Part shown: in pieces, positions 1 to 35,114 of the stretch
Position numbering within the stretch: the stretch's first letter is position 1
How the letters are laid out: each line of letters starts with the position of its first letter
Assembly: GCA_020073545.1 (NCBI GenBank)
Contig: JAIQEZ010000045.1
Coordinates: 1-35,114, forward strand
Direction: 5' to 3'
DNA length: 35,114 nt
From: Terriglobia bacterium
GTDB lineage: Bacteria; Acidobacteriota; Terriglobia; UBA7540
Made by a program: the position numbers and the translations under genes
The notes under the pieces: model-generated
What the model saw: the letters and a program-made list of their open reading frames with translations, nothing else
Told to the model about the DNA's origin: nothing
The model's database searches: none

Positions 1-138
1 GTTTGTTTGTGCCATTTCACTCTAAGCACCTGAAACGATTGAGGGTCGTGGAAGTAATAAGTGATTTCTTAAGAGTGGTGCCCGGGATGCAATAAGGCAT
101 TGCTTGGTCGGGAATACGGTTGTTGTGAGGCTCCATAA

Positions 139-234
139 AACTACATCGGAGAACGGTCCGAAGCCCAGTTCAGCCATGGCATCTGCCCGGACTGCATCGA
201 GAAGTTCGCGCGTGCGAAATTGGAGAAGCTCTGA
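139..234 (+). pseudogene. C-terminal remnant of a PAS/sensor protein
   Basis: Translating this stretch gives a tail containing ERSEAQFSHGICPDC followed by a basic end and a TGA stop. The S-H-G-I-C-P-[DE]-C signature is the familiar extreme C-terminus of many PAS sensor and response-regulator proteins. An in-frame TAA lies immediately upstream and no start codon or Shine-Dalgarno is available, so only the tail survives. It sits 20 bp before the large hybrid kinase and is probably debris of a related signalling gene. Confidence 0.5.
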
Positions 235-254
235 GCCTACTTCGAGAAAGATCC

Positions 255-3200
255 ATGAAGATACTGATGACATCTCGGGGACGAGACCTCTGGCGGAGGC
301 AGTTCTGCTGGTCGTTGCTGCTGATCTTGGGAATACTTCCCGTCGTCGCGGTGGAATTGTGCGCAGTGGGCGAGCGCTCCCCTATTCAACAGGCTGCCAC
401 CGGACAAAGGCCCGCGCCGCTGCCCCACCGAACGGGGGGTGCGGCTGAGTCCGTGCGCTCCGGGATGCACGGCGGCGAGTTCGCACTGAATACCGGGCAC
501 CTCCTGGATGGCTCCGCGCAGGACGTGACCGTTCTGGCGCTTCCTCCGTCATTCTACCTGAAGCACATCCCCGGTATCCTGGGGATCATGGCGGCCCTCA
601 TGCTGGCAGCTCTGGCCTGGGGAGTGTCGCTGCGCTGCCGCGTCCGCCAACAAACCGCCGTTATCCGGGAATGGCTGCGGCGCGAAGCCGCCCTAAAGAA
701 GCGGTACTTCGACCTTTTTGAGAACGCCAACGATGCCATCCTTATCTTCGAACCTGAGAGCGAAGTCATTTTGGAGGCCAACAGCAAGGCCTGCGAGGTC
801 TACGGCTTCGGCAAAGAAAGACTTGTCGGAATGAGCCTGAAGGGGATTACCACAGATGTGCCGCGCGGCGAACGTCAAATCGCGAAGCTCCTGCTTGACA
901 GCAATTACAGGAACTTCGAGACGGTTCATACCCGCAGCGATGGGTGTGAAATTGAGATCATGGCCAGTACGTCGGTGATTGAGTACAACGGTTGCACCGC
1001 GATCCTGAGTATCAATCGCGACATCAGCGAACGTAAGCAGGCGGAAGAGGCACTGCGGGAGAGCGAAGAGCGGTTCCGGGCCATCTTTCAAGGTGCGGCG
1101 GAGGGGATACTCGCTTCCAATTTCGAGACCCACGAGTTCGTGTATGCCAATCCCGCCGTGTGCCGAATGTTGGGCTACACGGAAGAAGAACTGGTACACA
1201 TGAGCGTAAGTGATCTTCATCCCCCAGAGGATTTGGAGAGGGTTGAGGCTGGGTACATGGCCCAGACCCGCGGTGAAAAAACGTTGGCGCCAGCCATTCC
1301 GTGTCTGTGCAAAGACGGGACTACGATCTATGCCGAGATCAACGCCAGCCGGCTAGAGATCGACAGAAAAGATTGCTGCGTCGCATTCTTCACCGACGTC
1401 ACCGCTCGCAAGCGGGCGGAAGAGGCGCTCCGGGAAAGTGAGGAACGTTTACGCACGATTTTGCAGACGACGCAGGACGGCTTCTGGATCGTGGACACCC
1501 GCGGGCGGTTTCTGGAAGTGAATGAAGCTTACTGCCTCATGAGCGGGTACGCCCGCGACGAACTGCTGAGGATGCGAATTGCCGACGTTGAAGCTGCACT
1601 GACGCCCGAAGAGATCGAGCCACGCATCCGGGAGATCATCGAGCGAGGTGAAGACCGTTTCGAAACGCGCCACCGGGCGAAAGACGGGCGAATCATTGAT
1701 ATCGAAGTCAGCGTGAAGTACCTGCCCAGGGAACACGGGCGATTTTTCGCCTTCGTGCGAGACATCACCGAACGCAAGCGAACCGAGGCGGCGCTGCAGG
1801 AGAGCGAAGAGAAGTTCCGTGGCCTCTTTCAAGGTGCGGCGGAGGGGATACTCGTTGCGAACATCGAGACCATGAAGTTCGTATATGCCAATCCCGCCGT
1901 GTGCCGAATGTTAGGCTACACAGAAGAAGAACTGGTAAAAATGGGCGTAAGTGATATTCATCCCCAACAGGATTTGGAGAGGGTTGGGGCTGAGTTCATG
2001 GCCCAGATACGCGGCGAAAAGACGTTGGCGCCAGCCCTTCCGTGTCTGTGCAAAGACGGGACTACGATCTATGCCGACGTCAACGCCAGCCGGCTGGTGG
2101 TCGACGGAAAAGATTGCAACGTCGGTTTCTTCACCGACATTACCGCTCGCCAGCGGGCCGAAGAGGCGCTCCAAATAGAAAGGGACAATCTCAACGCCAT
2201 CTTTGCCTCAGCGCCGGTGGGCATGCTCCTGCTGGATGAGGAGACTGTGATTGTGGGTGCCAACGCTGTGGTGGCGGCCATGGTTTTCCGCGACCCTGCG
2301 GAAATAATCAGTCAGCGGGCTGGGGCCGGGCTTGGCTGTACTCACAGCCACGATACCGCAAGGGGATGCGGTTATTCCCCGGCTTGCCCAGCGTGTCAAC
2401 TGAGGGACAGCATTACCAAGGTTCTATCTTCCGGCACGCGGGTGCTTGGTTTGGAAATCCAGCCGACCCTGCTAATCGGTGGCCGTGAAGAACATCCTTG
2501 GCTGCGAGTGAGTGCGGAGCCGGTTTTTCTCAATGGCCACAAACACGTGGTCGTGGCGATCGACAACATCACCGAGCGGAAGCGCGCGGAGGAGGCGCTG
2601 CGGGCAAGCGAGCAACGGTCCCGGATCATCGCGCAGAGTGTCGCGGATGTGATCTACGAGTGGGACCTCAAAGACAAGGTCGATTGGTACGGGGACGTAG
2701 ACACCTTGATGGGGTATCCGGCGGGAGGCTTCCCGAGGACGCTTGACGGCTGGGCCGCTGCACTCCACCCGGAGGACAAGGAACGCGTGTGGGTGACCGT
2801 TGAGAGTCAGCTCAAAGGCGTGGCGCCGTTCGACGTCGAATACCGCATTGCAGATAAGGACGGCGGGTGGCGATGGTGGTCGGCGCGCGGCACCGTGCTC
2901 AGAGACGAACAGTGTCAACCTCGCCGTTGGATCGGCGCCGTAACCGACATCACCGAGCGCAAGCAGACCGAGGAGGCGCTGCGCCTTTACGCCTCGGAGC
3001 TGGAGTCCGCTAAGACCGTGCAGGAAGAAAATGCGACTGAGCTTCGCCAACTCGTGGAGGATCTCGGGGAGGCGAAGCGGCAGGCGGAGGCCGCCACGCA
3101 GGCCAAGAGTGAGTTCCTGGCCAATATGAGCCACGAAATCCGGACCCCGATGAATGGCATCATGGGCATGACCGAACTCGCCCTGGAAACGGAACTCACC

Positions 3201-5036
3201 CCGGAGCAACGGGAGTACCTGGCGATGGTCCAGACCTCAGCCGATTCGCTGCTCACTGTCATCAACGACATTCTGGATTTCTCGAAGATCGAGGCTCGTC
3301 AGCTTGAGCTGGATCGCATTGAGTTCAATCTACGTGACACCCTTGGCGACGCGCTGAAAGTGCTGGCCCTCCACGCCCACCAGAAAGGCTTGGAACTTGC
3401 CGACTTTGTCCAGCCCGAAGTGCCGGAGTGGTTGGTGGGTGATCCCGGGCGACTGCGCCAAGTCCTCACCAATTTGGTGGATAACGCCACCAAATTCACG
3501 GAGCAGGGCGAGGTGGTCGTCCGGGTGGCGGTGGAAGGGCAAACGGCAGACCCCGGCTGTTTGCATTTCACGGTCAGCGACACCGGCATCGGGATTCCCG
3601 CCGAGAAGCAGAAGTCGATCTTCGAGCCGTTCGTGCAAGTTGATGTTTCCACCACCCGCAGGTACGGGGGCACCGGGCTGGGGCTGGCCATCACCTCCCA
3701 GCTGGTGGCCTTGATGGGGGGTCGCCTCTGGGTGGAAAGTGAACCCGACAAAGGCAGTACGTTCCATTTCACCGCGTGCATGGATTTGGCGCCAACTCCG
3801 GCGGAGCGGCCCCCTCGGGCTTCTCCCGAAATACTCCACGATCTGCCGGTCCTGGTGGTGGACGACAACACCACAAACCGCAAAATCCTGGAGATGATGC
3901 TCCGGCATTTGAAGATGGTCCCGACGACTGCCGCTGGGGGGATCGCGGGCTTGGCCGTGATGAAACAGGCCAAAAAGGCCGGGGAAACCTTCCGCGTGGC
4001 TTTGATTGATTCCCTCATGCCGGACATGGACGGGTTCGCTCTGGCGGAAAGGATCAAGCACGACCCTGAACTGGCGGGCACGATGATCATGATGCTGACC
4101 TCCAACGGCCTTCGCGGCGACGTTGCGCGTTGTCGGAAACTAGGCATCGCCGCTTACCTGATCAAACCCGTCAGACAGTCGGAACTGGTGGACGCCATTC
4201 TTAGCCTTCTCGGCCAAGCTTCCCGAGAACGAGCGGACGTATCCACCCGCCACTCCTTACGCGAGGCCCGGCGGAAGCTCCGCATCCTGCTGGCCGAGGA
4301 CAATTTGGTGAACCAAACCCTGGTGGTGCGATTGCTGGGGAAAGCGGGCCACAATGTGGTCGTGGCCGGAAACGGCAAGGAGGCATTGGCCGCTCTAGCA
4401 AAGGCAGGGCCCGGGGCGTTCGATCTGGTGCTAATGGACGTGCAAATGCGCGAAATGGATGGCTTCGAAGCAGCCGCGGCCATCCGCAAGAAAGAAAGGG
4501 GGACGGGAACCCATCTGCCGATTATTGCCATGACGGCCCACGCCATGAAAGGTGACCGGGAGCGGTGCTTGGCGGCGGGGATGGACGGTTACCTCTCCAA
4601 GCCTGTCAAGAGGGAGGAACTCATCGACGCAGTCGAACCCCACAGTTACGAGTCCCCGGCGCCAGAAAAGGATATGCTCGCTCGGAAGCAGCCGGGCCTG
4701 GATAGAGCGGCCGTCCTGGCCCGCCTGGATGGTGACGAAGAACTGCTGGTGGAGCTGGCAGGGCTGTTCATCCAAGAGTCTCCCAAACTGTTGTCGGCGA
4801 TCCAGCAAGCCATCGAACAGGATGACGCCCAGGGGTTAGAGCGCGCGGCTCACGCCCTGAAGGGTTCGGTCGGCAATTTCGTCATTGCGACGGCAGTCAA
4901 GGCTGCGCAAACGTTGGAGACCATGGGTCGTGAGGGGAACCTCGCCGCCGCCGATACCGCTTACGCCGTGCTCCAAGAAGAAATCGCCGGCCTCGTGCAG
5001 GTTCTTCCACGGCTTGAAAGCGAGGTGCACCCGTGA
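255..5036 (+). CDS. Six-PAS hybrid sensor histidine kinase with two receivers and HPt
   Basis: Membrane-anchored phosphorelay kinase of 1593 residues. A hydrophobic segment lies near residues 17-35 and a clear transmembrane helix near 105-125. Six PAS domains follow (about 150-258, 272-386, 398-508, 520-634, 645-775, 786-902), each ending in a D-I/V-T-E/A-R-K-type exit. The fifth has a Cys-rich insert (GCGYSPACPACQLR). The HisKA domain carries H960 in NMSHEIRTPMNG; the ATPase domain has LTNLVDNATKF, DTGIGIP and GTGLGLAI. Receiver 1 has phospho-acceptor D1252, receiver 2 D1395 with K1449, and the HPt domain H1533 in AAHALKGS. A complete H-D-H-D chain is therefore present. PAS2 and PAS4 are near-duplicates. 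No output domain is present, so the stand-alone receiver immediately downstream is a likely partner. The start has only a weak ribosome site. Confidence 0.93.
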   Translation: MKILMTSRGRDLWRRQFCWSLLLILGILPVVAVELCAVGERSPIQQAATGQRPAPLPHRTGGAAESVRSGMHGGEFALNTGHLLDGSAQDVTVLALPPSFYLKHIPGILGIMAALMLAALAWGVSLRCRVRQQTAVIREWLRREAALKKRYFDLFENANDAILIFEPESEVILEANSKACEVYGFGKERLVGMSLKGITTDVPRGERQIAKLLLDSNYRNFETVHTRSDGCEIEIMASTSVIEYNGCTAILSINRDISERKQAEEALRESEERFRAIFQGAAEGILASNFETHEFVYANPAVCRMLGYTEEELVHMSVSDLHPPEDLERVEAGYMAQTRGEKTLAPAIPCLCKDGTTIYAEINASRLEIDRKDCCVAFFTDVTARKRAEEALRESEERLRTILQTTQDGFWIVDTRGRFLEVNEAYCLMSGYARDELLRMRIADVEAALTPEEIEPRIREIIERGEDRFETRHRAKDGRIIDIEVSVKYLPREHGRFFAFVRDITERKRTEAALQESEEKFRGLFQGAAEGILVANIETMKFVYANPAVCRMLGYTEEELVKMGVSDIHPQQDLERVGAEFMAQIRGEKTLAPALPCLCKDGTTIYADVNASRLVVDGKDCNVGFFTDITARQRAEEALQIERDNLNAIFASAPVGMLLLDEETVIVGANAVVAAMVFRDPAEIISQRAGAGLGCTHSHDTARGCGYSPACPACQLRDSITKVLSSGTRVLGLEIQPTLLIGGREEHPWLRVSAEPVFLNGHKHVVVAIDNITERKRAEEALRASEQRSRIIAQSVADVIYEWDLKDKVDWYGDVDTLMGYPAGGFPRTLDGWAAALHPEDKERVWVTVESQLKGVAPFDVEYRIADKDGGWRWWSARGTVLRDEQCQPRRWIGAVTDITERKQTEEALRLYASELESAKTVQEENATELRQLVEDLGEAKRQAEAATQAKSEFLANMSHEIRTPMNGIMGMTELALETELTPEQREYLAMVQTSADSLLTVINDILDFSKIEARQLELDRIEFNLRDTLGDALKVLALHAHQKGLELADFVQPEVPEWLVGDPGRLRQVLTNLVDNATKFTEQGEVVVRVAVEGQTADPGCLHFTVSDTGIGIPAEKQKSIFEPFVQVDVSTTRRYGGTGLGLAITSQLVALMGGRLWVESEPDKGSTFHFTACMDLAPTPAERPPRASPEILHDLPVLVVDDNTTNRKILEMMLRHLKMVPTTAAGGIAGLAVMKQAKKAGETFRVALIDSLMPDMDGFALAERIKHDPELAGTMIMMLTSNGLRGDVARCRKLGIAAYLIKPVRQSELVDAILSLLGQASRERADVSTRHSLREARRKLRILLAEDNLVNQTLVVRLLGKAGHNVVVAGNGKEALAALAKAGPGAFDLVLMDVQMREMDGFEAAAAIRKKERGTGTHLPIIAMTAHAMKGDRERCLAAGMDGYLSKPVKREELIDAVEPHSYESPAPEKDMLARKQPGLDRAAVLARLDGDEELLVELAGLFIQESPKLLSAIQQAIEQDDAQGLERAAHALKGSVGNFVIATAVKAAQTLETMGREGNLAAADTAYAVLQEEIAGLVQVLPRLESEVHP

Positions 5037-5067
5037 AGAACCGCCCCCAACGTGTCGAGCACTGAAC

Positions 5068-5541
5068 ATGAGAGCCCTAATTGCTGAAGACGACCCGGTT
5101 TCCCGCCGCATGCTCAAGACGTTTCTGAGCAAAGCGGATTACGAGGTCGTTGTAGCCACCGATGGTCTCGAGGCTTGGGCCCTGCTGCAACAGCCCGATG
5201 CCCCCCGCTTGGTGATCCTCGACTGGATGATGCCCCGAATGGACGGAATTCAGCTCTGTCGAAAGATTCGGAATTGCGCTGAGAGTTTCTATGTTTACAT
5301 CGTGATGCTGACCGCGAGGACCCAAAGCCAAGACATCCTTGACGGACTGGAGGCCGGCGTCGATGACTACCTAACCAAGCCTTTCAACCCCCCAGAATTG
5401 ATGGTGCGTCTGCGGGCCGGCAGGCGAATTCTCGATTTGCAGGAACGGCTGGTGGCCGCCTGCGAAAAGCTGCAAGTGCTCGTCGCCGATAATCCAGAGG
5501 CCGACCTGCAAAACCGCACGAGCCTTGTTGACATCTCGTGA
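5068..5541 (+). CDS. Stand-alone response regulator receiver
   Basis: A 157-residue CheY-like receiver. The acidic pair lies in LIAEDD near residues 4-9, the phospho-acceptor Asp is in VILDWMMPRMDG, the conserved Thr is in VMLTAR and the Lys in YLTKPF. A short C-terminal helical tail of about 35 residues follows; no DNA-binding domain is present. The ATG at 5068 is chosen because the receiver fold begins directly at MRALIAEDD; the frame is open further upstream but overlaps the kinase gene. It starts 31 bp after the kinase stop on the same strand, so co-transcription is likely and it is a plausible phospho-acceptor of the kinase's HPt domain (inference). Confidence 0.88.
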   Translation: MRALIAEDDPVSRRMLKTFLSKADYEVVVATDGLEAWALLQQPDAPRLVILDWMMPRMDGIQLCRKIRNCAESFYVYIVMLTARTQSQDILDGLEAGVDDYLTKPFNPPELMVRLRAGRRILDLQERLVAACEKLQVLVADNPEADLQNRTSLVDIS

Positions 5542-5604
5542 GGCCAAACGGCGGGCCGTGCGGGTCCGCCCAGAATTGGAGTTTTGGGAATCGAGGGTCC
5601 AGGC

Positions 5605-5934
5605 ATGCAAATCCTTATCGCAGAAGATGATGTCATCACCCGCCGCACGCTCGAGGCTCTCCTCGTCAAATGGGGCTATGCCGTGATCGTGGTTCGTGAC
5701 GGCGTCGAGGCGTGGAAAATACTGTTGAACTTAATCACCGGGCTGTCAGATGTTGTCTGCCCACTCCCACTGAAAACCCGACTGGACCGCTTGCATTCAG
5801 ATGTGGTGAGTCGTATGTTAGCGGTCGGTCGATATTCCAAAACGGAATCCCCGGTAATGCCGATTTTGGGACAGTTACTCGGGGCTGAATGCTGCGCTGG
5901 CAAGCACGGCAGTACCTACCCGGGGGAGAAATGA
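5605..5934 (+). pseudogene. Response regulator truncated inside the receiver domain
   Basis: The first 40 or so residues are a normal receiver start (MQILIAEDD, then a helix and DGVEAWKIL), parallel to the intact receiver just upstream. Homology stops at about base 5724, exactly before the strand that should carry the phospho-acceptor Asp. The rest of the 109-residue frame is unrelated sequence. The ATG at 5605 is preceded by a GAGG 9 bp away. The break most likely marks the left edge of inserted DNA: everything from here to about 17 kb has accessory character. The product would lack D, T and K and cannot be a working receiver. Confidence 0.75.
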
Positions 5935-6410
5935 AGCAGGAGTTTTGGACGGAAAAACAGACTGCCGCCTTTCTTGGCGTCCAGCCGGGAACCTTGGCTA
6001 TGTGGCGTTACTTCCAGCGCTATCCGCTGCCCTTTGTGAAGATGGGCGTGTGGGTCCGCTATCCCCGGGCGGAAGTGTTGGCCTTTGCCCGTGTGTATCC
6101 GATGTGGCGGAAGATGTGGACACGCCCGCTCCCGGCGGCATGGTGGACGGAAACACAGACGGCGGCATTTCTTGGCGTGCAGCGTGGGACCTTGGCGGCG
6201 TGGCGCCGCGAGCGGCGCTATCCGCTGGCCTATGTAAAAGTGGGCGCGGCGGTCCGCTATGCCCGGGCGGAGGTGCTGGCCTTTGCCGAAACGTACGGCG
6301 TTTTGAAACGCGCGCGGCTCCAGCGGCGACGGTTGAATATGGACCACTCGCAGCATGCAAAAGGTTTGAATGCGAGGAGTTTGAAAGCAGTAGATAGGAA
6401 GGCGCCGTAA
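5931..6410 (+). CDS. Tandem-HTH excisionase-like DNA-binding protein
   Basis: A 159-residue protein built of two copies of the same roughly 55-residue unit (about 4-58 and 69-123). Each starts W-T-E-x-Q-T-A-A-F-L-G-V-Q and ends V-R-Y-x-R-A-E-V-L-A-F-A. The pattern of helix-turn-helix followed by a two-stranded wing and R-[YF]-x-x-x-[ED]-[VI] resembles the MerR/AlpA excisionase (HTH_17) fold, normally present once in proteins of about 60-70 residues. A good GGGGGAG ribosome site precedes the ATG, which overlaps the stop of the truncated receiver frame. A basic tail follows the second unit. It could bind two sites or one long site, as an Xis-like or regulatory protein of the island. It converges with the AAA+ gene 19 bp away. 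Confidence 0.72.
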   Translation: MKQEFWTEKQTAAFLGVQPGTLAMWRYFQRYPLPFVKMGVWVRYPRAEVLAFARVYPMWRKMWTRPLPAAWWTETQTAAFLGVQRGTLAAWRRERRYPLAYVKVGAAVRYARAEVLAFAETYGVLKRARLQRRRLNMDHSQHAKGLNARSLKAVDRKAP

Positions 6411-6429
6411 AGTCCAGAGAAACTCCACT

Positions 6430-7968
6430 TCAGACCTCTGATTTCGAGGCTGGCATGACGGTGACCCGGCCGCCCAAGTCCCGGATCACGCGCCGGCCTG
6501 CCGCAGCAGTTTCCTCTTCGTAGCGGTAGACACCTGGCGTGGAGGCGCTGATGAACTTCCCGGACGCCATCTGGCGCAACGCCTTGATCTGCTCCGCCGC
6601 GGAACGTGAAACCGGCACGATGTACCGCGATGCCTGGACGAGAGTTACTCCCAACCGGTGCGCCTTCCGGCAGCACTCTTTGATTTCCGCACCTGTCCAG
6701 CCTTCATCGTTCGGCAGCTCGCCCGACACGTCATACTTCTTGAGATAGATTCCCCAGATCGTCTCGCGCTCCTCGGCCGTTGGTAGATCAAAGAAGAACG
6801 TGCCCAGCGTGAAGCGCCTACGCAGCTCGGGTGGCAAGCTCGCGATGGAATTGCAAGTCGCAATGAACAGCATCCGCCCTTGCGAAACCGCGTCAATGAT
6901 CTGGAGCGCCGTGCGAAGTCGTTCGGTCGAAGCACCCACCAGAGAACTCTCCATGGCCGGCAGGTCAAAAGCAATCGTGGGGATTCCCGCCGTACCGCCC
7001 GTGGCCTTCGCGGCCGCACTTTTGGCGGCGCCGGGTGGACCAATAAACACGGCTCCGTCCGCCTCGCGGTCCTGCATGTACGTCAGGATGGTCCCCGTCA
7101 TCTCCGTCTTTACGCCAGAGAGGTCAGTGCCCGTTCCCGCAAACGCCTTCTCAATCTCATCAATGAACACGACAACGCGGGGAGGATCGACACCTCGAAG
7201 CACTGCCCGCAGGAAGTCCTTGACGTTCTCGACCCCGCCAATATCCTCAAAGGTCTCGCCACCTCGCCACACCGCGAGACCCGGCGTCTGCTCGATGATC
7301 TGGCGCTTGCGCTCCCAGAGGTCTTCTGTATCCAGTTGGCGCTTGACCAATGAGATCGCCAGTGCCTGTTCCGCCGGAAAGGCGGCCAGGCCGACAAGGG
7401 CATCTACGGCCCTGACGATCACCGAGCGCTCGGGCTCACCCAGGTTGGCCGCATTGAAAGTCTCCCGAACAATCTGCTCCAGGTGAGTGGTGGAAGGCAG
7501 CGGCTCATCAAGGACGAGAACGTCCTGACCCAATTCCGGCGGCAACGTCGCGCCAGGCGCTGCCAGCAATACCAGCATCCGGCCCGTCGCCTTGAATGAA
7601 TCTCGCAGGTCCCAGATCCCTTGCATCACTCCGGGGTCATTCCAGAAGCGGTGCGCGTTCGAGTAGAGCAACAGCCCGTCCTCGCAAAGCTGCTGGGCCA
7701 AAAGCAGGGTGTCGACCGGCCCCATCGTCGCACCCTGGCGTTCGCCCAGCAGGCGCGCCAGTTCGTCGCCGCTGTCCCGCCCGATCGCATAGAGGCCGCG
7801 GACCACATCCCACCCGAGCAGCGGGGGAAGCTCGCGGTTTTGCTTGAGAGTCTCGATGATGAAATGCGTTGTGCTTGCCGGGTCGGCAGTGCGTACCGCC
7901 ACGAGCGGAGTCGAGACACACCGCGCAGCATGGAACGCCGACCGAAACTCCTCCATAGATCGAATCAT
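6430..7968 (-). CDS. Ycf46-like AAA+ ATPase with permuted core
   Basis: A 512-residue AAA+ protein. Residues 1-235 form an N-terminal domain that broadly resembles Ycf46-type ATPases. The core then reads in an unusual order: Walker B VVVFIDEIEK (265-274) and a segment TGTILTYMQDRE come first, then Walker A GPPGAAKS (310-317), then the helix IDAVSQG, then sensor 1 with N373 in ATCNS and an arginine finger in PPELRRRF, then a sensor-2-like helix GWTGAEIKECCRKA. In ordinary AAA+ proteins Walker A precedes Walker B. The P-loop also has Ala in place of the Gly before Lys. The frame is continuous. It is the last gene of the DUF1257-DUF2997-radical SAM operon, starting 65 bp after the latter, with ribosome site AAAGGAG. 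Role unknown; probably a remodelling ATPase acting with its operon partners. Confidence 0.85.
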   Translation of the reverse strand: MIRSMEEFRSAFHAARCVSTPLVAVRTADPASTTHFIIETLKQNRELPPLLGWDVVRGLYAIGRDSGDELARLLGERQGATMGPVDTLLLAQQLCEDGLLLYSNAHRFWNDPGVMQGIWDLRDSFKATGRMLVLLAAPGATLPPELGQDVLVLDEPLPSTTHLEQIVRETFNAANLGEPERSVIVRAVDALVGLAAFPAEQALAISLVKRQLDTEDLWERKRQIIEQTPGLAVWRGGETFEDIGGVENVKDFLRAVLRGVDPPRVVVFIDEIEKAFAGTGTDLSGVKTEMTGTILTYMQDREADGAVFIGPPGAAKSAAAKATGGTAGIPTIAFDLPAMESSLVGASTERLRTALQIIDAVSQGRMLFIATCNSIASLPPELRRRFTLGTFFFDLPTAEERETIWGIYLKKYDVSGELPNDEGWTGAEIKECCRKAHRLGVTLVQASRYIVPVSRSAAEQIKALRQMASGKFISASTPGVYRYEEETAAAGRRVIRDLGGRVTVMPASKSEV

Positions 7969-8033
7969 GGAAGGTGCTCCTTTCGGGAAGGACTTTCAAA
8001 GAGGGAAGGTAATGAGGCAAACCGAGTGGGGCC

Positions 8034-8639
8034 CTACCAGGGCAAGCCGCGGGTGGGGAATCCCGTGACCTCCGCTCGGCCGCCTTCCTTGATGCTGACT
8101 TCAGTCAGCTCTTCGCTGAAATCGGCGGGAGTGTAGCGGTGGCTGAACAGCCGCAGAACCTGGTTGCGAGTTGTGCGCAACGGCTGACTGCCTGGCTGAG
8201 CCTGATTGAAACGCCCAACGACGGCGAAGTCAAGGCAGGCACGGATTTCTTGCCAGAGACGGCGCCTGTGTTGTTCGGACGAACCATCTCCCCAGGTCCA
8301 GTATCGACCCTTGGCGAGTTCGTGTTCCGCATAGCCGCTGAACATGCCGAAGCTTAGCTCTGGGGCTTGCTGATGCAGGCCTTGAATCAATCGCAGCAAG
8401 CTGTCCGCTTGCTGCATGGGCTCGCCACCGGAAAAGGTGACACCCTCCAATGTATGCTGTGCCTGTGCCCGCACGAGATCCTGAGCTACAACATCAACCG
8501 GGACTTCGGCGCCATGAAACGGATGGGTTCGCGAGTTCCAACATCCAACACACCCGACGCTGCATCCCTGGAAGAACACCACGGCACGAAGGCCTGGCCC
8601 GTTGGCGCGGCTGGCTGGAATCAACGCATGAAGCAGCAT
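8034..8639 (-). CDS. NrdG-like 4Fe-4S radical-SAM protein
   Basis: A 201-residue protein of the compact radical-SAM activase type. The cluster motif C-x3-C-x2-C is at C26, C30, C33 (FFQGCSVGCVGCW), and the SAM-contacting GGEP motif is at 71-74 (TFSGGEPMQQ). Length and layout resemble anaerobic ribonucleotide reductase activators and the '4Fe-4S single cluster domain' proteins. No class III reductase gene is present in the window, so an NrdG role is not supported here. It lies 12 bp downstream of DUF2997 and has a GGAGG ribosome site 6 bp before ATG. The operon partners (Ycf35-like, Ycf46-like) suggest a radical-dependent modification or activation step on an unknown substrate. Confidence 0.8.
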   Translation of the reverse strand: MLLHALIPASRANGPGLRAVVFFQGCSVGCVGCWNSRTHPFHGAEVPVDVVAQDLVRAQAQHTLEGVTFSGGEPMQQADSLLRLIQGLHQQAPELSFGMFSGYAEHELAKGRYWTWGDGSSEQHRRRLWQEIRACLDFAVVGRFNQAQPGSQPLRTTRNQVLRLFSHRYTPADFSEELTEVSIKEGGRAEVTGFPTRGLPW

Positions 8640-8651
8640 GGCAGTCCTCCT

Positions 8652-8843
8652 TCAGCGCTGGCTTTTCTCTCGCTCGATCACGTGGCCGGTGTAATAGGCG
8701 GGCTTCTTCCGCACCACCTTCACACTGTCTCCGCCACGGAAGTCATCAAAGGCCTTCTCGCAGCCCTGTCCCGCAAAGCCCTCCAGATCGAGGGTGGAAT
8801 TTCCTTGCTCGTCAATGGTGACTGTAATCGTTTTCTCTTGCAT
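8652..8843 (-). CDS. DUF2997 small protein
   Basis: A 63-residue acidic and basic mixed protein. Its start (KTITVTIDEQGNSTLDLEGF) followed by GxxC and a short helix matches the DUF2997 pattern, in which a two-stranded beta hairpin reading T-I-x-I-x-x-x-G is followed by G-x-x-C. It lies between DUF1257 (6 bp upstream) and the radical-SAM gene (12 bp downstream) and has a GGAGGT ribosome site. DUF2997 proteins are habitually found beside Ycf35-type DUF1257 proteins, which supports the call. Biochemical function is unknown. Confidence 0.8.
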   Translation of the reverse strand: MQEKTITVTIDEQGNSTLDLEGFAGQGCEKAFDDFRGGDSVKVVRKKPAYYTGHVIEREKSQR

Positions 8844-8849
8844 GGTGAC

Positions 8850-9266
8850 CTACCTCCGCGCGACAAATTGGAGTCGCACCTGCTGCCCTTCCGAGGTCTC
8901 GGTCACTTCCCGGCCTTTCAGGATGTAGCCCCTGGCACGAGCCATGGCCAGGGTCTGCTTCTCCTTGTAGAGCTGCTGAACGCGGCCAAGCCACCTGCCG
9001 CCATAGCCACGGTGCTCGTCGAGTTCGTCCGTGATCAGGGTGAGCCGGCCATCCGGCTGGCGCGTAAACCCGATATCACCATAGGCCCCGCGTAGGTGCT
9101 GGCGTCGGATAACAATGTTCGCGACCTTTGCCTCTTGCTCCGAGTAGTACGAGTTCAGCCGCACTCCCTCTGGGTGGACCTCAACCTCGTAACCCATCTC
9201 CTTCAGAGCCTCCACGAGGTATTTCTCCTCGCGCAAGACCGTCTGAGTCTCACCGTATTTCGACAC
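8850..9266 (-). CDS. DUF1257 (Ycf35-like) protein
   Basis: A 138-residue protein whose start, MSKYGETQTVLREEKYLVEA followed by LKEMGYEVE, is typical of the DUF1257/Ycf35 family (M-S-H-x-x-x-x-x-T-x-I-x-x-x-x-x-L-x-x-A-L-x-x-L-G). The GTG at 9266 is preferred over an upstream ATG at 9314 because AAAGGAGG lies 6 bp before it and the family fold begins there. It is the first gene of a four-gene minus-strand operon. A CCACATTATG element lies about 46 bp upstream of the start. Ycf35 is known from cyanobacteria and plastids but its function is not established. Confidence 0.8.
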   Translation of the reverse strand: MSKYGETQTVLREEKYLVEALKEMGYEVEVHPEGVRLNSYYSEQEAKVANIVIRRQHLRGAYGDIGFTRQPDGRLTLITDELDEHRGYGGRWLGRVQQLYKEKQTLAMARARGYILKGREVTETSEGQQVRLQFVARR

Positions 9267-9307
9267 AGCGTGCCTCCTTTCTGTGTATTCCGGTTGTTGC
9301 GTGACCT

Positions 9308-9326
9308 GAACCATAATGTGGCCGCG
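9308..9326 (-). promoter_or_regulatory. CCACATTATGG element upstream of the DUF1257 operon
   Basis: On the minus strand this reads CGGCCACATTATGGTTC, about 45 bp before the first start codon of the operon. The same ten bases CCACATTATG recur before the primase gene (12347-12356), in a cluster of direct repeats at 11185-11310, and once inside a coding region (14135-14144). It may be an operator, or a copy of an insertion-sequence terminal repeat. Confidence 0.4.
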
Positions 9327-9730
9327 TGATTGAAAGAAGTGGGGCCAGTGACCCGTGAGACCGGGATTTTGCGCCGCGTTCTCTTTAGAGAGTCAGCGTA
9401 GTGCGGCGTTCTGCCATGGTTTGCGTTTGCTGCGATTGGTAAACCAAAGGCGACTGCTCGTTGCTGATGCCAGGTTGATAGGAGTCTGGTCGGCTTTCAA
9501 AGCCCCGTCGCCCTATTTTCCAGGAAAGGGCATTCATCGGGCATTAAGAGCGAAATCCCTTCAGGAAGGCGTCGATTCCTCTTTGCATTCAACATTTCTC
9601 AGCGATAGTCTTCTTTCTGTCTTGCACCGGTAAGCGAACCTGGTGTCCTGGTGGCTAGTTATAAGGTTCTCAAAAGCGTGGCTCGTACCCCCATAGCTTT
9701 GCCCTACCTGCTCCTTGCGGAGGTTCGTGA
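9322..9730. other. Divergent intergenic region without a recognised gene
   Basis: About 400 bp between the DUF1257 operon (leaving leftward) and the cold-shock-domain gene (leaving rightward). It must contain both promoters, but I see no convincing -35/-10 pair on either strand. A small CTCT-TTA-AGAG dyad occurs near 9382. The short open frames here have no recognisable similarity. Confidence 0.5.
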
Positions 9731-10867
9731 ATGGAAAGGCTCCGTGTATTAAGAAAAAAAGTCGTGCGTCATGCTCAACAGGCCCTCGCTGGCTTCTCAA
9801 CATACTTGCAAAGTAGCCCGGACAGGCTCGCTAAACTTCTTCGCAAGGCTGACGAGCGCATCAAATCCTTTCCTGGCATTGAAAGTGACCGCACTCGGCT
9901 CAAAAGCGAAATCGAGGCTGCCGAGGTCGAGATCAACCTTCTCCGCTCTGTCGAGGGAACTGTGCAGGATGTCCCTGTGCCGCGGGAAACGTTTTCCCAT
10001 CTGAAACACATCTTGAACCCCAAGCGTTACGTACCCGATGCGCTCAAGGGATTGGCCGAACGGATAGCACAACTTGGTGGAGACCAGGAGATTATCCAGC
10101 TTCGGGTGTCGCCGGAGGAAGCTGCGACTCTGCTCGAGGGGATCCCACGATATGGCAGTATCCTCTCTTACTTCCCCGAGCGACCGCCGAGAATGCTGCC
10201 TCAACCCGATGGATCGGAACTTGAAAGGGAACCGTGGCGCTGGGTATGCAACCTCAAGCCTGGGCGCAGCCTGATGGGTCCCACTCTAGGCGCCCCCGGA
10301 ACGGAACCCGTGCTCATCTGCTCGCCAAGGGAAACTGGTTCGCACCGGCCCGGTGGAACCTTCTACCTTGTCGGGATTCGCAGCGCAGTAATGTGTGGAG
10401 CTGATCGGATTCTCGCCGAACTCGCCTCTCCAGGCTGGCCGCCATGGGGTGACCGCACAGGTCTGAAAAGGAGCCACATCGAGCTCTCGACGAACTCCGA
10501 GGTAAGGGTATACAAAACCTACCGGCCTGCGGTGCAATGGTTTGTAGCGCTCTGTGATGAAGCTTGCCGCGAAAACCCCGCCGCGTGTCGGACCAATGAA
10601 CCGCACTTTATAGAGAATCCCTCCTTCTCCTACAAAAGGCCCCTTACGCAGATCGAGGTGTGTATGCAAGGCACAATCAAACGAGTCATCCGCGATCGTG
10701 GATTTGGGTTCATTCGCTCCACTGATGGCCAAGAGGTGTTTTTCCACCGCAGCAGTCTTCAGCAACTGAATTTTGATGGGTTGAAAGAAGGCGAGACGGT
10801 AGAGTTTGAGATGGAGCGCGGCGAGAAAGGGCCACGGGCCACGAACGTCCGACCCAGTGCGAAGTAA
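9731..10867 (+). CDS. Unknown protein with C-terminal cold-shock domain
   Basis: A 378-residue protein. Residues about 15-75 are helical and charged, probably coiled coil. Residues about 80-305 are an unknown globular region with no motif I recognise. Residues 312-378 form a complete cold-shock domain with both RNA-binding strands, RGFGFIRS and EVFFHRSSL. The start has GGAGG 7 bp before ATG. The cold-shock part begins with Met encoded by ATG at 10664, preceded by GAGG, and is exactly the length of a free-standing CspA-type protein; a separate internal product is therefore possible. The fusion is unusual, as Csp proteins are normally alone. It is transcribed away from the DUF1257 operon. Confidence 0.7.
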   Translation: MERLRVLRKKVVRHAQQALAGFSTYLQSSPDRLAKLLRKADERIKSFPGIESDRTRLKSEIEAAEVEINLLRSVEGTVQDVPVPRETFSHLKHILNPKRYVPDALKGLAERIAQLGGDQEIIQLRVSPEEAATLLEGIPRYGSILSYFPERPPRMLPQPDGSELEREPWRWVCNLKPGRSLMGPTLGAPGTEPVLICSPRETGSHRPGGTFYLVGIRSAVMCGADRILAELASPGWPPWGDRTGLKRSHIELSTNSEVRVYKTYRPAVQWFVALCDEACRENPAACRTNEPHFIENPSFSYKRPLTQIEVCMQGTIKRVIRDRGFGFIRSTDGQEVFFHRSSLQQLNFDGLKEGETVEFEMERGEKGPRATNVRPSAK

Positions 10868-10907
10868 TTCCCCGGTCTTTTCGACATCCCACAGAAAAGC
10901 CGGAGGG

Positions 10908-10925
10908 CCTGCCTGCGCAGGCAGG
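10908..10925. repeat. Perfect 18-bp palindrome
   Basis: CCTGCCTGCGCAGGCAGG is fully self-complementary with no loop. It lies 40 bp after the cold-shock gene stop and is not followed by a T-run, so it looks more like a REP-type palindrome than an intrinsic terminator. Confidence 0.55.
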
Positions 10926-11184
10926 TCTCAAAGGCAGAGGCTCTGCGCTACCCCGCTTGATGCGCACCCGGAAAAAACCTTGCCAGTTTCTGAGCGCCGG
11001 GGCGTCGTTGGAGCGGACAGCGCCCTAGTCGTAGAGGTGCAACCCCTGACTCCCTCGAAGTTGGCTTCGAGGACGCGTGCATGATTGCAGGCCTCGCCGG
11101 CGGATAGCTCCCCTGTAAGGCCGCAGGATTTACTCACGCTCAAGTAGAACCGAGGGTAACGTCAAACGATAGCCGAAATTCTGT

Positions 11185-11310
11185 ACTCCCGGCCAGGATA
11201 TGATTCAAATCCAAACTTCCGGCCACATTATGATTCAAACGGACTTCCCACAGCCCGGGAGCACGGGGAAGAAGCGGGGTTTGAGGGTCACGACGGCCAC
11301 TTTATGATTC
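11185..11310. repeat. Three direct repeats of a CGGCCA-N-TATGATTC element
   Basis: Copies begin at about 11190 (CGGCCAGGATATGATTC), 11220 (CGGCCACATTATGATTC) and 11294 (CGGCCACTTTATGATTC). The first two are 30 bp apart, close to three helical turns. The third overlaps the last codons of the primase gene. Multiple short repeats of this kind occur at the ends of IS21-family elements; alternatively they are binding sites. The rest of the 10868-11287 gap shows no gene I can support. Confidence 0.5.
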
Positions 11311-12310
11311 CATTCGTAGCCATTTGTTCGTTCAAGTCACAATCAGGCAGAACTGGCCGCGGGCAGCCCACTGCGGCCCGAATCATGTCTCTCGTGCAGC
11401 CAGCCCAGCAGATGTACTTGCGAGGGTCCTCGATCGAGATCGAGAGGTTATCTGCGCTGCGGTCGTGCCCCTCTTCGGCGCAGGATGGGCACCGGGTGAT
11501 ATTGTTGTGCCCCACTGTGCGGAGCTTGGTGTGGATGTGCTCGAGGATCCGGAATTCGGACCCACCCGTGTGTCTCCTCATCTCCGGTTCAGCCTTCGGC
11601 TCTGGTGGCAGGAACTGAGGTGGATTGGCTTTCCCCGCAATCAATCCGGCAAGCTGGTCACCGGTCATCTTGGGAAGCGAATTCAGGTAGCACATCTGCT
11701 TCTCAAGATCTTCATCGGCACCGTCAAACCAGAAGCGCTGAGCCGCGCCCCGGTGAATGCCCAGCGGCCCACGGATGGCATTGCCGTACCTGCCGGGCTT
11801 CAACGCATCGTGCTTGGGGAAGACCTCGATTCCTTCCCGCCGCTTGCCTCCCTTGACCGGGATACCCAACCGCAGGGCAAGGCCGCAAATGTAGATGCGG
11901 CAGTCCCGCGCTGGGAGCGGTTCCGCCATGAATATCCAGAGATGTCCGCCACGATGGCTTTTCTCAAGAGCCGACTCCACCCCATCCTGCCTGAGGTAGA
12001 AGCTGAGCTTGAGGAGATCCGTAAGCGCATCCCAATAGTCCGCGTCGATGGCCATCCACTTCGAGCACTGGGTGGCAGGGTTGATCGAGTAGAGGCCGAT
12101 GGTGATTTCGCCTTCGAGGTGCCGCCGGATTGTGTCCAGCGTCAGGCTCAGCCCCTGGCCGGTTTTCTTGTCCTTGGGGCGGTAGTAGTAATGCCGGCCA
12201 TTCTCCGCGTGCGGTCGGTTGGACTGAAGGGTGTAGGCCCGGCGGTTGACGAAGAGGCGGAAGTAGTCCGCCACCACAGTGGCGGGCGCTCTAAGGCGAA
12301 GCATTGGCAT
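11288..12310 (-). CDS. TOTE-type archaeo-eukaryotic primase with zinc finger
   Basis: A 340-residue protein. The N-terminal two thirds match the primase of TOTE conflict systems: the metal-binding motif hhhDhD appears as WMAIDADYW, the catalytic histidine motif as EKSHRGGHLWIFM, and the third motif as EVFPKHDALKPGRYGNAIRG. A C-terminal module with CPSC and CWAGC about 27 residues apart forms a CHC2-type zinc finger as in DnaG primases. The ATG at 12310 is chosen over one at 12349 because GGGAGGAG lies just before it. Unlike full TOTE proteins there is no fused helicase or nuclease. The last residues overlap a repeat also present downstream, so the C-terminus may have been reshaped by an insertion. 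Role: primer synthesis or repair within the island. Confidence 0.8.
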   Translation of the reverse strand: MPMLRLRAPATVVADYFRLFVNRRAYTLQSNRPHAENGRHYYYRPKDKKTGQGLSLTLDTIRRHLEGEITIGLYSINPATQCSKWMAIDADYWDALTDLLKLSFYLRQDGVESALEKSHRGGHLWIFMAEPLPARDCRIYICGLALRLGIPVKGGKRREGIEVFPKHDALKPGRYGNAIRGPLGIHRGAAQRFWFDGADEDLEKQMCYLNSLPKMTGDQLAGLIAGKANPPQFLPPEPKAEPEMRRHTGGSEFRILEHIHTKLRTVGHNNITRCPSCAEEGHDRSADNLSISIEDPRKYICWAGCTRDMIRAAVGCPRPVLPDCDLNEQMATNGIIKWPS

Positions 12311-12345
12311 TCTCTCCTCCCGGAAGTCAGGTGGAGGACACATCT

Positions 12346-12357
12346 CCATAATGTGGG
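12346..12357 (-). promoter_or_regulatory. CCACATTATGG element before the primase gene
   Basis: Eleven bases identical to the element before the DUF1257 operon, located about 37 bp upstream of the primase start and within the 84-bp gap after the membrane-protein gene. Equivalent position and orientation relative to two start codons favour an operator shared by the two operons. Confidence 0.4.
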
Positions 12358-12394
12358 TGGTAAAACGAGAGGAATTCTCTGCCGAATAGACCGG

Positions 12395-12871
12395 CTAGAG
12401 GCTCAGTAGGTAATCAAAGGCGGACAGGTTGCCGAAGCGGACGGAATTTATACGCTTGCCCACGACGTTGGCGAAGTACTGGAGAATCGCGGTCAGCTTC
12501 AGGATAGCGGGTTTTTCGCGCAGTCGGAGCCAACGCCGGGTGATCAGGGAAACGAAGACTAGGCGGAAGCACAACATCACGAACCGCTCTTCAAGCGAAT
12601 AGCGCTGGTTCACGTTGGCGGCATTCCTGAGCAGATAAGTGAGTGCCCGGAAATCGCACTTGAGGCTCATCTGAAGCTGGAGGGAGTCGAAGGGCGCGTT
12701 CATTTCTTCCAACGCCTCACGCACGGCAGGAAACTCCAGGCGGTTGGCCTTGACTATGCTCAGGAAGTACTCCCGGTCGAATTGGCGGCGCAGGATGGTT
12801 TGGAGGGTGCCCTGCAGATAGAAGAAGAAGAGCGCGGTAGAGAGGATCAAGATTAGGGCGGCCAGGACCAT
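12395..12871 (-). CDS. Small membrane-anchored protein of unknown function
   Basis: A 158-residue protein. The first 22 residues are a strongly hydrophobic helix (VLAALILILSTALFFFYL) that would anchor it in the inner membrane, with the remainder a basic, helical cytoplasmic part rich in Arg and Leu. A GAGGT ribosome site precedes the ATG by 5 bp. I recognise no family. It lies between the recombination-factor-like gene and the primase gene on the same strand and may belong to their transcription unit. Confidence 0.62.
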   Translation of the reverse strand: MVLAALILILSTALFFFYLQGTLQTILRRQFDREYFLSIVKANRLEFPAVREALEEMNAPFDSLQLQMSLKCDFRALTYLLRNAANVNQRYSLEERFVMLCFRLVFVSLITRRWLRLREKPAILKLTAILQYFANVVGKRINSVRFGNLSAFDYLLSL

Positions 12872-13126
12872 CGTTTACCTCACTCAAGCTTCCAGTTCTA
12901 CCGGGACCGCGGTCACACACAAAACCATGCCGGCGCGGCGCCGCTGGAGCATTCGCTATCGTGGCCAGCTTAAAGGGGAACGCCAAGGTTGGCAACAGTA
13001 CGGGGGTACCGCCTGCCGTGCTCATCCTCATGCAAGCTGAGAAGTTCCGTCCGCTCATTTGGGCAAGATTGTTGACGCGCTAGGGGTTCAAATGGAGGTC
13101 AACGTAGGGAAGAAAAGCACTCGTGG

Positions 13127-14362
13127 TCAGTGCGTTGCGCCAGCGAGGGCTGACGCCATGAGGTCAGTGGCCGCCTGCAGCTTCGGGATATCAGCCTCCG
13201 TCATGCCGCCGACATCACCGTACTTGAAGGTGCCACCACTTGCCCATTCGACCACTTCCCCGATCGCTTGCTTCTTGGTCGTGGCAACTCGCCGTGCTGC
13301 CGTCAGGAAATCGTTGCGAAGCTGGTTGAACCCCGAACTTGCAGCCGACCCGTTCCCATTGTTCTGCGTAGGAGGTAAGGCGGCCTTGTCGGCGGGTGTC
13401 TTGCCCGACCCGTTCGCGCCATTCGGGGCAGTGTCGCTGTCGAAGGACGAAGGCTTCGTCGTCGGCTGCGGTGCGGTAGGGGCGGGGAGCGTATCGGAAG
13501 GAGAACCTGACGCGGCGCCTTCGCCGGCCGCAGAGCCATTCAATGACGCCGGATAGAACTCCGCCACGACCTCTGGCGCCTGCTCTTGCTCGTCCTCTAC
13601 CACGTCCAAGACCTTGCCACCCGACCCGAGCAGCTTTCGAGTCTCGGCAAACAGCCGTGCGTTCTCAGTCAGGTTAGCGATAAGTTTCCGCATGTCGTCG
13701 CCTTCGACCTCGAGACTCAGCGCCCAGATGGATGATGTCTTCTTTCTCTTCTCCTTGCGGTCGAAGTACGTGGCCTCCTCCGGGCGAACGGTCAGCTTGG
13801 CCGTGATCCCGGCCAGGCGACCGCCCGTGAAAGTCTGGATCTCCTGCAAGGCGGAGTGGATCTGGCGAATGGATCGGTAAGAGCACGTGTGGATGCGGCA
13901 GACACTCCCCAGCCGGGGGAAGTCCGCCAACACGAAGCGTAGGTCGCCACCCGGTTTGCACTGTCCACTCGAAAGCTCTGGACAACCGCTGCCGCAGTGG
14001 GTCCATGGCTGTCCGCTAGGCTTTTCAGCCGTGCGCCGAGTAGCCGAGGTCCCGTCACCCCAGCACTTCCGTTCGGTGGCCGTCCACCAGGCATAGGAAC
14101 TGGGAAAGACGTTCTCGATGTCATCATCGATCAACATAATGTGGAGTTCGCGGCACTCGTCTCCGTAATGCTCGATCAGTTCCGGATCGACTTCCCACCC
14201 AACCCGGTTGGCTGACTTCTTCTTGCGCAGGAAGACGAAGTGGTCGAGCTTGGTGGGATAGTTGTGGTCTCCATTGGGTGGCAGGCCGATGGAGACCTTG
14301 GTGGATACGGACAGCCGCTGGACGACACGACCGTCTTGGTCGTGCGTAACACCAATGATCAT
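13127..14362 (-). CDS. Recombination directionality factor-like protein (Gp3 type)
   Basis: A 411-residue protein with GAAGGAGG before its ATG. The first 220 residues resemble the Gp3-like recombination directionality factor family of serine-integrase phages and conjugative elements: a segment ELHIMLIDDDIENVFPSSYA, a Cys cluster (C100, C123, C127, C135), then LRFVLADFPRLGSVCRI and a block ending in a conserved basic patch and W-A-L-S-L-E-V. Residues about 265-345 are a low-complexity Ser/Pro/Gly/Asn linker, followed by a helical C-terminal domain of about 65 residues. Known members control integrase direction; other annotated relatives are called 'hydrolase or metal-binding protein'. No integrase is visible in the window, so the partner is either outside it or lost. 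Confidence 0.6.
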   Translation of the reverse strand: MIIGVTHDQDGRVVQRLSVSTKVSIGLPPNGDHNYPTKLDHFVFLRKKKSANRVGWEVDPELIEHYGDECRELHIMLIDDDIENVFPSSYAWWTATERKCWGDGTSATRRTAEKPSGQPWTHCGSGCPELSSGQCKPGGDLRFVLADFPRLGSVCRIHTCSYRSIRQIHSALQEIQTFTGGRLAGITAKLTVRPEEATYFDRKEKRKKTSSIWALSLEVEGDDMRKLIANLTENARLFAETRKLLGSGGKVLDVVEDEQEQAPEVVAEFYPASLNGSAAGEGAASGSPSDTLPAPTAPQPTTKPSSFDSDTAPNGANGSGKTPADKAALPPTQNNGNGSAASSGFNQLRNDFLTAARRVATTKKQAIGEVVEWASGGTFKYGDVGGMTEADIPKLQAATDLMASALAGATH

Positions 14363-14961
14363 GGGGATTCCTCCTTCGCAGGATCAATTCCCTGCCAGTT
14401 CTCCCACAGGAAATGGGCTTCAGAGTGCTAATCCTGTTTCAGAGGTAGGAAGGTACTGACTGCGGCTTCTCGAACGATTCTGGGTCCGTAGAGGCCCCTT
14501 TCTGTGGGGAGTCAGAGGGCGTAATGCGTTCTCCCGAGAGTTCTGGAAGTTCCGGTTTGCTCCTTCCCGGCGTGACTTCGGATCGTCCGACCACTTATCG
14601 ACATATTCATTCATGGATTCGCCCGTGGACGTGCTCGTTCCATAACCTGATGAGACCGCCTGCGCGCCGTTTCTGAAGGTCCCAGGCCGATACTGGCCGC
14701 TAGCAGCGGCAGCGGGATACCCGAATTGCGGTTCGTGGCAGATTTCGATGACGGAGGAGACAGGGAAGGAAAGGTGGCTGAGAAATCGGTAAGATGAGGC
14801 AGTTCCCAGTCTCGCTTACCCGGGAGAGGCAAGGCATGCTCTCTCATGGCATACCGACACCCTGCCAGAGGAAAGGAGTGGTCGCAACGGCTTGGCTTGA
14901 GCGTATACTGTGCGCATCTAGAAAGCCCAAATGGAAATTCTCGTCGAAAGGAGGCATTGTG
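14363..14961. other. Intergenic region without a recognised gene
   Basis: About 600 bp between divergent genes. A TATACT box near 14904-14909 could serve as a -10 element for the lipoprotein gene, but a matching -35 is not clear. The open frames here have no recognisable similarity and atypical composition. It may be a junction between the island's DNA-metabolism genes and a cargo gene. Confidence 0.45.
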
Positions 14962-15480
14962 GTGTTCAGCCAAAACTACCAGAGAATAAAGTATCTACTG
15001 CTCTTGACGCCCGTCGTCGCACTGATTCTCGCGCTGGCCGGATGCCAGCAGCCACCAGCACCTCAAGCGCCGGACACAAGGGCCGCAGATGAAACTGCCA
15101 TAAGGGCCGCTGAGGCCGAAATGGCAAAGGTCGTGGGCGCCTTGGACGCGGCGAAGGCGGTGAGCTTCTATACCGACGACGTCGTCGTCATGGCCGTGGA
15201 TGCTCCCGTGGTCCAAGGCAAGGAGAACATGCAGAAGTACTTTGAAACGTGGATGAAAGAGAAACCGGAATTCTCGGTTAACACGGCGAAGGCCGAGGTT
15301 GCCCGGTCCGGTGATCTCGCCTACACCTGGGGCACCGGAAAAATGAGTGTCAAAGACAAGAAAGGCAAGGTTGCCGAAACCACCTTCAAATACGTCAGCG
15401 TGTGGAAGAAGCAGGCGGACGGGGGCTGGAAGATTGTGGTCGACACGATGATTCCTGATCCTCCTGAAACGAAAAAGTAA
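14962..15480 (+). CDS. DUF4440/SnoaL-like lipoprotein
   Basis: A 172-residue lipoprotein. The signal peptide has a basic start, a hydrophobic stretch LLLLTPVVALILALAGC and a lipobox LAGC, giving a lipid-modified Cys at about residue 28. The mature part has the NTF2-like DUF4440 pattern: D-E-x-A-I-x-x-A-E, then F-Y-T-D-D-V-V-V-M, a GKENMQKYFE helix, and a C-terminal strand KYVSVWKKQADGGWKIV. The GTG at 14962 is chosen because AAAGGAGG lies 7 bp before it; the frame is open upstream but that portion is not signal-like. NTF2-like lipoproteins usually have unknown ligands. It converges with the ligase gene. Confidence 0.8.
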   Translation: MFSQNYQRIKYLLLLTPVVALILALAGCQQPPAPQAPDTRAADETAIRAAEAEMAKVVGALDAAKAVSFYTDDVVVMAVDAPVVQGKENMQKYFETWMKEKPEFSVNTAKAEVARSGDLAYTWGTGKMSVKDKKGKVAETTFKYVSVWKKQADGGWKIVVDTMIPDPPETKK

Positions 15481-15511
15481 GAAGCCGCCGATCATGGACA
15501 AACGTCGTACC

Positions 15512-15540
15512 GGCGGGTGGCGCGTTCATCACCACCCGCC
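15512..15540. terminator. Probable bidirectional terminator hairpin
   Basis: GGCGGGTGG and CCACCCGCC form a perfect 9-bp GC-rich stem with an 11-nt loop, located between the convergent lipoprotein and ligase genes. It is followed by a pyrimidine-rich CTTCTCTC rather than a clean T-run. Confidence 0.6.
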
Positions 15541-15590
15541 CTTCTCTCAAGGTCACGCCACCTAATCCTTACAGCAGTAGTAAAGAGGTG

Positions 15591-17168
15591 TTACCAACGG
15601 TAATCCGCATTCATACGGAGTTTCCGGTTTGAGCCAAAAGAGTGTGCTCTCGGTCTCCCCGGGTCTTTACCTGCCAGGCTTTCTGAATACATAAGCAGGC
15701 CAGCTTCTGACCGACTGGGGTGAAACCGCACGAACACTCCTGCCCGTATTGCTCCGCTCTCATTGACCGTCAAAGCTCTCACTTCGGCGATCTGACCCGT
15801 CAGCACTTGACGGAGCTCCCAAATCCACCGCCTCTGTTCATTGGTCAGCTGGAAGGAACCAATCTGGCTCTCTACCCCGGTCGGTCCTTCCACAACCATG
15901 GCTCCCAGGCTGCCCCCGAACTTCCCCGCACCTTCAATGCAACGTGTGACTCTTACATCGAGGGTGTCATTCGCCTTGACCTTGAACCACTGGTCCACGG
16001 AATCCCGGTACTTCACGACCACGCCTTCGCTCCAAGGCAGGCCGCGGGGATCGTGGATGATGGCGCGATGGAACTCCACAGGGTCACCGCCTTCCGGCAT
16101 GGCCGGAACGACATGGAGATGCCTGTTGAACAGGCGGATCTCCGCGATCACGGCTTCATAGAGCTCACGCCGCTGTCCATAGGGCATCTGGCTGAGGTCC
16201 CTGCCGTTGAACTTTGCAATGTCCCAGGCGTAGAACTCGACCGGACCTCGCTCCTGCTGAATCCGGATGGACTTCTCGGGCAGGGCATTCAGGATTCCGC
16301 CCACGCGGGCGGCTCCGTCCGGATGGTGAAGCTCACCCCGCAACACGGTTCCTTCCTGCTCGGGGCCTGGGAAGAGCCTGCGGGCCAGCCACACGGGAGA
16401 GCGATTGCGGAGGTCTTCGATGGCCAGGAGCTTATCGTAGTAAGACTCTCCTTCCGGCCGATGGCTGCGATAAACAGCCCGCAGGTTGTGGATCGCCACA
16501 TTCGCGAGGCTGCCATCGTCTTTCCATTCGACGCTGACCGGGCGATCGGATTGGCGGAGGGTCTTGAGGAAATCTGGCGGTTCCAGGTGAATATCCGGTT
16601 TCGCGACCAGAACAGAATTGTCCTTCAGGCGGACAACCAGATACCGGTTCTTCTCGAAGGCTTGCCGGAAGGCATAGCGTCCCTTGAGGACACCGCTTGG
16701 AATGTTGACCTCAAAGGATTCCGTGTGTGGGTCAACTCCTTCGGCAACGAAGTCATAGTGGAAGCCTGCCTTCTCGGCATCGCGTTCGTGAACATTGATC
16801 TTGCCAAGCTGGCAGCTCCCACCGACCTTGATGACGCCCGTGCCGGAGTAGATCAGCCTCTTTTCACCCTTTCCGTAGCCTTCCTCGATGACCCCGTCGA
16901 AGTCATCCACAGAGTGAGGCCCATTCTCAACTGCCAGGGTTCTGGGCCGCTGATCGGTGGGCAGACCTTTCTTCAGGGTGAACTTGGCGTATTCCTTCCC
17001 GGTCCGCGGGCCTGCCAGCAGAGCGCCATCCACTGCTTTCTTCTGCAGGGCACGATTCAAGGCCAGTTGCCGGGTTCCGAGCGGCTGGGGCGTACCCAGA
17101 AGTTCCTTCGCCCTGCCGAGCGCAACTCCGAACAGCAGCCTTTCCCGAGTCGCTAAATCCTTGCTCAA
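15591..17168 (-). CDS. ATP-dependent DNA ligase with permuted LigD-type phosphoesterase-like domain
   Basis: A 525-residue enzyme. The ligase part has the nucleotidyl-lysine motif EWKDDGSLA (K216), motif III RGEL, motif IIIa EFYAWDIAKFNGRDL, motif IV SEGVVVKY and motif V WFKVKAN, followed by an OB fold with FGGSLGAMVV. Before it, residues about 55-190 resemble the LigD 3'-phosphoesterase domain, but in altered order: the DFDGVIEEGYGKG block (89-101) comes before the HYDF block (137-140), whereas LigD has HYDF first. The Arg that normally follows HYDF is replaced by Val. Start is a TTG overlapping the stop of the TonB receptor gene by 4 bases (TTGA), with only a weak AAGG upstream. No LigD polymerase domain is fused, but the island encodes a separate primase. 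Probably a nick- or break-sealing enzyme. Confidence 0.82.
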   Translation of the reverse strand: MSKDLATRERLLFGVALGRAKELLGTPQPLGTRQLALNRALQKKAVDGALLAGPRTGKEYAKFTLKKGLPTDQRPRTLAVENGPHSVDDFDGVIEEGYGKGEKRLIYSGTGVIKVGGSCQLGKINVHERDAEKAGFHYDFVAEGVDPHTESFEVNIPSGVLKGRYAFRQAFEKNRYLVVRLKDNSVLVAKPDIHLEPPDFLKTLRQSDRPVSVEWKDDGSLANVAIHNLRAVYRSHRPEGESYYDKLLAIEDLRNRSPVWLARRLFPGPEQEGTVLRGELHHPDGAARVGGILNALPEKSIRIQQERGPVEFYAWDIAKFNGRDLSQMPYGQRRELYEAVIAEIRLFNRHLHVVPAMPEGGDPVEFHRAIIHDPRGLPWSEGVVVKYRDSVDQWFKVKANDTLDVRVTRCIEGAGKFGGSLGAMVVEGPTGVESQIGSFQLTNEQRRWIWELRQVLTGQIAEVRALTVNESGAIRAGVFVRFHPSRSEAGLLMYSESLAGKDPGRPRAHSFGSNRKLRMNADYRW

Positions 17169-20100
17169 AAATGAACCTTCGCAGCGAACTCGAAGTCGCG
17201 CGGGTTGCCCGCGCTCGTAATCGTACCAAATGCCGCGGAACCGAAGCTGCCATTAGGATCGCTGAGCGGCGGCGTATTCGTGACGTTGAATACCTCGGCT
17301 CGAAACTCGAGGTTAACTCTTTCGGTGATTCGGAAGACTTTCCCTAGCATCAAGTCCGCATTCTGCAGGGCGGGTCCGCGCACCGGGTTGCGCGAGCTGG
17401 TCCCGATGGTAAACTGCGGCGCCGCCGTGAATGCCGCCCGGTTGAACCACTGTGCGATGGAGCGATTTGCGAAGTCGTTGGGATTGCTGATCCGGTTTGG
17501 GCGCTGTGTTCCGAATCCCAGATTAGAGTTGGAATTCGTGGCTTGAGAAATTGCGACCCGATCTCCTGCCTGGACACGAACCAGGCCGGAAATCTCCCAC
17601 CCGGAGATTTTCCAGATCTTCGGGATCTGGTACACCCACCCTGATGAGAAAACGTGCGGGATATCTCCCTGAGAAAAATCTCTTTCGAGTTTCAGATTGT
17701 TCGCGTCCGCGACGCCTGTGTTCAGTATAGGTCCAGTAAAGATGGTTTGCGAAAAGACACTCGAAGCGCTGTCCATCAGCTTGGACCACGTATAGGCAAA
17801 ACTGAAGGTCAGACCTTTCGAAAGGCGCTTCTCCAGCTTGGCCGCCAACGCGTTGTAACTGGAATTGCCGATATTGTCCCGAAACAAAGCGACCGTCGTG
17901 AATCGTGGAAATGGCCGCAACAATTGTTGCTGGGTGATTGTCGCACCACCAAGCGAGGACGACGCTGGAATCTGTCCAAAGAACGGGTTGGACACACGTT
18001 GCAGCAACTGCGATCCGAGCGAGAGATAATGGTCCGGAAGTTGATTGATGTTGGGGTCGGGAATGCCGAGGTTGGTGTTCTTGGAGCCCAGGTATCCCAC
18101 TTCCACATTGAGGTTCTTCCCGATCGTCTTCTGCACCGTAAGGTTCCATTGCTGGGAATAACCTGAAGCATGGTTTCGGTCCGTACCGAAGACGCCCTGT
18201 CCGAGTCCCGAGTTCGGATTCGGGGCCGCGACTTGCACGGTGGGGCCGCTGGCAAGCACGAAAGCTGGATGGATGTTGTCCTGTGACCGCTGTCCCACCG
18301 TCTGGACGAATGGAAACTGTGGCAGCGTGAACGGCGTCGTGATTCCACTTTGTTCGAACCAGATCATCCCATACCCCGCGCGAACTGCCCAGGAATTGCC
18401 GAGGCGGTAGGCCAATCCCGCACGAGGGCCGAAATCACAGCAGTCAAGATTGCGCGACGTACGCGGAAAATCCAGCACTTGCATTTGCAGGTTGAAGACA
18501 GCTCCCTGATTGTGGACCTCGGTCGATGGAAAGTTGAGGGTGTAGCGCGTCCCGAGGCTCAGCGAGAGCCGATCCGAAACTTTCCAGTCATCAACGACAA
18601 AAAACTCCGCGATGTGAGCGCGCTCCTGCAAAATCTGTTTCTGAATGTCGATCGTAAAAGAGTTCACATAGCCCAACAGCAGCGACGCCACCGCGTTCCC
18701 GGTGCCGGACGTGTTAAAAGTAAAACTGCCTGTAGGATTCGGAGGATTCAGCACGTCAAGCGCCTCGCGCCTGATGTCCGTTCCGAACTTGATCGTGTGC
18801 CTTCCGCGCACCATCGTGAATGTGTCCAGATACTCGGTAATCGATGTCGTGAAATTGCTGTTCGCTCCCGACGTGGGCCCGATCTGCTGAAAACCGGCAA
18901 CCGAGAAGATTGGCAAAACAGATGAGAAGGAGGTATCTGGAAGCCCCGCCACGGTGACGCCGCCGTTTTGCAATGATTTCTGATGCAAATCACGTCTGGT
19001 GTACCCGAATCGTGCCTGGTTCAACATCGTCGGCGACACGCTCCACTCGTAGGCCGCTGCGATGCCATCGCCTCGCGTAACTGCATGACCTGTGACTCCC
19101 GAGGTGATGCTCCCGCTTCCATCCGGCAACGGGGTGACCGGCGTGTCCTCGTCGCGAAAATACGAATAGCGCCCGAAAATACGATGATTGGAGCCAAGAT
19201 AGCGATCGATTCTAGTGTCGAACTGGTGCTGCCCATCCGGCTCTACCCCCGTGCGCGAGAAATTGTTTGCGGCTCTTGAGGTTGTCGGCGCTGGATAGTG
19301 CTGTAGTACTTGCTGTGCGACCAAATCAACTTTGTTCGCAGGTATGGTCGTAAACGATTGGCCGCTCACGGGATCGGTGACTGGCGTCGTGAAGATCCCT
19401 TGGCGCTGGGCAAGCGTGGGCACCGTGCTAATGCGAGTGACCGCGGTGCGCAGGCGAGAGCCTTGCCAGTCGGTAAAGAAGAAGGTTTTGCCTTTTTGAA
19501 TCGGCCCACCCAACGTGAAACCGTACTGATTGCGCCGGAATTCCGGCCTTGGACCAGGGGGCGCGAAGAGGTTCCTGGCGTTCAGGACCTCGTTCCGGAA
19601 GAACTCGAAGAGTGAGCCGTGCAGCGCGTTGCCGCCTGACTTGCTGTTGACCATGATCGTCCCGCCGTTGGAACGCCCGTATTCCGGGGAATATGCGTTG
19701 ATATTCAGACGGAACTCTTCGATCCCATCAATAATCGGAAAGAAGACCACCTGACCAGGCTCTGGTTGTAGTACGCTGATGCCGTCGTAAAGGTATTCGT
19801 TCGTCCGCGGGCGGCTGCCGTTAATCCGGGGGAGCACGGAGCCGCCGCCGGGAAGCGCCACTCCGGGCGATAGCGTGACCAGGGAGATGAAGTTGCGCCC
19901 GTCGAGCGGAAGATTAACGATCTTGGTCTGATCGACGTTGTGGCTGACCTCGCCCGTGGCGGTTTGCAGGAGCGGCGCTTCCGCAGTCACGTCTACGGAT
20001 TGTGCCTGTTCGCCCACTCTGACCTGGACGTCCAATTCGGTATGATCCGCAATGCGCAGAGTAATTCCAGACTGCCGGTAGGTGCGGAATCCAGGTTGCT

Positions 20101-20386
20101 CCACGGTCAGCACGTATTCGCCCGCTGGCAATCCGAGCAGGTGATACTCCCCGCGCCCGTCGGACGTCGCCACGAATCTCACGGAGGTAGCCTGTTCTTC
20201 GGCTTGCACCTTCGCGTTCGGCACAGGGAGGTTCGAAGGATCGGTGATGGTGCCGAACAGTTCTGTCTTCCCCGCCTGGCCAAAGCAGTACGTTCCCGGG
20301 AGAAACAGGGTCAATATGGACAGACCGAGGATCAACCTTCGGTTGGGAAGAGAATGCCCGCGATGGGGCAGGCGGATACAAAGCAT
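17165..20386 (-). CDS. TonB-dependent receptor with CarboxypepD_reg domain (Oar-like)
   Basis: A 1073-residue outer-membrane receptor. The ATG at 20386 gives a proper signal peptide (basic start, LILGLSILTLFLPGTYCFGQA) and is preceded by GGAG. Residues about 38-120 form the carboxypeptidase-regulatory-like beta sandwich (GTITDPSNLPVPNAKV...GEYHLLGLPAGEY). A plug domain follows (LPLDGRNFISLVTLSPGVALPG, YLYDGISVLQ), then a beta barrel with many aromatic-terminated strands, ending in AKVHF with C-terminal Phe as expected for outer-membrane proteins. This architecture is strongly expanded in Acidobacteriota. It is divergent from an XRE regulator with a ligand-binding domain, which probably controls it. 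The substrate cannot be read from the sequence. Confidence 0.92.
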   Translation of the reverse strand: MLCIRLPHRGHSLPNRRLILGLSILTLFLPGTYCFGQAGKTELFGTITDPSNLPVPNAKVQAEEQATSVRFVATSDGRGEYHLLGLPAGEYVLTVEQPGFRTYRQSGITLRIADHTELDVQVRVGEQAQSVDVTAEAPLLQTATGEVSHNVDQTKIVNLPLDGRNFISLVTLSPGVALPGGGSVLPRINGSRPRTNEYLYDGISVLQPEPGQVVFFPIIDGIEEFRLNINAYSPEYGRSNGGTIMVNSKSGGNALHGSLFEFFRNEVLNARNLFAPPGPRPEFRRNQYGFTLGGPIQKGKTFFFTDWQGSRLRTAVTRISTVPTLAQRQGIFTTPVTDPVSGQSFTTIPANKVDLVAQQVLQHYPAPTTSRAANNFSRTGVEPDGQHQFDTRIDRYLGSNHRIFGRYSYFRDEDTPVTPLPDGSGSITSGVTGHAVTRGDGIAAAYEWSVSPTMLNQARFGYTRRDLHQKSLQNGGVTVAGLPDTSFSSVLPIFSVAGFQQIGPTSGANSNFTTSITEYLDTFTMVRGRHTIKFGTDIRREALDVLNPPNPTGSFTFNTSGTGNAVASLLLGYVNSFTIDIQKQILQERAHIAEFFVVDDWKVSDRLSLSLGTRYTLNFPSTEVHNQGAVFNLQMQVLDFPRTSRNLDCCDFGPRAGLAYRLGNSWAVRAGYGMIWFEQSGITTPFTLPQFPFVQTVGQRSQDNIHPAFVLASGPTVQVAAPNPNSGLGQGVFGTDRNHASGYSQQWNLTVQKTIGKNLNVEVGYLGSKNTNLGIPDPNINQLPDHYLSLGSQLLQRVSNPFFGQIPASSSLGGATITQQQLLRPFPRFTTVALFRDNIGNSSYNALAAKLEKRLSKGLTFSFAYTWSKLMDSASSVFSQTIFTGPILNTGVADANNLKLERDFSQGDIPHVFSSGWVYQIPKIWKISGWEISGLVRVQAGDRVAISQATNSNSNLGFGTQRPNRISNPNDFANRSIAQWFNRAAFTAAPQFTIGTSSRNPVRGPALQNADLMLGKVFRITERVNLEFRAEVFNVTNTPPLSDPNGSFGSAAFGTITSAGNPRDFEFAAKVHF

Positions 20387-20466
20387 CGGCTCAATACTCC
20401 TTGCTCTTTTTAAGGGATATAGTAATCTATAAACGACGACACAATATATATCCGACGGCGGAATAA
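20387..20466. promoter_or_regulatory. Divergent promoter region with inverted repeat
   Basis: An 80-bp, unusually AT-rich spacer between the TonB receptor and the XRE regulator genes. It holds the inverted repeat GGATATA (20415-20421) and TATATCC (20447-20453), centres 32 bp apart, about three helical turns, which fits a dimeric or tetrameric regulator on one DNA face. TATA-like -10 boxes occur on both strands. It is the natural site for autoregulation by the regulator. Confidence 0.5.
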
Positions 20467-21582
20467 ATGCAAATCCAAAATAGATTGGCGGAAATGCGGC
20501 ACAAGCGAGGGATCTCAGCGACCGCGCTGGCAAAGCAAGTGGATGTGCGGCGGCAGACGATCTATGCAATTGAAGCGGGAACCTATATTCCGAACACCTT
20601 GGTTTCCCTTCGTCTTGCCCATGTGCTGGACGTTAAGGTGGAAGACCTTTTTTGTTTTGACGAGAAGCCATCTGCACCGCAAACCGTTCGGGATGTCGAG
20701 CTGCTTTCATCGGATGAATCGTTGCAGCCCGGTCAGCCTGTGCGTCTGTGCCGCGTCGGAAAGAGGATGTTGGGAGTTCCATCTCGTCCTCTTCCTGTAA
20801 CTCTCCCATTAGCCGACGGCGTCTATATAAAAGCCAGCGGAGCGCAGAGAGCAACAGTTCACTCCTTTGAAGCAGAAGATGACTCATCCAAGCGCCTGTT
20901 GATCGCCGGGTGCGACCCGGCTGTGTCCATCCTGGGCCGGTTCGTGGCGAAGGAGGCGGACATAGAGCTAATTGCCGCCATTTGTTGCAGCCTTCAGGCA
21001 ATCAAATGGCTCAAAGATGGCAAAGTTCATATTGCAGGTTCGCATCTGATTGATCAAAAAACCGGCGAATCAAATGTACCGATCGTGAAGAAACTGCTTC
21101 CAGACGGTGGGTACAAGATCATCACCTTCGCTCAGTGGGAACAGGGGTTGGTCGTCGCAAAGGGAAATCCTAAGGAAATCAGAGAAGTTGCCGATCTTTC
21201 GCGGAAGAACGTCAAGTTGGTGAATCGGGAGAAAGGTTCCGGCAGCAGATTTCTCCTCGACGAAATGCTGGACAAAGGCGGGATCGAAGCCCCCAGGGTC
21301 CTCGGTTATAACCAGATTGCCCTCGGTCACATTCCTGCAGCATGGCATATCTATTCAGGTCAAGCTGATTGCTGTATGGCGACTCGCGCTGCAGCGCGGA
21401 CGTTTGGCCTGGATTTTATTCCCCTCAAGACAGAACGGTACGACTTTATTCTCCGGGATCGCTTTTTCGAACTGCGGCCGGTCCAAGTTCTGTTGGATGT
21501 CCTCAACCGATCTGCGTTCCAGCGTGAATTAGAGGCACTGGGAAATTACGACATGACCCAAACCGGTCGAGTCCTGGTTTAG
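20467..21582 (+). CDS. XRE-family regulator with PBP-like ligand domain
   Basis: A 371-residue transcription factor. Residues about 5-62 are a Cro/CI-type helix-turn-helix (AEMRHKRGISATALAKQVDV, then RQTIYAIEAGTYIP). Residues about 70-130 are a linker with beta character. Residues about 140-345 match the PBP_like domain related to molybdate/tungstate-type periplasmic binding proteins: LLIAGCDPAVSIL, the helix ELIAAICCSLQAIKWLKDGKVHIAGSH, KNVKLVNREKGSGSRFLLDE, and GYNQIALGHIPAAWHIYSG with QADCCMATRAAA. The protein therefore probably senses a small anion such as an oxyanion in the cytoplasm (inference). It is divergent from the TonB receptor with 80 bp between start codons, the usual arrangement of a local regulator and its target. 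Confidence 0.85.
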   Translation: MQIQNRLAEMRHKRGISATALAKQVDVRRQTIYAIEAGTYIPNTLVSLRLAHVLDVKVEDLFCFDEKPSAPQTVRDVELLSSDESLQPGQPVRLCRVGKRMLGVPSRPLPVTLPLADGVYIKASGAQRATVHSFEAEDDSSKRLLIAGCDPAVSILGRFVAKEADIELIAAICCSLQAIKWLKDGKVHIAGSHLIDQKTGESNVPIVKKLLPDGGYKIITFAQWEQGLVVAKGNPKEIREVADLSRKNVKLVNREKGSGSRFLLDEMLDKGGIEAPRVLGYNQIALGHIPAAWHIYSGQADCCMATRAAARTFGLDFIPLKTERYDFILRDRFFELRPVQVLLDVLNRSAFQRELEALGNYDMTQTGRVLV

Positions 21583-22373
21583 ACCTGCCCAGAAGAGACT
21601 GGCTTTATCACGCAAACTCAAATCACCGCCAAATTGTGGTTTGGACCAAAGTGCTTTTGAGCTTCAACATCATGAGATCTCTATCAAGATAGGCGAGGGC
21701 CGGCTTTCTGGTCTGCTTTCTGCTTGCCGGGACCGCCTGCAACCAGGGCGCTCCACAGTGAGCAGCTGCCAGGACGGAAATAACCAGCGCGGCTGATTAC
21801 CCGCGCTAAACGCCGCATCAGTCTTGACCGAATACCAATAATTCCCGGCTTGTCGCTAGCCTTGATCGAAAATGCCTCGGCGGAGATATGTCGGGAGGGG
21901 GCAGGATGCTGGGCCGAGGCGTTTTCGATAAGGAGACTAGAAGGAAGCCGTTGGCGCTTGCGGCGGACGCGGCGGCTATGGAGTTTGAATTGTAAGCCCT
22001 TCGGTCAAAAGGAGTTGGTAGCTCTCGGTTAACGGCAAGCACGCCAGCGTCCTGGACGGCCGAAGAGGTTCCATAACGGCCCTGATCCTATCGCCGTGCG
22101 AAACGGAGTGCAAGGTTATCTCTCTCGGTCGGACGAGGAGTCGCGCGAGTAGGCACGCGCAGCGTCCGCCGCACCGGCTTCGTTCTAGTCGCCCACTCGG
22201 AAAGTACTCTCCGGTTGCTCGCGGAGGAATTTATTCGCTCGCCTCACTGCAACAAGCAGCCGCTCAAATATTTCTGGCTCGGTAAATGGTTCAGCCTGGT
22301 AGGAGCATGTGTGGGATTAGCTAAGCCGAGGCGCTTGGCGGTTGAGAGGTCGCGCGGCTGCTGCTTAAGGTGC
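21583..22373. other. Non-coding or decayed region
   Basis: About 800 bp after the regulator gene with no supported gene. Frames are short and interrupted and none gives a recognisable protein. It contains a 17-bp inverted repeat (listed separately) and leads into an insertion-sequence remnant, so it is probably decayed mobile DNA. Confidence 0.5.
21865..21929. repeat. 17-bp inverted repeat with 31-bp loop
   Basis: ATCGAAAATGCCTCGGC at 21865-21881 pairs with GCCGAGGCGTTTTCGAT at 21913-21929, 16 of 17 bases being complementary and the odd one allowing a wobble pair in RNA. The loop is G-rich. No gene overlaps it. It could be a folded RNA, a terminator of the regulator gene lacking a T-run, or a mobile-element end. 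Confidence 0.45.
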
Positions 22374-22590
22374 TTGAATGGCGAGATCTTCGACAGCGTG
22401 GTTGAGGCGAAGGTGTTGATCGAGCGCTGGCGAAGGGAGTACAACCAGGTGCGGCCGCACAGCGCGCTGGGGTACCGGGCGCCGGCGCCGGAAGCAATCC
22501 TGTCGTTGCCCCCGGGTTCCGCTCCACCCGGGGGCAACGGCGTACGGACTAACTTAGAAAGTGGTACAACAATTGGGGGTAGGTCATGTG
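22374..22590 (+). mobile_element. IS3-family transposase C-terminal remnant and IS end
   Basis: The frame reads LNGEIFDSVVEAKVLIERWR followed by REYNQVRPHSALGYRAPAPEA, the classic end of the integrase core (rve) of IS3-family transposases, including the catalytic-region spacing N-x-x-R-P-H-S-x-L-G-Y. Everything upstream of LNGEIF is missing. Near 22563-22586 the sequence GGTACAACAATTGGGGGTAGG resembles the right end of such elements. The remnant lies directly at the 3' end of the GH31 gene. Confidence 0.75.
22504..22539. terminator. 14-bp perfect GC-rich hairpin in the IS remnant
   Basis: CGTTGCCCCCGGGT (22504-22517) and ACCCGGGGGCAACG (22526-22539) are perfect complements around an 8-nt loop. 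It is a very stable stem that could stop transcription entering or leaving the element, although no T-run follows on either strand. Confidence 0.5.
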
Positions 22591-22603
22591 TGCTAGCGCC
22601 ATC

Positions 22604-24715
22604 CTATTCCTCGTACAGTTTCTGGAAAAGCTTAACCAAAGTGGGGTTGTCTCCGCGCACGTACACTGGGATATGTTCGATAGGCGCATCGGCCTTGATG
22701 ACCTGCCCACCTGCGATTTTCTTTCCGGTCCATGCATCTGTCCAGTCGGTACCCGCAGGAAGGTAAACATCGCGGCTGCGTGCCTCGTATTTTGTTATCG
22801 GAGCCACCAGCAGATCCGGGCCGAAAAGGAACTGATCTTCTATTTCCGCTGTCTTTGGGTCACTCGCAAAGTCAAAAAATACAGGCCGCATCGGCGGAAG
22901 ACCTTTATGAGAAGCCAGTTTCATCTGCTCCATGACGTAAGGACGCAGGCGCTCCCTGAGAATGATCGCGGCCCGGATATGGGGATAGGTATTGCCGCCA
23001 ATCGTCCACGCTTCGTTGTTGGGCCGATTGCCATGAGTACGAAAAATAGGGGTAAAAACACCATACTGGTACCAGCGGATCATCAGCTCATGAAAACGGG
23101 GGCTCGTGTTGTCCTGGGTTACAAAACCACCGATTTCGCTGGCTCCCCAGGGGATCCCGCTCATTGCAAGGTTGAGTCCCGCTTTCATGTATTCTTCCAG
23201 ATGCTCAAACGACGAAAGAATATCATGGGCGGCGGGGGCGGCCCCATAACGCTGACTGCCTGCCCAGGAACTGCGGCAGATTGTCACTACTTCTTTCTCG
23301 CCGGCCGCAACCAATCCTTCATAGATATTCTTCTGATGGGCTACAGGAAAGTAGCAATGAGCCTCTGTGGCAGGACCAATATGATAGAGAATCTGATCGT
23401 AATCCTGGATCTCATGGAAGTCATCGCAGGGGTCCAGCCAGAAGGTGCGTATGCCCAGATCAAAATAGTTTTGCTTCCACTTGCTCCAGAGATATTTAGC
23501 AGCTTCCGGATTTGTCGGGTCGTACTGGCGTGCCCCAGCACCCAGGAAGCTGGCACCAGGGATGGTATCCCTGCTGCCATCGATGGCTGAAGTTTTGTAA
23601 TACGTAAACATATTATGATCTCGCATGTACGCAAAATTTTCACTTTCCGGAGCTACCAGGATCCATGGCGAAATCATGATTCTCACACCCATCTCGTTCA
23701 TTTCCTTGACCATAGCCTTGGGGTCAGGCCAGAACTTCGGATCCAGCCTCCAATTGCCGGCGACATCCCAGTGGAGGAAATCAATGACGAGGACCGACAA
23801 CGGAAGATCGCGCCGCTTAAATTCCCGTGCTACGTCGAGAAATTCTTCCTGTGTTTTGTACCGGAGCTTGCACTGCCAGAGCCCTGACGCCCAGTAAGGA
23901 AATTCCGGCGCGTGACCCGTAATGTCGGCGTAGTGCTCCAGTATCTCGGCATAAGAATCTCCTGCCGTAATATAGAAATCCAGCTGGCGGCAGCCATAGG
24001 AGATCCAGCGGGTCCTGTTATTTCCAAACTCGACTCTGCCCAGCGATGGATTGTTCCAGAGGAATCCGTACCCCTCGCTTGAAACCACAAAAGGGACGAC
24101 GTGCTTGACATGCCGTTGATAGAGATCGATCACCGAGCCCTTCAAATTGACTCTTCCGGTAGCATTGAGGCCCATTCCGTAAAAGCGTTCACCATCACGT
24201 GGCGCCAGATGCAGTTCGGAGTGAAAGAGACCATCGCCTAACGGCTTGAAAGTACGTGTGCCGGGATTGTGAGCGTGCACAGCATAATCATATTCACTCA
24301 AGATTAGGACCTTTTTGTCGCCGGTATGCTTGAAAAACTGCAAGTGCCCGCTCTGGGTAAAAATATCGTGGATCTGAGCCGAGATCTTCCCGTTTCTGAT
24401 GGTGGCTTTCTCCGGAGTGATTTCAATTTTCCCTCTGGTTCCGGCAGGAATATCCAAGGCCCAATCCGAAGTCTGACGGCCTCCCCGGGGAACTACGCGC
24501 ACACGAAGACCGTCCGCCCCCCATGCTTCAATCGTGACAGTCTGGCCCTGATGACTGTAAATAAGTCTGTCGTCCTCAATTCTAGACCTGACGTCCATTC
24601 CATCATGCCCTGGTGCTGCCAGGACAGAAACACACACCGTCATCATCACCTTGAAGCATGACAGAAGGTATTTCGTGAATGATTTCTTCATGCGAACCAC
24701 TTTTTCCCGACTCAT
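22604..24715 (-). CDS. Secreted glycoside hydrolase family 31
   Basis: A 703-residue enzyme with an N-terminal signal sequence (KKSFTKYLLSCFKVMMTVCVS). It has the GH31 N-terminal beta domain (FYGMGLNATGRVNLKG), barrel start WASGLWQCKLRYKTQEEF, nucleophile segment GIRTFWLDPCDDFHE (D428), acid/base segment RSSWAGSQRYGAAPAAHD (D498), the RTHG element and C-terminal FLFGPDLLVAPI. Family members act on alpha-linked glucose, xylose or related sugars. The segment after the nucleophile, usually N-E-P or similar, is C-D-D here, and the residues before the acid/base Asp differ from the common W-S-G-D, so substrate range may be shifted. Ribosome site AGGAGG precedes the ATG by 4-5 bp. It is in the carbohydrate block with a RhaT-like transporter. 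Confidence 0.9.
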   Translation of the reverse strand: MSREKVVRMKKSFTKYLLSCFKVMMTVCVSVLAAPGHDGMDVRSRIEDDRLIYSHQGQTVTIEAWGADGLRVRVVPRGGRQTSDWALDIPAGTRGKIEITPEKATIRNGKISAQIHDIFTQSGHLQFFKHTGDKKVLILSEYDYAVHAHNPGTRTFKPLGDGLFHSELHLAPRDGERFYGMGLNATGRVNLKGSVIDLYQRHVKHVVPFVVSSEGYGFLWNNPSLGRVEFGNNRTRWISYGCRQLDFYITAGDSYAEILEHYADITGHAPEFPYWASGLWQCKLRYKTQEEFLDVAREFKRRDLPLSVLVIDFLHWDVAGNWRLDPKFWPDPKAMVKEMNEMGVRIMISPWILVAPESENFAYMRDHNMFTYYKTSAIDGSRDTIPGASFLGAGARQYDPTNPEAAKYLWSKWKQNYFDLGIRTFWLDPCDDFHEIQDYDQILYHIGPATEAHCYFPVAHQKNIYEGLVAAGEKEVVTICRSSWAGSQRYGAAPAAHDILSSFEHLEEYMKAGLNLAMSGIPWGASEIGGFVTQDNTSPRFHELMIRWYQYGVFTPIFRTHGNRPNNEAWTIGGNTYPHIRAAIILRERLRPYVMEQMKLASHKGLPPMRPVFFDFASDPKTAEIEDQFLFGPDLLVAPITKYEARSRDVYLPAGTDWTDAWTGKKIAGGQVIKADAPIEHIPVYVRGDNPTLVKLFQKLYEE

Positions 24716-24841
24716 GGTTCCTCCTATTCCCCCAGCATTCGGACTTGCGAGGCCCCCTTGCCGCGAGCAAGCATCATCGGGCTGAGGGCCTGACGTTACG
24801 GAACTGAGCGATGCCTTCGTTCACGAATAAACCGTCTGGAC

Positions 24842-25243
24842 TTAAAAGCCGGCATGTTTCGGAATAGCCATAAAAGCGATGGAATCTTCGCGAACGATCA
24901 TTTGCTCGCACTCCACGGCGGCGATCTGGCGGATTGACACCTGGAAGGTCTCAGGAACGCAGACTATTTCCTTCTCATCAATTGGAAGCTCATCCAGCAT
25001 GCCCTCCAACGTCACCCTCGTGCCTTCAACTTCCTTTCCAGAGCTGGCAAGATCTTCCCAGGCAGAGAAGTACTCCGCGAAGTAGGCCCAGTAATACGTC
25101 TCGTCGATATCCGGGTCGAGGCTCTTCTGTTCTCGAAGCACCGCGACCCTTCGCAGGGCCAGCCCAGCAAGTTCCGGCGTCAAATCCACGAGGGCGAATT
25201 CACATCCCCCATCGCAATACTCGTCGTTGCTTGAAACCTTCAA
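24842..25243 (-). CDS. Unknown acidic protein
   Basis: A 133-residue acidic protein of no family I recognise. It has a conserved-looking N-terminal region (YCDGGCEFALVDLTPELAGL followed by an Arg/Leu helix) and an aromatic-rich central part (ETYYWAYFAEYFSAWEDL). The longest frame begins at a TTG without a ribosome site, so the true start is uncertain and the gene may be shortened at its 5' end. It lies between the GH31 gene and the RhaT-like gene on the same strand. Confidence 0.5.
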   Translation of the reverse strand: MKVSSNDEYCDGGCEFALVDLTPELAGLALRRVAVLREQKSLDPDIDETYYWAYFAEYFSAWEDLASSGKEVEGTRVTLEGMLDELPIDEKEIVCVPETFQVSIRQIAAVECEQMIVREDSIAFMAIPKHAGF

Positions 25244-25314
25244 GTGTCAATACGGATTTTGCGCGGAAGGCGCGTGGCCGCGAGAAAGCGCGAGAGTTGC
25301 TGACTAGGATATCG

Positions 25315-26331
25315 CTAACGGTTGCCCCAAGCGATGACAGCCGAGGCCACAGTCAGAAAGGCTAAACCCCATCCCAGGTTCCGCAGGGGCCGCGCTCCGA
25401 CCCTACGCCACTCGCCCATGACCAAGCCCGAGAGGTTCGCCGCGAGAATCACAAAAATGGAAAACAGCCCCCAGCCGATGGCCGCGCCGGAAGGGCCAAG
25501 ATAGGTCGTGGCCACCCCGTAGAGCGCAATGGAACCCATCCACATCAGGCCCATCACGACAGCACCCAACCAGTCCCAGCTCCGCGCCCCAAAAGCCCTC
25601 CAGGTTTTGTTGCGACGCAAGAGATACACACAATAAGAGAGATTGACCAGCAGGCCTCCCAAGAGAGCGAGGCCCCATACGGCGTAAGTGGCGTTAGCGC
25701 GACTCGCGCCCAACTCGACGGCGCGCTCCAAGACGGGTTTACCGAAGGCGAGCGCATAGTTCAACATGGGGGTCAACACCCCGGCGATAATCGTTATCGC
25801 CAGGGCGGCGCCATAGCCGGAAAGGCTCACGCTCTTGCCCGCCATGCCCGGCGCGGCCTGACCAGCTTCGCGTTCTCTGCCCGCCTTTGCGCACAGGTAA
25901 ATCCCGTCGCCCATGATCACCATGCCCGCCAGAACCGACAGGCCCCTCACCGAAAGAAAAACTCCCGGATCGAGACTCAGCAGGGGAATCAAGGTTCCCA
26001 GGCTCGCGGAAAATCCGATGACGATGGCAAAGGTCAGGGCCATGCCCACCCGCGCCACGGAAATCCCCAGAAGCACCTGGGCGATGCCCCAGCCGGCGCC
26101 GAACACCAAAGGAGTGAAGACCTCCGCCGCCGACAATTTCCCGTATGTCTCACCCAGACGGGGGATAGTGAGCCAGGCCAGCGCCCAAGGCGAAACCAAC
26201 AACGCGACCAGGGAATACACAGCCCAAGAATTTTCCCAGGGCCACTTCTTTGCTCGCTTGAGAGGAACGGCGAAGTTTCCATTGACGAAGGCGGCCGCCA
26301 CCGCCAAGGATACTCCGACCCAGAGATTCAC
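25315..26331 (-). CDS. rhaT: RhaT-like L-rhamnose/H+ symporter
   Basis: A 338-residue inner-membrane protein with about ten hydrophobic helices. The start, MNLWVGVSLAVAAAFVNGNF followed by AVPLKRAKKWPWENSW, and the later GAGWGIAQVLLGISVARVGMAL are characteristic of the L-rhamnose-proton symporter family (RhaT, drug/metabolite transporter superfamily). The GTG at 26331 is used because GGGAGGT precedes it and the family start is there; the frame is open further upstream. RhaT-type proteins sit beside polysaccharide-degrading enzymes in many soil bacteria, so rhamnose or another deoxy- or uronic-type sugar is a plausible cargo. The neighbouring enzymes could release it (inference). Confidence 0.85.
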   Translation of the reverse strand: MNLWVGVSLAVAAAFVNGNFAVPLKRAKKWPWENSWAVYSLVALLVSPWALAWLTIPRLGETYGKLSAAEVFTPLVFGAGWGIAQVLLGISVARVGMALTFAIVIGFSASLGTLIPLLSLDPGVFLSVRGLSVLAGMVIMGDGIYLCAKAGREREAGQAAPGMAGKSVSLSGYGAALAITIIAGVLTPMLNYALAFGKPVLERAVELGASRANATYAVWGLALLGGLLVNLSYCVYLLRRNKTWRAFGARSWDWLGAVVMGLMWMGSIALYGVATTYLGPSGAAIGWGLFSIFVILAANLSGLVMGEWRRVGARPLRNLGWGLAFLTVASAVIAWGNR

Positions 26332-26484
26332 CCAGCACCTCCCATCATGGCCCCCCTGCCCTTGGGCATCTTCGCGCCAGGACAATGCAGATGACTTTCC
26401 AGCGAGTCAGCCCTCCGATGTTCCTGGAGTCGGCCCCCCCCTCGTTCACGGGCAGGCCCTAGCCTGAATTTCTCACCAGGGACG

Positions 26485-26638
26485 GGGAGGGCGGGGTTTT
26501 AACCCCGCCGTTAAACGACCTTACTATTATTACCGTGTCTCGCGCCCCGCGCAGCCTGTCGGAACGAGCTGCGCGGGGCGCGAGACGAACAAAGAGTTAG
26601 AAGCCGCTTCTTCGGCGGGGTTAAAACCCCGCCCTCCC
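26485..26638. repeat. Nested perfect inverted repeats (REP-like unit)
   Basis: Outer arms of 26 bp (26485-26510 and 26613-26638) are exact complements. Each arm is itself a hairpin of the form GGCGGGGTT-TT-AACCCCGCC. Inside lies a second perfect pair of 19 bp (26537-26555 and 26568-26586), built on GTCTCGCGCCCCGCGCAG. The unit fills the gap between the RhaT-like gene and the large glycosidase-like gene. It looks like a mobile palindromic repeat pair or a tiny MITE, and could also end or protect transcripts. Confidence 0.75.
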
Positions 26639-26779
26639 GACCGCCCGGCGAGAAACAGTAGAGCGTGGTGAGCAATCCGGGCTAGCGGTGCAGGCTGTCG
26701 CAGCGCTGACGTGTCCCCCGCACCTGCATCGCCGTATGTCTTCACCGCACGCGAACTATGCCCCGGAGGTCCTCACCCC

Positions 26780-29700
26780 TTACCTGGAAAAAAGCCATTT
26801 CATTGGGATCTTCCAAGGTTCACTAGCGTGTCCGTTCTTGGCGACTGCCCAAACGTAGCTGAACGGGCAATCGAGAATGATCCTCACACGCTCGCCGAAT
26901 CGCATGGTGAGCGACCATTGATGGGTCTTCGAGTCGTATTGAAGTTCCTGATCCGTCCAGCAATCAGGGCCGACAATACTCGAGAGATATACAGCCTGGA
27001 TCTGATCTGGGGGAAGATTGGTGGTGGCGACGAAGGTAACTTTTTGGCCTTCGCGGACGCTCATGGGGTCCATCCAAGCCGAGAGGATTACGGGAACCGG
27101 GTCGCTGGGTCTTGGTTCCTTGGGCGGGGCTTGGACCGGCCGGTCGTACACAACTCCTGGAGGCGAGCTGCCGGGGCGCGTTGCCAACTCAAGAACCTTG
27201 GGCGCCGGAGGGTAGTCCAAGTAAGGTCCCAAGAACTGATTTGCCGGGAGGCCGCTGATCTTGAGGACGAGCGCATTCACTTGGCCCCACTTCACGGCGT
27301 CGGTGAGGTCGGCGTAGTAGATGATCTTTCGAGGCGGCGCCGCCAGCCCACCCGTGACGTCGTAGCTGCGAACATGCTGCAAGACTCCGTTGAGTTGCAC
27401 CTCGACGGCGCCGATGCGCTGGGCATCTGTGAAAGGGATGACCAGGAGGAGCCGATCCGGACGCGCCCATGGGAAGGTGTCGGGGAATTTGCTCTCTTTC
27501 ACCAAGCCCGGTATCTCCCAGCCGGTGCCCTCCATCCTTCGGATGATGGCATCGATTTCCGCCGCATTGCGGGGAGTGGCGGATTGGAGCAAGGTCCGAA
27601 TGCCGGGTTCGGCGGTGATTTGCGTGGTCAAGGAAACACTCTCGTAAGCACCGTGATAGGGGAACGAGAACGGTAGGTTGTCCGGCGCGCGCCAATCGTC
27701 GAGCCGGCGCGGAAGTTCCCGTCCGGCGAAGTGGACCTCGCCGATCAAGTGCTGGCCCTCGCGGCGGCTCGCGACCGTGCGGCCGTTGACGGACAGCGCC
27801 TTCAATTTGTCGTCGGCGCGCGTCGCAACCACCAGGCGCGTTGTTCCGCCTTGGTCACCCGCGAGACCTGACACATGCAGGGTGTTCCCCCTGTGCTCGG
27901 ACCGGCCGCTCGCCCCAAACAGCACCGGAAGCTGTTCGTCCTGGTAGGGGCTCAGTTCCAGAAGTGCGACCTCGTAGGCCGGCACGACAATCGAAACGGC
28001 GTCACCCGTAGAGTAGATGCCGCGTTTATGGGCTTCGTCGAAATAGTAGGTCTCTTCGTTAGGGTAAAGCTCCTTCAAGGTGAATCGCCCGCGGGCGGAC
28101 AAGCCGATTTCATCATCTAATCGGAACTCCGTGCGAGTGGGACGGGGGTTGGGGTTGCACAAAAAAATGTACCCGTGGTTGTCCTTGATGCGCGCGTGAC
28201 CGTCAATTCCTCCCACGGTGACTTGGTCGCCGAACGAAACGCCGTATTTCACGTACTCGAAATTCTTTCGCGCCCATTCGAGCCACTTTCGGTAAAAGGT
28301 CTGGTAGCCGGCGATGTCATCGGGATTCTCCGGCATAAAGGGGGCAGTCAGGCTCCCGCCTACGGCGAGCGCCGACATGAAGGCGTACTTCCATCCGAGG
28401 TGGTCCCAGAGCTTCTTCAGATCAGGAGGATGAGCGTAAAGCTGATTCATCCGCTGGGCGATGGCGTGGTTCATGACCGTGGGAAGGAAGCGAAAGTTCT
28501 CACTCCACCAGGTCTGCATGCGGACGCCGTTGGCGTTCAGACGGTCGGCGTGCAAGTCGGGGTGAAGACTCCGGACATCCTGGAAGTACTGCTCCCAATA
28601 GAATTCGTGCTGGTCGGTATACTTCTGTCCCCAGAGTCCGTATTCCTTGCGGCCGTAAAAGCCTTGATAGTAGAGACCCGGAAACTCGTCCTTCAAGCGG
28701 CGCATGATTCCCGTGGAGTTCCGCCATCCTTTGTAACCGCCCTTTCCGGGAAGATGGCCGTGTTGGTTCGAGTAGCAGAAGAATCCGTGCCCCGGGCCGG
28801 GGTCCCACGACCACAGTGCCAGTTTGTACTTGGCGATGGTGTTGCGCTGCACCTCATACCACCACTTGGCGTAATCGTCCGATGCCAGGCAGTTCTCCCG
28901 GGCGACGGCGCCCGCGCTATCAACTCTCTTCCAGTCTTGGCGGCTGGGGGCAAAAGGAAGTCCGGCGGCGTTGCCGTGCTCCATCTGGGCCGCCACGCCG
29001 ATATAGAAACCGTATTTGATGCCCCGCTCGGCGGTGCGGGCCAGAATTCGTTCCGCCACGGATCCCGCCGGAGCCAGTTCCCAGTAAGTGGTGGGGTCGT
29101 CCGTGGGAATGCGCGCCTTCACCAGAGGGTTGAAGAGGATCAAGTCACCACCGAGCTCATGGAAAGTTTCGATCATTCGGTAGTAGGCCTGTTCCTCAGC
29201 CGCGGCGCTGGGAATCTGTGGCATCGGATTCCAGAAGCAATAAAGAATGAACAGGAACTTATCGACAGGCGCCTGGAGGTATTCCGCCGCGAACTCTCGC
29301 ATGGCGCGGATTTCGTTCCAATCGAGCGGATGATGCCCGCTCGGATTCCGAAACCTGGGACGGTAGATCCCCTCGTTGGCCAATCGCGTGAGTGGGAGCT
29401 GGTCCCTGACCATCCTTCCACTGGTTTTGTAGACGCCTACGAACTGTGGCTCGGCGTCGTACGTTTCCCCAGGCGTGAGGACCAGGGCAGGCTCGAAGGA
29501 GAACTTCACTTCCCGGCCCTGCCAGGCTGTTTCAAAGAACGGGTTCTCGATCCCGGCGAGCAGTCCTCCCTTTTCCCAGCGGAGAAAGCTCACCGTAGGT
29601 GCATTCCAAAACGTGTCGTACCTGACCGAGGTTTGTGGGGGGTTCTGAAAAGCCGTCCGGCCCAGCTCAATGTTCAGCAGTGTGAGCGGCGACTTGATAT

Positions 29701-30100
29701 TGACGAGTGTCAAGCGTCGGCGGAAGTACTTGTGCTCAGCTTCCAGCGTGTATTCGAGCATCACGTCGAACGGCCCGCCCGTTGAAAAGGTGAAGCGCGC
29801 GTGGTTCGGGCCGAAGATGTGTTCCCGGGGCGCAGCGTCGCGGTTGCTGAACGTCCCGAAATCGGTCACGACCGAGAAGCTGTCTTCGCCGATCGCGTGG
29901 CTCTCCCCCGACAGGCGATTGTCGATCCTCTGCAAACTGCCCCGCTCTGAGATCAGGCAGGCCAGATAGTCGTTCTGAAGTTGGCCGCCCGCGCCGGCAT
30001 GGTCCTGAGAATTCCCCTTCGCGAGCAGAACGCCGGCGGGGAGCGCGGCCACTCCCAAGCCGGTCGTCGTAATGAAGTCACGTCGGCCCAGTTTCTTCAC
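26780..30100 (-). CDS. Tat-exported glycosidase-like protein
   Basis: A 1106-residue protein starting with a Tat signal (KLGRRDFITTTGLGVAALPA). The GTG at 30100 is preferred over an upstream TTG because GGAGG precedes it and the Tat motif follows directly. Residues about 40-250 form a beta-sandwich-like N-terminal domain, and residues about 270-620 look like a TIM barrel, with KLALWSWDPGPGHGFFCYSN and YQGFYGRKEYGLWGQKYTDQ on predicted strand ends, reminiscent of clan GH-D enzymes such as GH36. I cannot assign a family or prove catalytic residues. Beta domains follow, ending in an Ig-like module with VREGQKVTFVATTNLPP. Position upstream of RhaT and GH31 suggests a role in plant or microbial glycan breakdown. 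Confidence 0.75.
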   Translation of the reverse strand: MKKLGRRDFITTTGLGVAALPAGVLLAKGNSQDHAGAGGQLQNDYLACLISERGSLQRIDNRLSGESHAIGEDSFSVVTDFGTFSNRDAAPREHIFGPNHARFTFSTGGPFDVMLEYTLEAEHKYFRRRLTLVNIKSPLTLLNIELGRTAFQNPPQTSVRYDTFWNAPTVSFLRWEKGGLLAGIENPFFETAWQGREVKFSFEPALVLTPGETYDAEPQFVGVYKTSGRMVRDQLPLTRLANEGIYRPRFRNPSGHHPLDWNEIRAMREFAAEYLQAPVDKFLFILYCFWNPMPQIPSAAAEEQAYYRMIETFHELGGDLILFNPLVKARIPTDDPTTYWELAPAGSVAERILARTAERGIKYGFYIGVAAQMEHGNAAGLPFAPSRQDWKRVDSAGAVARENCLASDDYAKWWYEVQRNTIAKYKLALWSWDPGPGHGFFCYSNQHGHLPGKGGYKGWRNSTGIMRRLKDEFPGLYYQGFYGRKEYGLWGQKYTDQHEFYWEQYFQDVRSLHPDLHADRLNANGVRMQTWWSENFRFLPTVMNHAIAQRMNQLYAHPPDLKKLWDHLGWKYAFMSALAVGGSLTAPFMPENPDDIAGYQTFYRKWLEWARKNFEYVKYGVSFGDQVTVGGIDGHARIKDNHGYIFLCNPNPRPTRTEFRLDDEIGLSARGRFTLKELYPNEETYYFDEAHKRGIYSTGDAVSIVVPAYEVALLELSPYQDEQLPVLFGASGRSEHRGNTLHVSGLAGDQGGTTRLVVATRADDKLKALSVNGRTVASRREGQHLIGEVHFAGRELPRRLDDWRAPDNLPFSFPYHGAYESVSLTTQITAEPGIRTLLQSATPRNAAEIDAIIRRMEGTGWEIPGLVKESKFPDTFPWARPDRLLLVIPFTDAQRIGAVEVQLNGVLQHVRSYDVTGGLAAPPRKIIYYADLTDAVKWGQVNALVLKISGLPANQFLGPYLDYPPAPKVLELATRPGSSPPGVVYDRPVQAPPKEPRPSDPVPVILSAWMDPMSVREGQKVTFVATTNLPPDQIQAVYLSSIVGPDCWTDQELQYDSKTHQWSLTMRFGERVRIILDCPFSYVWAVAKNGHASEPWKIPMKWLFSR

Positions 30101-30689
30101 GGCGTTATTTTCCTCCGGGATTCGCGTTTTCAACTCAGATTGCGCCCGGAATCCTACGCCCTTGGACTGGTCGAGGCAAGCTCAAACTCGCGGTCCCCTT
30201 TCGGGGCAACCATCGCCGCCCGTTTTGTCCCTCCTACGACTTCCGTGGTTTATTTTCCGCCCCCGACCTGCCTCGCCGACGATCCCGCCTGATTCTCCCG
30301 TCGAGCCTCAGGCTCAGCCCGGAGCCCTTCGTCTTTCTTGCCTTGTGCTCGACATCGAACACTGCTGCCGGATCCTGGAGATTGCACCGATTGCCCGTGC
30401 CGTCAGAACCGAATGGCGAAGCCGTGCGCAGAATCGTGTGTTCGCTTTTTATTCGCCGTGGTATAATGGAGTTTACAGGCTAGCGAACGTCGTCCGCACG
30501 ATTACGGTTCTGGTAGCGTTCGCGAGACGCGCCAACTACTATTTGAACCCCTTGTACGCGACGACCCGAGATTTGCGAGGGTAGATAGATTCCACTACAA
30601 TTGTTCCGTAATCGAGGCACGCGGGCAAGTTGATACACTGCTTCCGTGAAAATCGAGCTTCCAGCTAAATTGGAGGAGGACTCTTGACC
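30101..30689. other. Intergenic region upstream of the three-gene operon
   Basis: About 590 bp between divergent genes. No protein is supported. A TATAAT box occurs near 30461-30466 and a better -35/-10 pair near 30573-30601 (separate entry). The left part must hold the promoter of the glycosidase-like gene. Confidence 0.5.
30573..30601 (+). promoter_or_regulatory. Sigma-70-type promoter for the three-gene operon
   Basis: TTGCGA and TACAAT are separated by exactly 17 bp, about 90 bp before the first start codon of the operon. Both hexamers differ by one or two bases from the consensus. It gives the operon its own promoter, separate from the neighbouring metabolic genes. Confidence 0.5.
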
Positions 30690-32045
30690 GTGAAGCGACA
30701 AGTGTGGACGAACCCATCTGTCCTGGCGCTGGCGGGTGATTCCGATCCCGTTCAGGCCATCACCGAAAGAGCGCAATCTAAGGCGGTCGGGGCCATCCAG
30801 GACGGGTGGTCAGGGCCGCCTTACGATCCGTTTGCATTGGCTGAGTACCTGAATGTTGCAGTCGTTGCCCGTGAAGATATTCCTGAAGCCAGAACCGTCT
30901 CCTCGCGTGCCGGGTACATCATCGAGTTCAATCCTAACCGTCCGCGCAATCGCGTTAAATACTCCATATGCCATGAACTTGCGCACACACTGTTTCCCGA
31001 TTGTGCTGACAGGGTACGGAGTCGTCTCACGCACCGCGACATGAAGGGTGACGAGTGGCAGTTGGAAACGCTGTGCAACATTGGGGCGGCCGAACTGCTG
31101 ATGCCGATAGGCAGTACTCCTTCCCTCGAGGGTGGACGGCTCACGATTGACGCGATACTTGAAGCTCGCAAGCGGCACGAAGTGTCCGCCGAGGCCGTTT
31201 TGCTCCGAGCAGTGCGCCTCACGGCTGACCAATGCTGCGTGTTCAGTTCGTCCCGGCGCCTCTTATCGGGAGGCCGCGAGCGCTACTTGATCGACTACGC
31301 TATTGGTTCGCGCGCCTGGACCGGAGCCGTCAGCGCCGGTGCGGCTCTACCAGGGGCGACAGTTGCCAGCCAGTGCACCGCAATCGGCTATACAGCTAAG
31401 GGACACGAGGCATGGGACACGGTCGGCACTGTCCGGGTCGAGTGTTTAGGTGTGCCGCCATATCCGAACCACATATACCCGCGCGTTCTGGGGATTATCA
31501 GACCGGAAAAGCAGACTCCCGTTGATATCGCAGAGATCACGTACCTTCGCGGTGATGCGAGCCGACCACGCGGGAGCGGTCCGCGTATCCTCGCCCAGAT
31601 CGTGAATGACAGCGCATTTACCTGGGGCGGCGGCTTTTCTCTTACAGTTCGCGAAAAGTGGCCGGTCGCGCAGAAAGCGTTCCGTGCCTGGGCCGAGCGT
31701 GAACGCCGCAACCTGCGGCTAGGCACTGTTCACGTCGGGGTCGTGGATGAGAACCTTGCGGTGGTGAGCATGATCGCCCAGCATGGGTACGGTCCGTCAC
31801 CGAAGCCTCGCATCCGGTATATGGCTTTGAAGGCATGCCTCGAACGCTTGGGTAGCGTCGCGGCAGAGCGCGGTGCGACGGTACACATGCCCAAGATTGG
31901 CTCCGGCCAAGCCGGCGGTTCGTGGAATATCGTCCGCGAATTCGTAGACGGGGCTGTGTGTGCTCGTGGCGTGAAGGTTTTTGTGTATGAGCTACCCGGC
32001 GGGCCTGGCCCTTCGCACCCGCAGGCGACGCTTGAGTTTTCGTAA
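30690..32045 (+). CDS. ImmA/IrrE-type metallopeptidase fused to DarG-like macro domain
   Basis: A 451-residue two-domain protein. Residues about 35-180 form an ImmA/IrrE (DUF955) zinc peptidase: HELAH at 95-99 and the third ligand Glu at about 135 in AAELLMP. ImmA cleaves phage-type repressors, IrrE a DdrO-type repressor. Residues about 285-435 match the macro domains of DarG/ALC1 type: ITYLRGDAS, ILAQIVNDSAFTWGGGFSLT, VSMIAQHGYG, RIRYMALKACLERL and VHMPKIGSGQAGGSW. Such domains bind ADP-ribose and remove it from nucleic acid or protein. The GTG at 30690 is chosen because GGAGGAGGA lies 9 bp before it; a TTG at 30684 is too close. It is first in a tight operon with a PurA/PurZ-like and a DarT-resembling gene. 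Confidence 0.85.
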   Translation: MKRQVWTNPSVLALAGDSDPVQAITERAQSKAVGAIQDGWSGPPYDPFALAEYLNVAVVAREDIPEARTVSSRAGYIIEFNPNRPRNRVKYSICHELAHTLFPDCADRVRSRLTHRDMKGDEWQLETLCNIGAAELLMPIGSTPSLEGGRLTIDAILEARKRHEVSAEAVLLRAVRLTADQCCVFSSSRRLLSGGRERYLIDYAIGSRAWTGAVSAGAALPGATVASQCTAIGYTAKGHEAWDTVGTVRVECLGVPPYPNHIYPRVLGIIRPEKQTPVDIAEITYLRGDASRPRGSGPRILAQIVNDSAFTWGGGFSLTVREKWPVAQKAFRAWAERERRNLRLGTVHVGVVDENLAVVSMIAQHGYGPSPKPRIRYMALKACLERLGSVAAERGATVHMPKIGSGQAGGSWNIVREFVDGAVCARGVKVFVYELPGGPGPSHPQATLEFS

Positions 32046-32061
32046 TCGGCTGGAGCTTCGT

Positions 32062-33681
32062 GTGGCAAAAAGGATAATCGTTCTTTCGGGTCGAGTTTCA
32101 GCAGGCAAGAGCACGCTGGCGGACGCCCTGGAGGAACAGTTCGATGCGAATGTCCTCAACACGAAAAAAGTGATCACTGACACCGCGAAGGGTAAACTGG
32201 ATGCCGAACGCGGCGCACTTCAGCGCTTCGGAGATGTTCTGGACGACAAAACGGACGGGGAGTGGGTCGCGAATGCGCTTACTCGGCTGGTAGAGTCACT
32301 TCCCGCGGACGCGGTTGTCGTCGTTGATTCCGTGCGGATCACCGAGCAGGTGGACGCAATCCGGCGTGCTTACGGTCCTCGGGTAGTTCATGTTCACTTG
32401 GACGCAGACCTGACTGTTCTGGCGGAACGATATAAACGCAAGCAGCGACAAAGCAAATTCCGAGAGTTCAACTCGTACTCTCAGCTTTCAAACAACAAGA
32501 CAGAGATGCGCGTTGAGCTGCTTGCCAAGACCGCGGACGTGTTAATCAAAACGGACAACTGTACGAAAGCGGACGTGGTTGTCAGGGCCGCTTCGCGGCT
32601 CGGGCTGTACGGCCGCGAGCATCGGCAACTCGTGGACGTACTCGTTGGCGGGGCATACGGAAGTGAGGGCAAGGGCCACATCGCTTCGTACTTAGCTCCA
32701 GAGTACGACATTCTAATTCGTGTGGGCGGCCCAAACGCGGGGCACAAGGTTTTTGAGGATCCTGCGCCCTACGTGCATTACCTTCTACCCTCTGGAACGC
32801 GGCGCTGTAACGCAGCACTGATGATCGCGCCCGGTGCTGTCCTGAGTGTGCCGCAGCTTCTCCAAGAAATCGCCGACTGTCACGTCAGCAAGGACCGCCT
32901 GGCGATTGACCCGCATGCCATGATCATTGAGGAAGAGGACCGGAAGTTCGAGGAATCTACTTTAGTCGGCAGTATTGGATCGACGGGCCAGGGGGTCGGT
33001 GCGGCCACAGCCAGGAAGATTCTGCGCGGGGCAGTGCCCCCCGCAATCCGGCTCGCAAAGAACGCGGCAGAACTGAAGCATTTCGTCCGCGATACTCGCA
33101 GCATCCTCGACAAAGCTTTCCGCGACGGGAAGAAGGTATTTCTCGAGGGCACGCAGGGAGTCGGGCTCAGCCTCCATCACGGATCGTATCCGCACGTCAC
33201 ATCTCGCGACACAACCGTTTCGGGCTGTTTGTCTGAAGCTGGGATTCCACCAAGCCGCGTCCGCAAGGTCGTAATGGTCTGTCGCACCTATCCCATCCGC
33301 GTGAAAAGTCCTTCGAGAAAACGGAGCTCCGGCTTTATGGCGCAGCCACTCACATGGGACGATGTTGCCGCCCGTTCAGGGTACAACGCGCGTGAGCTAG
33401 AACGGGCAGAGCACACCTCCACGACGAATAAGCTCCGCCGTGTCGGCGAATTTGAGTGGGACTTGTTCCGGCGCGCAGTCTCGCTCAACGGGCCGACGGA
33501 CATCGCCCTGTCCTTTGCCGATTACATTAACCGCGGCAACACTGAAGCGAGGCGGTTCGACCAGCTCACCCTCGAGACGATTCGGTTTATCGAGGAACTT
33601 GAACGAGTTGCGTTTGCGCCAGTGTCCCTGATTTCCACTCGATTCAACTACCGTAGCATCATCGATCGTCGCTCCTGGTGA
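32062..33681 (+). CDS. P-loop nucleotide kinase fused to PurZ-like adenylosuccinate synthetase
   Basis: A 539-residue fusion. Residues 1-185 are a nucleotide-kinase-like P-loop domain (GRVSAGKST at 10-18; VVVVDSVR near 86-92 as Walker B region). Residues 190-539 are a complete adenylosuccinate-synthetase homologue: GGAYGSEGKG (196-205), GGPNAGH (222-228), GSTGQGVGAA, FLEGTQGVGLSLHHGSYPHV and RRVGEFEWDLF. In PurA the P-loop reads GDEGKG and its Asp is the catalytic base; here it is Ser (201), as reported for PurZ enzymes that act on dGMP in the 2-aminoadenine pathway. The PurA guanine-binding TKLD is replaced by SFAD, arguing against GTP use. GTG start with GGAG 6 bp upstream, 16 bp after the previous gene; the next gene overlaps by 4 bp. 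Confidence 0.85.
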   Translation: MAKRIIVLSGRVSAGKSTLADALEEQFDANVLNTKKVITDTAKGKLDAERGALQRFGDVLDDKTDGEWVANALTRLVESLPADAVVVVDSVRITEQVDAIRRAYGPRVVHVHLDADLTVLAERYKRKQRQSKFREFNSYSQLSNNKTEMRVELLAKTADVLIKTDNCTKADVVVRAASRLGLYGREHRQLVDVLVGGAYGSEGKGHIASYLAPEYDILIRVGGPNAGHKVFEDPAPYVHYLLPSGTRRCNAALMIAPGAVLSVPQLLQEIADCHVSKDRLAIDPHAMIIEEEDRKFEESTLVGSIGSTGQGVGAATARKILRGAVPPAIRLAKNAAELKHFVRDTRSILDKAFRDGKKVFLEGTQGVGLSLHHGSYPHVTSRDTTVSGCLSEAGIPPSRVRKVVMVCRTYPIRVKSPSRKRSSGFMAQPLTWDDVAARSGYNARELERAEHTSTTNKLRRVGEFEWDLFRRAVSLNGPTDIALSFADYINRGNTEARRFDQLTLETIRFIEELERVAFAPVSLISTRFNYRSIIDRRSW

Positions 33682-34358
33682 GTTTGCCTATGACCGTGGA
33701 CCAGCTCATATTGCATTACCCGTGCGTCTACCACATGGCGAACGCAGGCACTTGGGAATCAATGCGGCAGCGAGGTCTGCTGAGCACCACTGCGCTCCTT
33801 GACCTCTTCGGGATCGACGGAGAGGAGAGGTATCGGATCGAAAGTTGTCACCGACGACAATCAATCGAGATCACTAGCCCTCACTGTGGAACTGTCGTCA
33901 TCCGTGACCAGGCGCCAATGCGGGAGAGTGTCCTTAAGAAGTGTCTCGACGGCATCAGCCCACGCGAATGGTACGAGTTATTGAACCGGAAGGCGTTTTT
34001 CTGGGCGACGGATGCTCGCGTCCAGACGCTATTGGGGGCGAAGCTGTACCGGAACCAGGAGCACACCGTAATAACTGTTGACACGGCGAGTCTCCTTGCC
34101 CAGCATGCACGCCGTGTGACTTTGTCACCCATCAACTCCGGTAATACACTCTACAATCCCCGTCCACGCGGACGCCACACTTTTCGCACAATCGCTGACT
34201 ACCCCTTCGAGGAACGACGGAAGAAGCGGGGCCTCGCCAATGCCGTTGTCGAACTGGCGGTGGAATATTCCGTCCCCGATCTAATCAGTCATACGACTGC
34301 GGTTGAACTCAGACGCGGTGACGAAATTCTGCAGACCATATATTCTCGAGCCCGCTAG
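33678..34358 (+). CDS. DUF7002-like protein, DarT-resembling fold suspected
   Basis: A 226-residue protein starting at GTG overlapping the previous stop by 4 bases (GTGA); an in-frame ATG at 33690 is an alternative. Motifs match what I recall of DUF7002: YHMANAGTWESMRQRGLLST, then GTVVIRDQAPM, PREWYELLNRKAFFW, VDTASLL, SPINSGNTLYNPRPRG and a C-terminal VVELAVEYSVPDL. The opening Y-H-M-A-x-x-x-x-W-x-S-[MI]-x-x-x-G-L-L-S strongly resembles the NAD-binding start of DarT and RNA 2'-phosphotransferase-type ADP-ribosyltransferases (YHIT...I...GL), and the late Glu in VVELAVE could be the catalytic Glu. ART activity is inferred. Together with the macro-domain gene at the operon head it forms a plausible writer/eraser pair. 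Confidence 0.75.
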   Translation: MSLPMTVDQLILHYPCVYHMANAGTWESMRQRGLLSTTALLDLFGIDGEERYRIESCHRRQSIEITSPHCGTVVIRDQAPMRESVLKKCLDGISPREWYELLNRKAFFWATDARVQTLLGAKLYRNQEHTVITVDTASLLAQHARRVTLSPINSGNTLYNPRPRGRHTFRTIADYPFEERRKKRGLANAVVELAVEYSVPDLISHTTAVELRRGDEILQTIYSRAR

Positions 34359-34966
34359 AAGCTCCATTCCATACCGATGGCTGCGCCTAGCGTTACCTGC
34401 CCCGCGGACAGTCCCAAAAGTGAATCTCGTTGCCGCCCCAGGCTCCATGCAGCCGACTAATTTGGATTGATGGTCTACCTCCCTGCGCAGAAGGCGTCAC
34501 TCTCGGACCCTCCATGCCCATTGGTCGGAGTGCCCGTTGCCATCCTTTCACTCACGTATCCCCCTTCCTCTCCCCCGTCAATCTCCCTTTCTAACACCCC
34601 TTCTTTTCGCGGGCACCCGCGGCCAGCCGGGGCAGGCGGCGAGCTGGTGAAGGACGCCAGCGCCCTGCCGACGCACGCGATCAGTCGCCAGCCCACACCG
34701 CCTCGGTTCGGCGGCATTCAACGGAGTTCCGCGCTACGATTGCTTTCAGTTTCAAATCCTCGCACTCCCGTCGGCTGGCCAAAGCACACCATGGGGAAAG
34801 AAAGCGAGCGGAGGCAAACCGCGTAGCGGCGGTCCCGCTCTGCGGGACAGGGAACGAGCACGACCACCGGCCCGCCAAATACATAACCGTAATTCCCGGA
34901 CGGTTGTGCTGAGGCCGCGATGGAGTTGCACAGCAACACCAGAGTGGTGAAGATGGCCTTTGCCAT
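34355..34966 (-). pseudogene. Degraded outer-membrane beta-barrel gene
   Basis: The 5' part (34966 leftward) encodes a clear signal peptide, MAKAIFTTLVLLCNSIAASA, followed by QPSGNYGYVFGGPVVV, with GGAAGGAT before the ATG. The frame then loses sense. About 500 bp further, 34456-34355 encodes a tail ending GQVTLGAAIGMEWSF and a stop, typical of a barrel's last strand with C-terminal Phe, but an in-frame stop precedes it. The two parts are read as ends of one small acidobacterial-type porin gene destroyed by frameshifts and deletions. The link between them is inference. Confidence 0.35.
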
Positions 34967-35027
34967 TGCATCATCCTTCCGCCGGTCCGTCTCCTCCCGT
35001 CGAGGGGGGCGCGCTGCTTGCTGCGGT

Positions 35028-35114
35028 CTAACCTCCCGCCGCTTTCACTTCCACGGCCACAAGGATCAAGATGAGGGCGGCGAATCCTGCCAACACGCCG
35101 AGCACTATCCAACC
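35028..35114 (-). CDS. C-terminus of a membrane protein running off the window
   Basis: The minus strand from the window end reads GWIVLGVLAGFAALILILVA followed by a short polar tail and a TAG stop. It is a single hydrophobic helix at a C-terminus, 28 residues visible. The start and identity lie outside the window. It would be the gene upstream of the degraded porin on the same strand. Confidence 0.4.
   Translation of the reverse strand, partial: GWIVLGVLAGFAALILILVAVEVKAAGG

Follow-up and report, generated by a model that had tools for sequence, protein, structure and literature searches.

The gene at positions 6430-7968 (minus strand) of the DNA analysed here, a stretch of 35,114 nucleotides from a Terriglobia bacterium (the window), raises the question of how an AAA+ protein can come to carry its Walker B motif ahead of its Walker A motif, and whether such a protein still works. 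Few molecular machines are as abundant or as well studied as AAA+ proteins, and annotation and structure classification treat the order of their motifs as a fixed signature. The frame is uninterrupted over 512 amino acids, without the frameshift that the initial annotation had already discounted, and encodes a double-AAA ATPase of permuted order. Walker B (VVVFIDEIEK, residues 265-274, positions 7147-7176) comes first in the chain, followed by a helix ending in TGTILTYMQDRE and then by Walker A (GPPGAAKS, residues 310-317, 7018-7041); D270 and G310 lie 40 residues apart, the distance first estimated. Sensor 1 (ATCNS, residues 370-374, 6847-6861; RMLFIATCNS spans 365-374) stands directly after ALQIIDAVSQG, the helix expected to lead into Walker B, as had also been read from the sequence. 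All the hallmarks of the AAA+ proteins are present (Walker A, Walker B with its catalytic glutamate, the sensor 1 asparagine, an arginine-finger region and a C-terminal helical lid) and are kept in 78 diverse sequences, among which E271, K274, G310, G313, K316, N373 and R385 are invariant and D270 is retained in at least 90%. The Pfam AAA profile was matched in three separate pieces (E 6e-13; residues 307-358 correspond to profile positions 2-53), as happens when an out-of-order domain meets a colinear profile, and p97 sequences and profile pieces likewise match the protein out of order.

The distribution of this order was followed in a curated set of 101 permuted and 59 canonical relatives drawn from Bryobacterales genomes, IMG/VR phage contigs and phage Tunturi_3. 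Walker B, Walker A and sensor 1 follow each other in this sequence in all 101 permuted-set relatives, down to approximately 35-40% identity, and Walker A precedes Walker B in 59 of 59 canonical ones; the Walker B acids of the permuted proteins read DE in 96 cases and EE in five. A genome scan returned 32 loci, mainly in Bryobacterales and other Acidobacteriota, whose full-length proteins keep the order down to 50% identity, and two scans of viral contigs found about 100 distinct contigs with proteins 35-62% identical (89% in L033), Walker B being first in all of them. A second scan of loci, which overlaps the first, gave 84 permuted loci with the starts of the Walker B and Walker A blocks 39-45 residues apart, 78 canonical loci with the starts 59-65 residues apart in the opposite order, and no mixed forms. 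The isolated Acidobacteriota phage Tunturi_3 encodes a permuted protein (gp103, 44% identical); four queries against 50,697 records found no further cultivated phage with the swapped order, and the phage relatives that were checked (Dylan, SM1, HJ05, JP1, RHph_I4 and Javan368) have the canonical one. On two Acidobacteriota contigs the permuted gene is split into several frames (L023, 5977-7490; L020, 106-1685), so either some cellular copies are decaying or these contigs are erroneous.

When alignments of the permuted proteins and of their canonical sister family were compared with hhalign, they matched over 415 columns (E 1.2e-86), with the core in register apart from two gaps: the first spans window residues 264-304, and the second falls where the canonical proteins have their Walker B block, behind alpha2. 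Homology to the Ycf46-like family is thus full-length, including the N-terminal domain and the lid, by both hhalign and the tree described below; Ycf46-like AAA+ proteins had been named at the outset as the canonical counterparts, and their motif order is absent from the permuted proteins. The sister family (Ycf46-like proteins of phage contigs and a Manganitrophus plasmid; L152-L177 and L041) shares the N-terminal domain, the Walker motifs, sensor 1, the lid, a C-terminal GAEIK...P.S...LR..A pattern and DUF1257, DUF2997 and DUF3150 neighbours, but has Walker A first and Walker B 55 residues later, and always has a glycine before the Walker A lysine.

Read against this family, residues 1-263 of the window protein (7180-7968, minus strand as for all parts) comprise an N-terminal degenerate AAA-like domain, D1-like by its match to p97 and with no Walker A, and a linker helix (247-258). 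The moved block, residues 264-304 (7057-7179), is the segment unaligned by hhalign and holds beta3 with Walker B (D270, E271) and alpha3 (strand 265-269 and helix 286-300 in the model), preceding Walker A instead of following alpha2. Residues 305-363 (6880-7056) carry beta1-Walker A-alpha1-beta2-alpha2 (Pfam AAA; model strands 304-309 and 331-334, helices 316-327 and 344-362), and conservation, hhalign and the model place beta4 with sensor 1 (N373), the arginine-finger region (R384/R385), beta5, the helical lid and a C-terminal tail in residues 364-512 (6433-6879). It is nearly certain that beta3-alpha3 (264-304) and beta1-alpha1-beta2-alpha2 (305-363) have traded places while beta4, beta5 and the lid stayed in place, i.e. 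that this is a non-circular segment swap. The strand order is beta3-beta1-beta2-beta4-beta5, as against the AAA+ standard of beta1 (Walker A)-beta2-beta3 (Walker B)-beta4 (sensor 1)-beta5, and by homology the protein is an AAA+ derivative in which this feature of order has changed. It fits the class of 'swaps', defined by two exchanged fragments that rotation of the chain cannot explain (PMC2213659); the same survey of protein structures found non-sequential relations within families of close relatives to be nearly all circular, with a genuine remainder in seven families (PMC2213659).

To place the change on a tree, the N, Walker B, Walker A and C blocks were aligned apart and then concatenated. 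A branch with support 100 separates the 89 permuted rows from the rest; they group with the canonical sister (support 99) apart from the other canonical relatives, and the order changes once. The same permuted clade (support 100) was recovered from the N and C parts alone, with both moved segments omitted, so it is not produced by the trait itself. All partitions other than the Walker B block gave one permuted clade (support 94-100); the Walker B block by itself, at 41 columns too short to resolve one clade, gave two changes. A single clade beside its sister, found also without the moved parts, favours a single origin of the permuted proteins.

These results bear on several other accounts of the order. 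For a rearrangement, frameshift or assembly artefact local to this genome we found no supporting point; it is refuted by the 101 relatives that keep the order, which come from separate genomes, from metagenome contigs and from an isolated, sequenced phage. Purifying selection acts on the gene (dN/dS 0.09 against a 92% identical relative), and the probability that remains for a local event is negligible. The initial annotation had looked to conservation of the order in homologues as support, and to homologues with the usual order only as a sign of a local event; the former is what was found. Judged from these relatives, the permuted order is a real and old rewiring and not a sequencing error. 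The annotation had also called the core circularly permuted, and this part has to be corrected: Walker B does lie ahead of Walker A, but a circular permutation would have moved beta4, beta5 and the lid too, and in the alignment with the canonical sister these still follow alpha2, just as the N-terminal domain still stands before the core, which refutes this reading and leaves it barely credible. A chimera, in which a Walker B block from an unrelated AAA+ protein took the place of the original one, or a repeated origin of the order could draw on the two changes, rather than one, in the Walker B tree, though that tree has only 41 columns; the block nevertheless resembles that of the family itself (DEIEK..AG..D.SG......L..M.D against DEIEKGLAG...DGGT...G.FLTWLND) and every other partition keeps the permuted proteins together, which makes both versions very improbable.

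We prefer an explanation in which one ancestral rearrangement would have exchanged two neighbouring core segments in a Ycf46-like (p97/Vps4-related) AAA+ protein. The route may have been an in-frame duplication of part of the core, after which the redundant halves were lost; each of 160 proteins examined has one Walker B block, and no intermediate with two was found among them or in the second set of loci. The outcome would be the order beta3 (Walker B)-alpha3-beta1 (Walker A)-alpha1-beta2-alpha2-beta4 (sensor 1)-beta5-lid. Taken whole, with the swap, the fold and route proposed for it and a role as a ring ATPase, we regard this explanation as highly probable.

An AlphaFold2 model of the window protein (input of 78 sequences, the Tunturi_3 row left out; pLDDT 89.4, pTM 0.79) has strands, in chain order, at residues 265-269, 304-309, 331-334, 366-372 and 389-392. 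VIA-align matched model residues 4-472 to p97 208-763 (D1-D2) over 397 residues (Z 18.5), which makes the N-terminal part, in the model, a D1-like AAA layer without a P-loop. Both layers are thus alike in predicted fold to p97/Cdc48 and Vps4-type AAA+ ATPases (4-472 against D1-D2, 232-481 against D2), but the D1 of p97 has the P-loop that is absent from the window N-domain, and its motifs stand in canonical order. On p97 D2 (6g2v), residues 232-481 scored Z 16.5 over 197 residues at 2.6 A with this order-dependent aligner, and the canonical sister, in a model of lower confidence (pLDDT 80), reached Z 22.8 on that chain, with 225 residues matched at 2.3 A. The permuted model falls short by 28 residues (36 on 3cf0), a number comparable to the 41 residues of the moved block, which such an aligner must drop. 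The structure prediction proposed as a check does match AAA+ structures, and it supports a superposition with shifted connectivity only indirectly, through the shortfall seen with an order-dependent aligner. Among the matches listed for BFVD structures there was no close full-length match, the best being canonical, or ycf46-like of unchecked order, with TM at most 0.69.

How the fold could tolerate the swap is suggested by the layout of the canonical AAA+ sheet, which runs 5-1-4-3-2 and whose parallel strands carry the Walker A loop, sensor 1 and the Walker B acids at their C-terminal ends. Three connections are re-routed: alpha3 leads into beta1 rather than beta4, alpha2 into beta4 rather than beta3, and the linker helix into beta3 rather than beta1. 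Each of them would join a parallel core strand at its N-terminal end, on the face opposite the nucleotide, and, to go by the canonical fold, would leave the active site untouched. With beta1/beta4 and beta4/beta3 adjacent in the sheet, two of the three detours would be one strand wide. Since all re-routed connections would lie on the face away from the nucleotide, we infer a normal fold, and it is quite likely that the chain still forms the usual AAA+ sheet and is an active ATPase.

Selection points the same way. The nearly invariant active-site residues and the low dN/dS make it very probable that the permuted protein is a working ATPase; the moved block has no amino-acid change against relatives of 92% and 89% identity, at approximately 0.46 synonymous changes per site. 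The P-loop had been singled out early on as lacking its usual final glycine, which is correct for the window protein (alanine before the lysine) but does not amount to a special trait: GK is present in 47 of the 101 permuted relatives, and E. coli RavA, of the MoxR group, has GPPGIAKS. RavA has the canonical motif order, belongs to a separate AAA+ clade and is an active ATPase, which shows alanine at this position to be compatible with a functional AAA+ protein. Nonetheless, 54 of the 101 permuted proteins have Ala, Ser or Cys in place of the glycine, as against none of the 59 canonical relatives, with at least 16 changes of state on the tree; given a loss in more than half of one group and none of the other, the nucleotide site of the permuted proteins may not work in the ordinary way.

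The same replacements could be taken to mean that the core is folded but catalytically dead and is kept as a scaffold. We think this most unlikely, given that the Walker A lysine, Walker B glutamate, sensor 1 asparagine and Arg 385 are invariant in the 78 sequences and that RavA is active with the same GxxGxAKS loop. A strand-swapped ring, in which the moved Walker B block would complete the active site of the neighbouring subunit rather than its own, seems improbable too: ring neighbours are close together in AAA+ hexamers, the block has a new position in the chain and the sequence would allow an arrangement in trans, but the single-chain model is confident (pLDDT about 95 around 261-270) and its connections are short (approximately 6 residues from linker helix to beta3 and 3 from alpha3 to beta1). 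That the rewiring altered the chemistry or cooperativity of the nucleotide site in a widespread phage AAA+ clade, with a relaxed Walker A glycine, possibly an inter-subunit Walker B, and the usual ring rules not fully applicable, is conceivable though unlikely.

Upstream of the ATPase gene and in the same direction (minus strand) lie a DUF1257 (Ycf35-like) gene, the first of the module (8850-9314; Pfam PF06868, 5.7e-10), a gene for a 63-aa DUF2997-like protein (8652-8843; alone below the Pfam cut-off, E 0.037, and found beside most relatives by an iterated profile) and, in the same operon as the ATPase, a radical SAM/4Fe-4S single-cluster gene (8034-8639; Pfam Fer4_12 4.9e-25, NrdG-like below the NCBIfam cut-off). 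Counting neighbours at 81 viral permuted loci gave DUF1257-like genes in 75, DUF2997-like in 75, DUF3150-like in 77 and radical SAM in 7, and at 34 cellular loci radical SAM in 27 and DUF3150-like in 21, several loci being truncated where the contig stops. DUF1257 and DUF2997 lie beside the canonical sister in 26 of 27 cases, so the swap most likely occurred within an already existing module. The DUF3150-like protein (approximately 315 aa, e.g. L118:9026-9976 and L124:8315-9322) adjoins permuted and canonical sister ATPases in most viral loci; one of two scanned members falls below the Pfam cut-off, and the window copy of the module has no DUF3150-like gene. Nothing on DUF3150 or DUF2997 was found in the open-access literature. 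Strong matches to the ATPase occur in 6 of 40 genomes of the window's order and in 3 of 396 genomes sampled from its phylum; the gene is accessory in cells. On either side of the module (11288-14362 and 5889-6410) lie genes for a TOTE-type archaeo-eukaryotic primase, a Gp3-like protein resembling recombination directionality factors and a double HTH_17 protein, and the presence of the first two makes it likely that it lies on a phage-derived or integrated mobile island. Adjoining the module, a gene at 9731-10867 (plus strand) encodes a 378-aa protein with a C-terminal cold-shock domain, whose long N-terminal part matches no Pfam family with confidence.

The product of the permuted gene would work as a ring ATPase in which the D1-like layer is dead and the permuted, D2-like layer is active; in phages and mobile islands it would remodel a protein partner from the module (DUF1257, DUF2997, often DUF3150 and sometimes radical SAM). 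Such a remodelling role, drawn by analogy from the p97-like architecture and from neighbours of unknown function, is tentative, with a chance slightly short of even.

As to known systems, IetA/SgiA, the Ycf46-related ATPase of protease-ATPase toxin-antitoxin and anti-phage pairs, is weakly similar, over the sensor 1-lid part only. SgiA has been described as SpoVK/Ycf46/Vps4-related (PMC10954446). Membership in IetAS/SgiAT was rejected at 32.5 bits against a family cut-off of 510 and with no subtilisin-like protease among the scanned neighbouring proteins; this weak similarity was all that a comparison with known defence systems gave for the ATPase.

No description of a natural AAA+ protein with altered motif order was found in the open-access literature, outside which most subscription journals lie, in a search that extended to permuted P-loop NTPases. 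In the circularly permuted P-loop GTPases (YjeQ/RsgA and YlqF/RbgA) the motif order is changed and activity is kept, but there it is the GTPase (TRAFAC) fold, not AAA+, that is permuted, and circularly. The major capsid protein of Bordetella phage BPP-1 offers a parallel: it is a phage protein whose very common fold (HK97) is naturally permuted in a non-circular way, explained by a similar argument of connectivity, namely chain ends close enough for reconnection (PMC3863775). It differs in being a structural protein, solved by cryo-EM, without recognizable sequence similarity to its canonical form, whereas the permuted AAA+ proteins are clearly homologous to theirs. By descent the permuted clade is clearly AAA+, with a defining connectivity feature of the fold changed. 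That a natural, old and widespread clade has another order would mean that one face of the AAA+ sheet can be reconnected without loss of the fold, and makes the clade a natural experiment on chain order and function. Canonical and permuted homologues align over their full length, so that, unlike in most known fold permutations, one can test directly how the rewiring affects folding, assembly and ATP turnover. A practical caution is that colinear profile searches report such proteins as several partial AAA matches.

Elsewhere in the window, the region at 30684-34358 (plus strand) encodes, as far as the eye can tell, a protein that has a HELAH metallopeptidase motif and perhaps a macro-like tail, followed by a nucleotide-kinase-like domain fused to an adenylosuccinate-synthetase-like domain and then by a DarT-like protein; to judge by these genes, it looks like a defence or nucleotide-modification island. 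The tRNA-Ser(cga) called by ARAGORN at 17560-17652 (minus strand) lies within a long TonB-receptor-like ORF on the same strand and is probably a false call.

Follow-up and report, generated by a model that had tools for sequence, protein, structure and literature searches.

Three Adjacent Genes at the End of a Terriglobia Contig

The sequence analyzed here, hereafter the window, is the whole of contig JAIQEZ010000045.1 of a Terriglobia bacterium (GCA_020073545.1), 35,114 nucleotides ending at position 35114. Close to that end, on the forward strand, lie three genes that we refer to as A, B, and C and whose features are as follows:

30573..30601, + strand: weak sigma-70-like promoter match (TTGCGA-17-TACAAT, 9-of-12), not clearly above chance
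30684..32045, + strand: gene A, 453 aa, M78 (ImmA/IrrE-type) metallopeptidase carrying a fused macrodomain
30867..31208, + strand: M78 peptidase domain of gene A (residues 62-175)
30972..30986, + strand: zinc motif HExxH (H97-H101), conserved in aligned homologs
31524..31997, + strand: macrodomain of gene A (residues 281-438), SCO6735/BT1257 type
32062..33681, + strand: gene B, GTG start, 539 aa, fusion of an NMP-kinase-like domain and a PurZ-type synthetase
32062..32616, + strand: kinase domain of gene B (residues 1-185), Walker A motif GRVSAGKS
32632..33678, + strand: PurZ-type domain of gene B (residues 191-539), from profiles, PDB search, alignment, and trees
32662..32664, + strand: Ser201 codon, replacing the catalytic Asp13 of PurA
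33678..34358, + strand: gene C, DUF7002, with a predicted DarT-like ADP-ribosyltransferase fold, GTG start, 226 aa
34251..34253, + strand: Glu188 codon (numbered from ATG 33690), candidate catalytic glutamate

The three genes lie where an earlier note on this DNA had put them. Gene A starts with a TTG codon behind GGAGGAGGA and, in agreement with that note, is separated from gene B by 16 nt. The 4-nt overlap that the note had reported between B and C exists when gene C is read from its GTG, but the homologs of gene C start at the point corresponding to ATG 33690, from which the protein would have 222 aa, and the overlap may therefore go unused. The note had also credited the genes with a promoter of their own; one 9-of-12 match is present (30573-30601), but the evidence is weak, with three such matches found in the region against 1.5 expected. 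The window also contains an AEP-TOTE primase gene, which is located 18 kb from the trio.

Gene A Encodes a Metallopeptidase Joined to a Macrodomain

The earlier assignment of gene A to an ImmA/IrrE-type peptidase with a macrodomain was upheld on both counts. The peptidase domain reaches 30.2 bits with Peptidase_M78 (PF06114; Pfam cut-off 22) and contains the HExxH motif, so that membership of the M78 family is met; it matches IrrE in a search of the PDB (E 9e-8), and its best defense profile is padloc capP (2e-18), CapP being a regulatory peptidase. In an alignment covering 57 of the 65 clustered loci (near-copies and fragments were excluded), H97 and H101 are present in all 57 proteins and E98 in 56. 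Clustering of the neighbors of the loci, on which no HTH or repressor profile was run, brought out no conserved repressor gene.

The macrodomain falls below its Pfam cut-off (13.6 vs 22 bits) and matches the solved macrodomains 2afc, 2fg1, and 5e3b with E values of 3e-30 to 6e-29. Membership of the TARG1/ALC1-like class (SCO6735 subclass) is met by homology (E 5.7e-29) together with the essential glutamine: Q366, which aligns with Gln85 of SCO6735, is kept in 57/57 homologs, and V307, the counterpart of Val25 of SCO6735, in 56/57. Gln85 is reported to be essential in SCO6735, and macrodomains of the TARG1/ALC1-like class to reverse the thymidine marks made by DarT2 (PMC9411070). The domain had previously been called DarG-like; it is indeed a macrodomain, but the DarG profile gave only 18.5 bits on the trio against a cut-off of 250. 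NADAR is absent from the profile matches of the three genes.

Gene B Joins a Kinase-Like Domain to a PurZ-Type Synthetase

The first domain of the gene B product is a P-loop kinase (AAA_33, 29.4 vs 27 bits). Its AlphaFold2 model (pLDDT 94.3) has its best fold match in 3lw7, a protein related to adenylate kinase and solved with AMP (Foldseek E 2e-8, VIA Z 19.2), and the anti-phage dCTP deaminase model PDLC02373 also matches the domain through its P-loop part (E 5.6e-6). The second domain matches Adenylsucc_synt (2.1e-51). Because the NCBIfam PurZ model yields 209 bits, short of its cut-off of 300, we describe the protein as a PurZ-type enzyme and not as a member of that model. A higher score, 271 bits, is obtained with PRK04293, the model for archaeal-type PurA (cut-off 368), and in the PDB search the short archaeal PurA 5k7x (4e-50) came ahead of the PurZ entry 6fko (9e-36).

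The PurZ-like character proposed in the earlier note is backed by an Asp-to-Ser change and by two trees. Serine at the position of PurA Asp13, which is diagnostic of PurZ, is found in 87/87 kinase-PurZ proteins (a count that leaves out L049, in which gene B is split) and in 7/7 phage PurZ/PurZ0 proteins, as compared with aspartate in 13/13 PurA controls. Like phage PurZ, the kinase-PurZ proteins also have a loop insertion that follows PIRV. Five further pocket columns that we compared do not differ between PurA and PurZ. A tree with 30 kinase-PurZ rows grouped them with phage PurZ/PurZ0 against PurA (100/98). The nearest relative in the PDB, a short archaeal PurA, was not represented in this tree; a second tree with 17 kinase-PurZ rows, to which 5k7x was added, gave the same grouping (100/100). 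Finally, a PurA-like gene distinct from gene B is present elsewhere in all 25 genomes searched, contrary to the suggestion, offered as grounds for refutation, that gene B might always accompany ordinary purine genes. Given this separate gene and the serine at position 13, we rejected the idea that gene B is an ordinary PurA duplicate. PurZ-type chemistry for gene B is thus well supported by sequence, with no activity shown and with the use of dGMP and the product dSMP being inferred.

DUF7002 Is Predicted to Adopt a DarT-Like Fold

The only family match of gene C is DUF7002 (PF22531; 6.3e-69). DarT profiles do not detect DUF7002, so that membership of DarT by sequence profile is not met. The AlphaFold model (pLDDT 97), however, has E. 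coli DarT1 (8baq) as its best match (Foldseek E 8.9e-5, TM 0.48; VIA Z 10.6 over 161 residues, rmsd 3.3), and DarT occupies seven of the first nine rows of the VIA list; the model meets the test for a DarT-type ART fold. Only a little behind DarT1 come Tpt1 (VIA Z 8.9) and other ART toxins and, the TM score being only 0.48, we regard the fold as that of an ART in the first place and of a DarT in the second.

An alignment of 66 of the 80 clustered loci (excluding near-copies, fragments, and plasmid loci) revealed six residues that are invariant in 66/66: E188, H15, R55, R72, D73, and N149. E188 and R55 stand in the same order as the catalytic E152 and R52 of DarT1, but residue-by-residue equivalence has not been shown: when PDB sequences were searched with a DUF7002 profile, DarT1 was matched only weakly and at the N terminus (E 0.12), over too short a stretch for residues to be mapped. 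What had been a guess at a DarT-like protein is now backed by a structure model, and the fold and the conserved residues support a putative DarT-like ADP-ribosyltransferase whose activity has not been shown. Inspection by eye of DUF7002 copies located away from the unit disclosed no common partner.

The Trio Is Conserved, Scattered, and Often Found beside Defense Genes

The trio is kept together in many unrelated bacteria and in some archaea, often beside phage-defense genes. The exact order A-B-C was found at 60 of the 79 best gene B loci, from about ten phyla, archaea included (as judged from record titles), in keeping with the prediction of conservation across distant taxa and in conflict with the refuting possibility, which we reject, that the trio exists only in this genome. 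Gene C is directly downstream of gene B in 73/79 best genome loci, a count that includes a short ORF in L033, a copy split into two ORFs in L094, and the copies in L035 and L081 that tblastn missed, that of L081 being cut by the contig end. Gene A is directly upstream of gene B in 62/79 and was not found in 14/79; in rhizobial loci its place is taken by an HD protein and an uncharacterized 450-aa protein. Thus, the macrodomain is not a universal eraser. Neither the 450-aa protein nor a protein of about 240 aa from nine Chloroflexota and archaeal loci had an informative Pfam match. Distances among the A, B, and C proteins correlate with r of 0.74-0.88, a level reached in none of 1000 permutations, and the grouping is not due to chance. 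Within the order, occurrence is scattered (3/40 genomes, including that of the window), as anticipated for a unit of varying location; within the genus, none of eight other genomes, which are 58-92% complete, has the unit. The archaeal copies of gene B nest with Chloroflexota copies on the tree.

The expected enrichment beside defense genes was also observed: the neighbors of 25 loci matched 125 PADLOC models, as compared with 3 in matched controls. Because ORF calling simply took the longest first, both sets contain some false ORFs; ORFs longer than 1300 aa were dropped from both sets, and removal of one control protein left the sets at 125 vs 124. Because PADLOC models overlap (one methyltransferase matches 15) and only the first 25 of the 125 are listed, distinct defense proteins could not be counted. 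There are at least 3 such proteins, and at least 10 if the matches to MTase_I (3), PDC-S19 (3), Specificity_I (2), and PDC-S25 (2) come from different ones; the control matches come from at most 3 proteins. Among 88 loci, type I restriction genes were present in 12, GajA-like genes in 5, and ThiF-like genes in 8. Five of eight plasmids were typed as conjugative. In the window itself, the genes adjoining the trio include no defense family among those scanned and no MazG-like or HD helper gene.

Accessory Genes and Viral Copies

Genes for nucleotide metabolism adjoin the core in some of the 88 loci: HD (9), MazG/PRA-PH-like (8), an extra kinase (6), PurB-like (4), deoxynucleoside kinase (3), and DCD-like (3), the HD and DCD-like proteins falling just under Pfam cut-offs. 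A second kinase gene is present at the locus in L072, L083, and L090. In each of the four genomes with PurB at the locus, that copy is one of two PurB proteins scoring above the cut-off; in three tested genomes whose locus is without PurB there was no second strong PurB. The best PDB matches of the HD and MazG helpers are Atu1052 and DR2231. Identification of these helpers as DatZ and MazZ was unsupported: among the best 30 of 281 phage records for HD and the best 20 of 697 for MazG, the top matches are general HD phosphohydrolases and MazG proteins. Expression of a phage Z-cluster is reported to be toxic to E. coli (PMC8342488).

The kinase-PurZ fusion also occurs in viruses. Seven viral contigs, of ten viral loci, carry it without A and C, mostly in replication or nucleotide modules. 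Pfam shows a family-A DNA polymerase near it on four contigs, and one also lies near it on a near-copy of one of the four; on two contigs the fusion is accompanied by deoxyribosyltransferase-MazG proteins. No family-A polymerase was found among the conserved neighbors of the bacterial loci. The viral fusions never formed one group in 200 bootstrap trees, but the well-supported branches do not exclude a single origin.

A Proposed Role in Conflict

The trio looks like an undescribed defense system, its defense activity being inferred. The idea of a conflict operon put forward in the earlier note is supported by the conservation of the trio, its scattered occurrence, and its defense-gene neighbors. 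Our main reading, to which we assign a probability of roughly 0.45, or a little short of even, is that of a mobile conflict operon, probably anti-phage and abortive, built on Z-nucleotide chemistry; that the three proteins act jointly is likewise inferred. Kinase-PurZ would join aspartate to dGMP (or GMP) to form succino-2-aminoadenylate, a step well supported by sequence. PurB, whether that of the cell or a dedicated second one, would convert this to 2-aminoadenine (Z) monophosphate, which the fused NMP kinase would phosphorylate. DUF7002, judging from its fold and conserved residues, would use NAD+ to attach ADP-ribose to a nucleotide or to a base in nucleic acid. We infer that the Z product may be its target, most likely through the 2-amino group, which guanine shares and which DarT1 uses, and that infection-time DNA, or the Z nucleotide itself, may thereby be poisoned. 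In uninfected cells the macrodomain of gene A might strip off the ADP-ribose, with the M78 peptidase sensing damage or infection and releasing the system; these assignments, too, are inferred. More tentative, and on balance unlikely, is a base-marking immunity in which Z that the cell makes on demand is placed by polymerases in replicating DNA, the DarT1-like transferase marks Z-DNA or Z nucleotides, and replication stops, with the macrodomain-peptidase serving as eraser and trigger.

Other arrangements of the same parts can be envisaged. The DarT-like enzyme could ADP-ribosylate the rare purine nucleotide made by kinase-PurZ, or some other small molecule, to yield a messenger that the macrodomain binds, switching on the M78 effector. 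In 62/79 loci the peptidase and macrodomain follow one another upstream of gene B, and both active sites are preserved; this is what a sensor role of the macrodomain for the peptidase would predict. The best defense profile of the peptidase is CapP, a regulatory peptidase. The retention of the SCO6735 hydrolase glutamine in 57/57 proteins, however, suggests cleavage rather than mere binding, and with 14/79 loci lacking gene A we consider such signaling improbable. Decidedly doubtful is a scheme in which kinase-PurZ, with MazG or HD helpers, would drain the dGTP/dGMP pool during infection, with the transferase as a separate second effector. Anti-phage dCTP deaminases and dGTPases do drain nucleotide pools, MazG-like, HD, and DCD-like genes adjoin the core in some loci, and the PDLC02373 match indicates that defense has more than once combined a kinase and a nucleotide-converting enzyme in a single protein; but a dedicated second PurB and a deoxynucleoside kinase fit nucleotide production and not drainage, and the location of the viral fusions in replication or nucleotide modules speaks against drainage as well.

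We give little credence to the view that the trio has no part in conflict and is an operon for metabolism or DNA repair (purine salvage, antimetabolite synthesis, or ADP-ribose repair) on accessory DNA, even though no defense assay exists. In its favor, SCO6735 is presented as a genome protector with a damage-type promoter (PMC9411070), and at one locus (L009) a PurA-type enzyme that has kept the aspartate lies in a deazapurine-like cluster. The scattered distribution (3/40 genomes of the order), the nesting of archaeal copies with Chloroflexota copies, carriage on plasmids, the defense-gene neighbors, and the DarT-like partner all argue otherwise. That part of a Z-genome phage was domesticated to give the unit, and retained for restriction resistance or for competition with Z phages, seems to us very improbable: viral contigs do carry the fusion, whose viral copies are not one group in any of the 200 bootstrap trees, but the conserved bacterial neighbors include no family-A polymerase, and bacterial loci keep A and C, both of which are missing from 7/10 viral loci.

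Base-marking immunity, if it proved true, would be without known precedent on two points: we know of no earlier cellular use of Z chemistry and of no earlier ADP-ribosyltransferase whose target base its own operon makes. Confirmation would link modified phage DNA with nucleic-acid ADP-ribosylation and provide a first role for DUF7002. The trio is a directly testable candidate defense system, and the kinase-fused PurZ could serve as a tool for making dZTP.

Comparison with Known Systems

As the earlier note had supposed, no described system with this trio appeared among the matches listed in open-license PubMed Central literature, a scope that excludes preprints and is not proof of absence. Open-license PubMed Central papers contained no mention of DUF7002 and none that brought together 2-aminoadenine, a toxin, and ADP-ribosylation. 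Z synthesis is described as phage biology, and a section of a 2026 survey reports PurZ from phages and from four archaeal sequences (PMC12884076). The unit resembles phage PurZ and its Z-cluster in the serine that replaces the catalytic aspartate, in the loop insertion, in the common grouping against PurA, and in the MazG-like, HD, and PurB-like genes that can adjoin it. It differs in that its PurZ is fused to an NMP kinase, in its presence in bacteria and archaea, and in being a conserved unit without a polymerase that is joined to a transferase and a peptidase-macrodomain.

Membership of DarTG proper was rejected, the DarT and DarG profiles missing the trio. Nevertheless, the ART fold of DUF7002 is nearest to DarT, with DarT1 as best match, and the macrodomain of gene A is in the TARG1/ALC1-like class, the one that reverses the thymidine marks of DarT2. 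Unlike DarTG1 (DarT1-NADAR) and DarTG2 (DarT2-DarG), the trio is below the DarT and DarG cut-offs, has no NADAR, and places a nucleotide-making enzyme between writer and eraser, with the eraser fused to a peptidase. Regulatory peptidases of the M78 family work in pairs such as CapP/CapH, ImmA/ImmR, and IrrE/DdrO. Gene A shares their HExxH peptidase but has a C-terminal macrodomain and no repressor partner seen in the operon. Finally, the anti-phage dCTP deaminase is a kinase-deaminase fusion and, like gene B, combines a P-loop nucleotide-kinase-like domain with a nucleotide-converting enzyme, whereas gene B has a PurZ-type synthetase in place of the deaminase and a transferase as its partner.

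The Peptidase–Macrodomain and DUF7002 Proteins

The earlier note had placed three adjoining genes at the right of the window, and all three were found there:

30684-32045, plus strand: gene A, 453 amino acids, M78 peptidase and macrodomain
32062-33681, plus strand: gene B, 539 amino acids, P-loop kinase and adenylosuccinate-synthetase-like domain (kinase-PurZ)
33678-34358, plus strand: gene C, DUF7002 (family match)

The window is a complete contig (35114 bases), and the sequence data end to the right of the operon. About 13 kb to its left on the same contig, positions 6430-17652 encode an AAA ATPase domain, an AEP-TOTE primase and a Gp3-like recombination directionality factor and also give a ligase OB-like match under its cut-off, with tRNA-Ser(cga) at 17560-17652 near the end; the group looks like an integrated mobile element.

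The peptidase domain of gene A scores 30.2 bits against Pfam M78 (cut-off 22), and its motif is intact, H97 and H101 being present in 57/57 homologues and E98 in 56/57. The macrodomain scores below its Pfam cut-off, yet solved macrodomains match at E values of 3e-30 to 6e-29. It aligns with SCO6735, which removes thymidine ADP-ribose made by DarT (PMC9411070). The essential Gln85 of SCO6735 corresponds to Q366 (57/57) and its Val25 to V307 (56/57), as counted by hand on the printed alignment. With the M78 motif intact and the Gln85 equivalent conserved, gene A probably combines peptidase with ADP-ribosyl hydrolase activity, both of which we infer from its sequence.

Gene C had been read as DarT-like, and its predicted structure agrees. 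For the AlphaFold2 model (66-row alignment, pLDDT 97.4), the best Foldseek match in the PDB, and the only one below 0.001, was E. coli DarT1 (E 8.9e-5, probability 1.00, TM 0.48). DarT1 also came first in the VIA alignment (Z 10.6, 161 residues, rmsd 3.3 A), whose first nine rows were seven DarT and two Tpt1 (Z 8.9 and 8.8), with more ART toxins lower. Residues invariant in 66/66 sequences (counted from the ATG at 33690) include H15, R55, R72, D73, Y120, N149 and E188. DarT1 requires E152, R52 and N104, of which N104 holds guanine, and D54 is thought to assist R52 (PMC11543638). R55, N149 and E188 are candidate catalytic residues lying in the same order as those of DarT1; the profile match was too weak for residue-by-residue mapping. 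Gene C very likely has transferase activity, as inferred from its fold and conserved residues. As a hypothesis, an Asn in the place of N104 would fit a 2-amino purine target.

A PurZ-Type Synthetase Joined to a Kinase

Where PurA has its catalytic Asp13, Ser is found in all 87 copies of gene B (78 genome loci, eight plasmids and the window) and in 7/7 phage PurZ/PurZ0 proteins, whereas 13/13 PurA controls, the host's own among them, carry Asp. A 2026 survey of Z phages (Z, 2-aminoadenine) gives Ser there in 147/147 phage sequences (PMC12884076). Five further pocket columns are identical across the gene B, PurZ and PurA groups and do not discriminate. Following PIRV, gene B has a loop insertion that resembles that of phage PurZ and is missing in PurA; crystallographers link it to the deoxyribose pocket (PMC8342488).

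The alternative that gene B is an ordinary synthetase of archaeal PurA type draws on database scores. Its best NCBIfam model is PRK04293 (271 bits, cut-off 368), the PurZ model gives 209 bits (cut-off 300), and the short archaeal PurA 5k7x is its best PDB match (4e-50), ahead of phiVC8 PurZ (9e-36). In a 53-row tree the kinase-PurZ proteins nevertheless formed a single clade (99/99), and these, phage PurZ, PurZ0 and a Sinorhizobium PurZ-type protein were separated from PurA (100/98). Because the scores favored archaeal-type PurA, 5k7x was added to a second tree; all Ser-bearing proteins again fell together (100/100), with 5k7x outside. Given this grouping despite PurA-leaning scores, we take gene B, on sequence evidence, to be a PurZ-type enzyme outside the curated NCBIfam model, as the PurZ-like reading in the earlier note would have it. 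The kinase domain is modeled as an NMP kinase fold (pLDDT 94), its best structural match being an adenylate-kinase-related protein that has AMP bound (Z 19.2). That gene B makes a Z nucleotide is likely, although inferred without an assay.

Two rhizobial plasmids carry other gene groups. On a Sinorhizobium medicae plasmid (L010:4296-8937) a stand-alone PurZ-type gene, Ser kept, accompanies HD, DCD-like and ThiF-like genes, and a PemK pair is close by; this may be a related system. The other (L009:4363-10617) encodes FolE, a PurA-type synthetase with Asp kept, PurB, QueE, QueC, IMP dehydrogenase and a nitrile hydratase subunit, and looks like a cluster for 7-deazapurine synthesis.

Conservation of the Trio

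A tblastn search with gene B found eight full-length relatives on plasmids (Rhizobium, Agrobacterium, Sinorhizobium, Methylobacterium), all eight with DUF7002 directly downstream. A scan of one genome per species (84,980 species) gave 374 relative-encoding stretches. The 79 best loci, which were retained, match gene B practically end to end at 46-78% identity. By record titles, their hosts are Acidobacteriota, Planctomycetota, Verrucomicrobiota, Gemmatimonadota, Chloroflexota, Actinomycetota, several proteobacterial groups, Bacteroidota, a Synergistaceae bacterium, Eremiobacterota and archaea. The exact trio occurs at 60 of the 79 best loci (55 by script), which meets the earlier note's condition that it be conserved across distant taxa.

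Gene C lies directly downstream of gene B on the same strand at 73/79 (68 scored by script, five hand corrections). It adjoins gene B on the opposite strand at L060 and L091 and is nearby at L084 and L048; the contig of L076 stops 47 nt downstream of gene B, and at L079 gene C was not found. Gene A lies directly upstream at 62/79 and was not found in the stretch examined at 14/79, one of which (L049) has a lone macrodomain match. L025 starts within gene A, and the nearest copy at L038 is part of a second unit. At L019:8127-9917 and L150, an inversion inside the macrodomain breaks gene A, either a true rearrangement or an assembly error. The median gap between the stop of gene A and the point where homology to gene B starts is 19 nt, and genes B and C are almost contiguous. 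Pairwise protein distances over 53 loci correlate (A-B 0.88, B-C 0.74, A-C 0.80), and 0/1000 permutations were as high; host kinship contributes.

Among the relatives of the window's genome the system is scattered. It occurs in 3/40 genomes of the window's order, its own included, and in none of eight other genomes of the genus (58-92% complete); DUF7002 occurs in 7/396 genomes of the phylum, 6/7 over cut-off. In one of the three genomes of the order, from the window's family (L166:4758-7507), a transposase-like ORF, recognized by eye, interrupts kinase-PurZ.

Several variants were seen. In an archaeal genome (L038:10001-15375) two kinase-PurZ genes point toward each other with DUF7002 between them, and one of the two has a gene A of its own. 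In an alphaproteobacterial variant (L004-L008, L014-L016, L092), kinase-PurZ and DUF7002 are accompanied by a YfbR-like HD protein and by a 450-aa protein that is conserved but uncharacterized; gene A was not found at these loci. An unknown protein of ~240 aa, with no useful Pfam match in the one member scanned, stands beside the unit at five Chloroflexota and four archaeal loci (L034, L040, L042, L044, L045, L050, L056, L066, L080). At L164:3291-7276 a DUF7002 protein directly follows a large protein whose start is SIR2-like (by eye), and a search of the surrounding 3.5 kb showed no kinase-PurZ.

Defense Genes Beside the System

Enrichment beside defense genes, which the earlier note had also named as support, was borne out. 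For 25 loci on large contigs, the five closest ORFs outside the system at each locus (125 proteins in all) matched 125 PADLOC models at E <= 1e-15, versus three for 124 control ORFs from stretches ~200 kb off on the same contigs; since the models overlap, this is a contrast and not a protein count. Among the matches listed (25 of 125) are type I methyltransferase and specificity subunits, PDC-S19, PDC-S25 and mad2. At the closest relative, L017, a type I restriction system lies directly downstream, and its methyltransferase is among the neighbor-set matches. When neighbors were clustered over 88 loci (79 genome loci, eight plasmids and the window), type I restriction genes were present at 12, GajA-like genes at 5 and ThiF-like genes at 8, all named by eye from sequence. 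On plasmids, five of eight of which were typed conjugative, the system stands beside a RADAR-like pair (L004, recognized by eye and with Pfam), SIR2/DUF87/SbcCD and AbiE genes (L005) or Gabija-like pairs (L006 and L016, by order and annotation); the neighbors on L015 are mainly transporters. We infer a role in conflict, with a probability of roughly 0.8.

Pathway Genes and Viral Fusions

Beside the core at the 88 loci are MazG/PRA-PH-like proteins (8, all Actinomycetota), PurB-like lyases (4), deoxynucleoside kinases (3), DCD-like proteins (3), HD proteins (9) and second kinase-domain copies (6); the window's locus has none of these. One member of each kind except the extra kinase was checked with Pfam, the HD and DCD-like members scoring slightly under cut-off. 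In general type the MazG and HD proteins are as expected, yet they are not specifically MazZ or DatZ. The four genomes with PurB at the locus each have two PurB over cut-off, the locus copy being one of the two, whereas three tested genomes without it have one strong match each (311-325 bits, cut-off 326), the rest being <= 76 bits. Judged by these matches, the PurB copies at the loci are dedicated ones.

Among the best 80 of 238 gene B relatives in IMG/VR, ten viral loci match from residue 1-5 to 539. Gene C is nearby at three, two of which also have gene A; at the other seven (L167, L168, L171, L172, L173, L175, L178) neither was found in the stretch examined, only 1 kb upstream for L175. 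Pfam places a family-A DNA polymerase near the fusion at L168, L171, L172 and L178, with a UDG domain on that of L171 and L178; L171, of which L173 is a near-copy, carries helicase (DnaB-like) and primase genes as well. Deoxyribosyltransferase-MazG-like proteins are encoded by the next gene at L175 and 2.6 kb off at L167, and a helper of this type is known in Z phages (PMC12884076). Ser is kept in 6/6 copies checked of the seven. The viral copies formed one group in 0/200 bootstrap trees, and well-supported branches do not exclude a single origin. These seven are candidates for phages with Z genomes whose PurZ is fused to a kinase. The viral fusions are our best indirect evidence for synthesis of a Z deoxynucleotide by the fusion; whether the contigs are intact phages and have Z in their DNA is not known.

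Mechanism and Relation to Known Systems

That Z is the target of the transferase is a tentative inference, which we hold to be somewhat doubtful. A phage Z-cluster is toxic when expressed in E. coli, and Z enters the DNA of the bacterium (PMC8342488); a Z-based effector is thus plausible even without the transferase.

Two known systems were considered as identities for the trio. Among the papers listed in searches of open-licence literature, without preprints, none describes a system joining Z-type nucleotide synthesis to a DarT-like enzyme, and the name DUF7002 occurs nowhere in that literature. We know of none ourselves, and we rate the system as categorically new, built of known folds. Despite the DarT-like fold of gene C, membership of DarTG was rejected on failed profile and partner tests: the system misses both the DarTG profiles and the DarTG partner. 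Identity with the phage Z-cluster, with which it shares a PurZ-type active site, was likewise rejected, because the conserved unit, unlike that cluster, has no polymerase and adds a putative writer (gene C) and eraser (the macrodomain of gene A).
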